The notes under the pieces were generated by a model. That model saw only the letters and a list, made by a program, of their open reading frames with translations. It made no database searches and had not been told where the DNA came from. 64,000 bases of DNA from positions 4,807,501 to 4,871,500 of the forward strand of contig NZ_AP023360.1 in assembly GCF_018326265.1 (NCBI RefSeq), given 5' to 3'. The stretch comes from Catellatospora sp. IY07-71. GTDB taxonomy: Bacteria; Actinomycetota; Actinomycetes; Mycobacteriales; Micromonosporaceae. This document shows, one piece after another, positions 1 through 64,000 of this stretch. Position 1 is the stretch's first letter; every line of letters starts with the position of its first letter. The translations under genes were made by a program, and so were the position numbers.

Positions 1-891
1 CTGTTCGACCGGATGGCGTTCGCCGGGCACGTGTTCGCGCACAGCCACGGCATCCCGGCGATCCAGCTGTGGCCGATGCTCGTCTCGGCGGGCCCGTGGT
101 CGATCACCGACGCGGCCCCGGTGGACCCGCACCACCCCACCCTCACCGAGTACGCCGGGCGGCTGGAGAAGTTCCTGGCCGACCGGGGGCTGACCACGCT
201 GCCCGCCGAGCGGTTCCTCACCCCGGACGTGGTCCGCCACCTGGCGTTCCTGCCAAGGGCGTTCCAGTACGCGGGCGAGCGCTTCGGTCCGGAGTTCGGC
301 TTCGTCGGGCCGTGCACCATGCCGCGCGCCGGGGACGTGCCCTGGTCGCCGCCGGCTGACGGGTCGCCGGTGGCGCTGGTGTCGCTGGGCACCCTGAACA
401 ACCACTGGCCCGACTTCTACCGCCTGGTGTTCGAGGCGTTCGCCGGCACACCGTGGCAGGTGGTGCTCGCGGTCGGGCAGCGGCTGGACCCGGCGTCGCT
501 CGGCCCGCCCCCGCCCAACGTCACCGTCATGCCGGTCGCGCCGCAGCTCGCGGTGCTGGCGCACGCGCGGGTGTTCGTCTCGCACGGCGGGCTGGGCGGC
601 GTGATGGAGGGCCTGCAGGCGGGCGTGCCGCAGGTGGCCGTGGCCCGGACGCTGGAGCAGGACGTCAACGCCGCTCGGGTGGCCGAGACGGGCATCGGCG
701 CCGCGCTGCGGCTGGACGGGCTGACCCCGGCCCTGCTGCGCGCGGCGGTCGACCGGGTGAGCGCCGATCCGGCGATCGCCGCCGGGGTGGCGGCGATGCG
801 TGCCGAGGTGCTGGCCGCGGGAGGTGCGGCGCGTGCCGCGGACCTCGTCGAGTCGTGCCTGCCCGGCCGGGCCGGGGGCAGCGGGGGATAG
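1..891 (+). CDS. MGT/UGT-type glycosyltransferase, 5' end missing
   Basis: The frame is open from the first base, so the N-terminus lies outside the window; 296 codons remain. The protein looks like a GT-B fold (GT1) transferase that moves a sugar from a nucleotide donor to a small hydrophobic acceptor. SLGTLNN opens the C-terminal domain, and SHGGLGGVMEGLQAGVPQV followed by EQDVNAARV matches the donor-binding stretch of the family (usual form HGG..S..EAL..GVP). The last codons are Gly-rich and poorly conserved. A strong hairpin follows the stop. An SGNH hydrolase and an NRPS lie downstream, so it may decorate a natural product, but that is inference from position only. Confidence 0.85.
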   Translation: MFDRMAFAGHVFAHSHGIPAIQLWPMLVSAGPWSITDAAPVDPHHPTLTEYAGRLEKFLADRGLTTLPAERFLTPDVVRHLAFLPRAFQYAGERFGPEFGFVGPCTMPRAGDVPWSPPADGSPVALVSLGTLNNHWPDFYRLVFEAFAGTPWQVVLAVGQRLDPASLGPPPPNVTVMPVAPQLAVLAHARVFVSHGGLGGVMEGLQAGVPQVAVARTLEQDVNAARVAETGIGAALRLDGLTPALLRAAVDRVSADPAIAAGVAAMRAEVLAAGGAARAADLVESCLPGRAGGSGG

Positions 892-894
892 GCC

Positions 895-931
895 GTGGCG
901 GGCCGTCCGGCGCCCCCGGACGGCCCGCCAC
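895..931 (+). terminator. Hairpin after the glycosyltransferase gene
   Basis: Perfect 16-bp stem (895-910 with 916-931, left arm GTGGCGGGCCGTCCGG) with a 5-nt loop, 3 bp after the stop codon. There is no U-run after it, so it may work as a G+C-rich terminator or as an mRNA 3' end stabiliser. Confidence 0.6.
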
Positions 932-965
932 ACTCCACATTGGCGGGTCTGCCATCGATTGTTGG

Positions 966-1036
966 GCCGGTTTAAATCAGCCGAACCGGCAGCCGTGAGC
1001 ACAGATTTGTACGTAAGAAACTTAACTATTTATTGG
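966..1036 (+). promoter_or_regulatory. AT-rich promoter region of the SGNH hydrolase
   Basis: An unusually AT-rich stretch in an otherwise G+C-rich window. It holds an inverted repeat GCCGGTT-N11-AACCGGC (966-972/984-990), then TTGTAC (1007-1012) and TTTATT (1029-1034) at 16-bp spacing, which could be -35 and -10 boxes. The transcript would have a leader of about 65 nt. No regulator is identified. Confidence 0.35.
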
Positions 1037-1108
1037 CATGGTGGTCCCGGCGGCGGGACGCCCCCGCCGCGTCCCCCTTCTCGGGAATCGACGGAGGTTC
1101 CACAAGTG

Positions 1109-2356
1109 ATGATCAAACGTAGGCGTGTCGTGGCGGGGCTGGCCGGTCTCGGCCTGGCCGCGGCGAGCCTGGTCGCGGCGGCCGGGCCGGCTTCGGGCGG
1201 GATCCCGCCGCGGTGGGTGGGGACCTGGGGGACCGCCCTGACCGCGCCGAGCCTGGCCAACACCGGCAGCAGCCTCAACGGGTTCGCCGACCAGTCGATC
1301 CGGCAGATCGTGCGGGTGTCGCTGGGCGGCGAGCAGGTCCGGCTGCGGTTCACCAACGCGTACGGCACCGGCCCGCTCACGATCGGCCACGCCACCGTCG
1401 GCCTGCCCGCCGCCCCCGGCTCGCCGACGCTGCAGGCGGGGTCGGTCCGGGAGGTCACCTTCAACGGCGGGTCGGCGTCGGCGACCGTGTACAAGGGTGC
1501 GGAGGTGCTGTCCGACCCGGTCGACCTGCCGGTGGCGGGCACGTCCGAGCTCGCGGTGACGATCTACCTGCCGACCCCGACCGGTGCCACCTCCTGGCAC
1601 TGGACGGCACGGCAGACCTCGTACGTCTACGCCGGGGACCGGGCCGCCGACACCGACGGCACCGGGCAGACCGCGGCCTACAACCACTTCTACTACCTGG
1701 CCGGGGTCGAGGTCTCGACCAAGACCGGCCTGGGCACGGTAGTCGTGCTCGGTGACTCGATCAGCGACGGGTCCGGCTCGACGCTGGGCGCCAACACCCG
1801 CTGGCCGGACTACCTCGCCACGCGGATCAACAGCACCTGGCCCGCCCTCGGCGACCCCGGTGTGATCAACGTGGCCCTCGCGGGCAACCAGGTCACCAAG
1901 GACGGGCTGGCCATCAACAGCCCGGCCCTGGGCAACAGCGCCCTGGCCCGCCTCGACGACGACGTGTTCAACCAGCCCGGCGTGCGCAGCGTGTTCGTCG
2001 AGCTGGGCATCAACGACGTGCACCTGTCCGGCTTCACCGCCGAACAGATCATCGCCGGGCTGAAGCAACTGGCCGCGCAGGCCGAGGCCCACGGGCTGCG
2101 CACCGTCGTGGCCACCCTCGGCCCGTTCGAGGGCTACGCGACGTGGACGCCGGAGAAGGAGGCCGTCCGCCAGGCGGTCAACACGTGGCTGCGCGGCGAC
2201 ACCGGGTTCGACGGGCTGGTCGACTTCGACCAGATCCTGCGCGACCCGGCCAACCCGAGCAAGGTCCTGCCCGCCTACGACAGCGGCGACCACATCCACC
2301 CCAACGACACCGGCGCCCAGGCTCTGGCCAACGCCGTGCCGCTCTGGCTGCTGTGA
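1109..2356 (+). CDS. Secreted SGNH/GDSL-family hydrolase
   Basis: A 415-aa serine esterase/lipase-type enzyme exported from the cell. The start is ATG 1109, with GGAGG at 1093-1097; the GTG three bases upstream at 1106 is closer to the usual spacing and equally possible. The N-terminus is a signal peptide (KRRRVV, a hydrophobic run, then a small-residue cleavage region before GG). All SGNH blocks are present: GDSISDG with Ser217, the conserved Gly in LAGNQV, ELGINDVH with the GxND Asn, and DHIHPNDTG with the Asp/His pair. About 180 residues precede the catalytic core and resemble the beta-rich N-terminal part of XynE-type SGNH esterases. The NRPS gene starts 4 bp after the stop, so the two are probably co-transcribed. 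The natural substrate is unknown. Confidence 0.88.
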   Translation: MIKRRRVVAGLAGLGLAAASLVAAAGPASGGIPPRWVGTWGTALTAPSLANTGSSLNGFADQSIRQIVRVSLGGEQVRLRFTNAYGTGPLTIGHATVGLPAAPGSPTLQAGSVREVTFNGGSASATVYKGAEVLSDPVDLPVAGTSELAVTIYLPTPTGATSWHWTARQTSYVYAGDRAADTDGTGQTAAYNHFYYLAGVEVSTKTGLGTVVVLGDSISDGSGSTLGANTRWPDYLATRINSTWPALGDPGVINVALAGNQVTKDGLAINSPALGNSALARLDDDVFNQPGVRSVFVELGINDVHLSGFTAEQIIAGLKQLAAQAEAHGLRTVVATLGPFEGYATWTPEKEAVRQAVNTWLRGDTGFDGLVDFDQILRDPANPSKVLPAYDSGDHIHPNDTGAQALANAVPLWLL

Positions 2357-2360
2357 TCAC

Positions 2361-5300
2361 ATGACGCCCCGCACCCTCCCGGAACTGCTGGCCGCCCTCG
2401 CCGCGGCGCGACCCGAACATGTGGCGCTGCGGCTGGTGACCGGCCCCGGGCAAGGTGCGGGGCTCACCGCGTGCGACTGGCACACCCGGTCCGTGTCCGC
2501 CGGGCACGGCCTGCTCGGCAAGGGCGTCGCGCCCGGCGACCGGGTCGGGCTGGTGTTCGGCGGGCACGGCTGGCTCGACTACGCGGTCGCGTACGCGGCC
2601 GTCACCGGCGTCGGCGCGGTCGCCGTGCCGATCAGCGCGAAGCTGCCCGCCGCCCGCATCGCCGAGCTGCTGACCCACAGCGGCGCGGCGACGGTGGTCG
2701 GCGCGGACGGCTGGGCGCTGTCCGAGCTGGACACCTCCTGCGCCGACCCGCTGCCCGCGGTCCAGCCCGGACAGTGCGCGCAGATCGTCTACACCTCCGG
2801 CACCACCGGCACGCCCAAGGGCGTCACCGCGAGCCACGCCAACCTGACCCACGGGCTGGACCCGGCCCGGCCGCCGCTGGCCCATTCGCGTCACGCGCTG
2901 CACGCCTTCCCGCTGGGCACCAACGCCGCGCAGACCATGCTGGTCACCGCCCTGGTCGCGCGACCCACCGTGGTGGTGCTGCCCGAGTTCGACCCGGCCC
3001 GGTACGCCGAAGCGGCACGTACCCTGGCCGCCGGCACCCTGTTCCTGGTGCCCGCCATGGCGAGCGCGCTGCTGGAGGCGGGCGTGCTCGACGGGCTGGA
3101 CGACGTGCAGCTCGTCTCGTGCACCGCCGCCGCGCTGCCGCCCGCGCTGGGCCGTGCCCTGTCGGAGGCGCTGCCCGAGGCCGTCATCGTCAACAACTAC
3201 ACCTCCACCGAGGCCGCGCCCGCGTACACCAGCATGGTCTTCGACCCGGACCGGCCGGACTCGGTCGGCCGGGCCGAGGGCGGCGCGGAACTGCGCATCC
3301 GCACCGCCGACGGGGAGCCGGCCGGGCCGGGCCAGGTGGGCGAGGTGTGGCTGCACGCGGGTGACGCGGCCCGCGCCTACCACGCCGACCCGCAGGGCAG
3401 CGCGGCCGTGTTCCGCGACGGCTGGGTGCGCATGGGCGACCTCGGCTATCGCGACGCCGCCGGTTACCTCTACCTGGTCGACCGGGAGTCCGACCTGGTA
3501 AACGCCGGGGCGCACCGGGTTTCCACGCTGCGCGTCGAGGCCGCCCTCTACGAGCACCCGCAGGTCACCGCCGCCGCCGTGCTCGGCCTGCCGCACCCGG
3601 TGCTGGGCGCGACCGTGGCCGCCGCGGTGGTGCTGCGCGACCCGGCGGCCCTGGACGGGCTGCGGCCGTTCCTCGCCGCCCGGCTCGCCGGGTACGAGCT
3701 GCCCACCCGCCTGATCGCGGTGCCCGAGCTGCCCCGCAACGACGGCGGCAAGGTGGTCAAGGCCGCGCTGCGGGAGCTGTTCGCGCAGGCCCCGGCCCGG
3801 GTCGCGCCGCGCACCGAGGCCGAACTCGCGCTGGCCGGGCTGTGGCGCGAGGTGCTGCGGGTGCCGGAGGTCGGTGCGGGCGACGACTTCTTCGCCCTCG
3901 GCGGCGACTCGATGCGCGCCACCCGCCTGGCCGCCCTCGCCTCCGCGCACTTCGGCCGCCCCGTGCCGGTGTCCCTGATCTTCGAGACCCCGATCCTCGC
4001 CGCGCAGGCGATCCGCCTCGCCGAGCCTCCGGCGGCCGAAGCGCTGCCGGCCGGTGCTCCGGTGGCCGAGGGTCTCGCCACTTCGGCAGAGCCGCCTGAC
4101 CGGGGCTTCGGCCCTGCGGTGCAAGTGCCGCTCAGCTCGACCCAGGAGAGCATGCTGGCCTGGACCTGGGCCACGGGGGAGCCGCGCGACGTCGGGCCGA
4201 TCAGCGTCGGCATCCGGGTGCGCGACGAGCTGGACCCGGACCTGCTGGAACGTGCCCTGGCCGAGGTGGTGCGGCGGCACGAGGCGCTGCGCACCGTGTT
4301 CGATCGCGACGCGGCCGGGATCGACCGGGCGCGGGTGCTGGCCGAGTGCCCGCCGGTGGTGACCGTGGCGGCGGCCCGGGACCTCGCGCACGCGGGCGAG
4401 CTGTGCCGGGCGGACCGTGAGCTGCGCTTCGACACCGGGCAGGGGCCGCTGGTGCGCGCGCTGGTGGCGAGCCTCGCGCCGGACGACCACGTGCTCGGGC
4501 TGGCCGTGCACCACCTGGTCTGCGACGGCGCGTCGATGGGGGTGCTGCTGCGCGAGCTGGGGCTGGCGTACGCGGCGCTGCGCGGCGGGCACCCGCTGCC
4601 GCCGTCCGGTCCGGACACGGCGCTGCGGGACTTCGTCGCGTACACCCGGCGGCAGTGGCCGGTCACCCTGCCGCACTGGCACCGCGTGCTCGACGGCGCA
4701 CCGGCGAACCTGGTGCCGTTCCGGGGCCGGGAGGCCGCGACGCGGCTGCGCAGCGCGCAGCGTGAGGTGCCGCTGCCCGCCGGGCTCGGCGCGGGACTGC
4801 GCCGGGCCGCCGCCGCGCACGGGGCGACGCCGTTCATGCTGATCGCGGCGTGCTGGGCGGCGGCGCTGGCGGAGCGCACCGGCACCGGCGACATCGTGCT
4901 GATGTCCCCGGTGCCCGGCCGCACCCGGCCCGGGAGCGAGGCGCTGATCGGCTGCCTGAGCCAGTCCCTGCTGCTGCGGGTGGACACCTCCGGCGCGCCC
5001 GGCGCGGCCGGGCTGCTCGCCCGGACGCGCCGGGTCGTGCTGGACGCGCTGGACCACCAGCACCACCCGTTCGTCGAGTTCTACCTGCGGCATCCCGGCG
5101 CGGCCTGGCTGCGGGTGGAGACCTGGGGCGGCCAGGCGCACCTGCCCGGCCTGGAGTCGGAGGCGTTCGACCTGCCCCGGGCGCTGGACGCGGACTGGCC
5201 CACCCCGGGCGGCGAGCCCGACCTCCAGTCGCCCGAACTCGCAGTCGTGGAGCACCCGGACGGGAGCCTGGTCGGCCACCTGCTCTACAACCACCACGCA

Positions 5301-5405
5301 TTCGCGCCGTCCACCATGGACGAGCTCGCCGCCCGGGTCGCCGCGCTGCTGCGCGACGCGGTACGCGACCTCGCCCCCGCCGCACCGCAGGAGGAGCACC
5401 GATGA
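2361..5405 (+). CDS. NRPS protein, domains A-T-C
   Basis: 1014 aa. Residues about 1-465 form an adenylation domain closer to acyl-CoA/aryl-acid ligases than to standard amino-acid A domains: A3 is YTSGTTGTPKG (about res 143), A5 is NNYTSTEA instead of NxYGPTE, A7 is MGDLGYRD, and PRNDGGKVVK carries the A10 lysine. A carrier domain follows, with GGDSMRA (Ser at about 515) for phosphopantetheine. A full condensation domain occupies about 575-1005 with an intact active site HHLVCDG (about 716). The protein therefore probably activates a carboxylic acid starter, loads it on its own carrier and condenses it onward. No ribosome binding site is visible before ATG 2361, so translation is probably coupled to the SGNH gene 4 bp upstream. 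The next NRPS gene overlaps it by 4 bp. Confidence 0.88.
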   Translation: MTPRTLPELLAALAAARPEHVALRLVTGPGQGAGLTACDWHTRSVSAGHGLLGKGVAPGDRVGLVFGGHGWLDYAVAYAAVTGVGAVAVPISAKLPAARIAELLTHSGAATVVGADGWALSELDTSCADPLPAVQPGQCAQIVYTSGTTGTPKGVTASHANLTHGLDPARPPLAHSRHALHAFPLGTNAAQTMLVTALVARPTVVVLPEFDPARYAEAARTLAAGTLFLVPAMASALLEAGVLDGLDDVQLVSCTAAALPPALGRALSEALPEAVIVNNYTSTEAAPAYTSMVFDPDRPDSVGRAEGGAELRIRTADGEPAGPGQVGEVWLHAGDAARAYHADPQGSAAVFRDGWVRMGDLGYRDAAGYLYLVDRESDLVNAGAHRVSTLRVEAALYEHPQVTAAAVLGLPHPVLGATVAAAVVLRDPAALDGLRPFLAARLAGYELPTRLIAVPELPRNDGGKVVKAALRELFAQAPARVAPRTEAELALAGLWREVLRVPEVGAGDDFFALGGDSMRATRLAALASAHFGRPVPVSLIFETPILAAQAIRLAEPPAAEALPAGAPVAEGLATSAEPPDRGFGPAVQVPLSSTQESMLAWTWATGEPRDVGPISVGIRVRDELDPDLLERALAEVVRRHEALRTVFDRDAAGIDRARVLAECPPVVTVAAARDLAHAGELCRADRELRFDTGQGPLVRALVASLAPDDHVLGLAVHHLVCDGASMGVLLRELGLAYAALRGGHPLPPSGPDTALRDFVAYTRRQWPVTLPHWHRVLDGAPANLVPFRGREAATRLRSAQREVPLPAGLGAGLRRAAAAHGATPFMLIAACWAAALAERTGTGDIVLMSPVPGRTRPGSEALIGCLSQSLLLRVDTSGAPGAAGLLARTRRVVLDALDHQHHPFVEFYLRHPGAAWLRVETWGGQAHLPGLESEAFDLPRALDADWPTPGGEPDLQSPELAVVEHPDGSLVGHLLYNHHAFAPSTMDELAARVAALLRDAVRDLAPAAPQEEHR

Positions 5406-8323
5406 GCAGCGCCACCCCCGCCCAGCACGGCATGTGGCTGACCGAGCACCTGGGCCTGGCCGGCACGGCGTACCACATGCCGCTGCCCGTGTGGCTCGAC
5501 GGCCCACTGGACCGCGCGCGGCTCGCCGACGCGTGCGCGGCGGTGGTGGCCCGGCACGAAGTGCTGCGTACGGCGTTCGCCGAGGTGGACGGCGAGCTGC
5601 GGACCGTGCCCGCCGACCCGGTGCCCGCGCTGCGGCTCGGCGAGGCGCCCGCGGACCTGGCCGCGTACCTACGGGAGCGGACGCTGGCGCCGTTCAGCCT
5701 GGCGGGCGGGCCGCTGATCCGGTTCGAGCTGGTGCCCGCCGGGCCGGGGCGGCACCTGCTGCTGATCGTCGCGCATCACCTGGTGTTCGACGGGGAGTCC
5801 AAGGAGATCCTGCTGGCCGACCTGGCGGCGCTCTACTCGGGCCGGGAGCTGCCGCCGCTCGGCACGCCCGAGCAGCGGGTCCTGCCGGTGGACGCGGCGG
5901 CCGCGCACTGGTCGGCGGCGTACGCCCCCGCGGGCGAGCCGAACCTGCCCGGCCTGCTCGGCCGCACCGGGCCTGCCGCGGCCACGGGCGTGGCGGTGCC
6001 GGTCGAGCTGGACGGGGACCGGGTGCGGGCCACCGCGCGGGAACTCGGCGCGACGGCGTTCGAGGTGGTGCTGGCCGGGCTGCTGACCCTGCTGGAGCGC
6101 TACGGCGACGCCGCGCCGGTGATCGGCGTGGACCTCGGCACGCGCGCCGCGTCCGAGCACGACCGGATCGGGCTGTACGTCAACGAGCTGCCCGTGGCCG
6201 TGCCCACGGCCGCCTCCGGCGGCGACGTCACGGCGCGGGCACGGGTCGCCGCCGTGCGGCACCGCCTGCGCCAGACCTACGCGGTGCGGACGGTGCCGCT
6301 GTCGCGGGCGGTGTCGGGGCTGTCCCCGCGTGCGGCGCTCACGCCGGTGTCGATCAGCTACCGCCGCCGTGCCCGGCCCGAGCCGGTGTTCGCCGGGCTC
6401 GCCGCGCGGGTCGAGTGGACCGGGTATCACCACGCCGCCCGCAACGCGCTGCACGTGCAGGTGCTCGACGACCCGGCGGCCGCGACGCTGCCCGTGCTGC
6501 TGCACGTGGACCCGGCGCGGCTGAGCCCCGCCGGCGCGGCCCGGCTCGGCGGGCACCTGCGGGCGCTGCTAAACGGGTTCGCGTCCGAGCCGGACCGCGC
6601 GGTGTCCGGGCACGAGCTGCTCGGTGCCGACGAGCAGCAGCTCATCGCGGCCTGGAACGACACGGCCAAGGTGTACGGCGGTCCGCGCACGCTGCACGGG
6701 CTGGTGGACGCGGCGATCGCGGCGCACCCCGACGCGGTGGCGGTGGTCGCCGCGGACAGCGCGATGACGTACGCGCAGCTCGACGCCGAGGCCGACGCCG
6801 TCGCGCGGGCGCTCGCCGGGCGCGGGGTCGGGGCGGGCGACCTCGTCGCGGTGTGCCTGCCGCGTACCTCCCGCCTGCTCCCGGCCCTGCTCGGGGTGCT
6901 GCGCACGGGTGCGGCATACCTGCCGCTGGACCCGGAGCACCCGCCCGCGCGCCGGGCCGGCCTGCTCGCCGACGCCCGGCCCGCCGCGCTGCTCGTGCCC
7001 GACGCGGACGGCGCGACCGGGCCGGCCGACGGGGCGGACGGTCCGGGGCGGCACGCCGCCGGGCTGGCCTACACGATCTACACGTCGGGCTCCACCGGGC
7101 GGCCGAAGGGCGTGCTGATCGAGCATCACGCGGTGGTGAACCTGCTGCACGCGCTGCGGGAGGTGCTGCCGACCGGGCCGGGGGACGCGTGGCTCGCGGT
7201 GGCGTCGGCCGCGTTCGACATGTCGGTGCCCGAGCTGTGGCTGCCGCTGGTCACCGGCGGCACCGTCGTGCTGGCCACCCAGGAGCAGGCCCGCGACGGC
7301 GAGCTGCTGCTCAAGCTGCTGCGCACCGGCGGGGTGACCCACGCCCACCTCACCCCGTCGACCTGGCGGCGGCTGCTCGACGCGGGCTTCGCCGAGCCGG
7401 GCGTGACGGCGGTGTCGGGCGCCGAGGCGCTGCCCGAGCCGGTCGCGGCGGCGCTGCGGGAGCGGGCGGGGCGGCTGGTCAACCTGTACGGCCCGACCGA
7501 GACCACGGTCTGGTCGACGTGGGCGGACCTTACCGCGGGCGGTCCGGTGACCATCGGCCGGCCGCTGGCCAACACCACCGTGCACGTGCTGGACGCGGCG
7601 TTGCGGGCGGTGCCGCCGGGGGTGCTCGGGGAGCTGTGCCTGGGCGGGTCCGGGGTCGCCCGGGGTTACCTGAACCGGCCCGAGCTGACTGCGGAGCGCT
7701 TCATGGACACGGCCTGGGGGCGGCTATACCGGACGGGAGACCGGGTGCGCCAGACCGCCGACGGCGCCCTGGAGTTCCACGGCCGGGTCGACGATCAGGT
7801 CAAGCTGCGTGGCTACCGGGTCGAGCCGGGCGAGGTGGAGGCACACCTGCGGACGGCCGGGGCGGTAGTCGACGCGGCGGTGGCGCTGTCACCGTCGGGA
7901 GAGGAGCTGGTCGCGTACGTCGTCGGCGCGCCCGACCCGGCCGAGCTGCGGGAGCGGCTGGCCGCCGCGCTGCCCGCGCACCTGGTGCCGTCGTCGTTCA
8001 CGCTGGTCGAGCAGCTGCCGCGCAACGCCAACGGCAAGCTGGACCGGGCCGCGCTCGCGGCGCTCACCGGCACGCCGCTCACCCCGCCGGAGCGGCCGCG
8101 GGCATACACGGGCCTGGCACTGCAGGTGTACGAGATCTGGCAGGAGGTGCTCGGGCACGGCGAGATCGGGCCGGACGACGACCTGTTCGACCTGGGCGGG
8201 CACTCGCTGACCGTCACGAAGATCGCCGCACGGATGCGCCGCCGCCTGGGCGTCGACCTGCCGCTGCACGTCTTCTTCGACACGCCGACCATCAACGGCG
8301 TGGTCGCCGCCGCGGGCCGCTGA
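5402..8323 (+). CDS. NRPS protein, domains C-A-T
   Basis: 973 aa. It starts at ATG 5402 inside the stop of the previous gene (ATGA overlap) behind a strong GGAGGAG. Condensation domain at about 1-420 with intact HHLVFDG (about 125). Canonical amino-acid adenylation domain at about 425-900: YTSGSTGRPKG, NLYGPTETTVW, YRTGDRVRQ, GRVDDQVKLRGYRVEPGEVE and the A10 lysine in NANGKLDRA. Carrier domain at the end with GGHSLTV (about 931). There is no thioesterase, reductase or epimerase domain, so product release must come from another protein or from a condensation domain. With the upstream protein the order is A-T-C/C-A-T, which places two condensation domains back to back. The substrate of the A domain is not predicted with confidence. 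Confidence 0.9.
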   Translation: MSSATPAQHGMWLTEHLGLAGTAYHMPLPVWLDGPLDRARLADACAAVVARHEVLRTAFAEVDGELRTVPADPVPALRLGEAPADLAAYLRERTLAPFSLAGGPLIRFELVPAGPGRHLLLIVAHHLVFDGESKEILLADLAALYSGRELPPLGTPEQRVLPVDAAAAHWSAAYAPAGEPNLPGLLGRTGPAAATGVAVPVELDGDRVRATARELGATAFEVVLAGLLTLLERYGDAAPVIGVDLGTRAASEHDRIGLYVNELPVAVPTAASGGDVTARARVAAVRHRLRQTYAVRTVPLSRAVSGLSPRAALTPVSISYRRRARPEPVFAGLAARVEWTGYHHAARNALHVQVLDDPAAATLPVLLHVDPARLSPAGAARLGGHLRALLNGFASEPDRAVSGHELLGADEQQLIAAWNDTAKVYGGPRTLHGLVDAAIAAHPDAVAVVAADSAMTYAQLDAEADAVARALAGRGVGAGDLVAVCLPRTSRLLPALLGVLRTGAAYLPLDPEHPPARRAGLLADARPAALLVPDADGATGPADGADGPGRHAAGLAYTIYTSGSTGRPKGVLIEHHAVVNLLHALREVLPTGPGDAWLAVASAAFDMSVPELWLPLVTGGTVVLATQEQARDGELLLKLLRTGGVTHAHLTPSTWRRLLDAGFAEPGVTAVSGAEALPEPVAAALRERAGRLVNLYGPTETTVWSTWADLTAGGPVTIGRPLANTTVHVLDAALRAVPPGVLGELCLGGSGVARGYLNRPELTAERFMDTAWGRLYRTGDRVRQTADGALEFHGRVDDQVKLRGYRVEPGEVEAHLRTAGAVVDAAVALSPSGEELVAYVVGAPDPAELRERLAAALPAHLVPSSFTLVEQLPRNANGKLDRAALAALTGTPLTPPERPRAYTGLALQVYEIWQEVLGHGEIGPDDDLFDLGGHSLTVTKIAARMRRRLGVDLPLHVFFDTPTINGVVAAAGR

Positions 8324-8334
8324 CGACACGGCGA

Positions 8335-8359
8335 AGCCCCACCCGCCGGGGGTGGGGCT
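8335..8359. terminator. Bidirectional hairpin between convergent genes
   Basis: Perfect 10-bp stem AGCCCCACCC (8335-8344) with GGGTGGGGCT (8350-8359) and a 5-nt loop. It lies between the NRPS gene and the convergent surface-protein gene. Confidence 0.7.
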
Positions 8360-8380
8360 CCGCTCGGTCAGCGCCGGGGC

Positions 8381-11137
8381 TCAGGGCCGCGGGCGGCCGC
8401 CGTAGTACTTCTTCTTGACCTCGACCTGCTCGTCGCGGTCGCCGCACTCGGTGCTCGCGGTCTCGCCGTTCGCACCGGTGTAGGTGGCGACCCACTGGTA
8501 GGTGCCGGGCCGCTCCGGGCGGAACGACTCCGAGCGGTAGCGGCCGTCGCCGGACACGTCCACCGTGGAGGTGAACACCGGGCGGCGTTCGCAGCGCCGG
8601 TCGCCGGGGCCGTACAGCTGGAACGTGATGGTGCCGGTCTCGCTCTGCGCGCCGGTCAGGCTCGCCCGGTCGAAGACCTCGCCGCCCAGCTTCACGTCGT
8701 CGGAGGCCCGGGTGACCAGGCTCGGCCCGGCCGCCGGGCGGACGACGACGCTCTCGTTCTCGGCGTTGCACGGGCTGACGGCCTCGTCGTTGTTCGCGTC
8801 GCCGCTGTACGTGGCGACCCAGCGGTAGGTGCCGGGCGCGGTCGGCTCGAAGGCCGCCGACGTGTATCGGGTGGTGCCCGGGACCAGGTCCACCTCGTCG
8901 GTGAACACGGGCCGGCCGGTGCAGGTCTCGTTGTCCGGCCCGAACAGCTCGAAGGTGATGGTGCCGGTCGGGTTCTGTCCGCCGGTCAGGGCCGCCGTGT
9001 CGGTGACGGTGCCGCCCAGCGTGATGTCGTCGGAGGCGTTCGTGACGATGGACGGCCCGCCGCGCGGGTTGACGACGACGGACTCGTTCGCCGCGTTGCA
9101 CGGGCTGGCCGCCGGGTCGTTGTTGGTGTCGCCGCCATAGCCGGCGGTCCAGCGGTAGGTGCCGGGCGCGAGCGGCTCGTACGGGTCGGAAGTGTAGGTG
9201 CGGGTGCCGCTGACCACGACCACCTCGTCGGTGAACACCGGCATGCCGGTGCAGGTCGCGTCGTTCGGCCCGTACAGGCGGAACGTGATGATGCCCGTCG
9301 GGTTCTGGCCGCCGTCGAGGGTGGCCGTGTCGGTGACGGTGCCGCCGATCGTGATGTCGTCCGACGCGTCGGTGACCAGGCTCAGGCTGCCCTGCGGGGT
9401 GATCAGGACGGTCTCGTTCGCCGCGTTGCACGAGCTGGTGGCGCCGAGGTTGTTCGCGTCGCCGCTGTAGACGGCCGTCCACCGGTAGAGGCCGGCCACG
9501 ACCGGCGTGTACGCCTCGCTGGTGTAGTCGGCGTTGCCGTTGTCCACGGTCACGTCGTCGCTGAAGACGGTGGTGCCGGTGCAGTCGGCGTCGTTCGGCC
9601 CGTACAGGCGGAACGTGATCGTGCCGGTCGGGTCCTGGCCGCCGGCCAGGGTCGCCGTGTCGGTGACGGTGCCGCCGACCGGCACCGTCGGCGAGGCCTG
9701 GGTGGAGAGGGTCGTCGTGGCCCGCGGGTTCACGACCACGGACTCGTTCTCGGCGTCGCAGGGGCTGAACAGCTCGTTGTTGTTGGCGTCACCGCTGTAT
9801 TCGGCGGTCCACCGGTAGGTGCCCACCGCGGTCGGCGTGAAGGTCGGGGACGGGTACTCGCCGTTGCCGTGGTCGACCTCGACCGTGTAGTCGAACACGG
9901 GCATGCCGGTGCACTCGGCGTTGTCCGGCCCGTACAGCCGGAAGGTGATGGTGCCGGTCGGGCTGGCGGCCTCGTCGAGGGTGGCGGTGTCGAACACCGT
10001 GCCGCCCAGCGTCACGTCCGGGGACGCCCGGGTGAAGAAGGTCGGGGTCACCGGACCGGCGCAGCTCAGGATGCCCTCGAACGGGAAGGGGTGCATCTCG
10101 CCGCCGTTGTTCCGGGCGTCGCCGTGCACCAGGCCGCTGACGATGACCTGTCCCTCGATGTTGTTCGGGCTGCGGTCGGTCAGCGTGGCGTTGGGGGCGT
10201 ACAGCGTGCCCTCGAGCGTCGCCGAGTTCGGCTGCATGAGGATGTTGAGCGCGGTGGGGAAGTTCCAGAGCATGTACGGGTACGCGGCGCTGCTGAGTCC
10301 CGCCTGGTTCGCCACCGTCCAGGCGAAGTTGTTCATGACCGCGGTGGTGCCGACGTTGACCAGCAGCGGCCGGTCCTCGTTCGGCTGGTTGCGGAACGTC
10401 AGGCCGGCGAGGTTGTTCAGCAGTTCGGCGCTGATGTTCAGGACGTTGGTGACGCCGTCGGTGAGCGTGATGTAGGCCTGCGTGCCCGCCGGGAAGGTGT
10501 CCGGCAGCGGGACGTTCGCGGCGTCGGTGAGGGTGACGTTCTCGGTGCAGCGGCCCAGCGTGGAGGAGTCGGTGCGGAACTCGGTGAACGCGGCGGCGAA
10601 GTCGATCGGCGAGGCCGGGCCGACCGAGGCGACGGGCTGCGAGATGGTGAGGTCCACCCGCGGCGTCGAGTTGTACAGGGCGCCGTCGCGCACGATGCGG
10701 GTGTCCACGTTCATCGTGTTGTTGTCGTCGATGTTGCGCACGTCGACACCGGTCAGGTCGCCGACCTTGACGTAGCCGTCGCTCAGCACGGACAGCCGGG
10801 AGGCCGCATCGCTGCCTGCGAGGTTGACCTGACCGCCGACGACCAGTGCGCTGGGCCGGGCGTCGGTGCCGACGGTGAACGTGCCGACCTGGTTCCCGGC
10901 GACCTGGTAGTTGCCGCCGATGGTGAGGTTCCCGCCGAGGGCGACCGGGCCCTCCGTCTCGTTGCTGGTGAGCGCGGCGTTGCCGAGGACGAAGACGTTG
11001 AAGCCCAACGCCGCCTCGGTGGGCTGGGTGGGGCTCATCGCTTGCGCGGGCTCCACTCCCAGCAGGGAGAGCATGGCTGTGGTGGCCACACACAGCGATG
11101 CGGTCGCGGCGATGCCGCGAGTCCGGAAAAGGTTCAT
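8381..11137 (-). CDS. Secreted choice-of-anchor A protein with five Ig-like repeats
   Basis: 918 aa. An N-terminal signal peptide ends in AQA. Residues about 35-365 match the choice-of-anchor A (collagen-binding-like) beta-helical domain: ALGFNVFVLGNAALTSNETE at its start and GPVALGGNLTIGG soon after. Then come five near-identical repeats of about 110 aa, each beginning S-x-D/T-x-x-GG-x-V-x-D and each with two cysteines that may form a disulphide. The tail KKKYYGGRPRP has no LPxTG motif or membrane anchor, so the protein is probably secreted or held by charge. ATG 11137 lies 6 nt after a TATACA box on the minus strand (11144-11149), which suggests a leaderless transcript. The gene at 12117 is a shorter paralogue without the repeats. 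Probable role: surface adhesion or matrix; this is inference from family. Confidence 0.8.
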   Translation of the reverse strand: MNLFRTRGIAATASLCVATTAMLSLLGVEPAQAMSPTQPTEAALGFNVFVLGNAALTSNETEGPVALGGNLTIGGNYQVAGNQVGTFTVGTDARPSALVVGGQVNLAGSDAASRLSVLSDGYVKVGDLTGVDVRNIDDNNTMNVDTRIVRDGALYNSTPRVDLTISQPVASVGPASPIDFAAAFTEFRTDSSTLGRCTENVTLTDAANVPLPDTFPAGTQAYITLTDGVTNVLNISAELLNNLAGLTFRNQPNEDRPLLVNVGTTAVMNNFAWTVANQAGLSSAAYPYMLWNFPTALNILMQPNSATLEGTLYAPNATLTDRSPNNIEGQVIVSGLVHGDARNNGGEMHPFPFEGILSCAGPVTPTFFTRASPDVTLGGTVFDTATLDEAASPTGTITFRLYGPDNAECTGMPVFDYTVEVDHGNGEYPSPTFTPTAVGTYRWTAEYSGDANNNELFSPCDAENESVVVNPRATTTLSTQASPTVPVGGTVTDTATLAGGQDPTGTITFRLYGPNDADCTGTTVFSDDVTVDNGNADYTSEAYTPVVAGLYRWTAVYSGDANNLGATSSCNAANETVLITPQGSLSLVTDASDDITIGGTVTDTATLDGGQNPTGIITFRLYGPNDATCTGMPVFTDEVVVVSGTRTYTSDPYEPLAPGTYRWTAGYGGDTNNDPAASPCNAANESVVVNPRGGPSIVTNASDDITLGGTVTDTAALTGGQNPTGTITFELFGPDNETCTGRPVFTDEVDLVPGTTRYTSAAFEPTAPGTYRWVATYSGDANNDEAVSPCNAENESVVVRPAAGPSLVTRASDDVKLGGEVFDRASLTGAQSETGTITFQLYGPGDRRCERRPVFTSTVDVSGDGRYRSESFRPERPGTYQWVATYTGANGETASTECGDRDEQVEVKKKYYGGRPRP
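8385..10033 (-). repeat. Five tandem coding repeats of about 330 bp
   Basis: The C-terminal half of the choice-of-anchor A gene is built of five units with a period of 327-333 bp. Each encodes an Ig-like domain with the recurring strings TGTITF, CTG and GTYRW. They are coding duplications, not a CRISPR array or an insertion element. Confidence 0.85.
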
Positions 11138-11143
11138 GAGGCA

Positions 11144-11149
11144 TGTATA
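11144..11149 (-). promoter_or_regulatory. -10 box of the larger choice-of-anchor gene
   Basis: TATACA on the minus strand, six bases before the ATG. The flank (11138-11215) is AT-rich and carries repeated TTTGCCC and an 11-bp palindrome TTTTGGCAAAA at 11203-11213, possible regulator targets. Confidence 0.5.
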
Positions 11150-11216
11150 GCCCCATTTGCCCGAAACAAATGTCCGTTTGCCCTATTTACCTTCTTGGCA
11201 CCTTTTGGCAAAATCG

Positions 11217-11253
11217 GCAGCGGCCGACCCTGCGGTTTCGGGTCGGCCGCTGC
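11217..11253 (-). terminator. Terminator of the lipoprotein gene
   Basis: Perfect 14-bp stem GCAGCGGCCGACCC (11217-11230) with 11240-11253 and a 9-nt loop. On the minus strand it is followed by an ATTTT run, as in an intrinsic terminator. Confidence 0.75.
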
Positions 11254-11263
11254 GCGGAACGTG

Positions 11264-11938
11264 CTAAGGGGTGTACGGCGCGTCCGTGTGCGACAGCTCG
11301 GTCAGGGTGCTGCCGCTGACGCCGTACACGGCGGTGCGCCGCACGGCGACGGTGGCGGATCCGGCGTCGTCCGGGCGGGTCAGGTAGACCACGGTCAGCT
11401 TGTGCCCGGCGATGCTCACCGACTCGATCGGGTCGCGGTCGTTCAGCGCGAAGTGGACGGTGCACTGTGCCCGGCTGCCGGGCTTGACGCAGAGCATCAC
11501 GCCCCACCAGCGGCCGGTGGTGTCCACATAGCTGCTCATGATGGTGCCGACGGTGACCTTGCCGAGCTTGCCGCCCAGGTCGCCGGTGGTGCACGCCTGC
11601 TGCACGGCGAGCACCAGCCCGTCCTCGCCGGAGAAGATGCCCTCGGTCAGCGGGGCGCCGTCGGCGCCGAACGCGTCGTAGGGGTCGATGCTGCCGCGTA
11701 TCATCGCCTCCTTGACCTGGGCGCAGGTCGGCACCTTGTTGACCGGCGCCTTCGGGCTCGGCGAGGCGGCCGCCGGTGAGGCCGCGGCCGACGGCGAGCC
11801 GGCCGCCGAGGGGCTCACCACGGTGACGGCGCTGGGCGCGGCCGAGGGCGTGCCGGAGTCCTTGCACGCGGCCAGCACGCCGGCCAGCAGGGCGGCCGGA
11901 AGCAGGAGGAACGCGGTGCGGCGGGGGTGGTGCGGCAT
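11264..11938 (-). CDS. Putative lipoprotein of unknown function
   Basis: 224 aa. The start is ATG 11938, which has GAAGG a few bases upstream and gives a clean lipoprotein signal: two arginines, a Leu/Ala-rich segment and the lipobox LAAC (Cys25). A Ser/Ala/Pro-rich spacer with repeated PSA follows up to about residue 70, then a compact domain with VPTCAQVKEAMIRGSID and pairs of cysteines. No known family is recognised. It should sit on the outer face of the membrane. The start region faces the second choice-of-anchor gene, and a terminator ends the transcript, so it is probably a single-gene unit. Confidence 0.75.
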   Translation of the reverse strand: MPHHPRRTAFLLLPAALLAGVLAACKDSGTPSAAPSAVTVVSPSAAGSPSAAASPAAASPSPKAPVNKVPTCAQVKEAMIRGSIDPYDAFGADGAPLTEGIFSGEDGLVLAVQQACTTGDLGGKLGKVTVGTIMSSYVDTTGRWWGVMLCVKPGSRAQCTVHFALNDRDPIESVSIAGHKLTVVYLTRPDDAGSATVAVRRTAVYGVSGSTLTELSHTDAPYTP

Positions 11939-12104
11939 GGGTTTCCTTCGGTGAGAGGTGCGCGGCCACTGCACAGTAGGGCCATCCCGGCCGGGCGGCG
12001 GAGTCCGAGTCAGGACCACGACACTGTGATCAGCTTCGGCGGTCCGGTCGGTAGCCGGCCGTCCGGACGTTTGCGAATCGCCTGAATAGCCTGTTTTGCC
12101 ACTA

Positions 12105-12110
12105 TAGGGT
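12105..12110 (+). promoter_or_regulatory. -10 box, leaderless promoter
   Basis: TAGGGT (within TATAGGGT) followed by six bases and ATG 12117. The same geometry is seen for the divergent paralogue. Confidence 0.55.
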
Positions 12111-12116
12111 TACGTC

Positions 12117-13334
12117 ATGCGACAAAACGTGCGTCGTGGCGGATATGCCACAGCAACCACCTTGAGCGTGGCGACCGTGCTGGCAGCGGCATTGATGAGC
12201 GCGACCGGGCCGGCATCAGCCCGCACGGCGAGCCTCGCCAACCCGGTCGCCGGTGCGCTGGGGTTCAACGTGTTCGTGGCCGAGGACGCCTCGCTCGTCG
12301 ACAACTCATTCGAAGGTCCGCTGGCCGTCGGCGAGGACGTCACGCTGGCCGGTGACGTGTTCACGGTCGCGGTCACCACACCGGGCACCTTCCGGGTGGG
12401 TGCCGACGCGCTGCCCAGTGCCCTCGTCGTCGGCGGGGAGGTGGATTTCGCGGACAGCTCCGGCAGCGGGGTGCTGACCGTACCCACCGAGGGGTACGCG
12501 AAGATCGGCGACCTCGGCGACGCCACCGTGCACGTCACCGACGGCGGCGGCGAGCAGGCGAACACGCAGATCGTCGCCGAGGGCGCCGCCTACGGGAGCG
12601 CGCCGCGCGTGGAGCTGTCCGTGCGGCAGCCGGCGGCCTCGGTCGGGCCCGCCGCGCCGATCGACTTCGCGACGGCGTTCACGCAGTTCCGGGCCACCTC
12701 GGACGCGCTGTCGGCGTGCGGGGGCAACGTGATGCTCACCGACGCCACCGGGCTGCCGCTGCCGGAGTACCTGCCGCCGGGCACGCACGCGTACCTCTCG
12801 CTCACCCCGGGCGTGACCAACGTGCTCAACCTCGACCCGGAGCGGCTCGCGAACATCACGACGCTGACCTTCCAGCGCATCCCGACGCTGCCGCAGGCCG
12901 ACGCGCCCCTGCTGATCAACGTGGTGCTGCCCGCCGCGGGCACGGCGTACTCGTGGACCGTGCCGCAGCTCGACGGCGTCGGCACGGCGCAGGCGCCGTA
13001 CCTGCTGTGGAACTTCCCGAACGCGGTCGCGGTGGCCCAGGACCCCGGTTCGCACACCATGGTCGGCACGTTCCTCGGGCCGCGCGCGAACTTCATCGAC
13101 TTCAGCCCGGCCGCCAACGTCGGCCAGATCGTCAGCCGCCAGCTGGTGTACGGCGTGAACCAGGCGGGCGACCAGGACGCTGGGGAGGTGCACTACGCGC
13201 CGTTCGACGCGGAGCTGAGCTGCGCGGGTGGCCCGGGCACGCCCGGCCCGAGCGCGACGCCGAGCGCGACGCCGCAGCCGTCCGGGTCGCCGAGCGCCAG
13301 CCCGTACGGCGCCCCGCACCCGCCGCGCCCGTGA
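12117..13334 (+). CDS. Secreted choice-of-anchor A protein, short form
   Basis: 405 aa. Signal peptide with cleavage near GPASA, then the choice-of-anchor A domain from ALGFNVFVAEDASLVDNSFE to about residue 370. It is clearly paralogous to the protein at 8381-11137 (shared ALGFNVF, SALVVGG, PAAPIDFATAF-like and APYLLWNFP-like strings). The C-terminus is a Pro/Ser/Thr-rich tail with repeated SATP and GSPSASP, with no sortase motif. There is no ribosome binding site, and the -10 box lies 6 nt before ATG, so the mRNA is probably leaderless. The two paralogues are divergent, with the lipoprotein gene between them. A 54-bp palindrome follows 8 bp after the stop and may act as terminator. Confidence 0.8.
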   Translation: MRQNVRRGGYATATTLSVATVLAAALMSATGPASARTASLANPVAGALGFNVFVAEDASLVDNSFEGPLAVGEDVTLAGDVFTVAVTTPGTFRVGADALPSALVVGGEVDFADSSGSGVLTVPTEGYAKIGDLGDATVHVTDGGGEQANTQIVAEGAAYGSAPRVELSVRQPAASVGPAAPIDFATAFTQFRATSDALSACGGNVMLTDATGLPLPEYLPPGTHAYLSLTPGVTNVLNLDPERLANITTLTFQRIPTLPQADAPLLINVVLPAAGTAYSWTVPQLDGVGTAQAPYLLWNFPNAVAVAQDPGSHTMVGTFLGPRANFIDFSPAANVGQIVSRQLVYGVNQAGDQDAGEVHYAPFDAELSCAGGPGTPGPSATPSATPQPSGSPSASPYGAPHPPRP

Positions 13335-13342
13335 CCCTGCGG

Positions 13343-13396
13343 GTTAGGAAGGGCACCTTCTACATCGCAAAGCGATAAGAAGGTGCCCTTCCTTTC
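13343..13396. repeat. 54-bp palindromic element, copy 1
   Basis: 16-bp perfect inverted repeat AGGAAGGGCACCTTCT (13346-13361) with 13378-13393. The centre has its own small stem ATCGC-AAA-GCGAT. The element runs from GTT to TTTC and is 54 bp, the same as the copies at 24890 and 60492 but in the opposite orientation. Confidence 0.85.
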
Positions 13397-13425
13397 TGTT
13401 GGGGGGTACGGAGGGTGGGGTGGGG

Positions 13426-13471
13426 GTTCGTCGTTCGGGACGAACGCGGTGAGCTGGGCCGAACCTAGGGT
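13426..13471 (+). promoter_or_regulatory. Dyad operator plus leaderless -10 box
   Basis: GTTCGTC-N6-GACGAAC (13426-13445), then exactly 20 bp, then TAGGGT (13466-13471), then 6 nt to ATG 13478. With the transcript starting at the ATG, the dyad centre is at -42.5, the place used by class II activators. The same site with the same spacing precedes the PucR gene at 25415. Confidence 0.6.
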
Positions 13472-13477
13472 GTGCCC

Positions 13478-14857
13478 ATGTCGAAGCTGAGTGGGATCGA
13501 TGAGTGGCTGCAGCGGCGCCTGCCGGAGCTGGTGGCCGAGCATGGGGTGGGCGCGGCGGTGGCCGTGTCCGCCGGGGGCGAGGTCGTCGAGCACGCCGCG
13601 GGTGTGCTGAGCAAGGCGACCGGGGTCGAGGCGACGACGGACTCGGTGTTCCAGATCGGGTCCGTGACGAAGGTCTGGACGGTGACGCTGCTGATGCAGC
13701 TCGCCGACGAGGGCCTGCTCGACGTGGACGCGCCGGTGCGGCGCTACCTGCCGGAGTTCGCCATCGCCGACGAGGCGGCCGCGGCCGCGATCACGGTGCG
13801 GCAGCTGATGAACCACACCGCCGGGTTCGAGGGCGACATCTTCACCGACACCGGCCGCGGCGACGACTGCGTGGAGAAGTACGTCGCCACGCTCGGCGGC
13901 ACCGCGCAGCTGTTCCCGCCCGGCGCGCTGTTCTCCTACAACAACGCCGGGTACTGCGTGCTCGGGCGGATCGCCGAGGTGCTGCGCGGCAAGCCGTTCG
14001 ACGACTGCGTACGCGAGCACCTGTTCGCGCCGCTGGGCCTGGTGCACGCGGCCAACGGGCCGTACGAGGCGATCCTGCACCGGGCCGCGGTCGGGCACGT
14101 GCAGCCCGCGCCGGACGCCGAGCCGGTGCCCGCGCCGGTGTGGGCGCTGGCCCGGTCGAACTCCCCGGCCGGGGCGATGCTCACGATGAGCGCCCGCAGC
14201 CTGATCGCCTTCGCGCAGATGCACCTGAACGGCGGCCGCGCGGCCGACGGCACGGTGGTGCTCAGCGAGGCGAGCGTCGCCGCGATGCAGCAGCGGCAGG
14301 TCGACGTGCCGTGCGCCGGGCTGATGGGCGACGCCTGGGGCCTGGGCTGGGAGCTGTTCGACTGGGCGGGCGGTCCGGTCGTCGGCCACGACGGCAACAC
14401 CATCGGGCAGGCGTCGTTCCTGCGCGTGGTGCCGGGCACGGACGTCGCGGTGGCGCTGCTGACCAACGGCGGCAACCCGTTCGCGCTGTACGCCGAGATC
14501 TTCCGGCACGTGCTGCGGGAGCTGGCCGGGGTCGAGCTGCCCGCGCTGCCGGTGTTGCCCGCGCAGCCGCAGCCGGTGGACGGGGCGCGGTACGTCGGCA
14601 CGTACGCGTCCGAGGTGAACGAGCTGACCGTGAGCCAGGACGCCGACGGGCGGCTCTGGATGGACCTGGTCCCGCTGGGCCTGATGGCCGAGCTGGGCGG
14701 GCAGCCGGAGCGCACCGAGCTGGTGCACCTGCGCGGCGACATCTTCCTGCCCACGCAGGCGCAGCTGGGCATCCACCTGCCGCACGCGTTCGTCGGCGAC
14801 GACGGCGCCGGCAACGCCATGTACGTGCACAGCGGACGCGCGACCCGCCGGGTCTGA
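13478..14857 (+). CDS. Serine hydrolase, class C beta-lactamase/D-peptidase fold
   Basis: 459 aa with no clear signal peptide. Active-site motifs of the serine beta-lactamase-like family are present: SVTK (Ser62, Lys65), YNN in FSYNNAGY, and HDG in GHDGNTIGQ. Relatives include D-aminopeptidases, esterases and peptidases acting on D-residues, so a cytosolic peptidase or esterase role is likely rather than drug resistance. A beta-barrel-like C-terminal domain follows from about 360. The start is ATG 13478, with TAGGGT 6 nt upstream; the in-frame GTG at 13472 is less likely. The protein is very similar to the C-terminal half of the S9 fusion at 20766 (shared TTDSVFQIGS, DTGRGDDC and GHDGNTIGQ), so one arose by duplication. 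First gene of the peptide-use block. Confidence 0.85.
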   Translation: MSKLSGIDEWLQRRLPELVAEHGVGAAVAVSAGGEVVEHAAGVLSKATGVEATTDSVFQIGSVTKVWTVTLLMQLADEGLLDVDAPVRRYLPEFAIADEAAAAAITVRQLMNHTAGFEGDIFTDTGRGDDCVEKYVATLGGTAQLFPPGALFSYNNAGYCVLGRIAEVLRGKPFDDCVREHLFAPLGLVHAANGPYEAILHRAAVGHVQPAPDAEPVPAPVWALARSNSPAGAMLTMSARSLIAFAQMHLNGGRAADGTVVLSEASVAAMQQRQVDVPCAGLMGDAWGLGWELFDWAGGPVVGHDGNTIGQASFLRVVPGTDVAVALLTNGGNPFALYAEIFRHVLRELAGVELPALPVLPAQPQPVDGARYVGTYASEVNELTVSQDADGRLWMDLVPLGLMAELGGQPERTELVHLRGDIFLPTQAQLGIHLPHAFVGDDGAGNAMYVHSGRATRRV

Positions 14858-14978
14858 GCGTCCGGGTTCGGTGCGGCGTACGGAAGCGCCGCGGCGAACT
14901 CGTCATCCGGCACCAACACGCCAGCGCCCGGCTTGGGCAGGCTGCGCCCCACAGATCGTCCCCTCGGAGGCACCCACC

Positions 14979-16562
14979 ATGAGATCGATAGTCACAGTCA
15001 CGGCGGCCGGGGCGCTCGCGCTGACCCTGGCCGCGTGCGGCGGCACGGACAACCCCACGGGCGGCGACTCCTTCGCCGACGGCAAGACCTTCACGCTGGT
15101 GCTCAGCTCCGACCCGGGCACCCTCGACCCGCACTTCACCTCCATCTCGGTGGCGGGGCAGGTCGACCGCTTCCTGTACGACTCGCTGCTGAACCTCGAC
15201 GAGAAGGGCGCCGCGGTCGCGGGCCTGGCCGAGAAGTGGGAGTCGACCACCACGACCGCGAAGTACACCCTGCGCAAGGGCGTGACCTGCGCCGACGGCA
15301 CGCCGCTGACGGCCACCGACGTCGCCGCGAACATCACCTTCGTGGGCGACCCGAAGAACGCGTCCACCCGCCTCGGCGTCTACGTGCCGCCGGGCGCGAC
15401 CGCGGTCGGCGACGACGCGGCGGGCACGGTCACCGTCACCTCGCCCGCGCCGGACCCGTTCCTCGACCGCAACGTGGGCAGCCTGCACATCGTCTGCAAG
15501 AAGGGCATGGCCGCGCGCGACACGCTCAAGCAGGGCTCCGACGGCACCGGCATGTACACCATGACCGAGGCCGTCACCGGCGACCACTACACGCTGACCC
15601 GGCGCAAGGAGTACGCGTGGGGCCCCGGCGACTGGAAGGCCGACCAGCGCGGCCTGCCGGACAAGGTGGTGCTGCGGGTCGTCGGCAACGAGACCACCAC
15701 GGTCAACCTGCTGCTGTCCGGCGAGGTCAACGCGGCGATCGTGGTCGGGCCGGACCGGCAGCGGCTGCAGGCCGCCAAGCTGCACGAGCGGCCGACCGTC
15801 GCGCCGCTGGGCGAGCTGTGGTTCAACCAGAAGGCCGGCATGCCCGGCGCGGACGAGGCCGTGCGCCGCGCGCTGACCCAGGCGCTCAACCTGGACCAGC
15901 TCGGCCAGGTCGTGTCCAGCGGCAGTGGCAAGCGCTCGACCGGCCTGGTCTCGCTCGGCGGGCCGTGCGGGGACGGCAACGCGGTGTCCCTGCTGCCCGC
16001 GTTCGACGCGAACGCGGCCAAGGCCGGGCTCGACGCGGCGGGCTGGACCGCCGGGGCGGACGGCGTCCGGGTCAAGGACGGCAAGAAGCTGGCCGTGCTG
16101 TTCTACTTCCCGACCAGCGTCGGTCCCGGCATGCAGGCCGGCGCCGAGCTGCTGCAGAAGGAGTGGTCGGCGCTCGGTGTCGAGGTCACCCTCAAGGCCG
16201 TCACCGACGCCGAGATCGGGCAGCTCGTCGTCGGCGGGCAGGGCGCGTGGCAGGCGGCGTTCCTCCCGCTGGGCGTGCCGGTGCCGACCGCGCTGGTGGC
16301 GTTCCTGTCCGGGCCGAACCCGCCCAACGGCGTCAACCTGGCCTCGGTGAACAACGCCGAGTACGCGGCGCTGGCCAAGGAGGCGGCCGGGGTCCCCGGC
16401 ACGCAGGGCTGCCCGAAGTGGACCGCGGCCGAGGACGCGCTGTTCAAGAAGGTGGACATCGTGCCGTTCGTCGACTCGTCGATCCCCACCTTCGGCAAGG
16501 GCGCCACGTTCGAGCTGAGCCAGGGCGCGGTGATCCCGGGCTCGATCCGGATGCTCGCCTGA
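14979..16562 (+). CDS. Peptide ABC transporter substrate-binding lipoprotein
   Basis: 527 aa. The start is ATG 14979 with TCGGAGG 8 bp upstream. The signal peptide ends in the lipobox LAAC (Cys20). The body matches the SBP_bac_5 (DppA/OppA) family: LSSDPGTLDPHF at the start of the fold, then the DGTPLTATDV and GTGMYTM stretches. It should bind oligopeptides or similar solutes outside the membrane and deliver them to the permeases encoded next. A large hairpin lies in the 200-bp gap before the first permease gene. The gap upstream (14858-14978) shows no promoter that I can support, so read-through from the serine hydrolase gene is likely. Confidence 0.9.
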   Translation: MRSIVTVTAAGALALTLAACGGTDNPTGGDSFADGKTFTLVLSSDPGTLDPHFTSISVAGQVDRFLYDSLLNLDEKGAAVAGLAEKWESTTTTAKYTLRKGVTCADGTPLTATDVAANITFVGDPKNASTRLGVYVPPGATAVGDDAAGTVTVTSPAPDPFLDRNVGSLHIVCKKGMAARDTLKQGSDGTGMYTMTEAVTGDHYTLTRRKEYAWGPGDWKADQRGLPDKVVLRVVGNETTTVNLLLSGEVNAAIVVGPDRQRLQAAKLHERPTVAPLGELWFNQKAGMPGADEAVRRALTQALNLDQLGQVVSSGSGKRSTGLVSLGGPCGDGNAVSLLPAFDANAAKAGLDAAGWTAGADGVRVKDGKKLAVLFYFPTSVGPGMQAGAELLQKEWSALGVEVTLKAVTDAEIGQLVVGGQGAWQAAFLPLGVPVPTALVAFLSGPNPPNGVNLASVNNAEYAALAKEAAGVPGTQGCPKWTAAEDALFKKVDIVPFVDSSIPTFGKGATFELSQGAVIPGSIRMLA

Positions 16563-16578
16563 GCCGTCCCTGACAAAG

Positions 16579-16634
16579 GCGCCGAGCGCCGTACGACCCG
16601 CTTCGCACCGGCGGGCTCGTGCGGCGCTCGGCGC
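16579..16634 (+). terminator. Intercistronic hairpin, partial terminator or mRNA stabiliser
   Basis: An 18-bp stem (16579-16596 with 16617-16634, outer arm GCGCCGAGCGCCG, one G-U pair) with a smaller inner stem CCCG/CGGG. It lies between the binding-protein gene and the permease genes, a common way to give the binding protein higher expression than the membrane parts. Confidence 0.6.
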
Positions 16635-16761
16635 GTTCCGGGGCACGGTGATGGTGCGCGGGGACGAGGGGAGGGGGTGGGGCTTGTGCGGGCGTACCAA
16701 GACCGCAGGTCGGCCCGCCCGGCAGGATCGGTGCACCGAACCCGAGGATGTGACGGAGGCC

Positions 16762-17760
16762 ATGCCGGTGACCAGTGCGACCGCCCCGTCCGGCACGCTC
16801 GCGGCTCTCGCCGACAACGCCTGGCTGCGCTTCGCCGCGCGGCGGCTCGGCCGGCTGCTCGTCTCGGTGTGGGTGCTGCTCACCTTCGCCTTCCTGATGA
16901 TCCACCTGATTCCGGGCGATCCGGTCCGGGCCGCGCTGGGCGTCTCCGCGCCGGCTGAGCTGGTCGAGGCCCGCCGCGAGGCGCTGGGCCTGACCGACCC
17001 GCTGTGGCGGCAGTACGCCGACTACCTGCGCGGGCTGCTGCACGGCGACCTCGGCACCTCGATGCTGACCGGCATGCCGGTGTCGCAGACCATCGGCGAG
17101 CGGCTGCCCGCCACGGTCGAGCTGGCGGTGCTCGCGTTCGGGGGCGCGGCGCTGGTGTCGGTGCCGCTGGGGCTGCTCATGGCGGTGCTGACGCGCGGCG
17201 GGCGGCGGCGGCCGGTGGAGCTGGCGTTCACCTCGGGCAGCGTGGTGCTGGCCGTGGTGCCGGAGTTCCTGCTCGCGGTCGGCCTGGTGTACGTGTTCAG
17301 CGTCGAGCTGGGCTGGGCGCCGGTGGCGATGCGCCAGGGCGCGGACTCGTACGTGCTGCCGGTGCTGGCGCTCGCCGTCGGCCCGGCCGCGATCCTGGCC
17401 CGCATCCTGCGCGTGGAGACCCTCGGCGTGCTGCAGGCCGAGTACGTGCGCACCGCGCGGGCCAAGCGGCTGCCGGACCCGAAGGTGTACCTGCGGCACG
17501 TGCTGCCCAACGCGCTCACCGCGACGATCACCCTGGGCGGCCTGCTGCTCAGCACCATGGTCGCCGGGACGGTGCTGGTGGAGAACGTGTTCGCCTGGCC
17601 GGGCCTGGGCGGCACCATCGTCGGCTCGATCCTGGCCAAGGACTACCCGGTGGTGCAGGGCGTGGTGCTCGTCTACGGGCTGGGCGTGCTGCTGGTCAAC
17701 CTCCTGGTCGACGTGGCCCTGGCGCTGCTCGACCCGCGTTCGACGATCAGGGAGAGCTGA
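16762..17760 (+). CDS. Peptide ABC transporter permease (DppB type)
   Basis: 332 aa, about six membrane segments. The N-terminal part carries FAFLMIHLIPGDPVRAALG, typical of DppB/OppB permeases, and the EAA loop reads EYVRTARAKRLPDPKVYLRH. ATG 16762 is only 2 nt from GGAGG (16755-16759); the in-frame GTG 16768 has 8-nt spacing and may be the true start. The next gene begins 2 bp after the stop. It forms the membrane channel together with the permease half of the following fusion protein. Confidence 0.9.
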   Translation: MPVTSATAPSGTLAALADNAWLRFAARRLGRLLVSVWVLLTFAFLMIHLIPGDPVRAALGVSAPAELVEARREALGLTDPLWRQYADYLRGLLHGDLGTSMLTGMPVSQTIGERLPATVELAVLAFGGAALVSVPLGLLMAVLTRGGRRRPVELAFTSGSVVLAVVPEFLLAVGLVYVFSVELGWAPVAMRQGADSYVLPVLALAVGPAAILARILRVETLGVLQAEYVRTARAKRLPDPKVYLRHVLPNALTATITLGGLLLSTMVAGTVLVENVFAWPGLGGTIVGSILAKDYPVVQGVVLVYGLGVLLVNLLVDVALALLDPRSTIRES

Positions 17761-17762
17761 GA

Positions 17763-19682
17763 ATGACCTGGCGGGCGAGATGGCTCGGCGTGCTGCGTAC
17801 GCCGGTGGGCGCGAGCGCGGCGGCGCTGCTCGGCGCGGTGCTGCTGCTGGCGGTGCTGGCCCCGGTGCTGTGGGGCGCGCGGGCCGAGGCGATGGACACG
17901 GCGCAGATCCTGCGCCCCGCGTCGGGCGCCCACTGGGCGGGCACGGACGGGCTCGGCCGGGACATCTTCGCCCGGGTGCTGGTCGCGACGGGCACCTCGG
18001 TGCGGCTGGCGCTGGCCGCGACGGCGATCGCGGTAGCGGCCGGGTTGGTGCTGGGCACGGCGCCGCTGCTGCTCGGGGTGCGGCTGGGCCGCCTGGTCAC
18101 CGCGATCGTGCACATCGCGGTGGCGTTCCCCGGCATCCTGCTGGCGCTGTCGTTCGCGGTGGTGTTCGGCGCCGGTGCGCGCGGGGCGGTGCTGGCCATC
18201 GGCTTCGCGGGCGCGCCGTCGTTCGCGCGGCTCACCCAGACGCTGACCGCCGCGGTCGCCAACCGCGACTTCGTGGCCGCCGCGCGCATCGCCGGGGTCG
18301 GGCGGGTGCGGGTGCTGCTGCGCCACGTGCTGCCCAACGTCGGCGAGCCGCTGGTGGTGAACGCGACCATCGGCGCGGGCGGCGCGCTGCTGGCCTTCGC
18401 CGGGCTGTCCTTCCTCGGCCTGGGCGTGCAGGCGCCGGGGTACGACTGGGGCCGCCTGCTCGGCGAGGGCCTCAACGGCATCTACCTGAACCCGGCCGCG
18501 GCGCTGATCCCCGGTGCGGCGGTGGTGGTGGCCGGCCTGGCGTTCAACATGTTCGGCGAGGCGGTGGCCAAGGGGCTCGGCGTGCCCACCGCCGGGACGT
18601 TCCGGGGCCTCGGCCGCCGCGCCGAGCCCGCGCCCGCCGCGATCGCTCCCGCGCCGTCCGACGTGCTGCTCAACGTGGAGGAGCTGCGGGTCTCGTTCCC
18701 GGGCAAGGACGGTCCGGTCACGCCGGTGCGCGGGGTCAGCCTGACCGTACGCCGCGGCGAGACCGTCGGGATCGTGGGCGAGTCCGGTTCGGGCAAGAGC
18801 CTGACCGCGCTCGCGATCGCCCAGCTCATCGAGGAGCCGGGCCGGGTCGGCGCGCGGCGGCTGGACTTCCTCGGCGCGGACCTGCTCACCTCGTCGCCGC
18901 GTACGCTGCGGCGGCTGCTCGGCACCTCGCTGGCGATGGTGTTCCAGGACCCGGCGACCTCGTTCAACCCGACCCGGCGCATCGGCGCCCAGCTGGCCGA
19001 GGTCGCTCGCGAGCACCTGGGCGCGGGGCGGCGCGAAGCACAGGAGCGGGCCGTGGACCGGCTCCAGGCGGTGCACATCCCGGCGGCACGGCGGCGGGCG
19101 CGGCAGTTCCCGCACGAGTTCTCCGGCGGCATGCGGCAGCGGGCGATGATCGGCATGGGCCTGATGGGCAGCCCGCAGCTGATCATCGCGGACGAGCCGA
19201 CCACCGCGCTGGACGTGACCGTGCAGCAGCGGGTGCTGCGGCTGCTGGCCGAGCTGCGCGCCGCCGAGGGCGTGGCGATCCTGCTGATCAGCCATGACAT
19301 CGGCGTCATCGAGCAGGTGTGCGACCGGGTGCTCGTCATGTACGCCGGGCGCATCGTGGAGGACCTCCCGGCGGCCGAGCTGCGGAGCGCGGCGCGGCAC
19401 CCGTACACCCGGGCACTGCTCGCCGCCGTCCCCGACCTGGCCACCGACCGCGATCGGCCGCTGCCCGTCATCCCGGGGCGGCCCGCCGACCCGGCCGCGC
19501 CGCCGCCCGGCTGCGCGTTCGCGCCGCGCTGCCCGCTCGCCGACGACCGCTGCCGGGCCGACGACCCGGCGCTGGTCACCGACGCTGCCGGCCGCCGAGT
19601 GGCCTGCTGGCACGCCGACCGACCCTTCCCACCGAGCGACTACGCAGCCGTGGTCACCGCTGGACCGGAGCACGCAGCATGA
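17763..19682 (+). CDS. Fused peptide ABC permease (DppC) and ATPase (DppD)
   Basis: 639 aa. Residues about 1-285 are a DppC-like permease: HWAGTDGLGRDIFARVL is the family signature, and the EAA loop is near NRDFVAAARIAGVGRVRVL. After a Pro/Ala linker (about 285-300) comes a complete ATPase: Walker A GESGSGKS, signature FSGGMRQR, Walker B LIIADEPTTALD, and the C-terminal OppD/DppD cysteine region (CAFAPRCPLADDRC). GGAG lies 8 nt before ATG 17763. Such fusions occur in actinobacteria. The stop overlaps the start of the second ATPase gene by 4 bp. Confidence 0.9.
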   Translation: MTWRARWLGVLRTPVGASAAALLGAVLLLAVLAPVLWGARAEAMDTAQILRPASGAHWAGTDGLGRDIFARVLVATGTSVRLALAATAIAVAAGLVLGTAPLLLGVRLGRLVTAIVHIAVAFPGILLALSFAVVFGAGARGAVLAIGFAGAPSFARLTQTLTAAVANRDFVAAARIAGVGRVRVLLRHVLPNVGEPLVVNATIGAGGALLAFAGLSFLGLGVQAPGYDWGRLLGEGLNGIYLNPAAALIPGAAVVVAGLAFNMFGEAVAKGLGVPTAGTFRGLGRRAEPAPAAIAPAPSDVLLNVEELRVSFPGKDGPVTPVRGVSLTVRRGETVGIVGESGSGKSLTALAIAQLIEEPGRVGARRLDFLGADLLTSSPRTLRRLLGTSLAMVFQDPATSFNPTRRIGAQLAEVAREHLGAGRREAQERAVDRLQAVHIPAARRRARQFPHEFSGGMRQRAMIGMGLMGSPQLIIADEPTTALDVTVQQRVLRLLAELRAAEGVAILLISHDIGVIEQVCDRVLVMYAGRIVEDLPAAELRSAARHPYTRALLAAVPDLATDRDRPLPVIPGRPADPAAPPPGCAFAPRCPLADDRCRADDPALVTDAAGRRVACWHADRPFPPSDYAAVVTAGPEHAA

Positions 19683-20653
19683 GTGAGCTGACCTTCGAGA
19701 ACGTCTCTGTGCGGTACGGCACCGGGCGGCGGGCGCTGACCGCCGTCGAGGACGTCGACCTGACCGTGCCGGCCGGTTCGGTGGTGGGACTGGTCGGCGA
19801 GTCCGGGTCCGGCAAGTCTTCGCTGGCCCGTGCCGCCGTCGGGCTGCACCCGGTGAGCGCCGGGCGGATCCTGCTGGACGGGCGGCCGCTGCGCCGCGAC
19901 GGCCGGGTGGGACGGCGGCGGCCCTTGCAGATGGTGTTCCAGGACCCGTACTCCTCACTCGACCCGCGCATGACCATCGGTGCGTCGATCGCCGAGGCGC
20001 TGCCACGTGAGGTGGCACGTGGCTCGGCGGCGCGTCGCGACGAGGTGGCGCGGCTGCTGGGGCTGGTGGACCTGGGCGCGGAGCGGGCGGTGAGCTATCC
20101 GGGGCAGCTGTCCGGCGGGCAGCGGCAGCGGGTCGCGCTGGCCCGTGCCCTCGCCGGGCGGCCCGACGTGGTCATCGCCGACGAGATCACCTCGGCACTG
20201 GACGTGTCCATCCAGGGCACCGTGCTGAACCTGGTACGCGACCTGCAGCGGCGGCTGCGGCTGTCGATGCTGTTCATCTCGCACGACCTGGCCGTGGTGC
20301 GCTACGTCGCCGACCACGTCGCCGTCATGTACCTGGGCCGCATCGTCGAGTTCGGGCCCGCGGAGCAGGTGCTGGGGGATCCGCGGCATCCGTACACCCG
20401 GGAGCTGCTCGCCGCCGCCGGCCGCGGCGCCGGGGCGGTCCTGCCCGCCGCGGTCGCCGACGCGGAACCGGCCGACCCGCATCACCCGCCGCCCGGCTGC
20501 CGCTTCCACCCGCGCTGCCCCGTCGGGCCGCTGGTCCATGCCGACCGCACGATCTGCCGCGAGCGCGAACCAGCCCCGACCGGCGACCGGCACCGGACCG
20601 CCTGCCATTTCGTGCCCGGCGGCGTGGGCGACCCGACCGGCAGCGTCGGCTGA
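19679..20653 (+). CDS. Peptide ABC transporter ATPase (DppF type)
   Basis: 324 aa. Starts at ATG 19679 overlapping the previous stop (ATGA). Complete ATPase: Walker A GESGSGKSS, Q-loop QMVFQDPYSSLDPR typical of OppF/DppF, signature LSGGQRQR, Walker B VVIADEITSALD, and the C-terminal CRFHPRCPVGP cysteine motif. It should pair with the ATPase half of the upstream fusion to drive uptake. The 112-bp gap to the S9 gene shows no terminator, so the operon probably continues. Confidence 0.9.
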   Translation: MSELTFENVSVRYGTGRRALTAVEDVDLTVPAGSVVGLVGESGSGKSSLARAAVGLHPVSAGRILLDGRPLRRDGRVGRRRPLQMVFQDPYSSLDPRMTIGASIAEALPREVARGSAARRDEVARLLGLVDLGAERAVSYPGQLSGGQRQRVALARALAGRPDVVIADEITSALDVSIQGTVLNLVRDLQRRLRLSMLFISHDLAVVRYVADHVAVMYLGRIVEFGPAEQVLGDPRHPYTRELLAAAGRGAGAVLPAAVADAEPADPHHPPPGCRFHPRCPVGPLVHADRTICREREPAPTGDRHRTACHFVPGGVGDPTGSVG

Positions 20654-20765
20654 CCTGAACTGCTGCTGCCCGCACCAGCACGACACCCGCGCTCGGCAGG
20701 CGCGAGGTGACCCGAACACGACCTGCCGACGAGACGATCAGAAGACCTGAGCGAGGGAGAAGCCG

Positions 20766-23700
20766 GTGACCAACCGCCAGCGCATCGACGACCTGACCAG
20801 CTTCGCGGTGCCCGAGCAGCCCGCGCTGTCGCCCGACGGCGGCTCGATCCTGTACGTGCTGCGTACGGCCGACGCCGCGGGCGACCGGAACCTGCGCTCG
20901 ATCTGGCGGGTGGACGCCCGCGACGGCGACGCCGTGCAGCTCACCCGCGGTAAGGCCGACGTCGCCCCGGCCTGGTCGCCCGACGGCGCACGGGTGGCGT
21001 TCCTGCGCGCCCAGGACGGCCCGGCCCAGCTGTGGCTGCTCCCCGCCGCCGGCGGCGAGGCCGAGCAACTGACCACGCTGCCGCTCGGCGCGGGCGCGCC
21101 GGTGTGGAGCCCCGACGGCACGAAGATCGCCTTCGCGTCGGCCGTCGACATCACGGCGGACGCGGGGGAGGACGACGCCGCGCGCACCCGCCGGGGCAGG
21201 GCGCCGATCGTCACCGAGCGCGTCGACTACCAGGCCGACGGCGCGGGGCTGCTGCGCGGCATGCGCAAGCACCTGCACGTGCTCGACCTGGCCAGCCGCC
21301 AGGTGCGCCAGGTGACCGAGGGCGACTGGCACGCCGGTGACCCGTCGTGGTCACCCGACGGCACCAGGCTCGCCTTCGGCGCGGGCACCGCCGCCGACGC
21401 CGACCTGAACATCCGGGTGCCGCTGCACGTGCTCGACCTGAGCGACCCCGCCGCCCGCCCGACCCAGGTCGGACTGCCCGACGGGGTCGCCGGGCCCGCG
21501 ATCTGGACCGCGGACGGGGAGTCGCTGCTGGTCGTAGGCACGGTGGCGGGCCCGACCGGGCATGCCGGGCTGCTGCGGCTGCCGCTTTCCGGCGGCGAGC
21601 CGGTGAACCTGGCCGCCTCGCTCGACCGCAATGTGATGGCGGGCGGTCCCGGCTACCCGGGGGCGGCCCCGCGCCTGGTCGACGGCGGGCGCACCGTGCT
21701 GTTCTGCGCCCGCGACCGGGGCTGCACCCACCTCTACGCGGTCGGCGTGGACGGCGGCGACCCGCGTCTGGTCGTCGGCGGCGCGGGGCGGGTCGTCTCC
21801 GGCCTCTCCGTCGCCGGTGACACCGCCGTGCTCGCGCTGGCCACGCCGGAGTCGTACGGCGAGATCGTGGCCGTGGACCTGGCGGCCGGGACCGAGACCG
21901 TGCGCACCCAGCATGGGCCCGACCTGTCCGGCCTGTTCCCGCGGCAGGAGCGCGAGTTCGCGATCTCCGACGGCACGGTGGTGCACGGCTGGCTGATCCG
22001 CGACGACAGCGTCACCGGTCCGCGGCCGCTGCTGCTGGACATCCACGGCGGCCCGCACAACGCGTGGAACGGCGCGGCCGACGAGATCCACCTCTACCAC
22101 CAGGAGCTGGCCGCGCGCGGCTGGGCGGTGCTGCTGCTCAACCCGCGGGCCAGCGACGGCTACGGCGCCGAGTTCTTCGACGCGGCGATCGGCGCCTGGG
22201 GCGACGGCGACGCCCGCGACTTCCTGGAGCCGCTGGACCAGCTCGTGGCGGAGGGCGTGGCCGACCCGGACCGGCTCGCGGTCACGGGCTACAGCTACGG
22301 CGGATTCATGACCTGCTACCTGACCAGCCGCGACGGCCGGTTCGCGGCGGCCGTCGCCGGGGGCGTGGTCGCCGACCTCGACAGCATGGCGGGCACCTCC
22401 GACGCCGGCCACTTCCTGGCGGTGCACGAGCTGGGCGGCCAGCCGTGGGGCGACACCGAGCGGTACGCGGCGATGTCGCCGTACGCGCGAGTGGACCAGG
22501 TGCGTACGCCGACCTTGGTCATCCACGGGGCGGCCGACGTGCGCTGCCCGATCGGGCAGGCCCAGCAGTGGCACGCCGCGCTGCGGGCGCAGGGGGTGCC
22601 GACCGAGCTGGTGCTCTACCCGGACGGCTCGCACCTGTTCATCCTCGACGGGCCGCCGTCGCACCGTGTCGACTTCAACCGGCGCGTGGTCGACTGGGTC
22701 GAGACGTATGCCGCGGGCGTCCGCCGGGCCGTGGACGGCGCGCACTGGCAGCGGCGCCTGGCGGTGCTCGCCGCCAGGCACGGGGTCACCGGCGCGGCGC
22801 TGGGCATCCTGCGCGTGGGCGCGGACGGGCGGCCCGACGAGCTGGCCGAGGCCGCGTACGGCCTGCTCAACATCGACAGCGGCGTGACGGCGACCACCGA
22901 CAGCGTGTTCCAGATCGGGTCGATCTCCAAGGTGTGGACCGCGACCGTGGTGCAGCAGCTCGTCGAGGAGGGCCTGCTCGACCTCGACGCGCCGGTCGCG
23001 CAGGTGCTGCCCGAGCTGCGCCTGTCCGACCCGGACGTGACCAAGCAGGTCACCATGCGGCACCTGCTCACCCACACCAGCGGCATCGACGGCGACGTGT
23101 TCACCGACACCGGGCGCGGCGACGACTGCCTGGAGAGGTACACGGCGCTGCTGGCCGAGGTGGCGCAGAACCACCCGCTCGGCGCGACCTGGTCCTACTG
23201 CAACTCCGGCTTCTCGCTGGCCGGGTACGTCATCGAGAAGATCACCGGGCTCACCTGGGACGCGGCGATGCGGCAGCGGCTGTTCACGCCGCTGGGGCTG
23301 GCCCGCACCGGCACCCTGCCCGAGGACGCGCTGCTGCACCGGGCCGCGGTCGGCCACGTCGACGGGCCGGACGGGCAGCGCATGCGGGCACCGGTCTGGG
23401 GCCTGCCGCGCGCGGTCGGCCCGGCCGGGCTGATCAGCGCGCCCGTCGCCGACGTCCTCGCCTTCGCCCGGCTGCACCTGACCGGCGGCCTGGCCGCCGA
23501 CGGCACCCGGCTGCTCAGCGAGCAGGGCGTGGCCGCGATGGCGGACAAGCACGCCGACCTGCCGGACAAGCACTCCCTCGGCGACTCGTGGGGTCTGGGC
23601 TGGATCCGCTACGGCTGGGACGGGCGGCGGCTGATCGGCCACGACGGCAACACCATCGGGCAGGGCGCGTTCCTGCGGCTGCTGCCCGAGCAGGGGCTGG

Positions 23701-24101
23701 CCGTCACGCTGCTCACCAACGGCGGCAAGTCGCGCGACCTGTACGAGGACCTGTACCGGGAGATCTTCGCCGAGCTGGCGGGGGTGGACATGCCACGCAC
23801 GCTCACCCCGCCTCCGACGCCGGTCACCGCCGACCTCGGCCCGCATCTGGGCACGTACGAGCGCGCCGGGTCGCGGATGGAGGTGCTCGACGGCGGCACG
23901 CTGCGCATCACGGTCACCGGGCCGCTGGCCGAGCTGAGCCCGAACCCGACCCAGGAGTTCCCGATGACGCCCCTGCGCGACGACCTCTACCTGGTGCGGA
24001 TGCCCGGCCAGCAGACGTACATCCCGGTGACCTTCTACGCGCTGCCCACCGGCGAGCGGTACCTGCACTTCGGCGCGCGCGCCACCCCTAAGGTCGGCTG
24101 A
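20766..24101 (+). CDS. Fusion: S9 prolyl-oligopeptidase-type peptidase plus serine beta-lactamase-fold hydrolase
   Basis: 1111 aa, two catalytic units in one frame. Residues about 1-370 contain WD40/PD40-like beta-propeller repeats (LSPDG, WSPDGA, WSPDGT). Residues about 385-650 are an S9 alpha/beta-hydrolase with Ser510 in GYSYGGF, Asp591 in AADVRC and His623 in DGSHLF. Residues about 660-1110 are a class C beta-lactamase-like domain with SISK (Ser719, Lys722), YCN and HDG, close to the protein at 13478. GTG 20766 has GGGAG 6 nt upstream. No signal peptide is seen, so it should cut imported oligopeptides in the cytosol. The M20 gene overlaps its stop. The frame is continuous through the junction, so a sequencing frameshift is not suggested. 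Confidence 0.88.
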   Translation: MTNRQRIDDLTSFAVPEQPALSPDGGSILYVLRTADAAGDRNLRSIWRVDARDGDAVQLTRGKADVAPAWSPDGARVAFLRAQDGPAQLWLLPAAGGEAEQLTTLPLGAGAPVWSPDGTKIAFASAVDITADAGEDDAARTRRGRAPIVTERVDYQADGAGLLRGMRKHLHVLDLASRQVRQVTEGDWHAGDPSWSPDGTRLAFGAGTAADADLNIRVPLHVLDLSDPAARPTQVGLPDGVAGPAIWTADGESLLVVGTVAGPTGHAGLLRLPLSGGEPVNLAASLDRNVMAGGPGYPGAAPRLVDGGRTVLFCARDRGCTHLYAVGVDGGDPRLVVGGAGRVVSGLSVAGDTAVLALATPESYGEIVAVDLAAGTETVRTQHGPDLSGLFPRQEREFAISDGTVVHGWLIRDDSVTGPRPLLLDIHGGPHNAWNGAADEIHLYHQELAARGWAVLLLNPRASDGYGAEFFDAAIGAWGDGDARDFLEPLDQLVAEGVADPDRLAVTGYSYGGFMTCYLTSRDGRFAAAVAGGVVADLDSMAGTSDAGHFLAVHELGGQPWGDTERYAAMSPYARVDQVRTPTLVIHGAADVRCPIGQAQQWHAALRAQGVPTELVLYPDGSHLFILDGPPSHRVDFNRRVVDWVETYAAGVRRAVDGAHWQRRLAVLAARHGVTGAALGILRVGADGRPDELAEAAYGLLNIDSGVTATTDSVFQIGSISKVWTATVVQQLVEEGLLDLDAPVAQVLPELRLSDPDVTKQVTMRHLLTHTSGIDGDVFTDTGRGDDCLERYTALLAEVAQNHPLGATWSYCNSGFSLAGYVIEKITGLTWDAAMRQRLFTPLGLARTGTLPEDALLHRAAVGHVDGPDGQRMRAPVWGLPRAVGPAGLISAPVADVLAFARLHLTGGLAADGTRLLSEQGVAAMADKHADLPDKHSLGDSWGLGWIRYGWDGRRLIGHDGNTIGQGAFLRLLPEQGLAVTLLTNGGKSRDLYEDLYREIFAELAGVDMPRTLTPPPTPVTADLGPHLGTYERAGSRMEVLDGGTLRITVTGPLAELSPNPTQEFPMTPLRDDLYLVRMPGQQTYIPVTFYALPTGERYLHFGARATPKVG

Positions 24102-25252
24102 TGACGATCGAAGCGATGACCGCGGCGCTGCCCGTCCTGCTGTCCGACATCGAGGAGCTGGTCACCTGCGAATCCCCGTCGCAGGACCTGGCCGCGGTGG
24201 CGCGCAGCGCCGAGGTCGTGGCCCGGCTCGGCGCCCGCCGCCTGGGCGCCGAGCCGGAACGGATTGTGCTCGACGGGCGTACGCACCTGCGCTGGCGCTT
24301 CGGCACCGGGCCGACACGGGTGCTGCTGCTCGGCCACCACGACACGGTGTGGCCGCTGGGCTCGCTGGCCACCCACCCGTTCTCGGTGGACGGCGGCGTG
24401 CTGCGCGGTCCGGGCTGCTTCGACATGAAGGCCGGCCTGGCCATGATCTTCCACGCGGTCGCCGCCCTGCCGTCGCGGGACGGCGTGACGATCCTGGTCA
24501 ACGGCGACGAGGAACTCGGCTCGCCCAGCTCCCGCGGCCTCATCGAGACCGAGGCGACCGGCTGCGCGGCGGCCCTGGTCCTGGAGGCCTCCGCCACCGG
24601 CGGCGCCCTGAAGACCGAACGCAAGGGCGTCTCCCTCTACCGCGTCCGCGTCACCGGCCGCGCCGCCCACGCGGGCCTCGAACCCGAACGCGGCGTCAAC
24701 GCCACGATCGAGCTGGCCCGCCAGGTCCTCGCCGTCGCCGCCCTCGCCGACCCCGACCAGGGCACCACCGTCACCCCCACCCTCATGTCCGCCGGCACCA
24801 CCACCAACACCGTCCCCGCCCTCGGCGAGTTCGCCGTCGACGTCCGCGTACGCACCGTCGCCGAACAAACCCGCATCCACACCGCCCTAGAAAGGAAGGG
24901 CACCCTCTTATCGTTTTCCGATGTAGAAGGTGCCCTTCCTAACCAGGCCGGGGTTGAGGTGCTCGGGGGGCCGAACCGGCCGCCGCTGGACGGGGCGTCG
25001 TCGGCCGGGCTCTACACCCGCGCCCAGAAACTCGCCGCCGAGCTGGGACTGCCGCCGCTGACCTGCACGGCGGTCGGCGGGGCGTCGGACGGCAACTTCA
25101 CCGCCGGGGTCGGCACGCCCACCCTGGACGGGCTGGGCGCGGTCGGCGGCGGCGCGCACGCCGACGACGAGCACGTCCTGATCGACGCCCTCCCCGGCCG
25201 GACAGCCCTGCTCGCCGCCTTGATCGCCGACCTCCTCCCCGGCGGCCGCTAG
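24101..25252 (+). CDS. M20-family metallopeptidase carrying an in-frame palindrome insertion
   Basis: 383 aa. ATG 24101 overlaps the previous stop. Metal ligands of the M20 (ArgE/CPG2) family are visible: HHDT, GCFDMKAG, the catalytic pair in NGDEELGS and the last His in GAHADDEHV. It should release terminal residues from peptides or acyl-amino acids. Residues about 264-281 come from a 54-bp palindromic element also found at 13343 and 60492. It lies between HTAL and AGVEVLGGPNRPP, in the region joining the lid to the catalytic domain, and keeps the frame. Whether the enzyme still folds is unknown. The TAG stop directly abuts a second palindrome. Confidence 0.85.
   Translation: MTIEAMTAALPVLLSDIEELVTCESPSQDLAAVARSAEVVARLGARRLGAEPERIVLDGRTHLRWRFGTGPTRVLLLGHHDTVWPLGSLATHPFSVDGGVLRGPGCFDMKAGLAMIFHAVAALPSRDGVTILVNGDEELGSPSSRGLIETEATGCAAALVLEASATGGALKTERKGVSLYRVRVTGRAAHAGLEPERGVNATIELARQVLAVAALADPDQGTTVTPTLMSAGTTTNTVPALGEFAVDVRVRTVAEQTRIHTALERKGTLLSFSDVEGALPNQAGVEVLGGPNRPPLDGASSAGLYTRAQKLAAELGLPPLTCTAVGGASDGNFTAGVGTPTLDGLGAVGGGAHADDEHVLIDALPGRTALLAALIADLLPGGR
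24890..24943. repeat. 54-bp palindromic element, copy 2, inside a coding region
   Basis: AGGAAGGGCACCCTCT (24893-24908) pairs with 24925-24940 with one mismatch; inner stem ATCG/CGAT. Its 54 bp equal 18 codons, so the M20 frame is preserved. Confidence 0.85.
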
Positions 25253-25326
25253 ATCGTTCGACTTGCCAGGCACATGGGCGAAAGCGCGCTCAAGATACGC
25301 CCGGGTGCCTGGCAAGTCGGACGATC
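25252..25326. repeat. Second palindrome family, copy A
   Basis: Arms of 29 bp (from GATCGTTCGACTTGCCAGG at 25252, and its complement ending at 25326) match with three mismatches around a 17-bp centre. It starts on the last base of the M20 stop codon. A related copy lies at 61437-61524. It may end transcription before the PucR gene. Confidence 0.8.
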
Positions 25327-25362
25327 ATGAGGTTGGTGCGCGGCGACGAAGCGGAGGGGTGG

Positions 25363-25408
25363 TCTCGTCGGGCGGGACGAACTAGGGTGGCCGTCCTGCT
25401 CCTATGTT
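25363..25408 (+). promoter_or_regulatory. Dyad operator plus leaderless -10 box of the PucR gene
   Basis: TCTCGTC-N6-GACGAAC (25363-25382), 20 bp, TATGTT (25403-25408), 6 nt, GTG 25415. Spacing and right arm equal those before the serine hydrolase at 13478. A TAGGGT at 25383-25388 could be an alternative -10 box. Confidence 0.6.
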
Positions 25409-25414
25409 CGGACG

Positions 25415-27082
25415 GTGCTGACCACGGTGAAGGCGAATCTGCGCTCCCAGGCGACCCTCGGCCGCGTGCTCGACGATCTCGGCGCGACCCTGCTCGAACT
25501 CGTGCACGGCGAGCCGGACGCGGCCGGTGACATCGGCGGCGTGGCCATCCACGATCCGCTGGAGGAGCCGGTGCTGCCCCAGCGCGCGCTGGTGCTCGGC
25601 GTCGGGCTGCGCGAACCCGCCGAGATCGCGCGGCTGCTGCGTACGCTCGCCGCGCAGGGGGCCGCCGGGCTGGTGCTGCGGGCACCGGTGCCGCGCGACG
25701 CGGAGCTGGCGCGGGCCGCCGCCGAGTCGGGCGTCGCCGTGCTCGCGCTGACCCGCGGCGCGTCCTGGGCGCAGCTCGCCGCGCTGCTGCGGGCGCTGCT
25801 GGCCGAGGGCGACGTCGGCGACGCCGGGCCGCAGACCATCGGCGGTATGCCGTCCGGCGACCTGTTCGCCCTGGCCAACGCGGTCGGCGCGCTGCTCGAC
25901 GCACCGGTGACCATCGAGGACCGCAGCTCACGGGTGCTGGCCTTCTCCGGCCGCCAGGACGAGGCCGACCCGTCCCGGGTCGAGACCATCCTGGGCCGCC
26001 AGGTGCCCGAGCAGTATTCCCGCCTGCTCACCGAGCGCGGCGTGTTCCGCGACCTCTACCGCAGCGACGAGCCGGTGTTCGTCGAGCCGCCGGGCTCGCC
26101 GGGCGGGTTCACCGTGCCGCGGGTCGCGGTGGCGGTGCGCGCCGGGGACGAGGTGCTCGGCTCGATCTGGGCGGCGGTGCGCGAGCCGCTCAGCCCCGAG
26201 CGCAGCCAGGCGCTGCGGGACGCGGCCCGGCTGGTGGCGCTGCACATGCTGCGCATCCGGGCCGGTGCCGACGTGGAGCGCCGGCTGCGCGCAGACCTGC
26301 TGAGCACCGCGCTGGAGGGCGGCGCCGGGGCGCGCGAGGCGCTGCACCGGCTGGGCCTGGCCGACCAGCCCGTGGTGGTGCTGGCGCTGGCCACGCTGCG
26401 CGCCGACCGGGGCGAGTCGCTGGGTACGGACGTCAACCTGGCCACCGAACGCCAGCGCCTGGCCGACGGCCTGGCCATGCACCTGACCGCGGTGCATCCC
26501 CGCTGCGTCGCGGCCCTGGTCGGCGATGTGGCGTACGGCCTGATCCCGGTCGCGCGGGAGGGCGACGGCGAGCAGCGCGCGCTGCGCATCGCCACGGACT
26601 TCCTGGACCGGGTCGGCGACCGGGTGCGCGCGGTGATCGGGATCGGCTCGGTGGCGGCCGACGCGGGCGGCCTGGCCGAGGCGCGCGCGGGCGCCGACCG
26701 GGCGCTGCGGGTGCTGCGCTCCGGCTCGGCCGGCGGCGGGCACCGGGTGGCCCGGCTGTCGGACGTGCACGTCGAGTCGCTGCTGCTGGAGCTGCGCGAC
26801 CTGGTCGCGGCGCGGGGGGACCGGCCGACCGGGCCGGTGGCGCGGCTGTTCGCGTACGACGAGCAGCACAACGCGAACCTCGTGGACACGCTGCGGGCGT
26901 GGCTGGACGCGTTCGGCGACGTGATCGCGGCCTCGGCGGCGATGTACGTGCACCCGAACACGTTCCGCTACCGGCTGCGCCGCCTGGCCGAGGTCGGCGG
27001 CATCGACCTCACCGACCCCGAGGCCCGCTTCGCCGCGATGCTCCAGCTCCGCGTCCTCCCGCCCGGTAGCCGCCCCGCCTAG
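25415..27082 (+). CDS. PucR-family transcriptional regulator
   Basis: 555 aa. The N-terminal part is a PucR-type sensory region, the middle a GGDEF-like/CdaR-type domain, and the C-terminus (about 490-545) the PucR C-terminal helix-turn-helix with MYVHPNTFRYRLRRL. Family members control use of purines, amino acids, polyamines or peptides. GTG 25415 follows a -10 box by 6 nt and has no ribosome binding site, so the mRNA is probably leaderless. It lies at the end of the peptide-use block and shares an operator-like dyad with the first gene of that block, which makes self-control and control of the block likely (inference). Ligand unknown. Confidence 0.88.
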   Translation: MLTTVKANLRSQATLGRVLDDLGATLLELVHGEPDAAGDIGGVAIHDPLEEPVLPQRALVLGVGLREPAEIARLLRTLAAQGAAGLVLRAPVPRDAELARAAAESGVAVLALTRGASWAQLAALLRALLAEGDVGDAGPQTIGGMPSGDLFALANAVGALLDAPVTIEDRSSRVLAFSGRQDEADPSRVETILGRQVPEQYSRLLTERGVFRDLYRSDEPVFVEPPGSPGGFTVPRVAVAVRAGDEVLGSIWAAVREPLSPERSQALRDAARLVALHMLRIRAGADVERRLRADLLSTALEGGAGAREALHRLGLADQPVVVLALATLRADRGESLGTDVNLATERQRLADGLAMHLTAVHPRCVAALVGDVAYGLIPVAREGDGEQRALRIATDFLDRVGDRVRAVIGIGSVAADAGGLAEARAGADRALRVLRSGSAGGGHRVARLSDVHVESLLLELRDLVAARGDRPTGPVARLFAYDEQHNANLVDTLRAWLDAFGDVIAASAAMYVHPNTFRYRLRRLAEVGGIDLTDPEARFAAMLQLRVLPPGSRPA

Positions 27083-28959
27083 CCGCGCAGCGCGGCCCAG
27101 CGTTCGTGCATGAGCTTGGTGAGGAAGTCGAGGTCGTCGCGGCGGGCGCGGTACGCCGCGCAGCTCGCGACCATCGCGCCGTGCACCGTCTCGGCGAACG
27201 GGTCGGCGCCCGCGGCGAGCAGCCGGTGGATCAGCGACACGTCGCCGCCGTTCATGACGGCCACGTACAGCGGGGTGCGGCCGGCGCGGTCGCGCGCGTC
27301 GACGGGCACCCCGGCGGCGTCCAGCAGCGGCAGCAGCCGCTCGTGGTCCACCCACATCGCGGTGTGCCGCAGCGACCAGCCGCTGCCGTCGCGCATGTGC
27401 GGGTCGATCACGCCGCGCGCCAGGCCGTCCAGCAGCCAGTCGGTGTCGCCGTCGAGCATGCGCTCGCGGACCAGCGCCCGCTGCGCGACCAGCGCCCTCG
27501 GCAGCCGTCCGGCCCCGGTCAGCCACGCCTCCCGCGCTGCGAAGCAGCCCGCGCTCGCGCCGCCCATGGCCCGCAGCGTCTGCTCCCGCCGCAGCTCGTC
27601 GTCGGTATGGTCGTCCAGCCGCAGCGCACCCTCGCGCACGCCGAGCACGTGCCACGCCCCCTGGCAGCGGATCCGCGCCGGATCGCCCGGCTGACCCCGC
27701 CGCCGCCCCGCCCGCCGCGTCTCCTCGCGGCGTGTCTGCGCATCCTGCGGGTCGACGCGCGGCGGGTTCGCGGACGTCGTGCGGTCAGCGGCCACGCCCG
27801 CGGCCGGGTCGGCGGCTGGTCCGTCCTCCGGCTGCCGGCATCCCGGCGGGCTCGCGAGTGCTGCTTTCGCTACGGGGTCACAACTTCTGGGTTGTGGGTA
27901 CAACCCAGAAGTCGTCACGTCTGGAGCGGTGGTGTCCGGGCGGCGGAGGACGGCGGCCGGAGACTCCGGTGTCGCGGCACCGGGCCGGTGCGCGGGGCGG
28001 GCGGGCAGCAGCGCGTCGCGCAGCAGGGGGTGCAGGTCGTCGGGGGTCAGCCGGCCGCTGTACAGCAGCGCCAGGTCAGCCGGGATGGGACCGCTGGCGA
28101 CGCGGGGATACAGGTCGTAGTAGTCGTGGGCGTCGCCCGCCGCGGCGGTGAGCGTCTCGCCCACGGTCACGTCGACGTGCGCGCCGAACTGGGTGCTGAC
28201 CTGCGCCGTCCTGAACGCGGCGGCGGCCGCGCGCAGCTCGGCGGCCAGGCCGACGGGGCAGGTCGGCGGGGCGGTGTCGGCCTGCAGCGCCTTCGTCTCG
28301 GTGAACGGGATGTCGAAACCGCAGGCCCGCCAGGCGGCGGCGTACTCACCCGCGGCCAGCATCAGGTAGATCCGTTCGGTGGCCGCCGCCGCATCGGAGC
28401 CGCGACCGAGTTCCGGCCAGGGGAGCGGGGTGCCGTCGGGACGCAGCAGCGGCGGGCGGTCGTCGGCGCATCCCCAGGCGGCGCGCAGCCCGGCGGTGGC
28501 GCGCACGTCCCAGGTATGGCGGGGGGCGACGTACCAGCGATGGTCGGCCATCTCGTCGACGGTCGCGACGGTCAGCCGCAGGCGCTGCGGTCCGGTGGGC
28601 GAAAGCGGCAGGCGTACCCGGATCAGCGGCGCCCCCGGCTCGACGGCGTCGGGGACGAGCACCGCGCTGGTGCGGGCCCGGTAGGTCGTCATGCCGCCAG
28701 GGTGCCGGGGCAGGTGCCAGACCAGCAGGTCCAGCGCGAGGTGACGCAGGTCGTCCTCGACCCGCGCGGCCGCCTCGGCGCCGTGGCGGTCCCGTACGGC
28801 GGCCAGGTCGAGGTCGAGGTCGACGGGCACCGCGGCCGCGGCCGTGCGCCAGTCACCGGCTGCCCGGGCGCGGGCCGCCGCCGTGACCGCCTCGGGTGAG
28901 GGCATGCGGGCGCGGATGCGGCGCCACTGCGCCAGGTCGTTGCGCAGCGACATGATCAT
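27079..28959 (-). CDS. Ankyrin-repeat protein of unknown function
   Basis: 626 aa. ATG 28959 has GGAGG 7 nt upstream on the minus strand. Residues about 1-330 form a region with no recognised domain. A Pro/Ala/Arg-rich low-complexity linker follows at about 330-440. The last 150 residues contain ankyrin-type repeats (GSGWSLRHTAMWVDHERLLP, RAGRTPLYVAVMNGGDVSLI, LLAAGADPFAE). It probably binds another protein in the cytosol. The linker includes residues encoded by a 30-bp perfect hairpin (27883-27912), so it may have grown by insertion. The convergent PucR gene overlaps its last 4 bp. A tRNA-like sequence lies 24 bp upstream on the same strand. Confidence 0.72.
   Translation of the reverse strand: MIMSLRNDLAQWRRIRARMPSPEAVTAAARARAAGDWRTAAAAVPVDLDLDLAAVRDRHGAEAAARVEDDLRHLALDLLVWHLPRHPGGMTTYRARTSAVLVPDAVEPGAPLIRVRLPLSPTGPQRLRLTVATVDEMADHRWYVAPRHTWDVRATAGLRAAWGCADDRPPLLRPDGTPLPWPELGRGSDAAAATERIYLMLAAGEYAAAWRACGFDIPFTETKALQADTAPPTCPVGLAAELRAAAAAFRTAQVSTQFGAHVDVTVGETLTAAAGDAHDYYDLYPRVASGPIPADLALLYSGRLTPDDLHPLLRDALLPARPAHRPGAATPESPAAVLRRPDTTAPDVTTSGLYPQPRSCDPVAKAALASPPGCRQPEDGPAADPAAGVAADRTTSANPPRVDPQDAQTRREETRRAGRRRGQPGDPARIRCQGAWHVLGVREGALRLDDHTDDELRREQTLRAMGGASAGCFAAREAWLTGAGRLPRALVAQRALVRERMLDGDTDWLLDGLARGVIDPHMRDGSGWSLRHTAMWVDHERLLPLLDAAGVPVDARDRAGRTPLYVAVMNGGDVSLIHRLLAAGADPFAETVHGAMVASCAAYRARRDDLDFLTKLMHERWAALRG
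27883..27912. repeat. Perfect 13-bp hairpin inside the ankyrin gene
   Basis: ACTTCTGGGTTGT (27883-27895), loop GGGT, ACAACCCAGAAGT (27900-27912). Clearly less G+C-rich than its surroundings. Unlike the other two palindrome families. Confidence 0.8.
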
Positions 28960-28983
28960 CCGCACACCTCCAGCCGAAAGGCG

Positions 28984-29056
28984 GCAGGCCGGCCGGATTC
29001 GAACCGGCGTCCTCCAACTGCGCGAAGTGGCGCGACGACCTCTGCGCTACGGCCTG
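28984..29056 (-). tRNA. tRNA-like sequence, possible tRNA-Arg(GCG) or degenerate tRNA
   Basis: On the minus strand 73 nt fold as a cloverleaf: a 7-bp acceptor stem CAGGCCG/CGGCCTG (extended by 2 more pairs outside), a D-arm with GCG/CGC and GG in the loop, and a perfect T-arm GCCGG-TTCGAAT-CCGGC. By position the anticodon would be GCG. The anticodon arm is poor: the stem CCACT/GTTGG has a C-U mismatch, and base 33 is C instead of the near-universal U. CCA is not encoded. It may be a tRNA relic or a tRNA-like element rather than a working tRNA. Confidence 0.5.
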
Positions 29057-29166
29057 CCGTCCGGCACACTACACACCGATTCCGACGGTCCGGGCATCCA
29101 CGTCGGCGGCTGAACGCGGCCCCCGCCGGGGAGCGCGGAGGCGGACGTGTGTGCTACAACCTTCGC

Positions 29167-29502
29167 GTGACCGCGACACCTCCTCAGCTCAGCCACCTCA
29201 TCGTCGCCGCGGACGGTGAGGTGCGGGTCGCGCTGGCCGGAGAGGTCGATCTCGCCGTGGCCGACGAGCTGCACCGGTGGCTCACCGGGGCGGCGGGGGA
29301 CCACCCGGGGCTGCCCGTGGTCGTGGACATGAGCGCGGTGACCTTCATCGACTCGTCGGGGATCAGGGCGTTCGTGCGCGCCCGCGCGGACGTCACGGCG
29401 GCCGGATGCGGCATGCGGCTGGTCAACACGACGGGCATGGCGCTGCGGGTGCTGCAGGTCGCGGGGGTGTACACGCACCTGAGCGGGGAGCCCGTCGAGT
29501 GA
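29167..29502 (+). CDS. STAS-domain anti-sigma factor antagonist
   Basis: 111 aa, a single STAS domain. The phosphorylation-site motif FIDSSGIRAF holds the serine that a partner kinase would modify. Such proteins free a sigma factor by binding its anti-sigma kinase. GTG 29167 lies 6 nt after TACAAC (29155-29160), which fits a leaderless start; GTG 29149 is an alternative with no support. The next gene encodes an HATPase-domain protein, the usual class of partner. Confidence 0.85.
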   Translation: MTATPPQLSHLIVAADGEVRVALAGEVDLAVADELHRWLTGAAGDHPGLPVVVDMSAVTFIDSSGIRAFVRARADVTAAGCGMRLVNTTGMALRVLQVAGVYTHLSGEPVE

Positions 29503-29630
29503 GCCCCGCGCGGCCGGTGGACGTGAGCTGACCTCGCCTCCGAGGTGTGCGCCTGTTACCTTTGGGCGGTGCACCAGGCGGTCGTCGTGATCATGGATCT
29601 CCATGTCGCCGGGCCGCGGGTGTCCGCCGC

Positions 29631-30569
29631 ATGAGGCCCGGTGCGCCTGACGGCTTCCTCCACGAGGCCGCGTTCCCCGGCTCCGACAGCGAGTTCCTCG
29701 ATCTCGTCGTGCCGTTCGTGCGCCGCGGGCTGGCCGCGGGCGAGCCGGTCGTCGTGGCGTACGGCCCACGGCAGCGCGGGCTGCTGTCCGACGCGCTGGG
29801 TCCGGACAGCGGGGTGCTGTTCCTCGACGGCGGCGACCAGTACGCACGCCCGGCGCTCGCGCTCAAGCAGTACGGGGAGCTGTTCGGCGACCTGCTCGCG
29901 CGGGGCGCGACACGGATCCGGGTGACCGGCGAGGTGTCACACCAGGGGCTGCGCGAGCAGTGGGACTGGTGGGCGCGCTACGAGTCGGCGGTCAACACCG
30001 CCTGGGCCGGCCTGCCGGTGTGGGCTCTGTGCCCCTACGACGTCCGCCACACCCCGCCGCGCGTGGTCGACGACGTGCGCCGCACCCACCCCTACCGCGC
30101 CGTGCCGGGCGGCCACTACCGCGATACGGCGTACCAGGAGCCGGGCGAGTTCACCCCCGGGGTCGAGGCGTGGCGGGACCCGCTGGAGGAGGCCGCGCCC
30201 GTCGTCGACCTGGCCGATCCGCAGCCGGGCCCGGCCCGCGACGCGGTCGCGGCGCTGCGGCAGGCGGCCGGGATCAGCGTCGACGAGCTGCAGGCGCTGC
30301 TGGTCGCGGTCAGCGAGGCGGTGACCAACGCCTGGCTGCACGGCCGTCCGCCGCTGCGGCTACGGGCCTGGACCGGACCGGGGCGGCTGGTGGTCAGCGT
30401 CGCCGACGCCGGGCCCGGCCCCGCCGACCCGATGGCCGGCCTGGTGCCCGGCCCGCGCCCCGGCGGCATGGGCCTCTGGCTCGCCCATCAGCTGTGTACG
30501 CATGTGTCGCTGGAGCGTGACCCGCACGGATTCACGGTGCGCCTGGCCGCCGGGCGGCTCGGCGGCTGA
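29631..30569 (+). CDS. MEDS-domain protein with RsbW-like HATPase domain
   Basis: 312 aa. Residues about 5-180 resemble the MEDS (DcmR-type) sensory domain: FLHEAAFPGSDSEFLDL at the start, WDWWARYESAVN, and WALCPYDVRHTP near its end. Residues about 200-310 are an anti-sigma-type histidine-kinase-like ATPase with the N-box EAVTNAWLHG, VADAGPGP and GGMGLWLAHQL. There is no His phospho-acceptor domain, so it probably acts as a switch protein or serine kinase on STAS proteins. ATG 29631 is the first start that gives the whole MEDS domain; no strong ribosome binding site is visible. The STAS gene ends 128 bp upstream. Confidence 0.8.
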   Translation: MRPGAPDGFLHEAAFPGSDSEFLDLVVPFVRRGLAAGEPVVVAYGPRQRGLLSDALGPDSGVLFLDGGDQYARPALALKQYGELFGDLLARGATRIRVTGEVSHQGLREQWDWWARYESAVNTAWAGLPVWALCPYDVRHTPPRVVDDVRRTHPYRAVPGGHYRDTAYQEPGEFTPGVEAWRDPLEEAAPVVDLADPQPGPARDAVAALRQAAGISVDELQALLVAVSEAVTNAWLHGRPPLRLRAWTGPGRLVVSVADAGPGPADPMAGLVPGPRPGGMGLWLAHQLCTHVSLERDPHGFTVRLAAGRLGG

Positions 30570-30725
30570 GCGGTGCGCGCCCGACTGGTGCCGGGGCGGG
30601 CGCTAAGCGACAATCCTGCGGTGGAGCGCGGCGCCGATCCGGGCCGGCATCGAGCTTCATCGCGGTACGCGGGCCCTGACCGGCCCGTACGGCCGTCCTT
30701 TCCCCGAGCACTCAGGAGCAGCCAC

Positions 30726-32402
30726 GTGTCCGATGTCGATGTCGAGCCGGTGTCCGCGTCCCCGGACCAGGTTCCGCCCCAGCCGCAGGCACCGGAGCCG
30801 GCGGCGCCGTGGTGGCGGGGCGTCCGGCTGCCGTACGCCCTGACCGGCGTGCTGCTGCTGGTGATGACCTGGTTCACGATCGCGCAGGGCCGCTTCCACG
30901 GCCGCACCTACGACGAGTACATGCAGGACGACTACGGCGCCCGGGTGCTGAAGTTCTACCTGTCCGGCACCGAGGACCGCTCCTTCCTCGACTTCCCGGA
31001 CTACCTCTACATGCCGCAGCACGGCGCCGGGTTCGAGCTGATCGTGGCGTTCTTCCAGCACCTCACCGGCGAGGTGTGGCAGACCCGCACGATCGTCAAC
31101 GGGCTGTTCGGCGTGCTCGGCATGCTGATCATCGGGCTGGCCGCCCGGGAGCTGGCCGGCCGCGGGGTGACCGGGGCGTGGGCCGGGTTCGCCGCCGCGC
31201 TCGGGCTCGCGCTCTACCCGCGCTACACCGGCCAGATGATGAACAACTCCAAGGACATCCCGCTGGCCGTGGCGATGGTGCTGGTGCTCTGGCTGGTGCT
31301 GCGGCTGATGCGCCGCTGGCAGGAGCCGGACCGGCGCGGCGAGGTGCTGGAGCTGGGCGCGATCGGCGCCGCCATCGGCTTCGCGGCCTCGATCCGGGTC
31401 AACGCGCTGCTGTGGTTCGGGCTGCTGGCGCTGGTGGCGGGCGGCTACTGGGCCCTGCACGGCTGGAAGCTGCGCGGCCGGGAGCTGCGGTCGGAGATCA
31501 CCAACCAGATCACCGCGCTGCTGGCCATCGGCACCACCGCCTACCTGGTGATGTCGCTGCTGTGGCCGTACCTGCTGACCAACCCGACCGACGGCCTGCT
31601 CGCCTCGGTCGAGTCGATGGCCAAGTACGACTGGGACAACGAGATCCGCTTCGGCGGCGAGATGGTCCGCTCCACCCAGCTGCCCTGGTACTACGCGCCC
31701 TGGTGGCTGGTGATCGGCTCGCCGCTGCCCGTGGTGGCGCTGACCGCGGCCGCGGTGGTCGCCGGGGCGGTCGCGCTGGTCCGGCGCACCGGCGTGGACG
31801 GGCGGCTGCTGCTGGTCGGCGCGTACATCCTGGTGCCGCTCGTGCTTATCATCGGGGCGCACTCGACGCTGTACAACAGCCTGCGGCAGTTCCTGTTCGT
31901 GGCGCCGGGCCTGATCGTGCTGGGCGCCGTGCTGCTGGTGCGCTGGATCCGGCAGGCGTTCGCGTCCGGGCGCACCGCGCTGGCCTGGTCGCTGCTCGGC
32001 CTGGCGGTGCTCGGCCAGGTCGAGGTGCTCTACGCCTCCGCCCGCATCTACCCGTACGAGTACTCGTACTTCAACCCGCTGGTCGGCGGCTACGCCGAGG
32101 CCCGGCACGACTACGAGAGCACCTACTACGGCTCGTGCACCCGGGCGGCGGCGGTCTGGCTGGGCGAGAACTACCAGCGCTACACCCCCGACCCGGCGCC
32201 CACGTTCCGCGACGAGCACCAGTGGAACTCGCTGGCCGAGGTGGACCTGCCGGACAACTTCGTGGGGATCGGCGACGGCCAGCCGTACTTCCGCATCGTC
32301 AGCGGCGATCCGGGTCCCGGCTACCGGGAGATCCACGCCGTGGTCGTCGAGGGCGAGCCGGTCTGCCGGGTAGCCGTCGTCGACTACGCGCCCGGCGGCT
32401 GA
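30726..32402 (+). CDS. Polytopic membrane glycosyltransferase-like protein (GT39/ArnT type)
   Basis: 558 aa with about 10-12 membrane segments after a Pro-rich cytosolic tail. GTG 30726 has AGGAG 8 nt upstream. The first external loop carries acidic residues in GRTYDEYMQDDYG, like the catalytic DE of GT-C transferases, and the chain ends in an extracytoplasmic domain with paired cysteines (YYGSCTRAA, GEPVCRVAV). It probably moves a sugar or mannose from a lipid-linked donor to a wall polymer or protein. The exact donor and acceptor are unknown. Confidence 0.7.
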   Translation: MSDVDVEPVSASPDQVPPQPQAPEPAAPWWRGVRLPYALTGVLLLVMTWFTIAQGRFHGRTYDEYMQDDYGARVLKFYLSGTEDRSFLDFPDYLYMPQHGAGFELIVAFFQHLTGEVWQTRTIVNGLFGVLGMLIIGLAARELAGRGVTGAWAGFAAALGLALYPRYTGQMMNNSKDIPLAVAMVLVLWLVLRLMRRWQEPDRRGEVLELGAIGAAIGFAASIRVNALLWFGLLALVAGGYWALHGWKLRGRELRSEITNQITALLAIGTTAYLVMSLLWPYLLTNPTDGLLASVESMAKYDWDNEIRFGGEMVRSTQLPWYYAPWWLVIGSPLPVVALTAAAVVAGAVALVRRTGVDGRLLLVGAYILVPLVLIIGAHSTLYNSLRQFLFVAPGLIVLGAVLLVRWIRQAFASGRTALAWSLLGLAVLGQVEVLYASARIYPYEYSYFNPLVGGYAEARHDYESTYYGSCTRAAAVWLGENYQRYTPDPAPTFRDEHQWNSLAEVDLPDNFVGIGDGQPYFRIVSGDPGPGYREIHAVVVEGEPVCRVAVVDYAPGG

Positions 32403-32443
32403 CCAGCGGTTACTCGTGGCATGGCGCGGGGTATCCCCGCGCC

Positions 32444-33367
32444 ATGACCCTCAACGAGAACGCGGATATCGACACCAGCCAGGTGACCGACGCCCGGGGC
32501 GGTGGCGGTGGGGGCCGGAGCTTCGGCGGTGGCGGCATCCCCATCCCGATCCCCACGAGCGGCGGCGGGATCATCGGCACGCTGCTGGTGATCGGCCTGG
32601 CGCTGGCCGGGGCGTTCCTCGGCCCGCAGATGCTCGGCGGCGGCGGTGACGCCGGCGGGCCCGGCGTCAGCGAGACCTGCTCGACGGCCAACCCGAAGCG
32701 GCTCGAGAACGCCGAGTGCCGCAACGCGCTGTACATCAACTCGATCCAGGCGTACTGGCGCGAGGCGATGCCGGAGACGTTCGGGCAGGCGTACCAGCAG
32801 ACCGACACGGTCTTCTTCTCCCAGGCCGTGAACACCGCCTGCGGCTCGGCCGACAGCGGCGTGGGCCCGTTCTACTGCCCGGCCGACAACCAGGTCTACA
32901 TCGACCTGTCCTTCTACGACGAGCTGGCCAGCCGGTTCGGCGCGGACGGCCAGTTCGCCCAGCCGTACGTGCTGGCGCACGAGTACGGCCACCACCTGCA
33001 GAACCTGCTCGGCACCTCGGCGCAGGTGCAGCGCGAGTCCGAGCGCGACCCCGGCAACGCCAACGCGCTGTCGGTGAAGCTGGAGCTGCAGGCCGACTGC
33101 CTGGCCGGGGTATGGGCCAAGCACGCGACCGAGACCGAGGACGCCAAGGGGCAGCCGATCTTCAAGTCGGTCACCCAGCAGGACATCGACCAGGCGCTCG
33201 AAGCGGCCGCCGCGATCGGTGACGACAAGATCATGGAGCGCTCAGGCGTGCCCGTGGACGAGTCCAAGTTCACCCACGGCACCGCCAAGCAGCGCAGCGA
33301 CTGGTTCAACACCGGTTTCCGCACCGGCGACGGCCGCCAGTGCGACACCTTCACCAAGGGCGTCTGA
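32444..33367 (+). CDS. YpfJ-type neutral zinc metallopeptidase
   Basis: 307 aa. N-terminal Gly-rich cytosolic part, one membrane segment (about 45-65), then an external domain. The zinc motif is HEYGHH in VLAHEYGHHLQNLLG, and the family signature ALYINSIQAYWREAMPE is present, matching the putative neutral zinc metallopeptidase family (YpfJ/KPN_02809). Length fits. Two cysteines (VSETCSTA and NAECRNA) near the membrane may form a disulphide. Substrate unknown. A strong hairpin follows the stop. Confidence 0.85.
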   Translation: MTLNENADIDTSQVTDARGGGGGGRSFGGGGIPIPIPTSGGGIIGTLLVIGLALAGAFLGPQMLGGGGDAGGPGVSETCSTANPKRLENAECRNALYINSIQAYWREAMPETFGQAYQQTDTVFFSQAVNTACGSADSGVGPFYCPADNQVYIDLSFYDELASRFGADGQFAQPYVLAHEYGHHLQNLLGTSAQVQRESERDPGNANALSVKLELQADCLAGVWAKHATETEDAKGQPIFKSVTQQDIDQALEAAAAIGDDKIMERSGVPVDESKFTHGTAKQRSDWFNTGFRTGDGRQCDTFTKGV

Positions 33368-33387
33368 CCGCCCGCCTGTGTGAGGAT

Positions 33388-33431
33388 CGAAGCTCCCGCC
33401 GCGCTGCCGGAACAGCGTGGCGGGAGCTTCG
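33388..33431. terminator. Bidirectional terminator
   Basis: Outer stem CGAAGCTCCCGCC (33388-33400) with 33419-33431, inner stem CGCTG/CAGCG, loop CCGGAA. It lies between the convergent zinc peptidase and membrane-protein genes; TCGATAATT follows. Confidence 0.75.
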
Positions 33432-33445
33432 TCGATAATTGCGGG

Positions 33446-34933
33446 TCAGGACTCCGCCCGAGCCGCCTCGGCGCGGATGTCGCGGCGCACCCGGTCCACG
33501 GCGCGGGTGAAGCCGAACAGCAGCGCCAGCACCGCGGCCGTGCCCCCGGTCAGGGCCACCACCAGTGTCCAGGCCGCGTCGATGCCGTCATGGCCGGTCA
33601 GCCCCAGCGCCAGGGTGACGTTCGACGGCCAGGCCAGCACCAGCGCCGCGAAGCCGAGCAGCAGCGCCGCGGCCGCCCCGCCCGGCTCGCCCCGGGTGGC
33701 GCGCAGCACCCGCACCAGGCCCGTGCTCAGCGCGAAGCCGATGCCCGCGAAGGCGAGCATCGTGCCGGCTTCGCGCCACGTCGCGTCCTGCCGGTAGCTG
33801 TTCAGAACCAGCACGACGCCGCATCCGGCGGCGGCGACGCCCACCACGTCCCAGGGCAGCCGGCGATCGGCGAACCACACCGCCGCCGCGCCGAGAACGA
33901 TCCCCGCGAGCGCGATGAGTGCCATCGTGTACGGCGACCGCCCGACCGGCGTGAACGCCCACAGAGCCAGCGCCAGCGGCGTGGCCAGCAGAAAGCACAG
34001 CACGGGCCAGGCGGCCAGGTCTGCCCGGCCCCGGCGGTACGCATACCCGGCCAGCACCAGCGCTGCCGCGACGGTGATCGCCACCAGCCCGTAGCGCATC
34101 AGGTCCTCGGCGAACTCGGCCCGGCGCGGCGTGGGCAGACCGTCCTGGGTGACCTGCACCTCGTCGGCAACCGTACGCAGTAGCAGGCGCCCGGCGTGCA
34201 CGATCACCGTCGCGGCGAGCACGGCGACCGCCGCACCCCAGATCCCGGGCCGCCGTGACGGCACCGCCTCCGCCGGTGTCCCTTCCGGCGAGGGCGCGGC
34301 CGGTGGGACTGCGCTGCGCTGCCGGGAGCAGGCCAAGGCGGCGAGCAGCGCCAGGACGAGCGCGGCGATGGGCAGGATGAGGTCGAGGTCGAGTGGCTCC
34401 GCTCCCGGTCCGCGCTCGGCCAGCAGGACCAGGACGGGCTGGCCGAGCGCGATCCCGGCGATCAGGCCGAGCCCGGTGGCCAGGCGGATCGCGCCCGGCA
34501 GTGCTGTCCCGAGCAGCACGCCGGCGATGGCGACACCGAGTCCGGCTTCCAGCATGACGGAGAGGATCCGGTGGGCCTGGACCGGACCCAGCAGGCCCGC
34601 CATCGGGTCGCCGGCCTGGATCTTGGGCTCCGGCTTGAGCTGCAGCGCCGCGAGCACGGCCAGCAGGCCGACGGTCGTGACCAGCCAGCCGCTGCTGCGC
34701 AGGACGCCGGGCCACCGGTCCGCAACCGTCACAGTGAGCGCCGCCCCCAGCACGATCACCACCGTCTGCAGCGCCAGGGAGGTGTTGCCGCCCTTGTAGA
34801 ACCAGAGCCCGACCAGGTACGCCGTCGAGGCGAGGCCGTAGTAGTAGAAGACGACGCCGGTCGCCAGGGCGGCGAGCCCGGCGAGCACAGGCGCGGCGGG
34901 CGAGACACGTCTGAGAGGTTCCCCGTTGCTCAT
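33446..34933 (-). CDS. Polytopic membrane protein of unknown function
   Basis: 495 aa with about twelve hydrophobic segments across the length and no recognised catalytic motif. ATG 34933 places the first membrane segment about 15 residues in. An upstream in-frame ATG at 35011 would add 26 residues (Pro/Ser/Arg-rich); a TACTAT box ahead of 35011 on the minus strand makes it possible. Neither start has a clear ribosome binding site. Divergent from the oxidoreductase gene, with a palindromic operator between them. Confidence 0.65.
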   Translation of the reverse strand: MSNGEPLRRVSPAAPVLAGLAALATGVVFYYYGLASTAYLVGLWFYKGGNTSLALQTVVIVLGAALTVTVADRWPGVLRSSGWLVTTVGLLAVLAALQLKPEPKIQAGDPMAGLLGPVQAHRILSVMLEAGLGVAIAGVLLGTALPGAIRLATGLGLIAGIALGQPVLVLLAERGPGAEPLDLDLILPIAALVLALLAALACSRQRSAVPPAAPSPEGTPAEAVPSRRPGIWGAAVAVLAATVIVHAGRLLLRTVADEVQVTQDGLPTPRRAEFAEDLMRYGLVAITVAAALVLAGYAYRRGRADLAAWPVLCFLLATPLALALWAFTPVGRSPYTMALIALAGIVLGAAAVWFADRRLPWDVVGVAAAGCGVVLVLNSYRQDATWREAGTMLAFAGIGFALSTGLVRVLRATRGEPGGAAAALLLGFAALVLAWPSNVTLALGLTGHDGIDAAWTLVVALTGGTAAVLALLFGFTRAVDRVRRDIRAEAARAES

Positions 34934-35014
34934 GACGCGTGATGCTGGCACATCCGCGCTTCCGGCGCTGTCCCGCGCCGGGGACCTCGGCGGCTGTGCC
35001 GCTTGCGGCATGCG

Positions 35015-35032
35015 GAAACCGGTTTCTATAGT
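35015..35032. promoter_or_regulatory. LacI-type operator overlapping a -10 box
   Basis: Perfect 12-bp palindrome GAAACCGGTTTC (35015-35026) with central CG as in LacI-family operators, directly followed by TATAGT (35027-35032), a good -10 box for the plus-strand oxidoreductase gene. TACTAT on the other strand could serve the membrane-protein gene. Confidence 0.55.
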
Positions 35033-35067
35033 AGCCCCGACCTGATCATCGTCCGGGAGGTCCGACC

Positions 35068-36363
35068 GTGCACCCTGTCCGCCTCGCCCTCATCGGTGCC
35101 GGTGACCGCGGCAACGCGTATTCGCGGTGGGCCCTGGCACACCCGGACCGGGCACGGGTGGTCGCCGTCGCCGAGCCGCAGGACGAGCGCCGCGAGCGCT
35201 TCGCGGTGGACCACGGCATCGCCGCGGCCGCGCAATACCCGAGCTGGGAGCAGCTGCTCGCCGATCCTGCGCTGGACGTCGACGCGGTCCTCATCGCCAC
35301 CCAGGACTCCGGGCACGCCGCCCCCGCGATCGCGGCCGCGCGGCGCGGGCTGCACATCATGCTGGAGAAGCCGCTCGCGCCGACCCCCGAGGAGTGCGTA
35401 CGCGTCGTCGACGCGGTCGCCGAGGCGGGCGTGATGCTGGCCGTGTGCCACGTGCTGCGCTACGCGCCGTACACGCGGCTGGTCAAGAGCCTGCTCGACG
35501 GCGGCGCGATCGGCGATGTGGTGTCGGTGCAGCATCACGAGCCGGTCGGGTTCTGGCACCAGGCCCACTCGTTCGTGCGCGGCAACTGGCGCCGCGAGGA
35601 CCTGTCCAGCTTCATGCTGCTGGCCAAGTCGTGCCACGACATCGACTGGCTGCAGCACGTCGTCGGCCGCGACATCACCCGCGTGTCCAGCTTCGGCGGG
35701 CTGCGCCACTTCCGCCCCGAGCACCGCCCCGACGGCGCCGCCGACCGCTGCCTGGACTGCGCGGTGGAGCCGGGCTGCCCGTACTCCGCACCCCGCCTCT
35801 ACCGTGACCGGCTCGCCCGGGGCCACCACGGCTGGCCGCTGAGCGTCGTCACGCCCGTCTTCACCGAGGAGGCGCTGACCGCCGCGCTGCGCGAGGGACC
35901 CTACGGGCGCTGCGTGTACGCCTGCGACAACGACGTGGTCGACCACCAGGTGGTGGCGATGGAGTTCGCCGGCGGCGTGAGCGCGGTGTTCACCATGAAC
36001 GCGTTCAACACCGGCGGGCACCGGCGCACCCGGATCTTCGGCACGCGCGGCGAGCTGGTCTGCGAGGGCACCGCGATCACCGTGCACGACTTCGTCACCG
36101 GCACCGCGACCAGACACGACCCGGCCACGGCAGGCGGGGCGGACGCCGCGGGCGGGCACGGCGGCGGCGACGCCGGGCTGATGGACGCCTTCACCGCCGC
36201 GGTGGCCACCGGCGAGCGCGACCGCATCCTGTCCGGCCCGGCCGCGACGCTCAACTCCCACCTGGCCACGTTCGCCGCCGAGCAGGCCCGGCACGAGGGC
36301 GCCGTGATCACCGTACAAAGGCCGGGCACCACCCTCGCGCCCACCCCGTCGTTTGGAGGTTAG
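35068..36363 (+). CDS. Gfo/Idh/MocA-family oxidoreductase
   Basis: 431 aa. Start GTG 35068 behind GGGAGG. The N-terminal Rossmann domain shows LALIGAGDRGNAY (dinucleotide binding) and the family signature EKPLAPT. The C-terminal domain has a cysteine cluster CLDCAVEPGC (about 229-238) that could bind metal. The family oxidises or reduces sugars and inositols with NAD(P). A LacI-type operator upstream supports a role in sugar use, but the substrate is not known. The AraC-type gene follows 50 bp downstream. Confidence 0.88.
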   Translation: MHPVRLALIGAGDRGNAYSRWALAHPDRARVVAVAEPQDERRERFAVDHGIAAAAQYPSWEQLLADPALDVDAVLIATQDSGHAAPAIAAARRGLHIMLEKPLAPTPEECVRVVDAVAEAGVMLAVCHVLRYAPYTRLVKSLLDGGAIGDVVSVQHHEPVGFWHQAHSFVRGNWRREDLSSFMLLAKSCHDIDWLQHVVGRDITRVSSFGGLRHFRPEHRPDGAADRCLDCAVEPGCPYSAPRLYRDRLARGHHGWPLSVVTPVFTEEALTAALREGPYGRCVYACDNDVVDHQVVAMEFAGGVSAVFTMNAFNTGGHRRTRIFGTRGELVCEGTAITVHDFVTGTATRHDPATAGGADAAGGHGGGDAGLMDAFTAAVATGERDRILSGPAATLNSHLATFAAEQARHEGAVITVQRPGTTLAPTPSFGG

Positions 36364-36413
36364 GCACGCCTGACACCGACAGCGCGGGTGGGCCGTGGCG
36401 TCGGGGGTGGGCA

Positions 36414-37391
36414 ATGACAGACGGCGGGGCACCGCGGGTGCGCGCGCTGGAGTACACGACACGGGACCTGGAGGTGGCACACCAGGTCCTGCGGGACACG
36501 TACGTCGACCACCGGCATCGGCTGTTCGGCGCGTCCGGGGAGTTCGTGTACCGGCAGCACACCGTGGGCGCCGGGGAGCTGGCGATGGACAGCGTGCGGC
36601 ACACGGCCGCCGTGGAGAACGCCGTCGAGCCGCTGACCTACCTGATGTTCGGCGTGCCGCTGAGCCCGTCGATCACCATCCGGGCCGGGCGCGCCGAGCT
36701 GCGGCCGGGCCGCGGCGAGGCGTACCTCTACCCGACCGGTGTCCCGTTCACCGTGCGCTGGGGCGAGCTGGACGTGCGGCTGCTGCGCCTGCCCATCGAG
36801 CGGGTCGCCCGGGTCGCGGCGCGGTCCACCGGCATCGCGGTGGCAGACTTCCGCTTCGACGGCATGTCCCCGGTGTCGCCGCACGCGGCCCGGCACTGGC
36901 GCGACACCATGGCCTACCTCTACCACGTGCTGTCCGCGCCGGACTCGGCGCTGGCCAACCCGCTGGTGCACGCCGCCGCGGTGGACCTGGCCGCCTCCGT
37001 GGCCGTCGCCACCTTCCCGAACACCGCCACCTCGGTCGGACACCTGGCCGAGCCGGGCCGGGTGGCGCCCGCCGCGCTGCGCCGCGCGGTCGCGTACATC
37101 GACGCGCACGCGCACGAGCCGGTCACCGTCGAGGACATCGCCGAGGCGGCCGGGATCTCCTCGCGCGGGCTGCAGGCCGCGTTCAGCCGGCACGCCGACA
37201 CGACCCCGATGTCGTACCTGCGCCGGGTGCGGCTGGAGCGGGCCCATCGCGACCTGCTCGCGGCCGACCCGGCGCGCGGCGACACGGTCGCCGACGTGGC
37301 CCGGCGCTGGGGCTTCGCCAGCCTGAGCCGGTTCGCCGCGGTGTACCGCGAGGAGTACGGCAGATCACCGCGGCACACCTTGCGCACCTAG
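36414..37391 (+). CDS. AraC-family transcriptional regulator
   Basis: 325 aa. The N-terminal half resembles the AraC-binding-like domain found in many actinobacterial regulators (AEAYLYPTG-like GEAYLYPTG, then LDVRLLRLPIERV). The C-terminal 100 residues form the two-helix-turn-helix domain: EPVTVEDIAEAAGISSRGLQ and VADVARRWGFASLSRFAAVY, ending YGRSPRHTLR. Start ATG 36414 gives the full length. Target genes are unknown. Confidence 0.88.
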   Translation: MTDGGAPRVRALEYTTRDLEVAHQVLRDTYVDHRHRLFGASGEFVYRQHTVGAGELAMDSVRHTAAVENAVEPLTYLMFGVPLSPSITIRAGRAELRPGRGEAYLYPTGVPFTVRWGELDVRLLRLPIERVARVAARSTGIAVADFRFDGMSPVSPHAARHWRDTMAYLYHVLSAPDSALANPLVHAAAVDLAASVAVATFPNTATSVGHLAEPGRVAPAALRRAVAYIDAHAHEPVTVEDIAEAAGISSRGLQAAFSRHADTTPMSYLRRVRLERAHRDLLAADPARGDTVADVARRWGFASLSRFAAVYREEYGRSPRHTLRT

Positions 37392-37450
37392 GGGCAACCG
37401 CACCCGGGTCCCAGCCGGTATCTCCATGCAGGACGGACGGGGAGGTTCGG

Positions 37451-38281
37451 GTGCGCCGCAGGACATTGATCACCGCTGTGGGGCTGCTGCTCGTGGCGGG
37501 CTGCGGCGCACCCGCTCCACCGGCGTCGCCCGCGCCGCCGTCGGTGCTGCGGCTCGACCTGGCCAACGGGCCGGAGCGGCCGCTGCCGACCGAGGTGCGC
37601 CTGCCGGCCGGCGGCGGGCGGCATCCGCTGCTGGTGTTCGTGCACGGTTACACCTGCCACGTCGCCGAGTACGCCGACCTGCTGGACCACTGGGCGCGGG
37701 CCGGATTCGCGGTGGCCGCGCCGACGTTCCCGTACACCCACGGCGCCGCCGCGAAGCTCGACATCATGGACCTGCTCAAGCAGCCGGCCGACGTCACCGC
37801 CGTCCTCGACGCCCTGCTGTCCCGCGCGGGGCAGCCGGGTGACCCGCTGCACGGCCGCCTCGACCCGGCCCGCGTCGCGGCCGGCGGGCACTCGCTCGGC
37901 GGGATGACGACCGTGGGCGCGCTCGGCAAGTGGCGCGACCCGCGGCTCAAGGCCGGGCTCGTGCTGGCCGGCAGCGCCCGCGACGTGGGCACCGCGTTCC
38001 AGGGCGAGCCCGCGCCGCTGCTGTTCGTGCACGGGCTCGGCGACCGGGTCGTCACCATCGACCAGGGGCGGGCGGCGTACGAGGCGGTTCCCTGGCCCAA
38101 GGCGTTCCTGACGCTGCCGCTGGGCACCCACCGCAACCCGTTCATGTTCACGTCCGACCCGGACTGGGCGCGGGTCGCCGACGCCACCACGGACTTCCTG
38201 CGCTGGCGGCTGGCCGGGGACAGCTCGGCCCGCACCAGGCTGACCGCCCTCGGCCCGGACTTCGAGGACCGCCTCGGCTGA
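37451..38281 (+). CDS. Alpha/beta-hydrolase lipoprotein
   Basis: 276 aa. GTG 37451 has GGAGG 5 nt upstream. A short signal ends in the lipobox LVAGC (Cys18), so it should be tethered outside the membrane. The fold is an alpha/beta-hydrolase with oxyanion region VFVHGYT, nucleophile in GGHSLGG, acid in HGLGDRVV and base in LGTHRNP. The layout resembles chlorophyllase/dienelactone or polyester hydrolases. Substrate not predicted. The convergent neighbour ends 11 bp away without a visible terminator. Confidence 0.82.
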   Translation: MRRRTLITAVGLLLVAGCGAPAPPASPAPPSVLRLDLANGPERPLPTEVRLPAGGGRHPLLVFVHGYTCHVAEYADLLDHWARAGFAVAAPTFPYTHGAAAKLDIMDLLKQPADVTAVLDALLSRAGQPGDPLHGRLDPARVAAGGHSLGGMTTVGALGKWRDPRLKAGLVLAGSARDVGTAFQGEPAPLLFVHGLGDRVVTIDQGRAAYEAVPWPKAFLTLPLGTHRNPFMFTSDPDWARVADATTDFLRWRLAGDSSARTRLTALGPDFEDRLG

Positions 38282-38292
38282 TCCCCGCCCGC

Positions 38293-39312
38293 TCACGGCC
38301 GCAGGTGGCGCACCCGCTCCCAGGACGGATCCGTGCTGGTGCGGACCTTCGCCCGGCCCTCCCGCCAGGACGCGGCGTGCTTCTCCAACGGCTTGGCCGC
38401 GAAGCGGGTCGAGTCGCCGTAGATGTGCAGCGTACGGACGTTCTCCCCGGTCTCGTGCGCGATCAGCTCGGCGCCGTCGAGCAGCGGGGCCAGGCTGTCC
38501 TCGAAGGCGCGCAGCGCGTGCAGCGAGTCCCGGTCGGGCAGGCCGTTGCCGGTCGCCCGGAACGGCAGCGTCACCCCGATGTGGGTGTCGTACGAGGGCC
38601 GCCGGGCGGGCTTGAGCGGCTGCTGGACCGTCGCGACCCGGGGCACGGGGGCTGTCTCCGGGGTGCCGAGCACCGCCCAGCTGTCCTCGTCGAACTGACC
38701 GGCGAGCGCGGACACCGCCTCGGCCAGCGCCGCGCCGGGCAGCGCCCCGTCGAGCTCGGCGACGGTGGCGTCGATCGTGCCGATCCAGATCTCGACCCCG
38801 TCCTCGCCGAGCAGCCAGGTCAGCGACAGGTACGCCAGGCGCAGGCGGTGCTGCTCGGGCATGGAGACGAAGGCCGGGTGGTACACCACGACGTCGTACT
38901 CGTGGCGCGGCTCGTCGAGCGCGAACCCGTAGCGGAGGTCGGCGAGCTGGACCCGGACCCCGTCCGCCTCGAACGCTCCGTCGAGCATCTCCGGCTCGGC
39001 CTGGCGGGCGCCGTGATACTCCCAGGTGGCGTCGGGTGCGGGCGCGGCCAGCTGCCAGCGGTGGGCGATCGCGCGCAGCGCCGGGTCACCGGCCGCGCTG
39101 ACGATGAACGCGTGCTGCGCGGTGCGGCCCTTGCTGAACTCCCACTCCAGGTCGCCGTGGATGGCGTCCACCCGCTTGGACACCTCGCGGACCAGGTCGT
39201 GGTCGACCTCCTTCGCCGCGAACGCGGCCTCGGCGCGGGCCCGCAGCCCAGGCCAGGCGGCCCAGAAGTCCCTGATGCCGGAGGACGGGTCACGACGGCG
39301 CGAGAAGATCAT
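38293..39312 (-). CDS. DUF695-like protein of unknown function
   Basis: 339 aa, cytosolic. The N-terminal two-thirds contain HGDLEWEFSKG and a YDVVVYHPAF segment; the C-terminal region (about 245-339) resembles DUF695, with DSLHALRAFEDSLAPLL and the ending DPSWERVRHL. No catalytic motif is evident. On the minus strand TAAGCT lies 8 nt before ATG 39312 and there is no ribosome binding site, so it may be leaderless. Confidence 0.65.
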   Translation of the reverse strand: MIFSRRRDPSSGIRDFWAAWPGLRARAEAAFAAKEVDHDLVREVSKRVDAIHGDLEWEFSKGRTAQHAFIVSAAGDPALRAIAHRWQLAAPAPDATWEYHGARQAEPEMLDGAFEADGVRVQLADLRYGFALDEPRHEYDVVVYHPAFVSMPEQHRLRLAYLSLTWLLGEDGVEIWIGTIDATVAELDGALPGAALAEAVSALAGQFDEDSWAVLGTPETAPVPRVATVQQPLKPARRPSYDTHIGVTLPFRATGNGLPDRDSLHALRAFEDSLAPLLDGAELIAHETGENVRTLHIYGDSTRFAAKPLEKHAASWREGRAKVRTSTDPSWERVRHLRP

Positions 39313-39393
39313 GGCGAGGGAGCTTACGGGTCGGCCCGCTGCCGCGAAAGGCCCGGGCGGCTCGTTGTCGCAGCATCGTGTGATGCTGTGGCG

Positions 39394-39696
39394 GTGATCG
39401 TGGATTTCGAGGCCGAGCTGTGGTTGTGGGACGCCCGCCGCGACGAGAGCTGGACGTTCGTCAGCCTCCCCACCGAGGCGTCCGAGGACATCCGGGAGCT
39501 TTCCGCCGGTCCGCGCCGCGGGTTCGGCGCGGTGCGGGTGAAGGTCACCATCGGCACCAGCAGCTGGGCGACCTCGATCTTCCCGGACGGCGCCCGTGGC
39601 TGCTACGTGCTGCCGGTCAAGCGAGCCGTACGCAAGGCGCAGCGGCTCGACGTGGGCGACACTGCCTCGGTGCGGGTGGAACTAGTCGACCTCTGA
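39394..39696 (+). CDS. DUF1905-domain small protein
   Basis: 100 aa, one DUF1905 domain: FEAELWLWD at the start, WTFVSLP, GFGAVRVKVTIG, TSIFPD and YVLPVKRAVRKA, then a VGD turn. The family forms a small beta-barrel often found next to or fused with YdeI-like domains; its role is unknown. GTG 39394 is the start that gives the full domain; GATGCT lies 6 nt upstream. Divergent from the DUF695 gene. Confidence 0.75.
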   Translation: MIVDFEAELWLWDARRDESWTFVSLPTEASEDIRELSAGPRRGFGAVRVKVTIGTSSWATSIFPDGARGCYVLPVKRAVRKAQRLDVGDTASVRVELVDL

Positions 39697-39712
39697 GACC
39701 GCCCGCTGCTAC

Positions 39713-40084
39713 TCAGTAGATCCGCACCAGGGTGAGCCCGACGAAATAGGCGGCGCCCGGACAGAGCAGCAGGCCCGCGGCCCAGCCGGTGAGCACGCCC
39801 AGCCCGGTCCCGCGTTCGCGGCGCACGGCACCGGCGATGCCGCACCCGAGCGCGACGGTCGCCAGCACCGCCTGCCCGGAGATCAGCGCGGGGAGATACA
39901 CGTCGAGTGGCGCCGGGTGCTCGCCGAAGCCGCCATCGACCGCCTCTTTCGGGTAGAACAGGGCGAGCGGCCATGCCACCAGGATCGTCGCCAGGTGCGC
40001 CCCGAGCGCCAGCGCGATCCCGGCGCGTAGGCGGCGGCCGTGCGGTCCGGCTGCAGGCGGCGCCGACGTTCGGCCGTGATCCAT
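39713..40084 (-). CDS. Small membrane protein of unknown function
   Basis: 123 aa, about three membrane segments. GGGAG lies 8 nt before ATG 40084; the in-frame ATG at 40090 is too close to that site. The N-terminus is rich in Arg, Pro and Ala. No family recognised. It converges with the DUF1905 gene, with a 16-bp gap. Confidence 0.6.
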   Translation of the reverse strand: MDHGRTSAPPAAGPHGRRLRAGIALALGAHLATILVAWPLALFYPKEAVDGGFGEHPAPLDVYLPALISGQAVLATVALGCGIAGAVRRERGTGLGVLTGWAAGLLLCPGAAYFVGLTLVRIY

Positions 40085-40181
40085 TCGCATCTCTCCCAGG
40101 CGTGGTGCGATCAGCGTAGGGCGGTCGCGCCGGTGGGGCCATGGCCGTGCGGGGGACCGGGCCGGTGGTTAGGGTCGGCGC

Positions 40182-40613
40182 ATGGGTTCCTGGGAGGTCG
40201 GCACGCCGGGCGTGCTGCGGCTGCCGTCGGAGCGGCTGGTGCGCGGGCGTGGCCTGAGCCGGCCGCTGCCGGACGGGCCGCTGCCGGAGTACGGCGTCTA
40301 CCTGCTCGGCCATGAGCCGCCAGGCACCGCCTGGGATGCGCGATGGGTGCGCTGGCCCGACTTCCGGCTGCCCGCCGACCCGGCCACGCTGCCCGGGGTG
40401 CTGGCCGAGGCGCTGCGCCGGGCGGCGGGGGAGCGGGTCGAATTCGCCTGTGCCGGCGGACGCGGCCGGACCGGGACCGCGCTGGCCTGCCTGGCCGTGC
40501 TCGACGGCGTGCCCGCGGCCGAGGCGGTCGGCTGGGTGCGGGCGCACTACGACCGCCGGGCCGTGGAGACGCCGTGGCAGCGGCGTTTCGTCGAGCGGTT
40601 CGGAGCCGCCTGA
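40182..40613 (+). CDS. Protein-tyrosine-phosphatase-like protein
   Basis: 143 aa. The P-loop CAGGRGRTG fits the CX5R(S/T) signature of Cys-dependent phosphatases, with Cys and Arg intact, and a possible general-acid Asp in the WPDF segment before it. Fold type resembles small dual-specificity phosphatases. TAGGGT (40170-40175) lies 6 nt before ATG 40182, which indicates leaderless transcription. Substrate unknown. Confidence 0.78.
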   Translation: MGSWEVGTPGVLRLPSERLVRGRGLSRPLPDGPLPEYGVYLLGHEPPGTAWDARWVRWPDFRLPADPATLPGVLAEALRRAAGERVEFACAGGRGRTGTALACLAVLDGVPAAEAVGWVRAHYDRRAVETPWQRRFVERFGAA

Positions 40614-40691
40614 ACAGGGGTGTCGCGGGGCGGCGCCGGGCAGTACATTGCACGGCGTTCGATCAACCTCGTATCGATTGAGGACACCTCC

Positions 40692-41189
40692 ATGAGCGCC
40701 AACCTGCCCCTGCGCGCGCGCCGGATCGACATCTTCTTCGCGGTCGTGTTCAGCGCGTTCACGATCACCTCGCTGATCGCCGATCTGATGCCGACGCTCG
40801 GCTTCGACTTCAGCGAGCCGTCCGACAACTTCATCCTCAACGCCAACCACTGGTACGCCCACGACACCGACCCGCTGTTCATGAACCCGCCGGTGTGGAT
40901 GCGCATCGTGACCGGCCTGTCGGCGCTGGTCTACATGCCGTTCTACGTGGTGCTGGTGTACGCGCTGCTGCGCGGGCGCAACTGGATCCAGCTCCCGGCG
41001 GTGATCTACGCGACGATGATCTCCACGATCACCGGGATCATCGTGTTCGGGGTGGAGTTCTTCGGCGAGCCGCAGTGGCAGACCCCGAACCCGGCCAAGT
41101 TCCTCGCCTTCAACCTGCCGTACGTGCTGCTCCCGCTGCTGCTCCTGGCGCGTATGCGCAAGCCGGAGCCGTTCACCCGCCGGTTCTGA
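40692..41189 (+). CDS. EXPERA/emopamil-binding-like membrane protein
   Basis: 165 aa with four predicted membrane segments. The N-terminal RRIDIFFAVVFSAFTITSLI and acidic residues in the loops, together with the Trp/Tyr-rich NANHWYAHDTDPLF loop, resemble the EXPERA domain (EBP/TMEM97 type). GAGGA lies 7 nt before ATG 40692. The ligand or reaction is not known. The gamma-glutamyltransferase gene begins 90 bp further. Confidence 0.6.
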   Translation: MSANLPLRARRIDIFFAVVFSAFTITSLIADLMPTLGFDFSEPSDNFILNANHWYAHDTDPLFMNPPVWMRIVTGLSALVYMPFYVVLVYALLRGRNWIQLPAVIYATMISTITGIIVFGVEFFGEPQWQTPNPAKFLAFNLPYVLLPLLLLARMRKPEPFTRRF

Positions 41190-41278
41190 GAGACTGGTGG
41201 CGGCGCGGCCGGCATGCGCGCGGCGGCGTCCCGGCATACGGTGAGGGCATCGATCTGATCCGATCCGGGAGGGAACCT

Positions 41279-43096
41279 GTGAGACCGCGTCACCACCGTG
41301 CGCTCGCTCTGCTCGCCGCCACCGCCCTGGCCTCGACGGTCCTCACCGCACCGGCGCACGCCGGATCGCCCTCGCCGCCGCCGTCGGCCCCGCCCAAGCA
41401 GCCGACCGCCGTCGGCTACGGCGGGGCGGTGGCCACCGTGGACGCCGACGCGACCGCGGCGGGCCTGGACGTGCTGCGCAAGGGCGGCAACGCGGTCGAC
41501 GCCGCGATCGCCGCGGCTGCCACGCTGGGCGTCACCGAGCCGTTCTCGGCGGGCATCGGGGGCGGCGGGTTCTTCGTCTACTACAGCGCTCGCGACCGGC
41601 GCGTGTACACCATCGACGGGCGCGAGACCGCGCCGCTGACGATGACCGAGACCGCGTTCGTCGACCCGGCCACCGGCCTGCCCTTCGCGTTCCCGGAGGC
41701 GCGGGTCAGCGGCATCTCCGCGGGCGTGCCCGGCACCCTGGCCACGTGGGAGAAGGCGTTGCGCAGCTGGGGCACCACGGACCTGGCCGACGCGCTGCGC
41801 CCGGCGGTGAAGGTCGCCGACAAGGGCTTCCTGGTCGACAACACGTTCCGCACCCAGATCAGCGACAACGCGGCCGCGTTCGGGCAGTTCTCGTCCACGG
41901 CGGAGCTGTACCTGCCGGGCGGGCAGCCGCCCGCGGCCGGTTCGGTGTTCCGCAACCCGGACCTCGCCGACACCTACCGGCTGATCGCCCGCCACGGCAC
42001 CGGCGTGTTCTACCGGGGTGCGGTGGCCCGCGACATCGTGGACACCGTGCAGCACCCGCCGGTGGCCGATGCGCCCGTCGGCACCTGGGCCTACCCGATC
42101 CGCCCCGGCACCATGGCACTGTCCGACCTGGCGGCGTACCGGGTGCGCACGCCCGAGCCGACGCGCATCGGCTACCGCGGCTACGAGGTGTACGGCATGC
42201 CGACCCCGTCCAGCGGCGGCCAGGCCGTCGGGGAGGCGCTCAACATCCTGGAGCAGACGGACCTGAGCGCGCTGTCGCGCACCGAGGCGCTGCACCACTA
42301 CCTGGAGTCGAGCGCGCTCGCCTTCGCCGACCGCAACCGCTACGTCGGCGACCACACGCCCCGGGCGCTGCTGGACGAGCTGCTGTCGGACGGGTTCGCC
42401 AAGGAGCGCGCGTGCCAGATCAACCCGGCGCAGGCGCTGGTCAAGCCGGTCGCCCCGGGACAGCCCGACGGGTCGTACACCGGCTGCGCGACGGTGGCGC
42501 CGGGCTCCGCCGTGACCGAAGGCCAGTCCACGACGAACCTGACCGTGGCCGACCGCTGGGGCAACGTGGTCGAGTACACGCTGACCATCGAGCAGACCGG
42601 CGGCAACGGCATGGTGGTGCCGGGCCGCGGCTTCCTGCTCAACAACGAGATGACCGACTTCAACTTCACCCCGACGCAGGGCACCGCCCCGGACCCGAAC
42701 CTGCCCGGTCCGGGCAAGCGCCCGCGCAGCTCGATGGCCCCGACGATCGTCCTGAAGGACGGCAAGCCGTTCCTCGCCGTGGGCACGCCCGGCGGCTCGA
42801 CGATCATCACGACGGTGCTGCAGATCCTGGTGAACCGCCTGGACCTGGGCATGACCCTGCCGGAGGCGGTGGCCGCCGCGCGGGCCACCCAGCGCAACAC
42901 GGCTTCGGTGCTGGCCGAGGCGGAGTTCGCCCCGGACGTCCCCGGGCTGACCGCGCTGGGTCACGTGTTCGGGCCGAGCCCGGAGATCGGGGCCGCGACC
43001 GGCATCGAGTTCCTCGGCCACGGCCGGCTGCTCGCGGCGGCCGAGCCGGTGCGCCGGGGCGGTGGCGCCGCCGGAGTCGTGTGGCCGACGTCCTGA
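41279..43096 (+). CDS. ggt: Gamma-glutamyltransferase
   Basis: 605 aa, exported: a signal peptide ends in AHA. GTG 41279 behind GGGAGGG. It cleaves gamma-glutamyl bonds of glutathione-like compounds and transfers or hydrolyses the glutamyl group. Family features: GGNAVDAAIA, GIGGGGFFVYY, the autoprocessing site QSTTNLTVAD with nucleophile Thr418 (normally TTH; here TTN), NNEMTDF of the lid region, RPRSSMAPT and PGGSTIITT. The proenzyme should split before Thr418 into large and small subunits. A long hairpin follows the stop. Confidence 0.93.
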   Translation: MRPRHHRALALLAATALASTVLTAPAHAGSPSPPPSAPPKQPTAVGYGGAVATVDADATAAGLDVLRKGGNAVDAAIAAAATLGVTEPFSAGIGGGGFFVYYSARDRRVYTIDGRETAPLTMTETAFVDPATGLPFAFPEARVSGISAGVPGTLATWEKALRSWGTTDLADALRPAVKVADKGFLVDNTFRTQISDNAAAFGQFSSTAELYLPGGQPPAAGSVFRNPDLADTYRLIARHGTGVFYRGAVARDIVDTVQHPPVADAPVGTWAYPIRPGTMALSDLAAYRVRTPEPTRIGYRGYEVYGMPTPSSGGQAVGEALNILEQTDLSALSRTEALHHYLESSALAFADRNRYVGDHTPRALLDELLSDGFAKERACQINPAQALVKPVAPGQPDGSYTGCATVAPGSAVTEGQSTTNLTVADRWGNVVEYTLTIEQTGGNGMVVPGRGFLLNNEMTDFNFTPTQGTAPDPNLPGPGKRPRSSMAPTIVLKDGKPFLAVGTPGGSTIITTVLQILVNRLDLGMTLPEAVAAARATQRNTASVLAEAEFAPDVPGLTALGHVFGPSPEIGAATGIEFLGHGRLLAAAEPVRRGGGAAGVVWPTS

Positions 43097-43107
43097 CCGG
43101 GTCGTGA

Positions 43108-43154
43108 CCGGAGCGCCGTTCCCACGCCCCCGTGCCGTGGGAACGGCGCTCCGG
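43108..43154. terminator. Bidirectional terminator
   Basis: Perfect 19-bp stem (43108-43126 with 43136-43154, left arm CCGGAGCGCCGTTCCCACG) and a 9-nt loop, between ggt and the convergent hydrolase gene. Confidence 0.8.
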
Positions 43155-43162
43155 CCGCGCCG

Positions 43163-43849
43163 TCAGACGCCGGTCGCGGCCGCGGCGAGCAGGCGGGCCA
43201 GCTCGTCCGGCCGGCTGAACATGGGCCAGTGCCCGGAGTCGATGTCGGCGAAGTCGATGTGCTTGGCGCGAGCGAGTTCGGGCAGGTCACCGGCGGCGAT
43301 CCACTCCCGGGCCTCGTCGGGGGTGAACTCGGGGCAGATCATCAGGACCGGCACGTCGTAGCGCCGCTCGTCGGTCAGGCGTACCACGCCGGTGGCCACC
43401 TCGCCCGGGACGTCGACCATGGTGCTCGCGATGGCGGCCAGGGCCTGCTCGTCCAGGTCGGCGGTGTCCGGGCCCGCGAACGGGCCCCAGCCCGGGAACG
43501 CCATGACCCCGTCCTCGATCTCGAAGAAGGCGGCGTAGGGCTGCCCGTCGGTCTTGGGGAAGCCGCCGATGAGCGCGACCTTGGCGACCCGCTCCGGGCG
43601 GGCGTCGGCGGCCAGCCAGGCCAGGGTGCAGGCGGCCGAGTGCCCGACGACCAGCGGGCTGCCGTCGGCCGTGTCGACGGCGGCGAGCACCGCCGCGACC
43701 TGGTCGTCGAGCGTGGCGCCGGTCGCGCCGTCACCCTGGCCGGGCAGGGTGATCGGCACGGCGCGGTGGCCGAGCTTCTCGAGTGCGGGCGCGACCTCGG
43801 CCCAGGCGGAGCCGTCCAGCCACAGGCCGGCGATGAGCAGGATGTCCAT
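43163..43849 (-). CDS. Alpha/beta-hydrolase
   Basis: 228 aa, cytosolic. Nucleophile in GHSAAC, acid near ICPEFTP, base in DSGHWPMF; the LPGQGDG loop is usual for the fold. It resembles small salicylate-esterase/RsbQ-like hydrolases. AAAGG lies 8 nt before ATG 43849. Divergent from a WYL regulator with a 148-bp intergenic region, so it is a likely target of that regulator (inference). A TAGGTT box at 43935-43940 on the minus strand could be its -10 element. Confidence 0.82.
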   Translation of the reverse strand: MDILLIAGLWLDGSAWAEVAPALEKLGHRAVPITLPGQGDGATGATLDDQVAAVLAAVDTADGSPLVVGHSAACTLAWLAADARPERVAKVALIGGFPKTDGQPYAAFFEIEDGVMAFPGWGPFAGPDTADLDEQALAAIASTMVDVPGEVATGVVRLTDERRYDVPVLMICPEFTPDEAREWIAAGDLPELARAKHIDFADIDSGHWPMFSRPDELARLLAAAATGV

Positions 43850-43997
43850 GTCGGTTGCCTTTCTCCAGTGCGTTCAGATCACGTTCGGCAGGAGCGGGCG
43901 AGGTCCCGGTCCCTGAACGCGACCACGTGCACCAACCTAGGCCCAATTCCGGACGATCTGCTTCCGGTACGCGGCGGGGTTGCCTAGTCTTCAGGAC

Positions 43998-44969
43998 GTG
44001 TCGACCGAGACGAGCCCGACCGCGCGCGCCCTGCTCACGTTGGAGGTGCTGCAGACCCGCCCCGGCACTACCGCCACTGAGCTGGCCGAACGGCTCGGCG
44101 TGACCGAGCGCGCCGCCCGGCGATACATCGGCATCCTGCGCGAGGCCGGGATTCAGGTCGAGTCTGCCCGGGGCCCGCACGGCGGCTACCGGCTGCGGCG
44201 CGGCACGCGGCTGCCGCCGGTCGTGTTCACCCAGGCCGAGGCGCTGGGGCTGGTCATGGCGGTGCTCGACGGGCATCCGGCCGCGGCCGACGCCGACGAC
44301 CCGGTCGGCGCGGCCCTGGGCAAGGTGATCCAGGCGCTGCCGGAGGGGGTCGGGCGGCAGGCGGCGGTGCTGCGCGACCACGCGGCCGCCACCCCGGACC
44401 GGTATCCGGCCCGGCCCGAGCCTGCCACGACCAGCGCGCTCGTCGCCGCGTCGGCGGCCCGGCGGCGGGTGAGCGTCACCTACCGCAGCGAGAGCGGCCG
44501 GGAGTGGGACGCCGAGGTGGACCCGTGGGCGGTGGTGGTCCGGCACGGACGGTGGTACCTGCTGTGCCGCTCGCATCGCGCGGACGCGGTGCGCACCTAT
44601 CGCATCGACCGGATCCGTGCCGTACGGCAGACCGGCCAGGTCTTCGAACCGCCGGACGGCCTGGACCCGGTCGCCGCGCTGGAGGACAACCTCGGCGTCG
44701 GCTGGGAGTTCGCCGTCCGGGTGCGCTTCGACGCGCCGATGGAGCAGGTGGCGCGGTGGATCCGGCCGCCCATGGGACGCCTCGAAGAGGACGGCGACGG
44801 GTGCGTGCTCGTCGGCAGCACCAGCAATCCCGCCATGTACGCGCAGGAGTGGCTCTCGACGGTGCCGCTGCCGTTCCGTGTCGAGCAAGGCCCGGAGCTG
44901 CGGACCGCGGTCGCCGAGGTGGCGGCGCGGTTCGCCGCCGCCCTGCGCTCGCCCGCCGGGGACGCCTGA
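43998..44969 (+). CDS. HTH/WYL-domain transcriptional regulator
   Basis: 323 aa. N-terminal winged helix: TATELAERLGVTERAARRYI, then GPHGGYRLRRG. The middle WYL domain has VDPWAVVVRHGRWYLLC and YRIDRIRAV. A WCX-type C-terminal domain follows. TAGTCT (43985-43990) lies 7 nt before GTG 43998, which suggests a leaderless mRNA. Such regulators sense small molecules or nucleic acids; here the divergent alpha/beta-hydrolase is the likely target. Confidence 0.87.
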   Translation: MSTETSPTARALLTLEVLQTRPGTTATELAERLGVTERAARRYIGILREAGIQVESARGPHGGYRLRRGTRLPPVVFTQAEALGLVMAVLDGHPAAADADDPVGAALGKVIQALPEGVGRQAAVLRDHAAATPDRYPARPEPATTSALVAASAARRRVSVTYRSESGREWDAEVDPWAVVVRHGRWYLLCRSHRADAVRTYRIDRIRAVRQTGQVFEPPDGLDPVAALEDNLGVGWEFAVRVRFDAPMEQVARWIRPPMGRLEEDGDGCVLVGSTSNPAMYAQEWLSTVPLPFRVEQGPELRTAVAEVAARFAAALRSPAGDA

Positions 44970-45058
44970 GCGGCGAGCAGGTCGGCGAAACCGGCGAGCC
45001 GGGCGGGCCTCGGGCGAGATCATGACAACGTGACGGAACAGCCGATCGTGGACATGCC

Positions 45059-46468
45059 GTGGTGAGCCGGCCGAACACGGCATCGCTGCCGCCCCGGCCC
45101 GGCCCGTCGCCGCGGGTGTCCATCCCCGTGCCGCACGTGTCGTTCCCGCTGCAGCGCTTCCTGGCCACCGAGGCCGGCGGCGGACTGCTGCTGCTGATCG
45201 CCACCGTGGTGGCGTTGATCTGGGCGAACATCCCAGGCGGCGGGTACGAGCAGTTCTGGCACACCGAGGCGTCGGTGCGCGTCGGCGACCTGGCCATCGA
45301 CCTGGACCTGCGGCACTGGGTCAACGACCTGGCGATGGCGCTGTTCTTCCTCACCGTCGGGCTGGAGATCAGCCGCGAGGTCACCGTGGGCGAGCTGAGA
45401 CGGCCCCGGACCGTGGTGGTGCCCGTGCTCGGCGCGATCGGCGGCCTGGTCCTGCCCGCGCTGATCTACGTGGCGTTCAACCCGTCCCCGCCCGCCCTGC
45501 ACGGCTGGGGCGTGCCGGTGTCCACCGACACCGCGTTCCTGGTCGGCGTGCTGGCCCTGTTCGGGCCGCGCTGCCCGGACCAGCTGCGGCTGTTCCTGCT
45601 GACCCTCGCCATCGCCGACGACATCGGCGCGATCGGCGTGCTGGCCGTCGTCTACACCGACTCGGTGTCGGTGCCCGCGCTGCTGGCGGCGTTCGTGCTC
45701 ACGCTGGTGCTGGTGGCGCTGCGCTGGGCCCGGGTCTGGCAGCTGCAGCCGTACGTGGTGGTCGGCATGCTGCTGTGGGTGGCGGTGTTCGTCTCGGGCG
45801 TGCACGCGACGCTGGCCGGGGTGGTGGTCGGCCTGCTGGTGCCCGCCACGCCCGTCGAGCCGGAGCAGGTCGAGCGGCTGCGCTACTTCGGCCGGGCGGT
45901 GATCGAACGCGCCGACGCGGTGCGGGCGCGGCTGGCCGCGGCGGCCGCGCGGGCCACCGTGCCGCCCAACGACCGGCTGCAGGACGCGCTGCACCCGGTG
46001 AGCGCGTTCCTGGTGATCCCCGTGTTCGGCCTCGCCAACGCCGGGGTGCGGCTCGACGGCGAGACGGTGAGCCGGGCGATGACCTCGCCGGTGACCATCG
46101 GCATCGTGGTCGCGCTGGTGGCCGGCAAGACCGTCGGCATCAGCGCCGGCGCGGCGATCGGGCTGCGCACCGGCTGGGGCGAACTGCCCGGCCGGGTGCG
46201 CTACGGCCACCTGCTCGGCGGCGCGCTGCTGGCCGGTATCGGCTTCACCATCTCGCTGTTCATCGCGGATCTCGCCTTCGACGACCCGCTGCTGCAGGCC
46301 GAGGCGAAGATCGGCGTGCTCGCGGGTTCGCTGCTGGCGGCGGTGCTGGGCTCGCTGGCGCTGCGCTGCCTCGGTGAGCGCCTGCCCCTGTGCACCGTCG
46401 GCGACGACGAGGCCATGCCCGAGCTGCCCACCGGCCCCTGGCGCGACCCCACCCTCACCCAGCGCTGA
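45059..46468 (+). CDS. nhaA: Na+/H+ antiporter NhaA
   Basis: 469 aa, about twelve membrane segments. It exchanges external protons for cytosolic Na+. The signature residues are present: MALFFLTVGLEISREV, the Asp in STDTAFLVG, the Asp pair in IADDIGAIG, and Lys in the VAGKTVGI segment. The start is GTG 45059 or the next codon GTG 45062; no clear ribosome binding site. The convergent DsbA-like gene ends 3 bp away. In some actinobacteria NhaA carries a C-terminal thioredoxin-like domain; here the two are separate genes. Confidence 0.93.
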   Translation: MVSRPNTASLPPRPGPSPRVSIPVPHVSFPLQRFLATEAGGGLLLLIATVVALIWANIPGGGYEQFWHTEASVRVGDLAIDLDLRHWVNDLAMALFFLTVGLEISREVTVGELRRPRTVVVPVLGAIGGLVLPALIYVAFNPSPPALHGWGVPVSTDTAFLVGVLALFGPRCPDQLRLFLLTLAIADDIGAIGVLAVVYTDSVSVPALLAAFVLTLVLVALRWARVWQLQPYVVVGMLLWVAVFVSGVHATLAGVVVGLLVPATPVEPEQVERLRYFGRAVIERADAVRARLAAAAARATVPPNDRLQDALHPVSAFLVIPVFGLANAGVRLDGETVSRAMTSPVTIGIVVALVAGKTVGISAGAAIGLRTGWGELPGRVRYGHLLGGALLAGIGFTISLFIADLAFDDPLLQAEAKIGVLAGSLLAAVLGSLALRCLGERLPLCTVGDDEAMPELPTGPWRDPTLTQR

Positions 46469-46471
46469 CGG

Positions 46472-46975
46472 TCAATGGCGCATGCCGAGCGCGCTGCGGA
46501 GCGCGGAGAGTTCGACCTTGCCCTGGTAGAGGCGGCCGTCGGCGAAGAGGGTGGGCGTGCCGCGCACGCCCGCGGCCACGCCCGACTGGTAGTCGGCGGC
46601 GATGGCGGGCTGGAGGTGCTGTGCGGCCTCGCCGGTCACCGAGTCCAGGCCCAGCATCGCGGCGTAGCTCTCCAGGTCGGGGTCGGCGAGCCGGCTCTGG
46701 TGGGCGAACAGCAGGTCGTACATCTCCCAGAAGCGGTCACCGGCCGCCTCGGCCGCCAGCGCGGCGGTCAGCGCGAACGGGTGCACCGTGAACAGCGGGA
46801 AGTGGCGGTAGACCAGCCGCACCATGCCGCCCGACTCGTCGATCAGGCGGCGCAGCACGGGCGCGGCTGCCCCGCAGTACGGGCACTCGAAGTCGCCGTA
46901 CTCCACCAGCGTGATCGGGGCGTCGGCCTCGCCGTACACATGCCGGTCCAGGTCGACCGCGACGGTCTCGGTCAC
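46472..46975 (-). CDS. DsbA-family thioredoxin-fold protein
   Basis: 167 aa with no signal peptide, so cytosolic. The redox site is CPYC in FECPYCGAAAP, and the cis-Pro loop RGTPTLF is intact. It corresponds to the thioredoxin-4 type domain seen fused to some NhaA proteins. GTG 46975 lies 6 nt after TAGGCT on the minus strand (46982-46987), which fits a leaderless promoter independent of the upstream kinase operon. Confidence 0.87.
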   Translation of the reverse strand: MTETVAVDLDRHVYGEADAPITLVEYGDFECPYCGAAAPVLRRLIDESGGMVRLVYRHFPLFTVHPFALTAALAAEAAGDRFWEMYDLLFAHQSRLADPDLESYAAMLGLDSVTGEAAQHLQPAIAADYQSGVAAGVRGTPTLFADGRLYQGKVELSALRSALGMRH

Positions 46976-47001
46976 CCTGCCAGCCTAGATCGACCGGCCG
47001 G

Positions 47002-47637
47002 TCACGCGTCGGCGATCAGCCCGGCGTAGTCGGCGGCGCGCAGCGGGTCCTGGCTCAGCGACGCGTCCGGCAGCGGCACCCCGATCGCCACGCCCTGCCG
47101 GGTGAACACGACCCGCTCGATGCCGTCCCGGCTGGTCAGCGTGCACACGATCTGGCCGAAGGCGAGCACGTCGTCGTTGCGGCCGGTGCCCTCGATCGCG
47201 GCCGGCACCTCGACGTACGCGGTCACTCCCCATACCTCCACCGAGGCCACCACGTCGCTGCCGGCCAGGGCGCTGCGCAGCCCGCGGCCCTGCTCGGCCT
47301 CAGTCGGCCCGGCCAGCAGGTCGGCCAGCAGGTGCTGCGGGTCGGGCTCGCGGGGCAGCCGACGCTGCACCGCGACCAGCGCCCCGTCGCGAACCAGGTA
47401 GAGCCGCTCGGACGCGGGCCCGGACGCCGCCACGGCCGGGGCGGTGGACGGGGTGCGGCCGGGCACGGGCTGCTCGATGACGCGCGGCGTGTCCTCGGTC
47501 GGCACGCCGCACCCGGTCGCGGCCACCGTCGTGGCCAGGAACAGCGCCCCGAGTAGTCGGCGCCACCGCCGCTCCGCAGGGGTGGTGCGTCTCGCGCCGC
47601 CGGTCCGGGCGGGTGCCGTGTCCGCGCCGCGCGTCAT
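47002..47637 (-). CDS. GerMN-domain lipoprotein
   Basis: 211 aa. A charged N-terminal tail is followed by a hydrophobic segment and the lipobox AATGC (Cys43). After a Pro/Thr linker comes a GerMN (sporulation/germination) domain with LPREPDPQHLLADLLAGPTE and SDVVASVEVWGVTAYVEVP. It should sit outside the membrane. Its ATG overlaps the stop of the sensor kinase gene by 4 bp, so it is co-translated with the kinase; the order kinase-lipoprotein recalls MtrB-LpqB, whose lipoprotein also has a GerMN domain and modulates the kinase. A similar modulating role is inference. A 12-bp palindrome GACCGGCCGGTC covers the stop. Confidence 0.85.
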   Translation of the reverse strand: MTRGADTAPARTGGARRTTPAERRWRRLLGALFLATTVAATGCGVPTEDTPRVIEQPVPGRTPSTAPAVAASGPASERLYLVRDGALVAVQRRLPREPDPQHLLADLLAGPTEAEQGRGLRSALAGSDVVASVEVWGVTAYVEVPAAIEGTGRNDDVLAFGQIVCTLTSRDGIERVVFTRQGVAIGVPLPDASLSQDPLRAADYAGLIADA

Positions 47638-48992
47638 GACGGCACCCGGGGCAGGACGACCTCGAAACGTGCCCCGCCGCCGGGCCGGTCGGCGACCCCG
47701 GCCCGGCCGCCGTGCGCTTGCGCATGCTGGGCGACCAGGGCCAGTCCCAGGCCGGTGCCCTCGCCGTCACCGCGGGCGCCGGAGCAGCCGCGGACGAAGC
47801 GGTCGAAGATCGCCTCGCGGTCGCCGGGGCTGACCCCGGGGCCGTCGTCGTCGACCTGGATCAGGTACGCGCCGTCGCGGCGGGCCAGCCGCACCGCGAC
47901 CACCCCGCCGCCGTGGCGCTGGGCGTTGTCGAGCAGGTTGGCCAGGATCTGCTCGACCCGGCGGCGGTCCACCTGCCAGATCGCGTCGGTGGCCGGGGCG
48001 GCGCCGACCAGGCCGGGCGGCAGGCCGCGGGCCTGGCACAGCCGCCGGGCGAGCGCGGGCACGTCCACGGCGGCGCGGTCGGCGTGGCGGTCGCTGCGGG
48101 ACAGTTCGATCAGGTCGGTGACCAGGGCCTGGAACCGGGCGACCTCCTCGGCCAGCAGGGTGGCCGCGGTCGCGGTGCGCTGGTCGAGGTGGGCGCGGCG
48201 CCGGGCCAGCACGCTGGCCGCGTTGGCCAGGGTCTGCAGCGGCGAGCGCAGCTCGTGGCTGACGTCGGCGGCGAACCGGCGGTCGCGCTCCATGCGCCGG
48301 GAGAGCTGGTCGACCATCAGGTTGAACGAGGTGGTGAGCCGTTCCAGCTCGGGTTCGGCGGCCGGGTCGAGCCGGGTGCTGTGGTCGCCGGCGGCGATCT
48401 CGCGGGCGGCGTCGGCGATGGAGGTGAGCGGGCGCAGCACCCGCCGGGCGGCCCACGAGCCCAGCAGCGCCCCGGCTCCGGTGGTGACGGCCGCGACCAT
48501 GGTCAGCACCAGCGCCAGCACCTTCAGCGAGCGGTCCAGCTCCCGCATGAAGTCCACCTCGTAGAGGTACGTGCCGCCGCCCAGCGGCATCGCGACGACC
48601 ATGGCCGGGACGCCCGCGACGCGCACCCGCTGGATCGCCGGGCGGTCCTGCTCGGCGAGGCCGACCAGCGCGGCGGGGATGTCCTCGATGGTGTTGGCGG
48701 TGTCGGCCTTGCTGGAGTACCAGCGCCCGTCGCGGCGGATCAGCGCGCGCCGGTCGGGGCCGGTGTCCAGCGAGCTGAGCGCGGCCAGCGCGTCCGGCGG
48801 CTCGGCGTCCAGGCCGGCCGCCACGATCCGGGCGTCCTGCGCCACCGCGCGCACCGCCGAAGCCTCCCGCTCGGCCAGCAGGAACCGCTCGGTGAGCTGG
48901 TAGGACAGCACGCCGACCACCGTGGACGCGCCCAGCGCCCCCACCGCGAAGCCCGCGGTGACCCGTGCCCGCAGCCCCGGCCGCCGGATCAT
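47634..48992 (-). CDS. Sensor histidine kinase
   Basis: 452 aa. ATG 48992 overlaps the stop of the response regulator gene. Two membrane segments (about 10-32 and 150-175) frame an external sensor domain of about 115 residues. HAMP linker (RRVLRPLTSIADAAREIAAG), phospho-acceptor His in FAADVSHELRSPL, N-box ILANLLDNAQRHGGG, G1 DDDGPGV, F-box FDRFVRG and G2 GTGLGLALV are all present. The signal sensed is unknown. It works with the regulator upstream and probably the GerMN lipoprotein downstream. Confidence 0.92.
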   Translation of the reverse strand: MIRRPGLRARVTAGFAVGALGASTVVGVLSYQLTERFLLAEREASAVRAVAQDARIVAAGLDAEPPDALAALSSLDTGPDRRALIRRDGRWYSSKADTANTIEDIPAALVGLAEQDRPAIQRVRVAGVPAMVVAMPLGGGTYLYEVDFMRELDRSLKVLALVLTMVAAVTTGAGALLGSWAARRVLRPLTSIADAAREIAAGDHSTRLDPAAEPELERLTTSFNLMVDQLSRRMERDRRFAADVSHELRSPLQTLANAASVLARRRAHLDQRTATAATLLAEEVARFQALVTDLIELSRSDRHADRAAVDVPALARRLCQARGLPPGLVGAAPATDAIWQVDRRRVEQILANLLDNAQRHGGGVVAVRLARRDGAYLIQVDDDGPGVSPGDREAIFDRFVRGCSGARGDGEGTGLGLALVAQHAQAHGGRAGVADRPGGGARFEVVLPRVPS

Positions 48993-49663
48993 CGCTGGAG
49001 CTTGTAGCCGAGGCCGCGTACGGTCACCAGGCGCGTGGGGCTGCCCGGGTCGTCCTCCAGCTTGTGCCGCAGCCGTCCGACGTGGACGTCGACCAGGCGC
49101 TCGTCGCCGAAGTCGTACTCCCACACCCGTTCCAGCAGCTGCTGGCGGGACAGCACCTGCCCGGCGTGCTCGGCCAGCTCGCACAGCAGCCGGAACTCGG
49201 TGCGGGTCAGCGCCAGCGGCTGCCCGCGCAGCAGCACCTCGCCCGCCTGCGGGCGGATCTCCAGCTCGCCGATCAGCGTGGCCCGTGGACCGGCGCCGGC
49301 GGCCCGCGCCCGGCGGCGCAGCGCCCGCAGCCGGGCGGTCAGCTCCTTGGTGGCCACCGGCTTGACGACGTAGTCGTCGGCGCCGGCCTCCAGCGCGGCC
49401 ACGATGTCGTGCGTGTCGTCGCGGGCGCTGACCACCACGATCGGCACGTCGTCGGCGCGGCGCAGCTCGCGGATGCACTCGAAGCCGTCGATGCCGGGCA
49501 GCATCAGGTCCACCAGCACCGTGTCGGCGGGCTCGCGGCGCTGGCGCAGCAGGCCCTCCTCCGCGGTGGCCGCGGCGTGCACCGTGTATCCCTCGTCCTC
49601 CAGCGCCAGGGTCAGCGAGAGGCGGATACGGTCGTCGTCTTCGATGACCAGTACGGCAACCAT
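48989..49663 (-). CDS. OmpR-family response regulator
   Basis: 224 aa. Start ATG 49663 gives the standard receiver start MVAVLVIEDDDR. The phospho-acceptor is the Asp in VDLMLPG, with Thr/Ser in VVVSARD and Lys in VVKPVAT. The C-terminal winged helix has LTRTEFRLLCELAEHAG and VDVHVGRLRHKL. Overlap of stop and start with the kinase gene indicates one operon. No ribosome binding site is seen; GATGAT lies 6 nt before the ATG on the minus strand and could be a weak -10 box. Confidence 0.92.
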   Translation of the reverse strand: MVAVLVIEDDDRIRLSLTLALEDEGYTVHAAATAEEGLLRQRREPADTVLVDLMLPGIDGFECIRELRRADDVPIVVVSARDDTHDIVAALEAGADDYVVKPVATKELTARLRALRRRARAAGAGPRATLIGELEIRPQAGEVLLRGQPLALTRTEFRLLCELAEHAGQVLSRQQLLERVWEYDFGDERLVDVHVGRLRHKLEDDPGSPTRLVTVRGLGYKLQR

Positions 49664-49670
49664 GCCCGCA

Positions 49671-51146
49671 TCATCGCCCGGCGGCACGCCGCGCGGCCAG
49701 TGGCAGCCATCCCGGTTCGTGCCCGCCGGGGCGGGTGTGGCCGGGCGCGGCGGGCAGCCGCCGGGTCCGGGTGGCACGCGCTCCGGTCGTGGCCGGGCCG
49801 GGCAGCGGACCGGCGTCGGGCAGCGCCGCGCCGCGCGCGCGGACCGCGTACAGCAGGCGCTGCGCCCAGGTCTCCGGCGCGACGGGCGGGTCCGTGTCGC
49901 GGGCCAGCGGCGCGGGGCCCCGTAGTCCGGCGGCGCGCGCGACGGCCTCGGCGTAGGCGACGGTGTCGTGCGGGTTGATCACGATCGCGCCCGGCAGCGC
50001 GCCCGAGGTGCTGCTCGACTCGCTGGTCACGACGGTCGCGCCCGGGTCGCCGTGCGCGGCGGCGAACTCGTGGGCGGCGGCCACCGCGCCGTGGTGGGTC
50101 GGCGTGGCCAGCATCCCGTCGCAGGCCAGGTAGAGCGCGGTGAGGTCACGTCGGTCGGGATCGCTGCGTACGTAGTGGACGACCGCCTGCCCGACGCTGG
50201 CGTGACCACCGTTGATCTTCGCGATGAGCCGCTCGGTCCGTTCGCGCTGGGCGTGCTCGGCGGGCGTACGCGGCTGCCCGCACGCCACGTGCAGCAGCGT
50301 GACCGTGCCCGGCGCCGGGCGGTGCCGGGACAGGAAACGCTCGAAGGCGTGCAGGCGCTGCTCGACGCCGTCGGCTGGGTCCCAGCCGGCCACCGACAGC
50401 AGCACCGGGCCGGTCACCCGCAGCGCCGCCCGCAGCCGCGCGGCCAGGGCCTGCACCTGCGGTGACGCGGCCAGCCGGCGGACCGCCGCGGTGTCGGCCG
50501 GCAGCGGGTACGCGACCACGCGCACCCCGCGGTGCCCGGCGGCGATGCGCCCGTCGCGCACCGGCAGGCCGTGCACCCGCCCGGCCAGGTCGAGCAGGTT
50601 GTCCACGGAGCGCGGGTGGGGCAGGGCGATCACATCGGCGCCGAGCAGCCCGGACAGCAGCGCCCGGTGCTCGGGCAGCCGCGCGTAGGTCTCCGCGGGC
50701 GGGAACGCGCAGTGCAGCTGCACCGCGATGCTGAGGTCGGGCCGCAGGCGGCGCAGCATCCGCGGCAGCAGCTGCAGCTGGTGGCCGTGCACCCACACGG
50801 TGGCGGCCCCGGCGGCCGAGGAGGCCACGGCGGCGGCGACGCGGCGGTTGACGGACAGGTAGCTCTCGAACCAGCCGGGCGGGAAGTCGGCGGGCTGGTG
50901 GTGGTCGAGGGAGTGCAGCAGGCGCGCGCCCAGCGCCGCGGCGGCCGCGCCCGGCGGCGGCGCGACCCCGATCACGCCCTCGCCCGTGCCCCTGCCGCAG
51001 GCCGGGGCCCAGGCGCCGGACTGTGCCGCGACCAGCGGCCGCAGCGACGCCAGTGCGGCGTCGACGGGTTCGCGGGCGTCGTCGGGATCGGTGGGCGGCA
51101 GCCGGTCGGCCGCCACGACGAGGCCGTACCGTCGCCCACGCGTCAT
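49671..51146 (-). CDS. Divergent GT20 protein (trehalose-6-phosphate synthase-like)
   Basis: 491 aa. GGGAGG lies 6 nt before ATG 51146. The overall order of GT20 landmarks is kept: WVHGHQLQLLP for the usual WVHDYHL, LHCAFPPAETY, ADVIALPHPRSVDNL, INGGHASVGQA and the CDGM loop. However, the donor-binding stretch VERLDYSKG of active OtsA is replaced by VAGWDPADG, so the Arg and Lys that hold the UDP-glucose phosphates are absent, and the RDGMNLVAKE loop is also changed. It may use another donor or have lost catalysis. Its stop lies 7 bp from the response regulator start, on the same strand. Confidence 0.75.
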   Translation of the reverse strand: MTRGRRYGLVVAADRLPPTDPDDAREPVDAALASLRPLVAAQSGAWAPACGRGTGEGVIGVAPPPGAAAAALGARLLHSLDHHQPADFPPGWFESYLSVNRRVAAAVASSAAGAATVWVHGHQLQLLPRMLRRLRPDLSIAVQLHCAFPPAETYARLPEHRALLSGLLGADVIALPHPRSVDNLLDLAGRVHGLPVRDGRIAAGHRGVRVVAYPLPADTAAVRRLAASPQVQALAARLRAALRVTGPVLLSVAGWDPADGVEQRLHAFERFLSRHRPAPGTVTLLHVACGQPRTPAEHAQRERTERLIAKINGGHASVGQAVVHYVRSDPDRRDLTALYLACDGMLATPTHHGAVAAAHEFAAAHGDPGATVVTSESSSTSGALPGAIVINPHDTVAYAEAVARAAGLRGPAPLARDTDPPVAPETWAQRLLYAVRARGAALPDAGPLPGPATTGARATRTRRLPAAPGHTRPGGHEPGWLPLAARRAAGR

Positions 51147-51339
51147 CGCGCACCTCCCGTGGCTGGGGAATCGAGGATTCCCGGACGGTACGGCGGTAAT
51201 CCCGCGGATTCATGACAGTTGTGTGACAGATCCGTTCACGCACGTTCCGTCTCGGATTCACGCCCGCCGGGCACGGGCGGCCGGTCGTCGGGCACGCGCA
51301 CTAGGCTGCGTGGGGACACGGCGCGGACGGGGGCACGGC

Positions 51340-51966
51340 ATGGCGGAGACGGCGCACAGGATCACCTCACCGGAGCAGCTGCGGGCGCTGCTGGGCGAGC
51401 CGACGGCCGCCGCGGCCGGCAAGACCCGCACCAGCCTGCACGAGCACGACCGCGCCTGGCTGGCCGCGTCGCCGGTCTGCCTGGTCGCGACGTCCGCCGC
51501 CGACGGCAGCTGCGACGTCTCGCCCAAGGGCGACCCGCCCGGTTTCACGCTGGTGCTGGACGACACCACCATCGCCATCCCGGAGCGGCCGGGCAACCGG
51601 CGCGCCGACGGCTTCTTCAACATCCTGTCCAACCCGCACGTCGGCCTGCTCTACCTGCTGCCCGGCCGCACCGACACGCTGCGCGTCAACGGCCGCGCCG
51701 AGCTGGTCACCGACGCGCCGTACTTCGACCGGATGGTCGTCAAGGGGCACCGCCCGGTGCTGGCGCTGGTCGTCGACGTGCAGGAGGTGTTCTACCACTG
51801 CTCGAAGGCGTTCCTGCGCTCGGCGCTGTGGAAGCACGAGGGATGGCAGCCGGACGCGGCGCCGTCGCGGGCGCGCATCGTCCAGTCCCTGGAGCGCCCG
51901 GAGCGGTCCGTCGCGGAGCTGGAGGCGTACTACGGCCCGCAGTACGAAGCGGGCATCTACTCCTGA
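51340..51966 (+). CDS. Pyridoxamine-phosphate-oxidase-like flavin protein (MSMEG_1061 type)
   Basis: 208 aa. Split-barrel FMN-binding fold of the PNPOx-like superfamily: VCLVATSAADGSCDVSPKG, IPERPGNRRADGFFNILSN, VGLLYLLPGR, DTLRVNGRAELVTD and VFYHCSKAF match the MSMEG_1061 subgroup. It probably uses FMN or F420 in a redox reaction with an unknown substrate. GGGGG lies 6 nt before ATG 51340, and TAGGCT (51302-51307) is a possible -10 box. The preceding 190 bp hold no gene that I can support. Confidence 0.83.
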   Translation: MAETAHRITSPEQLRALLGEPTAAAAGKTRTSLHEHDRAWLAASPVCLVATSAADGSCDVSPKGDPPGFTLVLDDTTIAIPERPGNRRADGFFNILSNPHVGLLYLLPGRTDTLRVNGRAELVTDAPYFDRMVVKGHRPVLALVVDVQEVFYHCSKAFLRSALWKHEGWQPDAAPSRARIVQSLERPERSVAELEAYYGPQYEAGIYS

Positions 51967-52054
51967 CCTGCCCGGGTACGCCCATCGGGTGATCCCGCCG
52001 GGTGGCGCGCGCCGGTAGCGTCGGTCCCGGTCCCCGGATCGGGAGGTGTCGGAA

Positions 52055-52486
52055 ATGTCAGGCATGCCATTGCACGACCTGCGGCAGGTGCCCGACGAGA
52101 CGCTGTTCGTCCGGCTCACCGCGCTGCACCGGGAGTTCCCCGCCGACTTCGACGCCGAGGACTACGACTACCGCCGCGCCATCTGGGAGGCGGCGACCAA
52201 GGCGCTCCAGGCCGAGATCCGCCGCCGCCGTGCCGTGCCGCCCGCCTGGTGGATCGCCGAGCACGGCGAACCGGCCGCGATCCGGCAGCGGCGCTTCGGC
52301 GCCGTCACGGTGTACCTGGTGGCCGGGGCGCTGGCCGTGGCGGCCTCGGGCCTGCCCGCGCTGTCGGTGCTGCTCATGTTGACCGTCACGGTCAGCGGCG
52401 CGGCCTGGCTGGTCCCCGAGGTGCTGCGCAACCACCGGCAGACGTTCCTGCGGCCCATCCCGCGCCCGCGCATCCCGCCGCGGTGA
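52055..52486 (+). CDS. Small membrane protein of unknown function
   Basis: 143 aa. GGGAGG lies 8 nt before ATG 52055. The N-terminal half is soluble and acidic with an amphipathic helix (WEAATKALQAEIRRRR); the C-terminal half has two adjoining membrane segments (VTVYLVAGALAVAAS, VLLMLTVTVSGAAWL) and a basic Pro/Arg tail. No family recognised. It precedes the CHAT-protease unit on the same strand, but a separate promoter lies between, so a shared role is only possible. Confidence 0.65.
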   Translation: MSGMPLHDLRQVPDETLFVRLTALHREFPADFDAEDYDYRRAIWEAATKALQAEIRRRRAVPPAWWIAEHGEPAAIRQRRFGAVTVYLVAGALAVAASGLPALSVLLMLTVTVSGAAWLVPEVLRNHRQTFLRPIPRPRIPPR

Positions 52487-52520
52487 CCGCCCTCCGTCCG
52501 GCCGCAACCATCCGGCCACG

Positions 52521-52526
52521 TAGTCT
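52521..52526 (+). promoter_or_regulatory. -10 box ahead of the CHAT leader ORF
   Basis: TAGTCT, five bases before ATG 52532, the geometry of the leaderless starts seen elsewhere in the window. A second possible box, TAGCGT, lies inside the leader ORF. Confidence 0.5.
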
Positions 52527-52531
52527 GCACA

Positions 52532-52633
52532 ATGTGGACGGACGGCCTGGCGACACTCCTCGTGCGAGGGAACAGGCCAGGTCGGACGCGCGGTAGCGTC
52601 AGCGCCACGAGGCCGTTCGAGGAGGTCGTGTGA
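52532..52633 (+). CDS. Putative 33-codon leader ORF of the CHAT gene
   Basis: A short frame (MWTDGLATLLVRGNRPGRTR at its start, ending EEVV). ATG lies 5 nt after TAGTCT, so it could be read from a leaderless mRNA. Its stop TGA (52631-52633) overlaps the GTG start of the protease gene (52630-52632), the arrangement used for translational coupling. A small hairpin CCTCG-TG-CGAGG lies in it. It has no known relatives that I recognise and could be a regulatory leader rather than a functional peptide. Confidence 0.45.
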   Translation: MWTDGLATLLVRGNRPGRTRGSVSATRPFEEVV

Positions 52634-55425
52634 GCATCGGCGCCGATCCGGTGGGGGACATCGCCCGCATCGTCGCGGACCTGCACGTGCGCGACCTCGT
52701 GCAGGCGTACGACGTCGACTTCGACGTGCCCTTCCGGCACGGCCTGGCCGGCGGCGTGCTCCAGCTGAAGCAGGCGTTCCGGCCGGTGCCCGGCGCGGGC
52801 GCGGGCCGCCTGGCACGCCGCGTCGGCGCCTACTGGTGCGACATCGTTCGCGCCGACGTCGAGCTGGACCTCCGGCACGGCCTGGCCCTGGTCGACGCGT
52901 CGCGCGCGGACGCGGCCCGGCTCACCGAGCTGCTCGATCCGTCCGATGAGGACCTGTTTCCGGCGTACGCGGCGGCCCGCTGGCACGACGGCGCGGGCCG
53001 CGTGCTCTACCGCAGCGGCAGCCACGCCCGGGGCCGCATGCACTTCACCACCGGCCTGGAGGTCGCCGAGCGGCACGGCCTGTGGTGGTGCCTGCCCGAC
53101 CAGCGCTCCAACGTGCTGCGGGCGCGGCTGGAGGAGGCCCGCCAGGCCGCGCCGGAGGTGATGGCCAGGCGCACCGCCGAGATCATCGCGGAGATGGCCG
53201 CCGAGGCGGCGCGCTGCGAGCGGGCCGCCGACGAGGCCGGGGTGCCGCGCGACGGCAACGCCCTGCCGCTGGACCGCCGCTGGCGGGAGTTCCTGCGCGG
53301 CTACTCCAACGTGCTGCACAACCTGTCGTTCGCGCTGCACCACGACCGGCAGCCGGTGGCGGCGCTGGGCCGGTCGCTGCGCTCGCTGGCCGTCTCGGAG
53401 GCGCTGGGGGACAGCTACCGGCAGGCGCAGTCGCTGAACCACCAGGCGATCGTCATCGGCGCGCACCACGTGGCGCTCCACCGCGATCCGGCCGAGGCGG
53501 ACGCGCTCTACCGGCGCATCCTCCACCTGCGCTGGGCGCGCGGGCGCCGCATCGCCCAGCAGCAGCTCGCCCGGCGCAAGGGCGGCTTCGACGGTGCCAC
53601 GGAGCTGGCCGGGCTGCTGGCGGAGCTGGCCGCCGAGTCGGCCGCCACCGGCGGTGCCGCGGGGCTGGACATCGACCTGCTCTCCTTCACGGTTTCCTGC
53701 TATCAGGGCGTCTCCGCCGCGCTGCCGGACACCGAGGAGGGCCGGGCGGCCCGCGCCGACGCGGCCGGGCGCGAGCTGGAGATGGCCCGCTCGGTGCGCC
53801 AGGTCATCGCGCTGCCGGCGTACAAGCGGGCGTACGGCGGCGCGGTGCGGCCGGTGTACTCGCGGCGTATCGCGCACCTGATCGAGCAGCCCGCCACCGG
53901 CTCCGGCGACCGTGACCGCTATGAGGAGATCCTGTCGCTGACCGAGGAGTCGTCCGGCCGCGAGCTGCTCGACCTCATGTCGACGGCGGCCCTGCCGCAG
54001 CTGGACCTCGCTGAGGACGAGGAAGCCGCCCCGGCCGCCGGGTCTGGCAGCGAGGCGGCCGGTGGCTCCGGCGAGGCGGCGCAGGCGGTGCCGTCTGCCA
54101 CGGGGCAGGCGGCGGCTGCGCCGCGGGCCGAGCAGCCGGAAGGCGACGAGCCCGAGTCCGACGAGCCCGAGTCCGAGCAGCCTGAGAGCGACGGGACGCG
54201 TGGCGGGCGCCGCGACGGGCTGCGCCGCGCCGCCGACCCGGCGGAGGTGGAAGCAGACCGGGTCGCGCTGCTGGAGCGGGAGAGCCGGTTCGAGGAGCAG
54301 TTCCTGCGCCGCCCGCTGGAGGCGGCGCCGCACGACCCGGACGTGGCGCGCCGGGCGGAGATGTTCGTCATCAACCACCCCGGCACGGCGCTGGTCCGCT
54401 ACTTCACCTACGGGCAGGGCGCGGGTTTGATGCTCGGCGCCTTCGTGATCCGCGACGGCCTGCGCCGCCCGGTGGTGTGCGGGCCGTACGCGCCGGTGCA
54501 GGAGCTGATCAACGAGCTGGCCGCGCGGCGCTCGCCGCGCGAGGAGCACAGCCGCCGCATCTGGCGGCTGCTGGTGGAGCCGCTGCTGGGCGACCTCGGC
54601 GACCCGTCCACGCTGGACCACCTGGTGGTGGTGCCGACCGACGGCCTGTTTTCGCTGCCGCTGCACATTGCCTCCCCGGACGGGTACGCACCGGGTTCGG
54701 TGCCGCTGGGCGCGCAGGTGCCGCTGTCGCTGTCGGTCAGCGTGACCGCGTTCGTCACCCGGGGCCGTTACCTGCTGCGCCGCCAGCGCGTCAGCGGCAG
54801 CGACGACCTGGCCGCGCTGGTCGTAAACGATCCCAAGATCAGCGGTAAGGAGCTGGTCGGCACCGGCTGGCCGGAGCACCGGATGCTGGTCGCCGGGCGG
54901 CTGCCCAAGGGGCTCGGCGTGGACGTGCGGCGGCACCGTGCCGACTGGGACGGCCTGGCCGCCGCGGTCGGCACCCGCCCGGAGTTCTTCGTGTACGCCG
55001 GGCACGGCCGCTACCTCGCCGAGTACGGCGAGCTGGGCCCGTTCCTGCAGATCAACGACCGGCAGGGGCGGCCGGACCGGCTCACCCCGTTCGACGTGGC
55101 GCTGCGGCTGCGGCTGGCCGGCAACCGGCTGACCATCCTCGGCGCCTGCCTGGCCGGGCAGGGCGCACAGACCACGGGTGGGGACGTGGTCGGGTTCGTG
55201 CGCTCGTTCATCGCCGCCGGTGCGGGCGCGCTGGCCCTGCCGCTGTGGCGGGTGCTGGACGTGGCGATGGCCGAGACCGGGCGCCACCTGCTGGCGAGCA
55301 GCCGGGCCGCCGCCGCGCAGGACGGGGTGTTCGACGTGGTCCGGGCGCTGCACGAGCACTACCGTGCGACGGTCGCCGAGGGGGACGGCTGGATCGAGTT
55401 CATGCCGCTGGCCCTGTACACCTGA
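52630..55425 (+). CDS. CHAT-domain (caspase-like) protease with helical-repeat N-terminus
   Basis: 931 aa. Residues about 1-470 are helix-rich with TPR-like periodicity (GYSNVLHNLSFALHHDR, YRQAQSLNHQAIVIG), a probable sensing part. An acidic low-complexity linker with repeated DEPES/EQPES follows at about 470-540. The C-terminal third is a CHAT peptidase: PTDGLFSLPLH, catalytic His792 in VYAGHGRY and Cys840 in LGACLAGQ. Both catalytic residues are intact, so it should be an active cysteine protease of the caspase clan. GGAGG lies 4 nt before GTG 52630, which overlaps the leader ORF stop. A small membrane protein follows after 71 bp. CHAT proteases with adjacent small partners act in bacterial conflict and cell-suicide systems; that use here is inference. 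Confidence 0.85.
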   Translation: MSIGADPVGDIARIVADLHVRDLVQAYDVDFDVPFRHGLAGGVLQLKQAFRPVPGAGAGRLARRVGAYWCDIVRADVELDLRHGLALVDASRADAARLTELLDPSDEDLFPAYAAARWHDGAGRVLYRSGSHARGRMHFTTGLEVAERHGLWWCLPDQRSNVLRARLEEARQAAPEVMARRTAEIIAEMAAEAARCERAADEAGVPRDGNALPLDRRWREFLRGYSNVLHNLSFALHHDRQPVAALGRSLRSLAVSEALGDSYRQAQSLNHQAIVIGAHHVALHRDPAEADALYRRILHLRWARGRRIAQQQLARRKGGFDGATELAGLLAELAAESAATGGAAGLDIDLLSFTVSCYQGVSAALPDTEEGRAARADAAGRELEMARSVRQVIALPAYKRAYGGAVRPVYSRRIAHLIEQPATGSGDRDRYEEILSLTEESSGRELLDLMSTAALPQLDLAEDEEAAPAAGSGSEAAGGSGEAAQAVPSATGQAAAAPRAEQPEGDEPESDEPESEQPESDGTRGGRRDGLRRAADPAEVEADRVALLERESRFEEQFLRRPLEAAPHDPDVARRAEMFVINHPGTALVRYFTYGQGAGLMLGAFVIRDGLRRPVVCGPYAPVQELINELAARRSPREEHSRRIWRLLVEPLLGDLGDPSTLDHLVVVPTDGLFSLPLHIASPDGYAPGSVPLGAQVPLSLSVSVTAFVTRGRYLLRRQRVSGSDDLAALVVNDPKISGKELVGTGWPEHRMLVAGRLPKGLGVDVRRHRADWDGLAAAVGTRPEFFVYAGHGRYLAEYGELGPFLQINDRQGRPDRLTPFDVALRLRLAGNRLTILGACLAGQGAQTTGGDVVGFVRSFIAAGAGALALPLWRVLDVAMAETGRHLLASSRAAAAQDGVFDVVRALHEHYRATVAEGDGWIEFMPLALYT

Positions 55426-55496
55426 CAGACTCCGGGCACGGCCGGGCGGGGGCCGGCCGGGCTCGACGTGTACCGACTATCTGGAGTGGATCCCCT

Positions 55497-55952
55497 GTGA
55501 GCAGGATGGTTCTGGACGACCTGTCCGACGAGGAGCTGGCGGAGCTGACGGCGCTGGCCGAGCAGCACGACGTGGAGCTGATGCGGGAGGGCGACCGCGG
55601 CGAGCCGGTCACCATCGCGATCCTGGTGGGCAGCGCGCTGGCGATCGGCGCGGTGATGCACGAGTTCGAGCGGCGCAAGGGCGGCCAGGTGATCGACCTG
55701 CGCCCGGACGCGCCGAAGCCCGCCTACCGGGACAAGGACCTGCAGTACGGCCTCGTCATGATCCGTTCGGCGGACGGCACGGTCCGGGTGGAGGTGCACG
55801 AGCCCCGCGGCATGCTGGGCCAGGTTCTCGACTCGATCAACAGCGTCGTGGGCACGCTGACCGGCCAGGAGCCGGACGGCCTGCTGCAGCAGCTGCAGAG
55901 TGCGATCGGTGACCGCGCCACGGTCACCCGCGACCCCCGCGACCAGCCCTGA
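55497..55952 (+). CDS. Small membrane-associated partner of the CHAT protease
   Basis: 151 aa. GGAG lies 10 nt before GTG 55497; the in-frame ATG 55506 is an alternative. An acidic N-terminus (DDLSDEELAELTALAEQHD) is followed by one hydrophobic segment (about 39-54, TIAILVGSALAIGAVMH), then a basic turn and a beta-rich C-terminal part (YGLVMIRSADGTVRVEVHEP). The layout recalls the EACC1-type small components found beside CHAT and other effectors in actinobacteria, but I cannot confirm the family. It may be the substrate, membrane adaptor or toxin of the protease. Same strand as the CHAT gene. Confidence 0.65.
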   Translation: MSRMVLDDLSDEELAELTALAEQHDVELMREGDRGEPVTIAILVGSALAIGAVMHEFERRKGGQVIDLRPDAPKPAYRDKDLQYGLVMIRSADGTVRVEVHEPRGMLGQVLDSINSVVGTLTGQEPDGLLQQLQSAIGDRATVTRDPRDQP

Positions 55953-55998
55953 GCCTCCGGCGGTGACCGAGGCTCCCACCATGTGCGGGGAGCTTCGG

Positions 55999-56268
55999 TC
56001 AGGCCAGCGCGTTGCGGTTGGCGGGCCGGACCGGCAGCCGCCGCCAGGTGCGGCGGGTCGTGCGGCGGCGCAGCGGGACGACGGCCCGGCGGCGCAGCCC
56101 GGTCCGCAGCACCCGCACCTGGCGGCGTACGCCGCGGGCCAGCTCCCGTCCGGTGCGCAGCCGCCGCCCGGCGTCGGCCCGCAGCCGGTCGGCGCGGCGG
56201 CGCAGGACGAGCAGCACCACGTACGCGCCCGCCAGCACGCCGCCGAGCACGACCTCCGACGCCGCCAT
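55999..56268 (-). CDS. Small basic membrane protein of unknown function
   Basis: 89 aa. Start ATG 56268, with GGAGG 10 nt upstream. One N-terminal membrane segment (VVLGGVLAGAYVVLLVL) is followed by a very Arg-rich tail, so it is probably anchored with its tail in the cytosol, perhaps touching lipid heads or nucleic acid. No family recognised. It is convergent with the CHAT partner gene, with a 46-bp gap. Confidence 0.5.
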   Translation of the reverse strand: MAASEVVLGGVLAGAYVVLLVLRRRADRLRADAGRRLRTGRELARGVRRQVRVLRTGLRRRAVVPLRRRTTRRTWRRLPVRPANRNALA

Positions 56269-56388
56269 CTGTGCCGCCCCTCCCGAGTGCCTGCGAACGG
56301 TGTCCCCCCATCGCACCAACGACAAACACCGATGACGGTTGTTTCGTTCCCGAGACCAGTTCGCGGGGCGGCGTGACGGGGCGCACTC

Positions 56389-56419
56389 TTGCCCTGACAC
56401 CGGCGGCAATGTTTAGCGT
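56389..56419 (+). promoter_or_regulatory. MerR-type promoter with 19-bp spacer
   Basis: TTGCCC (56389-56394), 19-bp spacer, TAGCGT (56414-56419). An inverted repeat TTGCC-N12-GGCAA spans the -35 box and spacer. The long spacer is the hallmark of promoters that MerR proteins twist into activity; here it would serve autoregulation. Confidence 0.5.
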
Positions 56420-56445
56420 GGTCCGGGACAGGGGTGAGGGGACGG

Positions 56446-56844
56446 ATGCGGATCGGCGAGCTGGCCCAGCGGGCCGGGACGAGCACCCGGACGCTGCGCT
56501 ACTACGAGGAGCACGGGCTGGTCCGCTCGCAGCGGGCGGCCAACGGCTACCGGGCCTTCGACGAGGCGGAGCTGCGGGTGGTCCGGGAGATCCGGGAGCT
56601 GCTCGCGATCGGGTTCGACCTGGAGGACATCCGGCCGTTCGTGGCGTGCCTGCGGGCCGGGCACGACTCCGGCGGGGTATGCCCGGACTCGGTGGCGGTG
56701 CTGCGCCGCAAGCTCGCCGAGGTCGACGCGTACCTCGACCGGCTCGGCGAGGTGCGCGAGCAGCTGCACGGCCAGCTCACCCAGGCGATCGCCCGACGGG
56801 AGAGCACATGTCCGAGAAGATCGAAACCGCCGACGGGGTCCTGA
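56446..56844 (+). CDS. MerR-family transcriptional regulator
   Basis: 132 aa. The N-terminal winged helix is typical (MRIGELAQRAGTSTRTLRYY, then GYRAFDEAEL), followed by the dimerising helix (LRRKLAEVDAYLDRLGEV). Cysteines in ACLRAG and VCPDS could sense redox state or metal. ATG 56446 has an AGGGG just upstream. Its last 37 bp overlap the thioredoxin gene, so the C-terminal tail (CPRRSKPPTGS) is dictated by the overlap. The promoter has a MerR-type spacer, so self-control is likely. Confidence 0.87.
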   Translation: MRIGELAQRAGTSTRTLRYYEEHGLVRSQRAANGYRAFDEAELRVVREIRELLAIGFDLEDIRPFVACLRAGHDSGGVCPDSVAVLRRKLAEVDAYLDRLGEVREQLHGQLTQAIARRESTCPRRSKPPTGS

Positions 56845-57158
56845 CCGTCACCGACGACACGTTCGCCGAGCTGGTGCTGCGTGCCGAGCGCCCGGTGCTG
56901 CTGGACGTGTGGGCCGAGTGGTGCCCGCCGTGCAAGGCCATCTCACGCACGCTCGCGGAGCTGTCCGTCGAGTTCGCCGGTCGGATCACGGTGGCCGCGC
57001 TCGACGCCGACGCCAATCCGGCGACCGCGCGGGCGTACCGCGTGCTGTCCATGCCCACGTTGCTGGTGTTCCGCGACGGGGAGGTCGTCGCGTCGTCGGT
57101 CGGCGCCCGGCCGAAGGCCGCGCTGCGCGAGTTCCTGGAGCGGCACGCCGCCGCCTGA
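56808..57158 (+). CDS. Thioredoxin
   Basis: 116 aa, a single thioredoxin fold. The active site is WCPPC instead of the standard WCGPC, which should shift its redox potential. Cis-Pro in MPTLLVF is intact. ATG 56808 lies 5 nt after GGGAG and inside the end of the MerR gene, so expression is coupled to the regulator; a redox-sensing pair is likely. Confidence 0.9.
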   Translation: MSEKIETADGVLTVTDDTFAELVLRAERPVLLDVWAEWCPPCKAISRTLAELSVEFAGRITVAALDADANPATARAYRVLSMPTLLVFRDGEVVASSVGARPKAALREFLERHAAA

Positions 57159-57182
57159 CCTCGGCTTTGACATGATCGGCTG

Positions 57183-57890
57183 ATGGGCCAGGCGTACGCG
57201 GTCACCGCCGAGTTCTACGACCTCCTGCAGGCTGCCGAGCAACTCGGGGTGACCGAGCGCCTGCTGGACCGCTGGCTCGGGCGACCGGAGGTCGGCGTGC
57301 TCGACGTGGGCGCGGGCACCGGGCTGGCCACCGCCAGGCTCGCCGCCCGGTGCGCGGTGCTGGTGCACGCGGTGGAACCCGCGGCCGGGATGCGGGCGGT
57401 GCTGCTCAGCCGGCTCGCCGGGCAGCCCGACCTGCTGGCCCGGGTGCGGGTGCACGCCCGCGGAGTGCAGGAGCTGGGGCTGCGCGATGTCGCCGACTTC
57501 GGGTGGTGCCTCAACACGATGGCCGGCCTGGACGCCGCCGACCGGGCCGGGGCGCTGGCCGCGCTGGCTGAGGCGCTGGTGCCGGGCGGGCGCCTGGTCG
57601 TACAGCGCCCGCCCGCCGAAGCCGCCGACTCCCGCCGGGACCTGCCGTCCTGGCGGCTCGGCGGCGATCTCTACACCGGCGAGGTGACCACGGTCCGCAC
57701 CGGGCCGCGCGGGGTGCGCTGGCGGTTCGACTACCGGGTCAGCCGCGACGGGGCGCTGGTGCGGGAGGCGTCCGAGGTGTTCGACGGCCACCTGGCCAGC
57801 GAGCCCGAGTTCGACGCCGAGCTGGCCGCCGCCGGGTTCACCGCGGTCGCCGCCGACACGCCCGGAATCGTCATCGCCCGGCGTCGTTAA
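57183..57890 (+). CDS. SAM-dependent methyltransferase
   Basis: 235 aa, class I Rossmann fold. Motif I is LDVGAGTGLATA, the acidic residue after strand 2 is in HAVEPAAG, and a late motif is LVPGGRLVVQRP. The substrate is not evident. The stop codon TAA, rare in such G+C-rich genes, is supplied by a repeat (CGTTAAGAAGG) that begins before the stop, so the C-terminus may have been trimmed by that insertion. Confidence 0.83.
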   Translation: MGQAYAVTAEFYDLLQAAEQLGVTERLLDRWLGRPEVGVLDVGAGTGLATARLAARCAVLVHAVEPAAGMRAVLLSRLAGQPDLLARVRVHARGVQELGLRDVADFGWCLNTMAGLDAADRAGALAALAEALVPGGRLVVQRPPAEAADSRRDLPSWRLGGDLYTGEVTTVRTGPRGVRWRFDYRVSRDGALVREASEVFDGHLASEPEFDAELAAAGFTAVAADTPGIVIARRR

Positions 57891-57936
57891 GAAGGTGCCC
57901 TTCCTCTACGTAATGCGTTAAGAAGGTGCCCTTCCT
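57885..57936. repeat. Tandem half-copies of the 54-bp palindrome core
   Basis: Two direct 21-bp copies (57885-57905 and 57916-57936), beginning CGTTAAGAAGGTGCCCTTCC, separated by 10 bp. Each contains the outer arm of the 54-bp element. They sit between the convergent methyltransferase and VOC genes and touch both stop codons. Confidence 0.85.
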
Positions 57937-57937
57937 T

Positions 57938-58684
57938 CTACCAGGTGAGGATGCCGAACTGGCCGCCCTGGGGGTCGGTGAGGATGGCCAGCCGGCCGTC
58001 GGGGTAGTCGCCGCGCATCAGCTGCACCGCGCCCAGCTCGATCGCCCGGTCCGCGCTCGCGTCGGCGTCGGCGACCCCGAAGTACGGCATCCAGTGCGGG
58101 GGCATACCGGCCGAACCCGGCGGGTCGAACACGCCGCCGATCGGCTGGCCGGCCACCGACAGCGTCGTGTACACCTCGCCGCCCAGGTCGCGGTCCTCGT
58201 GGCTCATCGCGAAGACCGCGCCGTAGAACTCCTTCGCCCCGGCCGGGTCCGGCGTGTACAGCTCGACCCAGCTCAGGGCACCGGGCTCGCGCATGATGCC
58301 GACGCCGTCGTGGGTGCCCGCCTGCCAGGTGGAGAAGAACGCCCCGGCCGGGTCGGTGAAGACGGCCAGGGTGCCCTGGTCCATCACCGCGTCCGGCGGC
58401 ACGATCACCTTGCCGCCGCTCGCCTCGATCCGGCCCGCGGTGGCCGCCGAGTCCTCCGTGCCGAAGTAGACCGCCCAGGACGTGCCCCGGGCGGCGTCGG
58501 TGGCCGGCCCGATCCCGGCGGCCATCTTCCCGTCCTTGGTGAAGAAGCCGTAGCCGCCCGCCTCCGGGCCGAGATCCTGGTGCTCCCAGCCGAACAGCGC
58601 GCTGTAGAACGCCACCGCACCTGCTATGTCGGTCGTGCCGAGGTCCACCCATCGCGGGGCGCCCGGCTGATGTGTCAGCGTCAT
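57938..58684 (-). CDS. VOC-family protein with two glyoxalase-like domains
   Basis: 248 aa, two tandem vicinal-oxygen-chelate domains (about 8-122 and 132-248). Each begins with a W-V-x-L strand (PRWVDLGTTDIAGAVAFY; LSWVELYTPDPAGAKEFY) and contains AVFTDPAGAFF or AILTDPQGGQF near the end. Metal ligands of true glyoxalases are only partly present, so a binding or resistance role is as likely as catalysis. ATG 58684 gives the complete first domain. Confidence 0.85.
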   Translation of the reverse strand: MTLTHQPGAPRWVDLGTTDIAGAVAFYSALFGWEHQDLGPEAGGYGFFTKDGKMAAGIGPATDAARGTSWAVYFGTEDSAATAGRIEASGGKVIVPPDAVMDQGTLAVFTDPAGAFFSTWQAGTHDGVGIMREPGALSWVELYTPDPAGAKEFYGAVFAMSHEDRDLGGEVYTTLSVAGQPIGGVFDPPGSAGMPPHWMPYFGVADADASADRAIELGAVQLMRGDYPDGRLAILTDPQGGQFGILTW

Positions 58685-58790
58685 GGCCCCATCCTCACCC
58701 GGATTTCTGACGGGGCGGCCGAGGTGACAGCCGTGTCATCTGACGGGTTCACGCGCTTGGCGGCCTGCCGGTTCGCTAGCGTGATCGTTC

Positions 58791-59318
58791 ATGGACGGCA
58801 CGGGGATGACGATCCGGATCGCGGGTGCGGAGGCGATCGACGCGCTGGAGCCGCTGTGGCTGTCCCTGCACGAGCATCACCGCCAGGTCGCGCCCGACCT
58901 GGTGATGTACGGCGACGAGCGGTCCTGGCCGCTGCGCCGCGAGCTGTACCGGCGGTGGATCACCGAGCCGGGCTCGTTCATCCTGCTCGCCGAGGACGGC
59001 CCGGAACTGGTCGGGTACGCGTTCACGCACGTCTTCGACGGCCCGGACGACACCTGGGTCTCCGGTGACCGCATCGCCGAGCTGGAGACGCTGTCGGTGG
59101 CGGCGAGCCACCGGGGCCGGGGCCTGGGCACCCGGCTGCTCGACGCCGTCGACGCCCGCCTGTCCGAACTGGGCGTCATGGATCTGTACATCTCGACGCT
59201 CGCCGACAACCACGCCGCCGCGCGCGTGTACGAGCGGCGCGGCCTGCGCCCGCTGATGGTCAAGTACGCGCGCCTCGCCGCTTCGCCGCGCTTCACCTCC
59301 GGCCACGACCGCGATTAG
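58791..59318 (+). CDS. GNAT-family N-acetyltransferase
   Basis: 175 aa. The acetyl-CoA site is RGRGLGTRLLDAVD, preceded by LETLSVAASHRG and followed by NHAAARVYERRGL, the usual order of GNAT motifs. TAGCGT (58777-58782) lies 8 nt before ATG 58791, and the in-frame ATG 58806 is another possible start. Substrate unknown. A possible operator lies before the next gene. Confidence 0.85.
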   Translation: MDGTGMTIRIAGAEAIDALEPLWLSLHEHHRQVAPDLVMYGDERSWPLRRELYRRWITEPGSFILLAEDGPELVGYAFTHVFDGPDDTWVSGDRIAELETLSVAASHRGRGLGTRLLDAVDARLSELGVMDLYISTLADNHAAARVYERRGLRPLMVKYARLAASPRFTSGHDRD

Positions 59319-59373
59319 GACGTTTCCCCAGGTCACGGGTGTGGCGATACCGAGGAGGTCGATGTCTCCACCA

Positions 59374-59391
59374 TAGGATCTTGCCGATCCT
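59374..59391 (+). promoter_or_regulatory. Inverted repeat over a -10 box
   Basis: TAGGAT (59374-59379) overlaps AGGATC-TTGCC-GATCCT (59375-59391). A regulator bound here would cover the -10 box and start site of the glycine-rich protein gene. Confidence 0.4.
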
Positions 59392-59409
59392 GAGGAAAGG
59401 TGACATCTG

Positions 59410-60489
59410 GTGAAAAAGTCGGATCGGGTGGTCGCGGCCGCCGCGACGCTGCTCGCCGCGACCCTGAGCGTGCCGCTGGGCGGTGGTGCGTCGTGGGGCG
59501 CCCGCGCGGCCGGGGAACAGGTCTACGCGTCGGCGGGCACGTACACCTTCGACATGCCGGGCGGCACGGCGGTGACGCTGGAGCTGTGGGGCGCGGGCGG
59601 CGGCGGGGGCGGCGGGTACGCGGGCGGCGCGGGCGGCGGCGGCGGGGGCGGCGGCAGGTCGCTGTTCACCCGGGGCGGTGGCGGCGGCGCCGGAGGCAGC
59701 TCCGGTGGCGGCGGGGCGGGCGGCGGCTCGGGCGGCGCGGGCCAGTACGTGCGCTGCGAGCTGCCCGCCGACCTGCCCGCGACACGGCTGTCCATCGTGG
59801 TCGGCCGGGGCGGCAGCGGCGGCCGTGGCGCGGCGGGCGCGACCGGCGGAGCCCCGAGCGCACCGGGCGGCAACGGCAATACGGGCCAGACCGCCGGGCC
59901 GGGCGCCGAGGGCGGCGACGGCGCCGTCACCGAGGTGAACGTGCTGCTCAACGGCGTACCGCTGCTGCTGACCCGGGCGGCGGGCGGCGCGGGCGGGCAG
60001 GGCGGCCGCGAGTTCTCCAACGGCGGCCCCGGCGGCATGGACGCCACCGGCAGCCGCCCCGGCACCACCCGCCCCGGCGGCCTGGGCAGCACCGCTCCCG
60101 GTGACGGCGGCGCGGGCGGCACCATGACCGTGGCGACGGCGAGCCTGTGCACCGCCGAGGACGGCGCGGCGGGCGAATCCGGTAGGGCGGGCACCACCGG
60201 CGCGGCGGGCGGCTCCGGCGCGGACGGCGCGTCCAACGGCGACGGCGGCGCGGGCGGCACCGGCGCGACCGTCACCGGCTCCGGCGGCGCGGGCGGCCCC
60301 GCCCCCGAGGCCGAACACGGCGCAGGCGGCGCGGGTGGTGCGGGCGGCGCGGGCGGCCGCGGCGGCGACGGCGGCCGCGGCGCCTACCACCGCAGCCTCG
60401 CCGCAGAGGGCGGCTCCGCCGGCGGCGACTCCCGCCCCGGCGCCACGGGAGCCCCCGGCACCGACGGCTACGCCCGCCTCACCTGGTGA
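59410..60489 (+). CDS. Secreted glycine-rich protein
   Basis: 359 aa. Signal peptide at the N-terminus (KKSDR, a hydrophobic run, cleavage near RAA). A short beta-rich part (TYTFDMPGGTAVTLELWGAG) matches the start of glycine-rich domains found in many secreted actinobacterial proteins. After that, most of the chain is Gly/Ala-rich with repeated GGAGG, broken by short ordered stretches (RCELPADLPATRLSIVVGRG; EVNVLLNGVPLLLT). It ends in YARLTW. Role unknown, perhaps surface or matrix. GTG 59410 follows AAAGG. A 54-bp palindrome lies just after the stop. Confidence 0.72.
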   Translation: MKKSDRVVAAAATLLAATLSVPLGGGASWGARAAGEQVYASAGTYTFDMPGGTAVTLELWGAGGGGGGGYAGGAGGGGGGGGRSLFTRGGGGGAGGSSGGGGAGGGSGGAGQYVRCELPADLPATRLSIVVGRGGSGGRGAAGATGGAPSAPGGNGNTGQTAGPGAEGGDGAVTEVNVLLNGVPLLLTRAAGGAGGQGGREFSNGGPGGMDATGSRPGTTRPGGLGSTAPGDGGAGGTMTVATASLCTAEDGAAGESGRAGTTGAAGGSGADGASNGDGGAGGTGATVTGSGGAGGPAPEAEHGAGGAGGAGGAGGRGGDGGRGAYHRSLAAEGGSAGGDSRPGATGAPGTDGYARLTW

Positions 60490-60491
60490 AA

Positions 60492-60545
60492 GAAAGGAAG
60501 GGCACCTTCTTATCGTTTTCCGTAGTAGAAGGTGCCCTTCCTAAC
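60492..60545. repeat. 54-bp palindromic element, copy 3
   Basis: Perfect 16-bp arms AGGAAGGGCACCTTCT (60495-60510) and 60527-60542, same orientation as the copy in the M20 gene. A further partial core GGTGCCCTTC follows at 60548. Confidence 0.85.
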
Positions 60546-60738
60546 GTGGTGCCCTTCGTGACGTGCGTCGTCTGTCGTCTGGGGCGGCGGAAAGTTCCCG
60601 GCAAAGTGGTGAGGATGCACACGAAGGTGGGGGAACCGCCGGTGCGATGGCGGCGACTCGTGTGACGCGGCGGTCCTGCCCGGACGCCGCCCGGCGCGCC
60701 GCGGGCGGGCCGTTCCTCCACACAGGAAGGGCACGCTG

Positions 60739-61428
60739 ATGAGGTTCGGTGTGAAGGCCGGGGTGGTCGCCGTCGCGGCGGCGCTGCTGGTCGGGCTGGC
60801 CGCGGTGCCGGCCGCGGCGCACGTGACGGTGAACCCGAAGGAGGTCACCGCAGGCGGCTACGCCCGGCTGACGTTCCGGGTGCCGAACGAGCGCGACGAC
60901 GCCTCCACGGTGAAGGTCGAGGTCGTGCTGCCCGAGGACGCGCCGCTGGCGAGCGTCTCGATCAAGCCCGCGCCCGGCTGGACGGCCGTGGTGGAGAAGC
61001 GCACCCTGGCCACCCCGATCAAGAGCCACGACCGGGAGATCACCCAGGTCGCCTCGAAGATCACCTGGACCGCGGACGCCGCCTCGGCGATCAGGCCGGG
61101 CCAGTTCCAGGAGTTCGACGTGTCCGCCGGGCCGGTGCCCGAGGTCGGCCGGCTCGTGTTCAAGTCGCTGCAGACCTACTCCAGCGGCGAGATCGTGCGC
61201 TGGATCGAGGAGGCCAAGCCCGGCGAGGAGGTCGAGCACCCGGCCCCGGTGCTGAAGGTGCTGCCCAAGGCGGGCGCGCCGAGTGCCCCGGCCCCGGCAG
61301 CCGCGGGCGCCGCCCCCGCCGGGGAGGGCGACGACCCCTGGCCGCTCGTGCTGAGCATCGCCGCCCTGGCCGTCGCGCTCGGCGCGCTCACTCTCTCCCT
61401 GCGCCGCCGCCCGGCCCCGCCGGCCTGA
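60739..61428 (+). CDS. YcnI-like (DUF1775) copper-binding protein
   Basis: 229 aa. The signal peptide is cut before AHVTVNP, so the mature protein starts near a His that in YcnI proteins helps bind copper. The DUF1775 domain (about 29-170) has YARLTFRVPNERDD and a conserved Trp in GWTAVV. A Pro/Ala-rich stalk and one C-terminal membrane segment (LVLSIAALAVALGALTLSL) tether it outside. AGGAAGGG before ATG 60739 acts as ribosome binding site. No copper exporter is next to it; an ECF sigma gene converges from downstream. Confidence 0.88.
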   Translation: MRFGVKAGVVAVAAALLVGLAAVPAAAHVTVNPKEVTAGGYARLTFRVPNERDDASTVKVEVVLPEDAPLASVSIKPAPGWTAVVEKRTLATPIKSHDREITQVASKITWTADAASAIRPGQFQEFDVSAGPVPEVGRLVFKSLQTYSSGEIVRWIEEAKPGEEVEHPAPVLKVLPKAGAPSAPAPAAAGAAPAGEGDDPWPLVLSIAALAVALGALTLSLRRRPAPPA

Positions 61429-61436
61429 CGGCCATA

Positions 61437-61524
61437 CCCCCAAGATCGTCAAACTTGCCCGGCAGATGGGCGAACTCACGCGCAAGATTCGCCCATCTGC
61501 CAGGCAAGTTCAAAGATCTTGGGG
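61437..61524. repeat. Second palindrome family, copy B
   Basis: Outer arms CCCCAAGATC/GATCTTGGGG, then ACTTGCC-GGCAGATGGGCGAA and its complement, around a centre ACGCGCAAG. It shares ACTTGCC, GGCA, ATGGGCGAA and GGCAAGT with 25252-25326. Lies between the convergent YcnI and sigma-factor genes and could end both transcripts. Confidence 0.8.
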
Positions 61525-61540
61525 TACGCCCGACGCGGCG

Positions 61541-62128
61541 TCACACCGCGCGCAGGTGGCGGCGCGGGGTGGGGGTGCCGTCGGCGAGCGCGGCGTTGAG
61601 GTCGTCGCGGGCGCGGGCGACCCGGGAGCGGATGGTGCCGACCGGGCAGCCGACCACCTCGGCGGCCTCGGCGTAGGACAGCCCCAGCAGCTGGGTGGCC
61701 ACGAACGCCTCGCGCCGGTCCGGGTCGAGCCCGCCGATCAGCTGGTCGAGCAGGATCTGCTCGTCGAACCGGGCGCCCGTCCCGGCCTGCGCGGCGTCGG
61801 CGACGCTCGCCCAGTCGGCGAGGTCGGCCGTGCGGGGGCGGCGGGACACCGAGCGCAGATGGTCGACGACCGTGTGCCGGGCGATGGCCAGCAGCCAGGT
61901 GCGCGCCGAGGAGCGGCCCTCGAACGACGGCAGCGCCCGCATCGCCCGCAGGTAGGTGTCCTGGGCCAGGTCGTCGGCGTCGGCGGGGCCGGCCAGGTGC
62001 GCCACGAACCGGGTCACGTCCCGCTGGGTCGCGGCGACGAACGCCTCCGCGGCACCGCGGTCGCCGCCCCGGGCCGCCAGGGCCAGCGCCGTGACGCGCT
62101 CGTCGTCGCCGTGGGGGCCGTAGGACAT
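61541..62128 (-). CDS. ECF sigma factor
   Basis: 195 aa. Region 2 has ADADDLAQDTYLRAMRALPS with the core-binding and -10-reading residues, and SARTWLLAIARHTVVDHLRS. Region 4 has LLGLSYAEAAEVVGCPVGTI followed by RSRVARAR. ATG 62128 lies 7 nt after TACGCT (62136-62141 on the minus strand) and has no ribosome binding site, so it is probably leaderless. The divergent neighbour encodes a zinc-finger anti-sigma protein, its likely partner. Confidence 0.92.
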   Translation of the reverse strand: MSYGPHGDDERVTALALAARGGDRGAAEAFVAATQRDVTRFVAHLAGPADADDLAQDTYLRAMRALPSFEGRSSARTWLLAIARHTVVDHLRSVSRRPRTADLADWASVADAAQAGTGARFDEQILLDQLIGGLDPDRREAFVATQLLGLSYAEAAEVVGCPVGTIRSRVARARDDLNAALADGTPTPRRHLRAV

Positions 62129-62243
62129 GACCGGAAGCGTAACGTTCGCCGCCCGTCGATGCGATCCCCCCGGTGCGGGACCGCGCCGCAGGTCACAGCA
62201 CGGTCCGGGAACCAACTGGCGGCCACGGGCGACAATGTGTCGC

Positions 62244-63071
62244 ATGGGAGTGGGTATGGATTGCGAGCAGGTACGCGAGCTGCTGTCGGCCCGCCTGGAC
62301 GGCGAGGACGACCCGGCCGGCCGGGCACCGGTCGACGCGCACGTCGCAGGCTGCGCGGGCTGCGCGCAGTGGCTGGACCGCGCCGAGTCGGTGACCCGGC
62401 TGGCACGTACGGCCGCCGCCCTGCCCGTGCCCCCGCTGCACCCGGATGCGCTGGCCGCCGTGCTGGCCGCGGCGCCCGCCCCCGCTCAGCCCCGGCGCCG
62501 CCGGGAGGTGGCGCGGCTGCTGCGGGTGCTGCTGCTGGCGGTGGGGCTGGGTCAGCTGCTGCTCGGCGTGGCGCAGATCAGCAGCCTCGCCGCCGCCGAC
62601 CGGCACGCCCACCCGGCCGTGGGCTCGGTGTCGTCGGGGCACCTGTGGCACGAGTCGGCCGCCTGGAACGTCGCCATCGGCGCGGCGCTGGCCTGGCTGG
62701 CGTGGCGGCGCACCCGGCCCGCCGCGCTGCTGCCGGTGATGACCGCGTTCGTGGTCATGCTGACCCTGCTTACCGCCAACGACGCGCTCGCCGGGCGGGT
62801 CGAGGGCGCGCGGATCATGTCGCACGGCCTGGTGCTGGCCGGATACGGCCTGCTGCTGGCGCTGAACCTGCGCCGCTTCCGGGGCGAGGAACCGCCCGGC
62901 GTACGGCGGCGCCCGCCGTCGGCGTGGTCGCTGCGCGGCGGCGACGACGGGGACGGCCCGCTCGCGCCGGTGTACCCGTTCCCGGTCCGGGTCGCGGTCA
63001 CGCAGACGCCTGTCAGGGTGGGCGGAGCCGGACACGGACGGGTGGATGCCATGCTCCGGCGCGCTGCCTGA
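62244..63071 (+). CDS. Membrane anti-sigma factor with zinc-finger domain
   Basis: 275 aa. The N-terminal zf-HC2/ZAS domain has CEQVRELLSARLDGE and HVAGCAGC (the HxxxCxxC zinc site). Four or so membrane segments follow between about 90 and 215, then a cytosolic or external tail rich in Gly/Arg/Pro. It should hold the ECF sigma factor encoded divergently and release it on a signal. ATG 62244 or ATG 62256 may be the start. The multi-pass membrane part is larger than the single segment of most anti-sigma factors. Confidence 0.85.
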   Translation: MGVGMDCEQVRELLSARLDGEDDPAGRAPVDAHVAGCAGCAQWLDRAESVTRLARTAAALPVPPLHPDALAAVLAAAPAPAQPRRRREVARLLRVLLLAVGLGQLLLGVAQISSLAAADRHAHPAVGSVSSGHLWHESAAWNVAIGAALAWLAWRRTRPAALLPVMTAFVVMLTLLTANDALAGRVEGARIMSHGLVLAGYGLLLALNLRRFRGEEPPGVRRRPPSAWSLRGGDDGDGPLAPVYPFPVRVAVTQTPVRVGGAGHGRVDAMLRRAA

Positions 63072-63118
63072 CGGCGGTTCTTGTCCCACCCCTGCGGTAG
63101 ACGTCGTGCGAAACGAAG

Positions 63119-63149
63119 TTGACGTCAACCTCGCTTGAGGTTCTACCGT
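63119..63149 (+). promoter_or_regulatory. MerR-type promoter of the ABC exporter
   Basis: TTGACG (63119-63124), 19-bp spacer, TACCGT (63144-63149). The spacer contains the perfect dyad AACCTC-GCTT-GAGGTT (63127-63142). Placement of the dyad between the boxes with a long spacer is typical of MerR-activated promoters. Confidence 0.55.
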
Positions 63150-63205
63150 GGCGCACGGCGGCACCCGCCCGCCGTGCGCCCGTACACAGGGGAGAGGCAA
63201 GCCCG

Positions 63206-64000
63206 ATGAGCATGGAGATGGCGGCGTGGAACTCGCTCTACCACGCCATGAACGCCCAGGACGAGAAGCGGCCGTTCTCGCTCGCCACGCTGAAGCGCAT
63301 CCTCGGCTTCGCCCGCCCGCACCGCGGGCAGCTGCTGGCCTTCCTCGCGCTGAGCGTGGTCGGCGCGGTCCTGGCGGTGGCGACCCCGGTGCTGGCCGGG
63401 CGCGTGGTCGACACCATCACCGACAACGGCGCGGCCGAGACGGTGGTGTGGCTCGCGGTGATCATCGCGGTGCTGGCGCTGGCCGAGGCCGGGCTGAGCC
63501 TGGCCACCCGCTGGCTGTCGGCGACCATCGGTGAGGGCCTGATCCTCGACCTGCGTACGGCGGTCTTCGACCACGTGCAGCGTATGCCGGTGGCGTTCTT
63601 CACCCGCACCCGCACCGGCGCGCTGGTCAGCCGGCTCAACAACGACGTGATCGGGGCGCAGCGGGCGTTCAGCGACACCCTGTCCGGGGTGGTGGCCAAC
63701 CTGGTGATGCTGGCGCTCACGCTGGTCGTGATGATCCAGCTGTCCTGGCAGATCACGCTGCTGTCGCTGGTGCTGCTGCCCGTGTTCGTGCTGCCCGCCC
63801 GGCGTATGGGCAACCGGCTGGCCCGGCTGGAGCGCGAGGCCGCCGAGCACAACGCGACGATGAGCACCACCATGACCGAGCGCTTCTCCGCGCCCGGCGC
63901 GACGCTGGTCAAGCTGTTCGGGCAGCCGGAGCGGGAGTCGGCGGAGTTCGCGGCGCGGGCGCGGCGGGTGCGCGACATCGGCGTACGCACCGCGATGGTG
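63206..64000 (+). CDS. ABC exporter (fused membrane and ATPase type), 3' end missing
   Basis: 265 codons up to the window edge, open frame. ATG 63206 lies behind GGGGAGAGG. The visible part is an ABC type-1 exporter membrane domain: FARPHRGQLLAFLALSV, then VFDHVQRMPVAFFTRTRTGA and LVSRLNNDV, with a later FSAPGATLVKLFGQ stretch. Members export drugs, lipids or peptides. The ATPase domain lies beyond the window. The promoter carries a MerR-type dyad, so induction by a small molecule is likely. Confidence 0.88.
   Translation, partial: MSMEMAAWNSLYHAMNAQDEKRPFSLATLKRILGFARPHRGQLLAFLALSVVGAVLAVATPVLAGRVVDTITDNGAAETVVWLAVIIAVLALAEAGLSLATRWLSATIGEGLILDLRTAVFDHVQRMPVAFFTRTRTGALVSRLNNDVIGAQRAFSDTLSGVVANLVMLALTLVVMIQLSWQITLLSLVLLPVFVLPARRMGNRLARLEREAAEHNATMSTTMTERFSAPGATLVKLFGQPERESAEFAARARRVRDIGVRTAMV

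Follow-up and report, generated by a model that had tools for sequence, protein, structure and literature searches.

A REP-like palindromic repeat family of Catellatospora with a copy in frame in an M20 peptidase gene

Palindromic elements which are inserted in frame into unrelated protein genes, and leave these genes functional, have been described as the Rickettsia palindromic elements, RPEs (PMC10969869; PMC3733652). Another kind of palindromes, the REPs, are present in high copy number at gene 3′ ends and in the space separating convergent genes, where they sometimes provide the stop codon, and some of them are intragenic and encode 20–30 residues (PMC3733652). As in-frame palindromes are known both from the RPEs and from the intragenic REPs, the class itself is not new. 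Rickettsia is the best-known case of in-frame palindromic insertions, while the elements analyzed here form a family of many copies in a soil actinomycete that is free-living and GC-rich, and in which several proteins can be compared with and without the inserted peptide across species, which makes the cost or benefit of the insertion directly testable.

The window, which is the whole 64,000-nucleotide stretch of Catellatospora sp. IY07-71 DNA that was analyzed, contains a 54-bp palindromic element at 24890–24943 (plus strand), and the element is located inside the open frame 24101–25252 of a peptidase, as stated in the original prediction. The left arm, GGAAGGGCACCCTCT (24894–24908, plus strand), has one mismatch to the family consensus, and the right arm (24925–24939, minus strand) has the reverse complement GGAAGGGCACCTTCT. 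In the translation of the frame the element encodes ERKGTLLSFSDVEGALPN, flanked by HTAL and QAGVEVLGGPNRPP, and its end1 (GAAAGGAAGG) faces the N-terminal half of the protein. The RNA of this copy was predicted to fold with an energy of −35 kcal/mol (z −6.7), and no strong T tract was seen at this copy. Besides the M20 copy, the window contains three further full copies: an intergenic copy in the hairpin form (13343–13396, minus strand), a hairpin-form copy immediately 3′ of a stop codon (60492–60545, plus strand), and a direct-arm copy between convergent gene ends, which provides the TAA stop of the upstream gene (57886–57939, minus strand). The direct-arm and hairpin forms differ chiefly in one arm, the short core of which is GCA versus TGC. 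A terminator scan of 12000–26500 flagged solely an inner part of the copy at 13343; the hairpin of the M20 copy is a strong one.

The intergenic copies in the window, together with hundreds of matches in the genome, bear out the earlier claim that the element occurs elsewhere as an intergenic repeat. In the genome, which is a single contig of 8.6 Mb, GGAAGGGCACCNTCT is matched 199 times in forward and 198 times in reverse orientation, while the reversed-pattern control gave 0. There are at least 174 full elements in the hairpin form and at least 43 in the direct-arm form, and about 165 of the at least 217 full elements, picked by pattern matches, were examined. Exact 15-mers were found 47 to 394 times in 10 of 11 Catellatospora genomes (394 in this genome), and a single time in the remaining one. 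In a second genus of the same bacterial family some genomes contain up to 17 exact 15-mers, and the copies that were read in them belong to a related variant whose cores are of the GGGCCC type; the exact hairpin pattern had zero matches in this genus, because the arms differ there. The element was not matched in plasmids, phages, or viral contigs, and the arm sequence had no occurrence in a bacterial context in the literature searched. A replichore strand bias of the copies was considered and rejected as an artefact of the listing, in which forward places come first.

The family is similar to the REPs of the GTAG and CGTC types in that it is a short, high-copy palindrome located mostly outside genes near their 3′ ends. 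It differs from them by having two arms whose starts are at a fixed distance of 31 bp in the full copies, and the GTAG sequence of the former type is here a common internal feature preceding the second arm, and is not located at the outer ends of the element. An associated RAYT (Y1) transposase, as known for REPs of the GTAG type, is not evident for the Catellatospora family: this genome has one Y1 transposase gene (PF01797), and none was detected in four repeat-rich relatives. The relative C. bangladeshensis has 366 sites and no detected Y1 transposase. With the RPEs the family shares the in-frame insertion into protein genes that stay open, but the RPEs described in the cited work are about 150 bp long versus 54 bp here, the two are likened by description, and the copies in the GC-rich, free-living actinomycete are mostly extragenic, at gene 3′ ends. 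The hairpin form has inverted arms, as a MITE would have; filled and empty helicase and FdhD sites are without a clean duplication, because their loops have diverged as well. The copies also resemble intrinsic terminators in forming stable, sense-oriented hairpins directly past stop codons, and differ from them in that they are near-identical and dispersed, have a weak T tract, and occur also in the middle of genes.

To describe the location of the copies, genes were called with a simple codon-usage script, which was also used below for the in-frame copies and for the skew of genes close to end1 or end2. In a first sample of 92 copies, taken from blocks which were 89% coding, 42 were flanked by convergent gene ends, and 6 were within called genes. 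Of 87 oriented copies, 72 had end1 pointing toward the 3′ end of a gene, and 62 of these 72 were in the range from −18 to +11 nt relative to the stop codon. Most copies were found 0–11 nt past stop codons in the sense orientation, and at tandem-gene sites 33 copies were in sense versus 5 in antisense orientation (p 4e-6). This placement suggests a role at transcript 3′ ends, where the strong hairpin of the copies behind stop codons would probably act as a 3′-end element. The comparison with C. bangladeshensis showed that most sites are common to both genomes, and that the centres differ at 41 of 256 positions, while the flanks differ at about 5%; these counts leave out the pair at 2161351, where mismatched neighbouring elements inflated the centre divergence to 0.202. 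At one orthologous site an ordinary hairpin is present where two elements stand otherwise. Since no recent insertion with exact borders or a target duplication was found, the copying of the element is deduced from distribution and phylogeny.

The gene at 24101–25252 (plus strand) encodes a 383-aa protein which matches Peptidase_M20 (E 1.9e-23) and M20_dimer (Pfam PF01546 and PF07687), and for which 1cg2, the structure of carboxypeptidase G2, was the best match both by sequence and by fold. Its nearest relative is the gene of C. bangladeshensis (96%). The interval from EQ to GGPNRPP (EQ included) consists of 34, 34, 38, 38, and 49 residues in five Catellatospora species, while it is exactly 24 residues long in 31 of 31 aligned homologues that are free of the element (28 of them from other genera and 3 from other Catellatospora, of which one is from the genome G016). 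This difference in aligned lengths shows that the M20 element is an insertion made in the common ancestor of the five species. The original prediction held that 18 codons were added without a frameshift; the 54 bp are indeed in frame, but the alignment with the insert-free orthologues shows that about 8 original residues were lost as 18 codons came in, so the net gain here is 10 residues and not 18. It had also named orthologues from distant genera carrying the same residues without the palindrome as the finding that would speak against it, and the element residues were absent from all 31 aligned homologues.

Among the five species the length differences of the M20 copy are all multiples of three, and a perfect or near-perfect hairpin is present in four of them. 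In C. paridis the left arm is altered and the copy belongs to a longer subtype with GSRQRDEQQLG inside, the DNA of which was also found elsewhere in 9 of 11 genomes of the genus. This longer subtype, with an inner palindrome coding for GSRQRDEQ.L, was noted at L359, L362, L363 (FdhD), L386 (helicase), and L115 (M20), and it occupies the same coding sites in some species only. A conserved ERKG motif was also noticed elsewhere in the M20 protein, outside the element.

To see how the insertion could affect the protein, its structure was predicted with AlphaFold (36 sequences), as had been proposed for the locus. The mean pLDDT was 90.6, but residues 267–280, located in the dimerisation or lid domain between a helix (253–264) and a strand (284–293), had values below 50, which places the insert in a predicted disordered loop. 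Residues 79, 81, 108, 137, 138, 162, and 353, which by alignment would be the metal ligands and catalytic acids of this family, are invariant in all 36 M20 sequences. Together with the fold, these putative metal-site and catalytic residues are consistent with a peptidase of the carboxypeptidase G2 type. Outside the element dN/dS is about 0.29 between this genome and C. sichuanensis. The arms have 0–1 changes across 33 sites where about 5 were expected, in comparisons that are not independent, while the 7-codon centre of the insert is near saturation between clades and has one change versus C. bangladeshensis. The conservation of the arms hints at a constraint, which is suggestive only, and could reflect selection on the M20 hairpin. 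The earlier suggestion that the insertion may have changed the enzyme is not supported, because the insert is predicted to be disordered, the putative catalytic residues have been retained, and the dN/dS is close to 0.3. The word domesticated is likewise not supported for a predicted disordered peptide with a centre that varies freely between species; the data fit a tolerated, still-translated insertion.

The M20 copy is not special, as at least four further genes of this genome contain the element in frame, and their proteins apparently still work. Of the 165 full copies examined, 5 besides M20 can be read throughout in the same sense frame and are preceded by sequence that looks coding. They are located in genes for a GH42-like enzyme, FdhD, a peptidase-like fusion, a DEAD/DEAH helicase, and a membrane protein, in which the element starts the C-terminal tail; these five names come from sequence inspection and not from a family search. 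Within the genus, seven genomes have the element in the helicase loop and three have an empty loop, and the counts are the same for FdhD, which is independent evidence for the earlier claim that the element moves or is copied. A clean target duplication was not seen when filled and empty helicase and FdhD sites were compared, because the loops have diverged too. In GH42 the element is read in the ERKG frame in two genomes and in the EGRAPS frame in six, and three genomes are free of it. The EGRAPS peptides were considered as products of antisense copies, which was rejected, as the DNA is in the same strand and orientation and only the reading frame is different. The three forward frames are unequal, with one being open in 82% of the copies and the others in 10% and 4%, so the frame shared by the in-frame copies is at least partly a survivor effect. 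The in-frame copies were found among 5 of 47 direct-arm versus 1 of 118 hairpin-form elements (Fisher p 0.0075), an excess on which we place little weight, as hairpin-form copies are present in the GH42 genes of other species.

The sequence facing end1 of the element has an unusual composition. In the M20 gene it is a tract at 24590–24889 (plus strand) with an excess of C over G in third codon positions. The strand read toward end1 is generally G-poor and C-rich, with a skew of −0.35 in the first 50 nt that fades over about 300 bp, and it also contains more A than T, while the end2 side is without such a tract genome-wide. The final 153 nt of genes facing end1 at a distance of up to 30 bp had a third-position skew of −0.51 (n=87), versus −0.13 for genes similarly close to end2 (n=25) and −0.15 for element-free genes (n=501). 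Averaged over the five M20 carriers, the third-position skew was −0.75 in one 153-nt bin and −0.58 in the next, compared to −0.11 and −0.03 in the same bins of 31 non-carriers, most of which are from other genera. The same was seen within the genus for GH42, with −0.39 to −0.76 in carriers and −0.09 to −0.28 in non-carriers. The contrast was weak in the helicase and FdhD, because the element-free genomes are skewed there too, which could reflect a past loss of the element or a skew that was there before it. It is possible, even if we lean slightly against it, that the element imprints or requires a directional asymmetry of about 300 bp at end1, with G to C and T to A changes on the sense strand, which would be alike for intragenic copies and for those behind genes. 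If the element causes the tract, the tract would be a footprint of copying or of a strand-biased process triggered by the element.

These data make it very probable that a copy of the REP-like family entered the M20 gene in an ancestor of at least five species, and that it is a tolerated disordered peptide for which no new enzyme function is needed. The element at 24890–24943 is one copy of the palindromic repeat family of Catellatospora, which came into the lid-domain loop in the one forward frame left open by most copies, and persisted there with its arms nearly unchanged and its centre variable; at least four more proteins of this genome would owe their copies to the same process. The near-identity of the arms, which have changed less than the rest of the M20 gene, could be read differently, namely that the hairpin is kept as an intragenic attenuator, in which slow translation would lead to folding and then to a stop of transcription, so that the element would be regulatory rather than merely tolerated. 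The perfect or near-perfect hairpin in four of five species, with its predicted −35 kcal/mol here, would agree with this, as would the upstream C-rich, G-poor tract, which is expected of Rho loading. However, this tract also adjoins direct-arm copies, most other in-frame copies of this genome have the weaker direct-arm form, the M20 copy is without a strong T tract, and C. paridis has an altered left arm and an inserted subtype, which makes attenuation an unlikely explanation.

Less likely still is that the 18 residues took on a role in the enzyme, such as substrate access or partner binding, and are held by selection at the protein level. All five species with this gene retained the insert, and its arm residues ERKG and EGALPN are conserved; however, the same peptide is present in unrelated proteins, and so the conservation of the arms is expected from the DNA family alone, while the predicted disorder of the insert and the near-saturated replacement of its 7-codon centre between clades also argue against such a role. 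That the residues are ancestral to the protein family, and the dispersed copies derived from the M20 gene or arose by chance, is hardly credible given the 24-residue interval shared by all 31 element-free homologues and the several hundred near-identical copies at unrelated sites. Hence, the tolerated insertion of a REP-like copy is the reading we prefer. As far as our searches reach, the family in actinobacteria, the way in which one and the same protein loop is filled by differing subtypes or in differing frames from species to species, and the directional tract seem to be new, and the tract offers a handle on the spread or action of REP-like elements without an evident transposase.

Other repeats were also noticed in the window. 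A second palindrome family (GATCGTN..ACTTGCC.GGCA..TGGGCG) is located at 25253–25327, directly 3′ of the M20 stop codon, and again at 61438–61524; it has 4 arm matches in the window versus 0.02 expected, and 33 distinct arm matches in a sampled 1.4 Mb, with 0 in the control. The region 8475–10045 contains four to five tandem repeats of 330 bp, which are 60–81% alike and apparently encode a repeat-domain protein. The stretches 13791–14541 and 23050–23794, about 9.3 kb apart, are 71–76% alike, and the latter is located within the C-terminal part of the long gene just upstream of M20.
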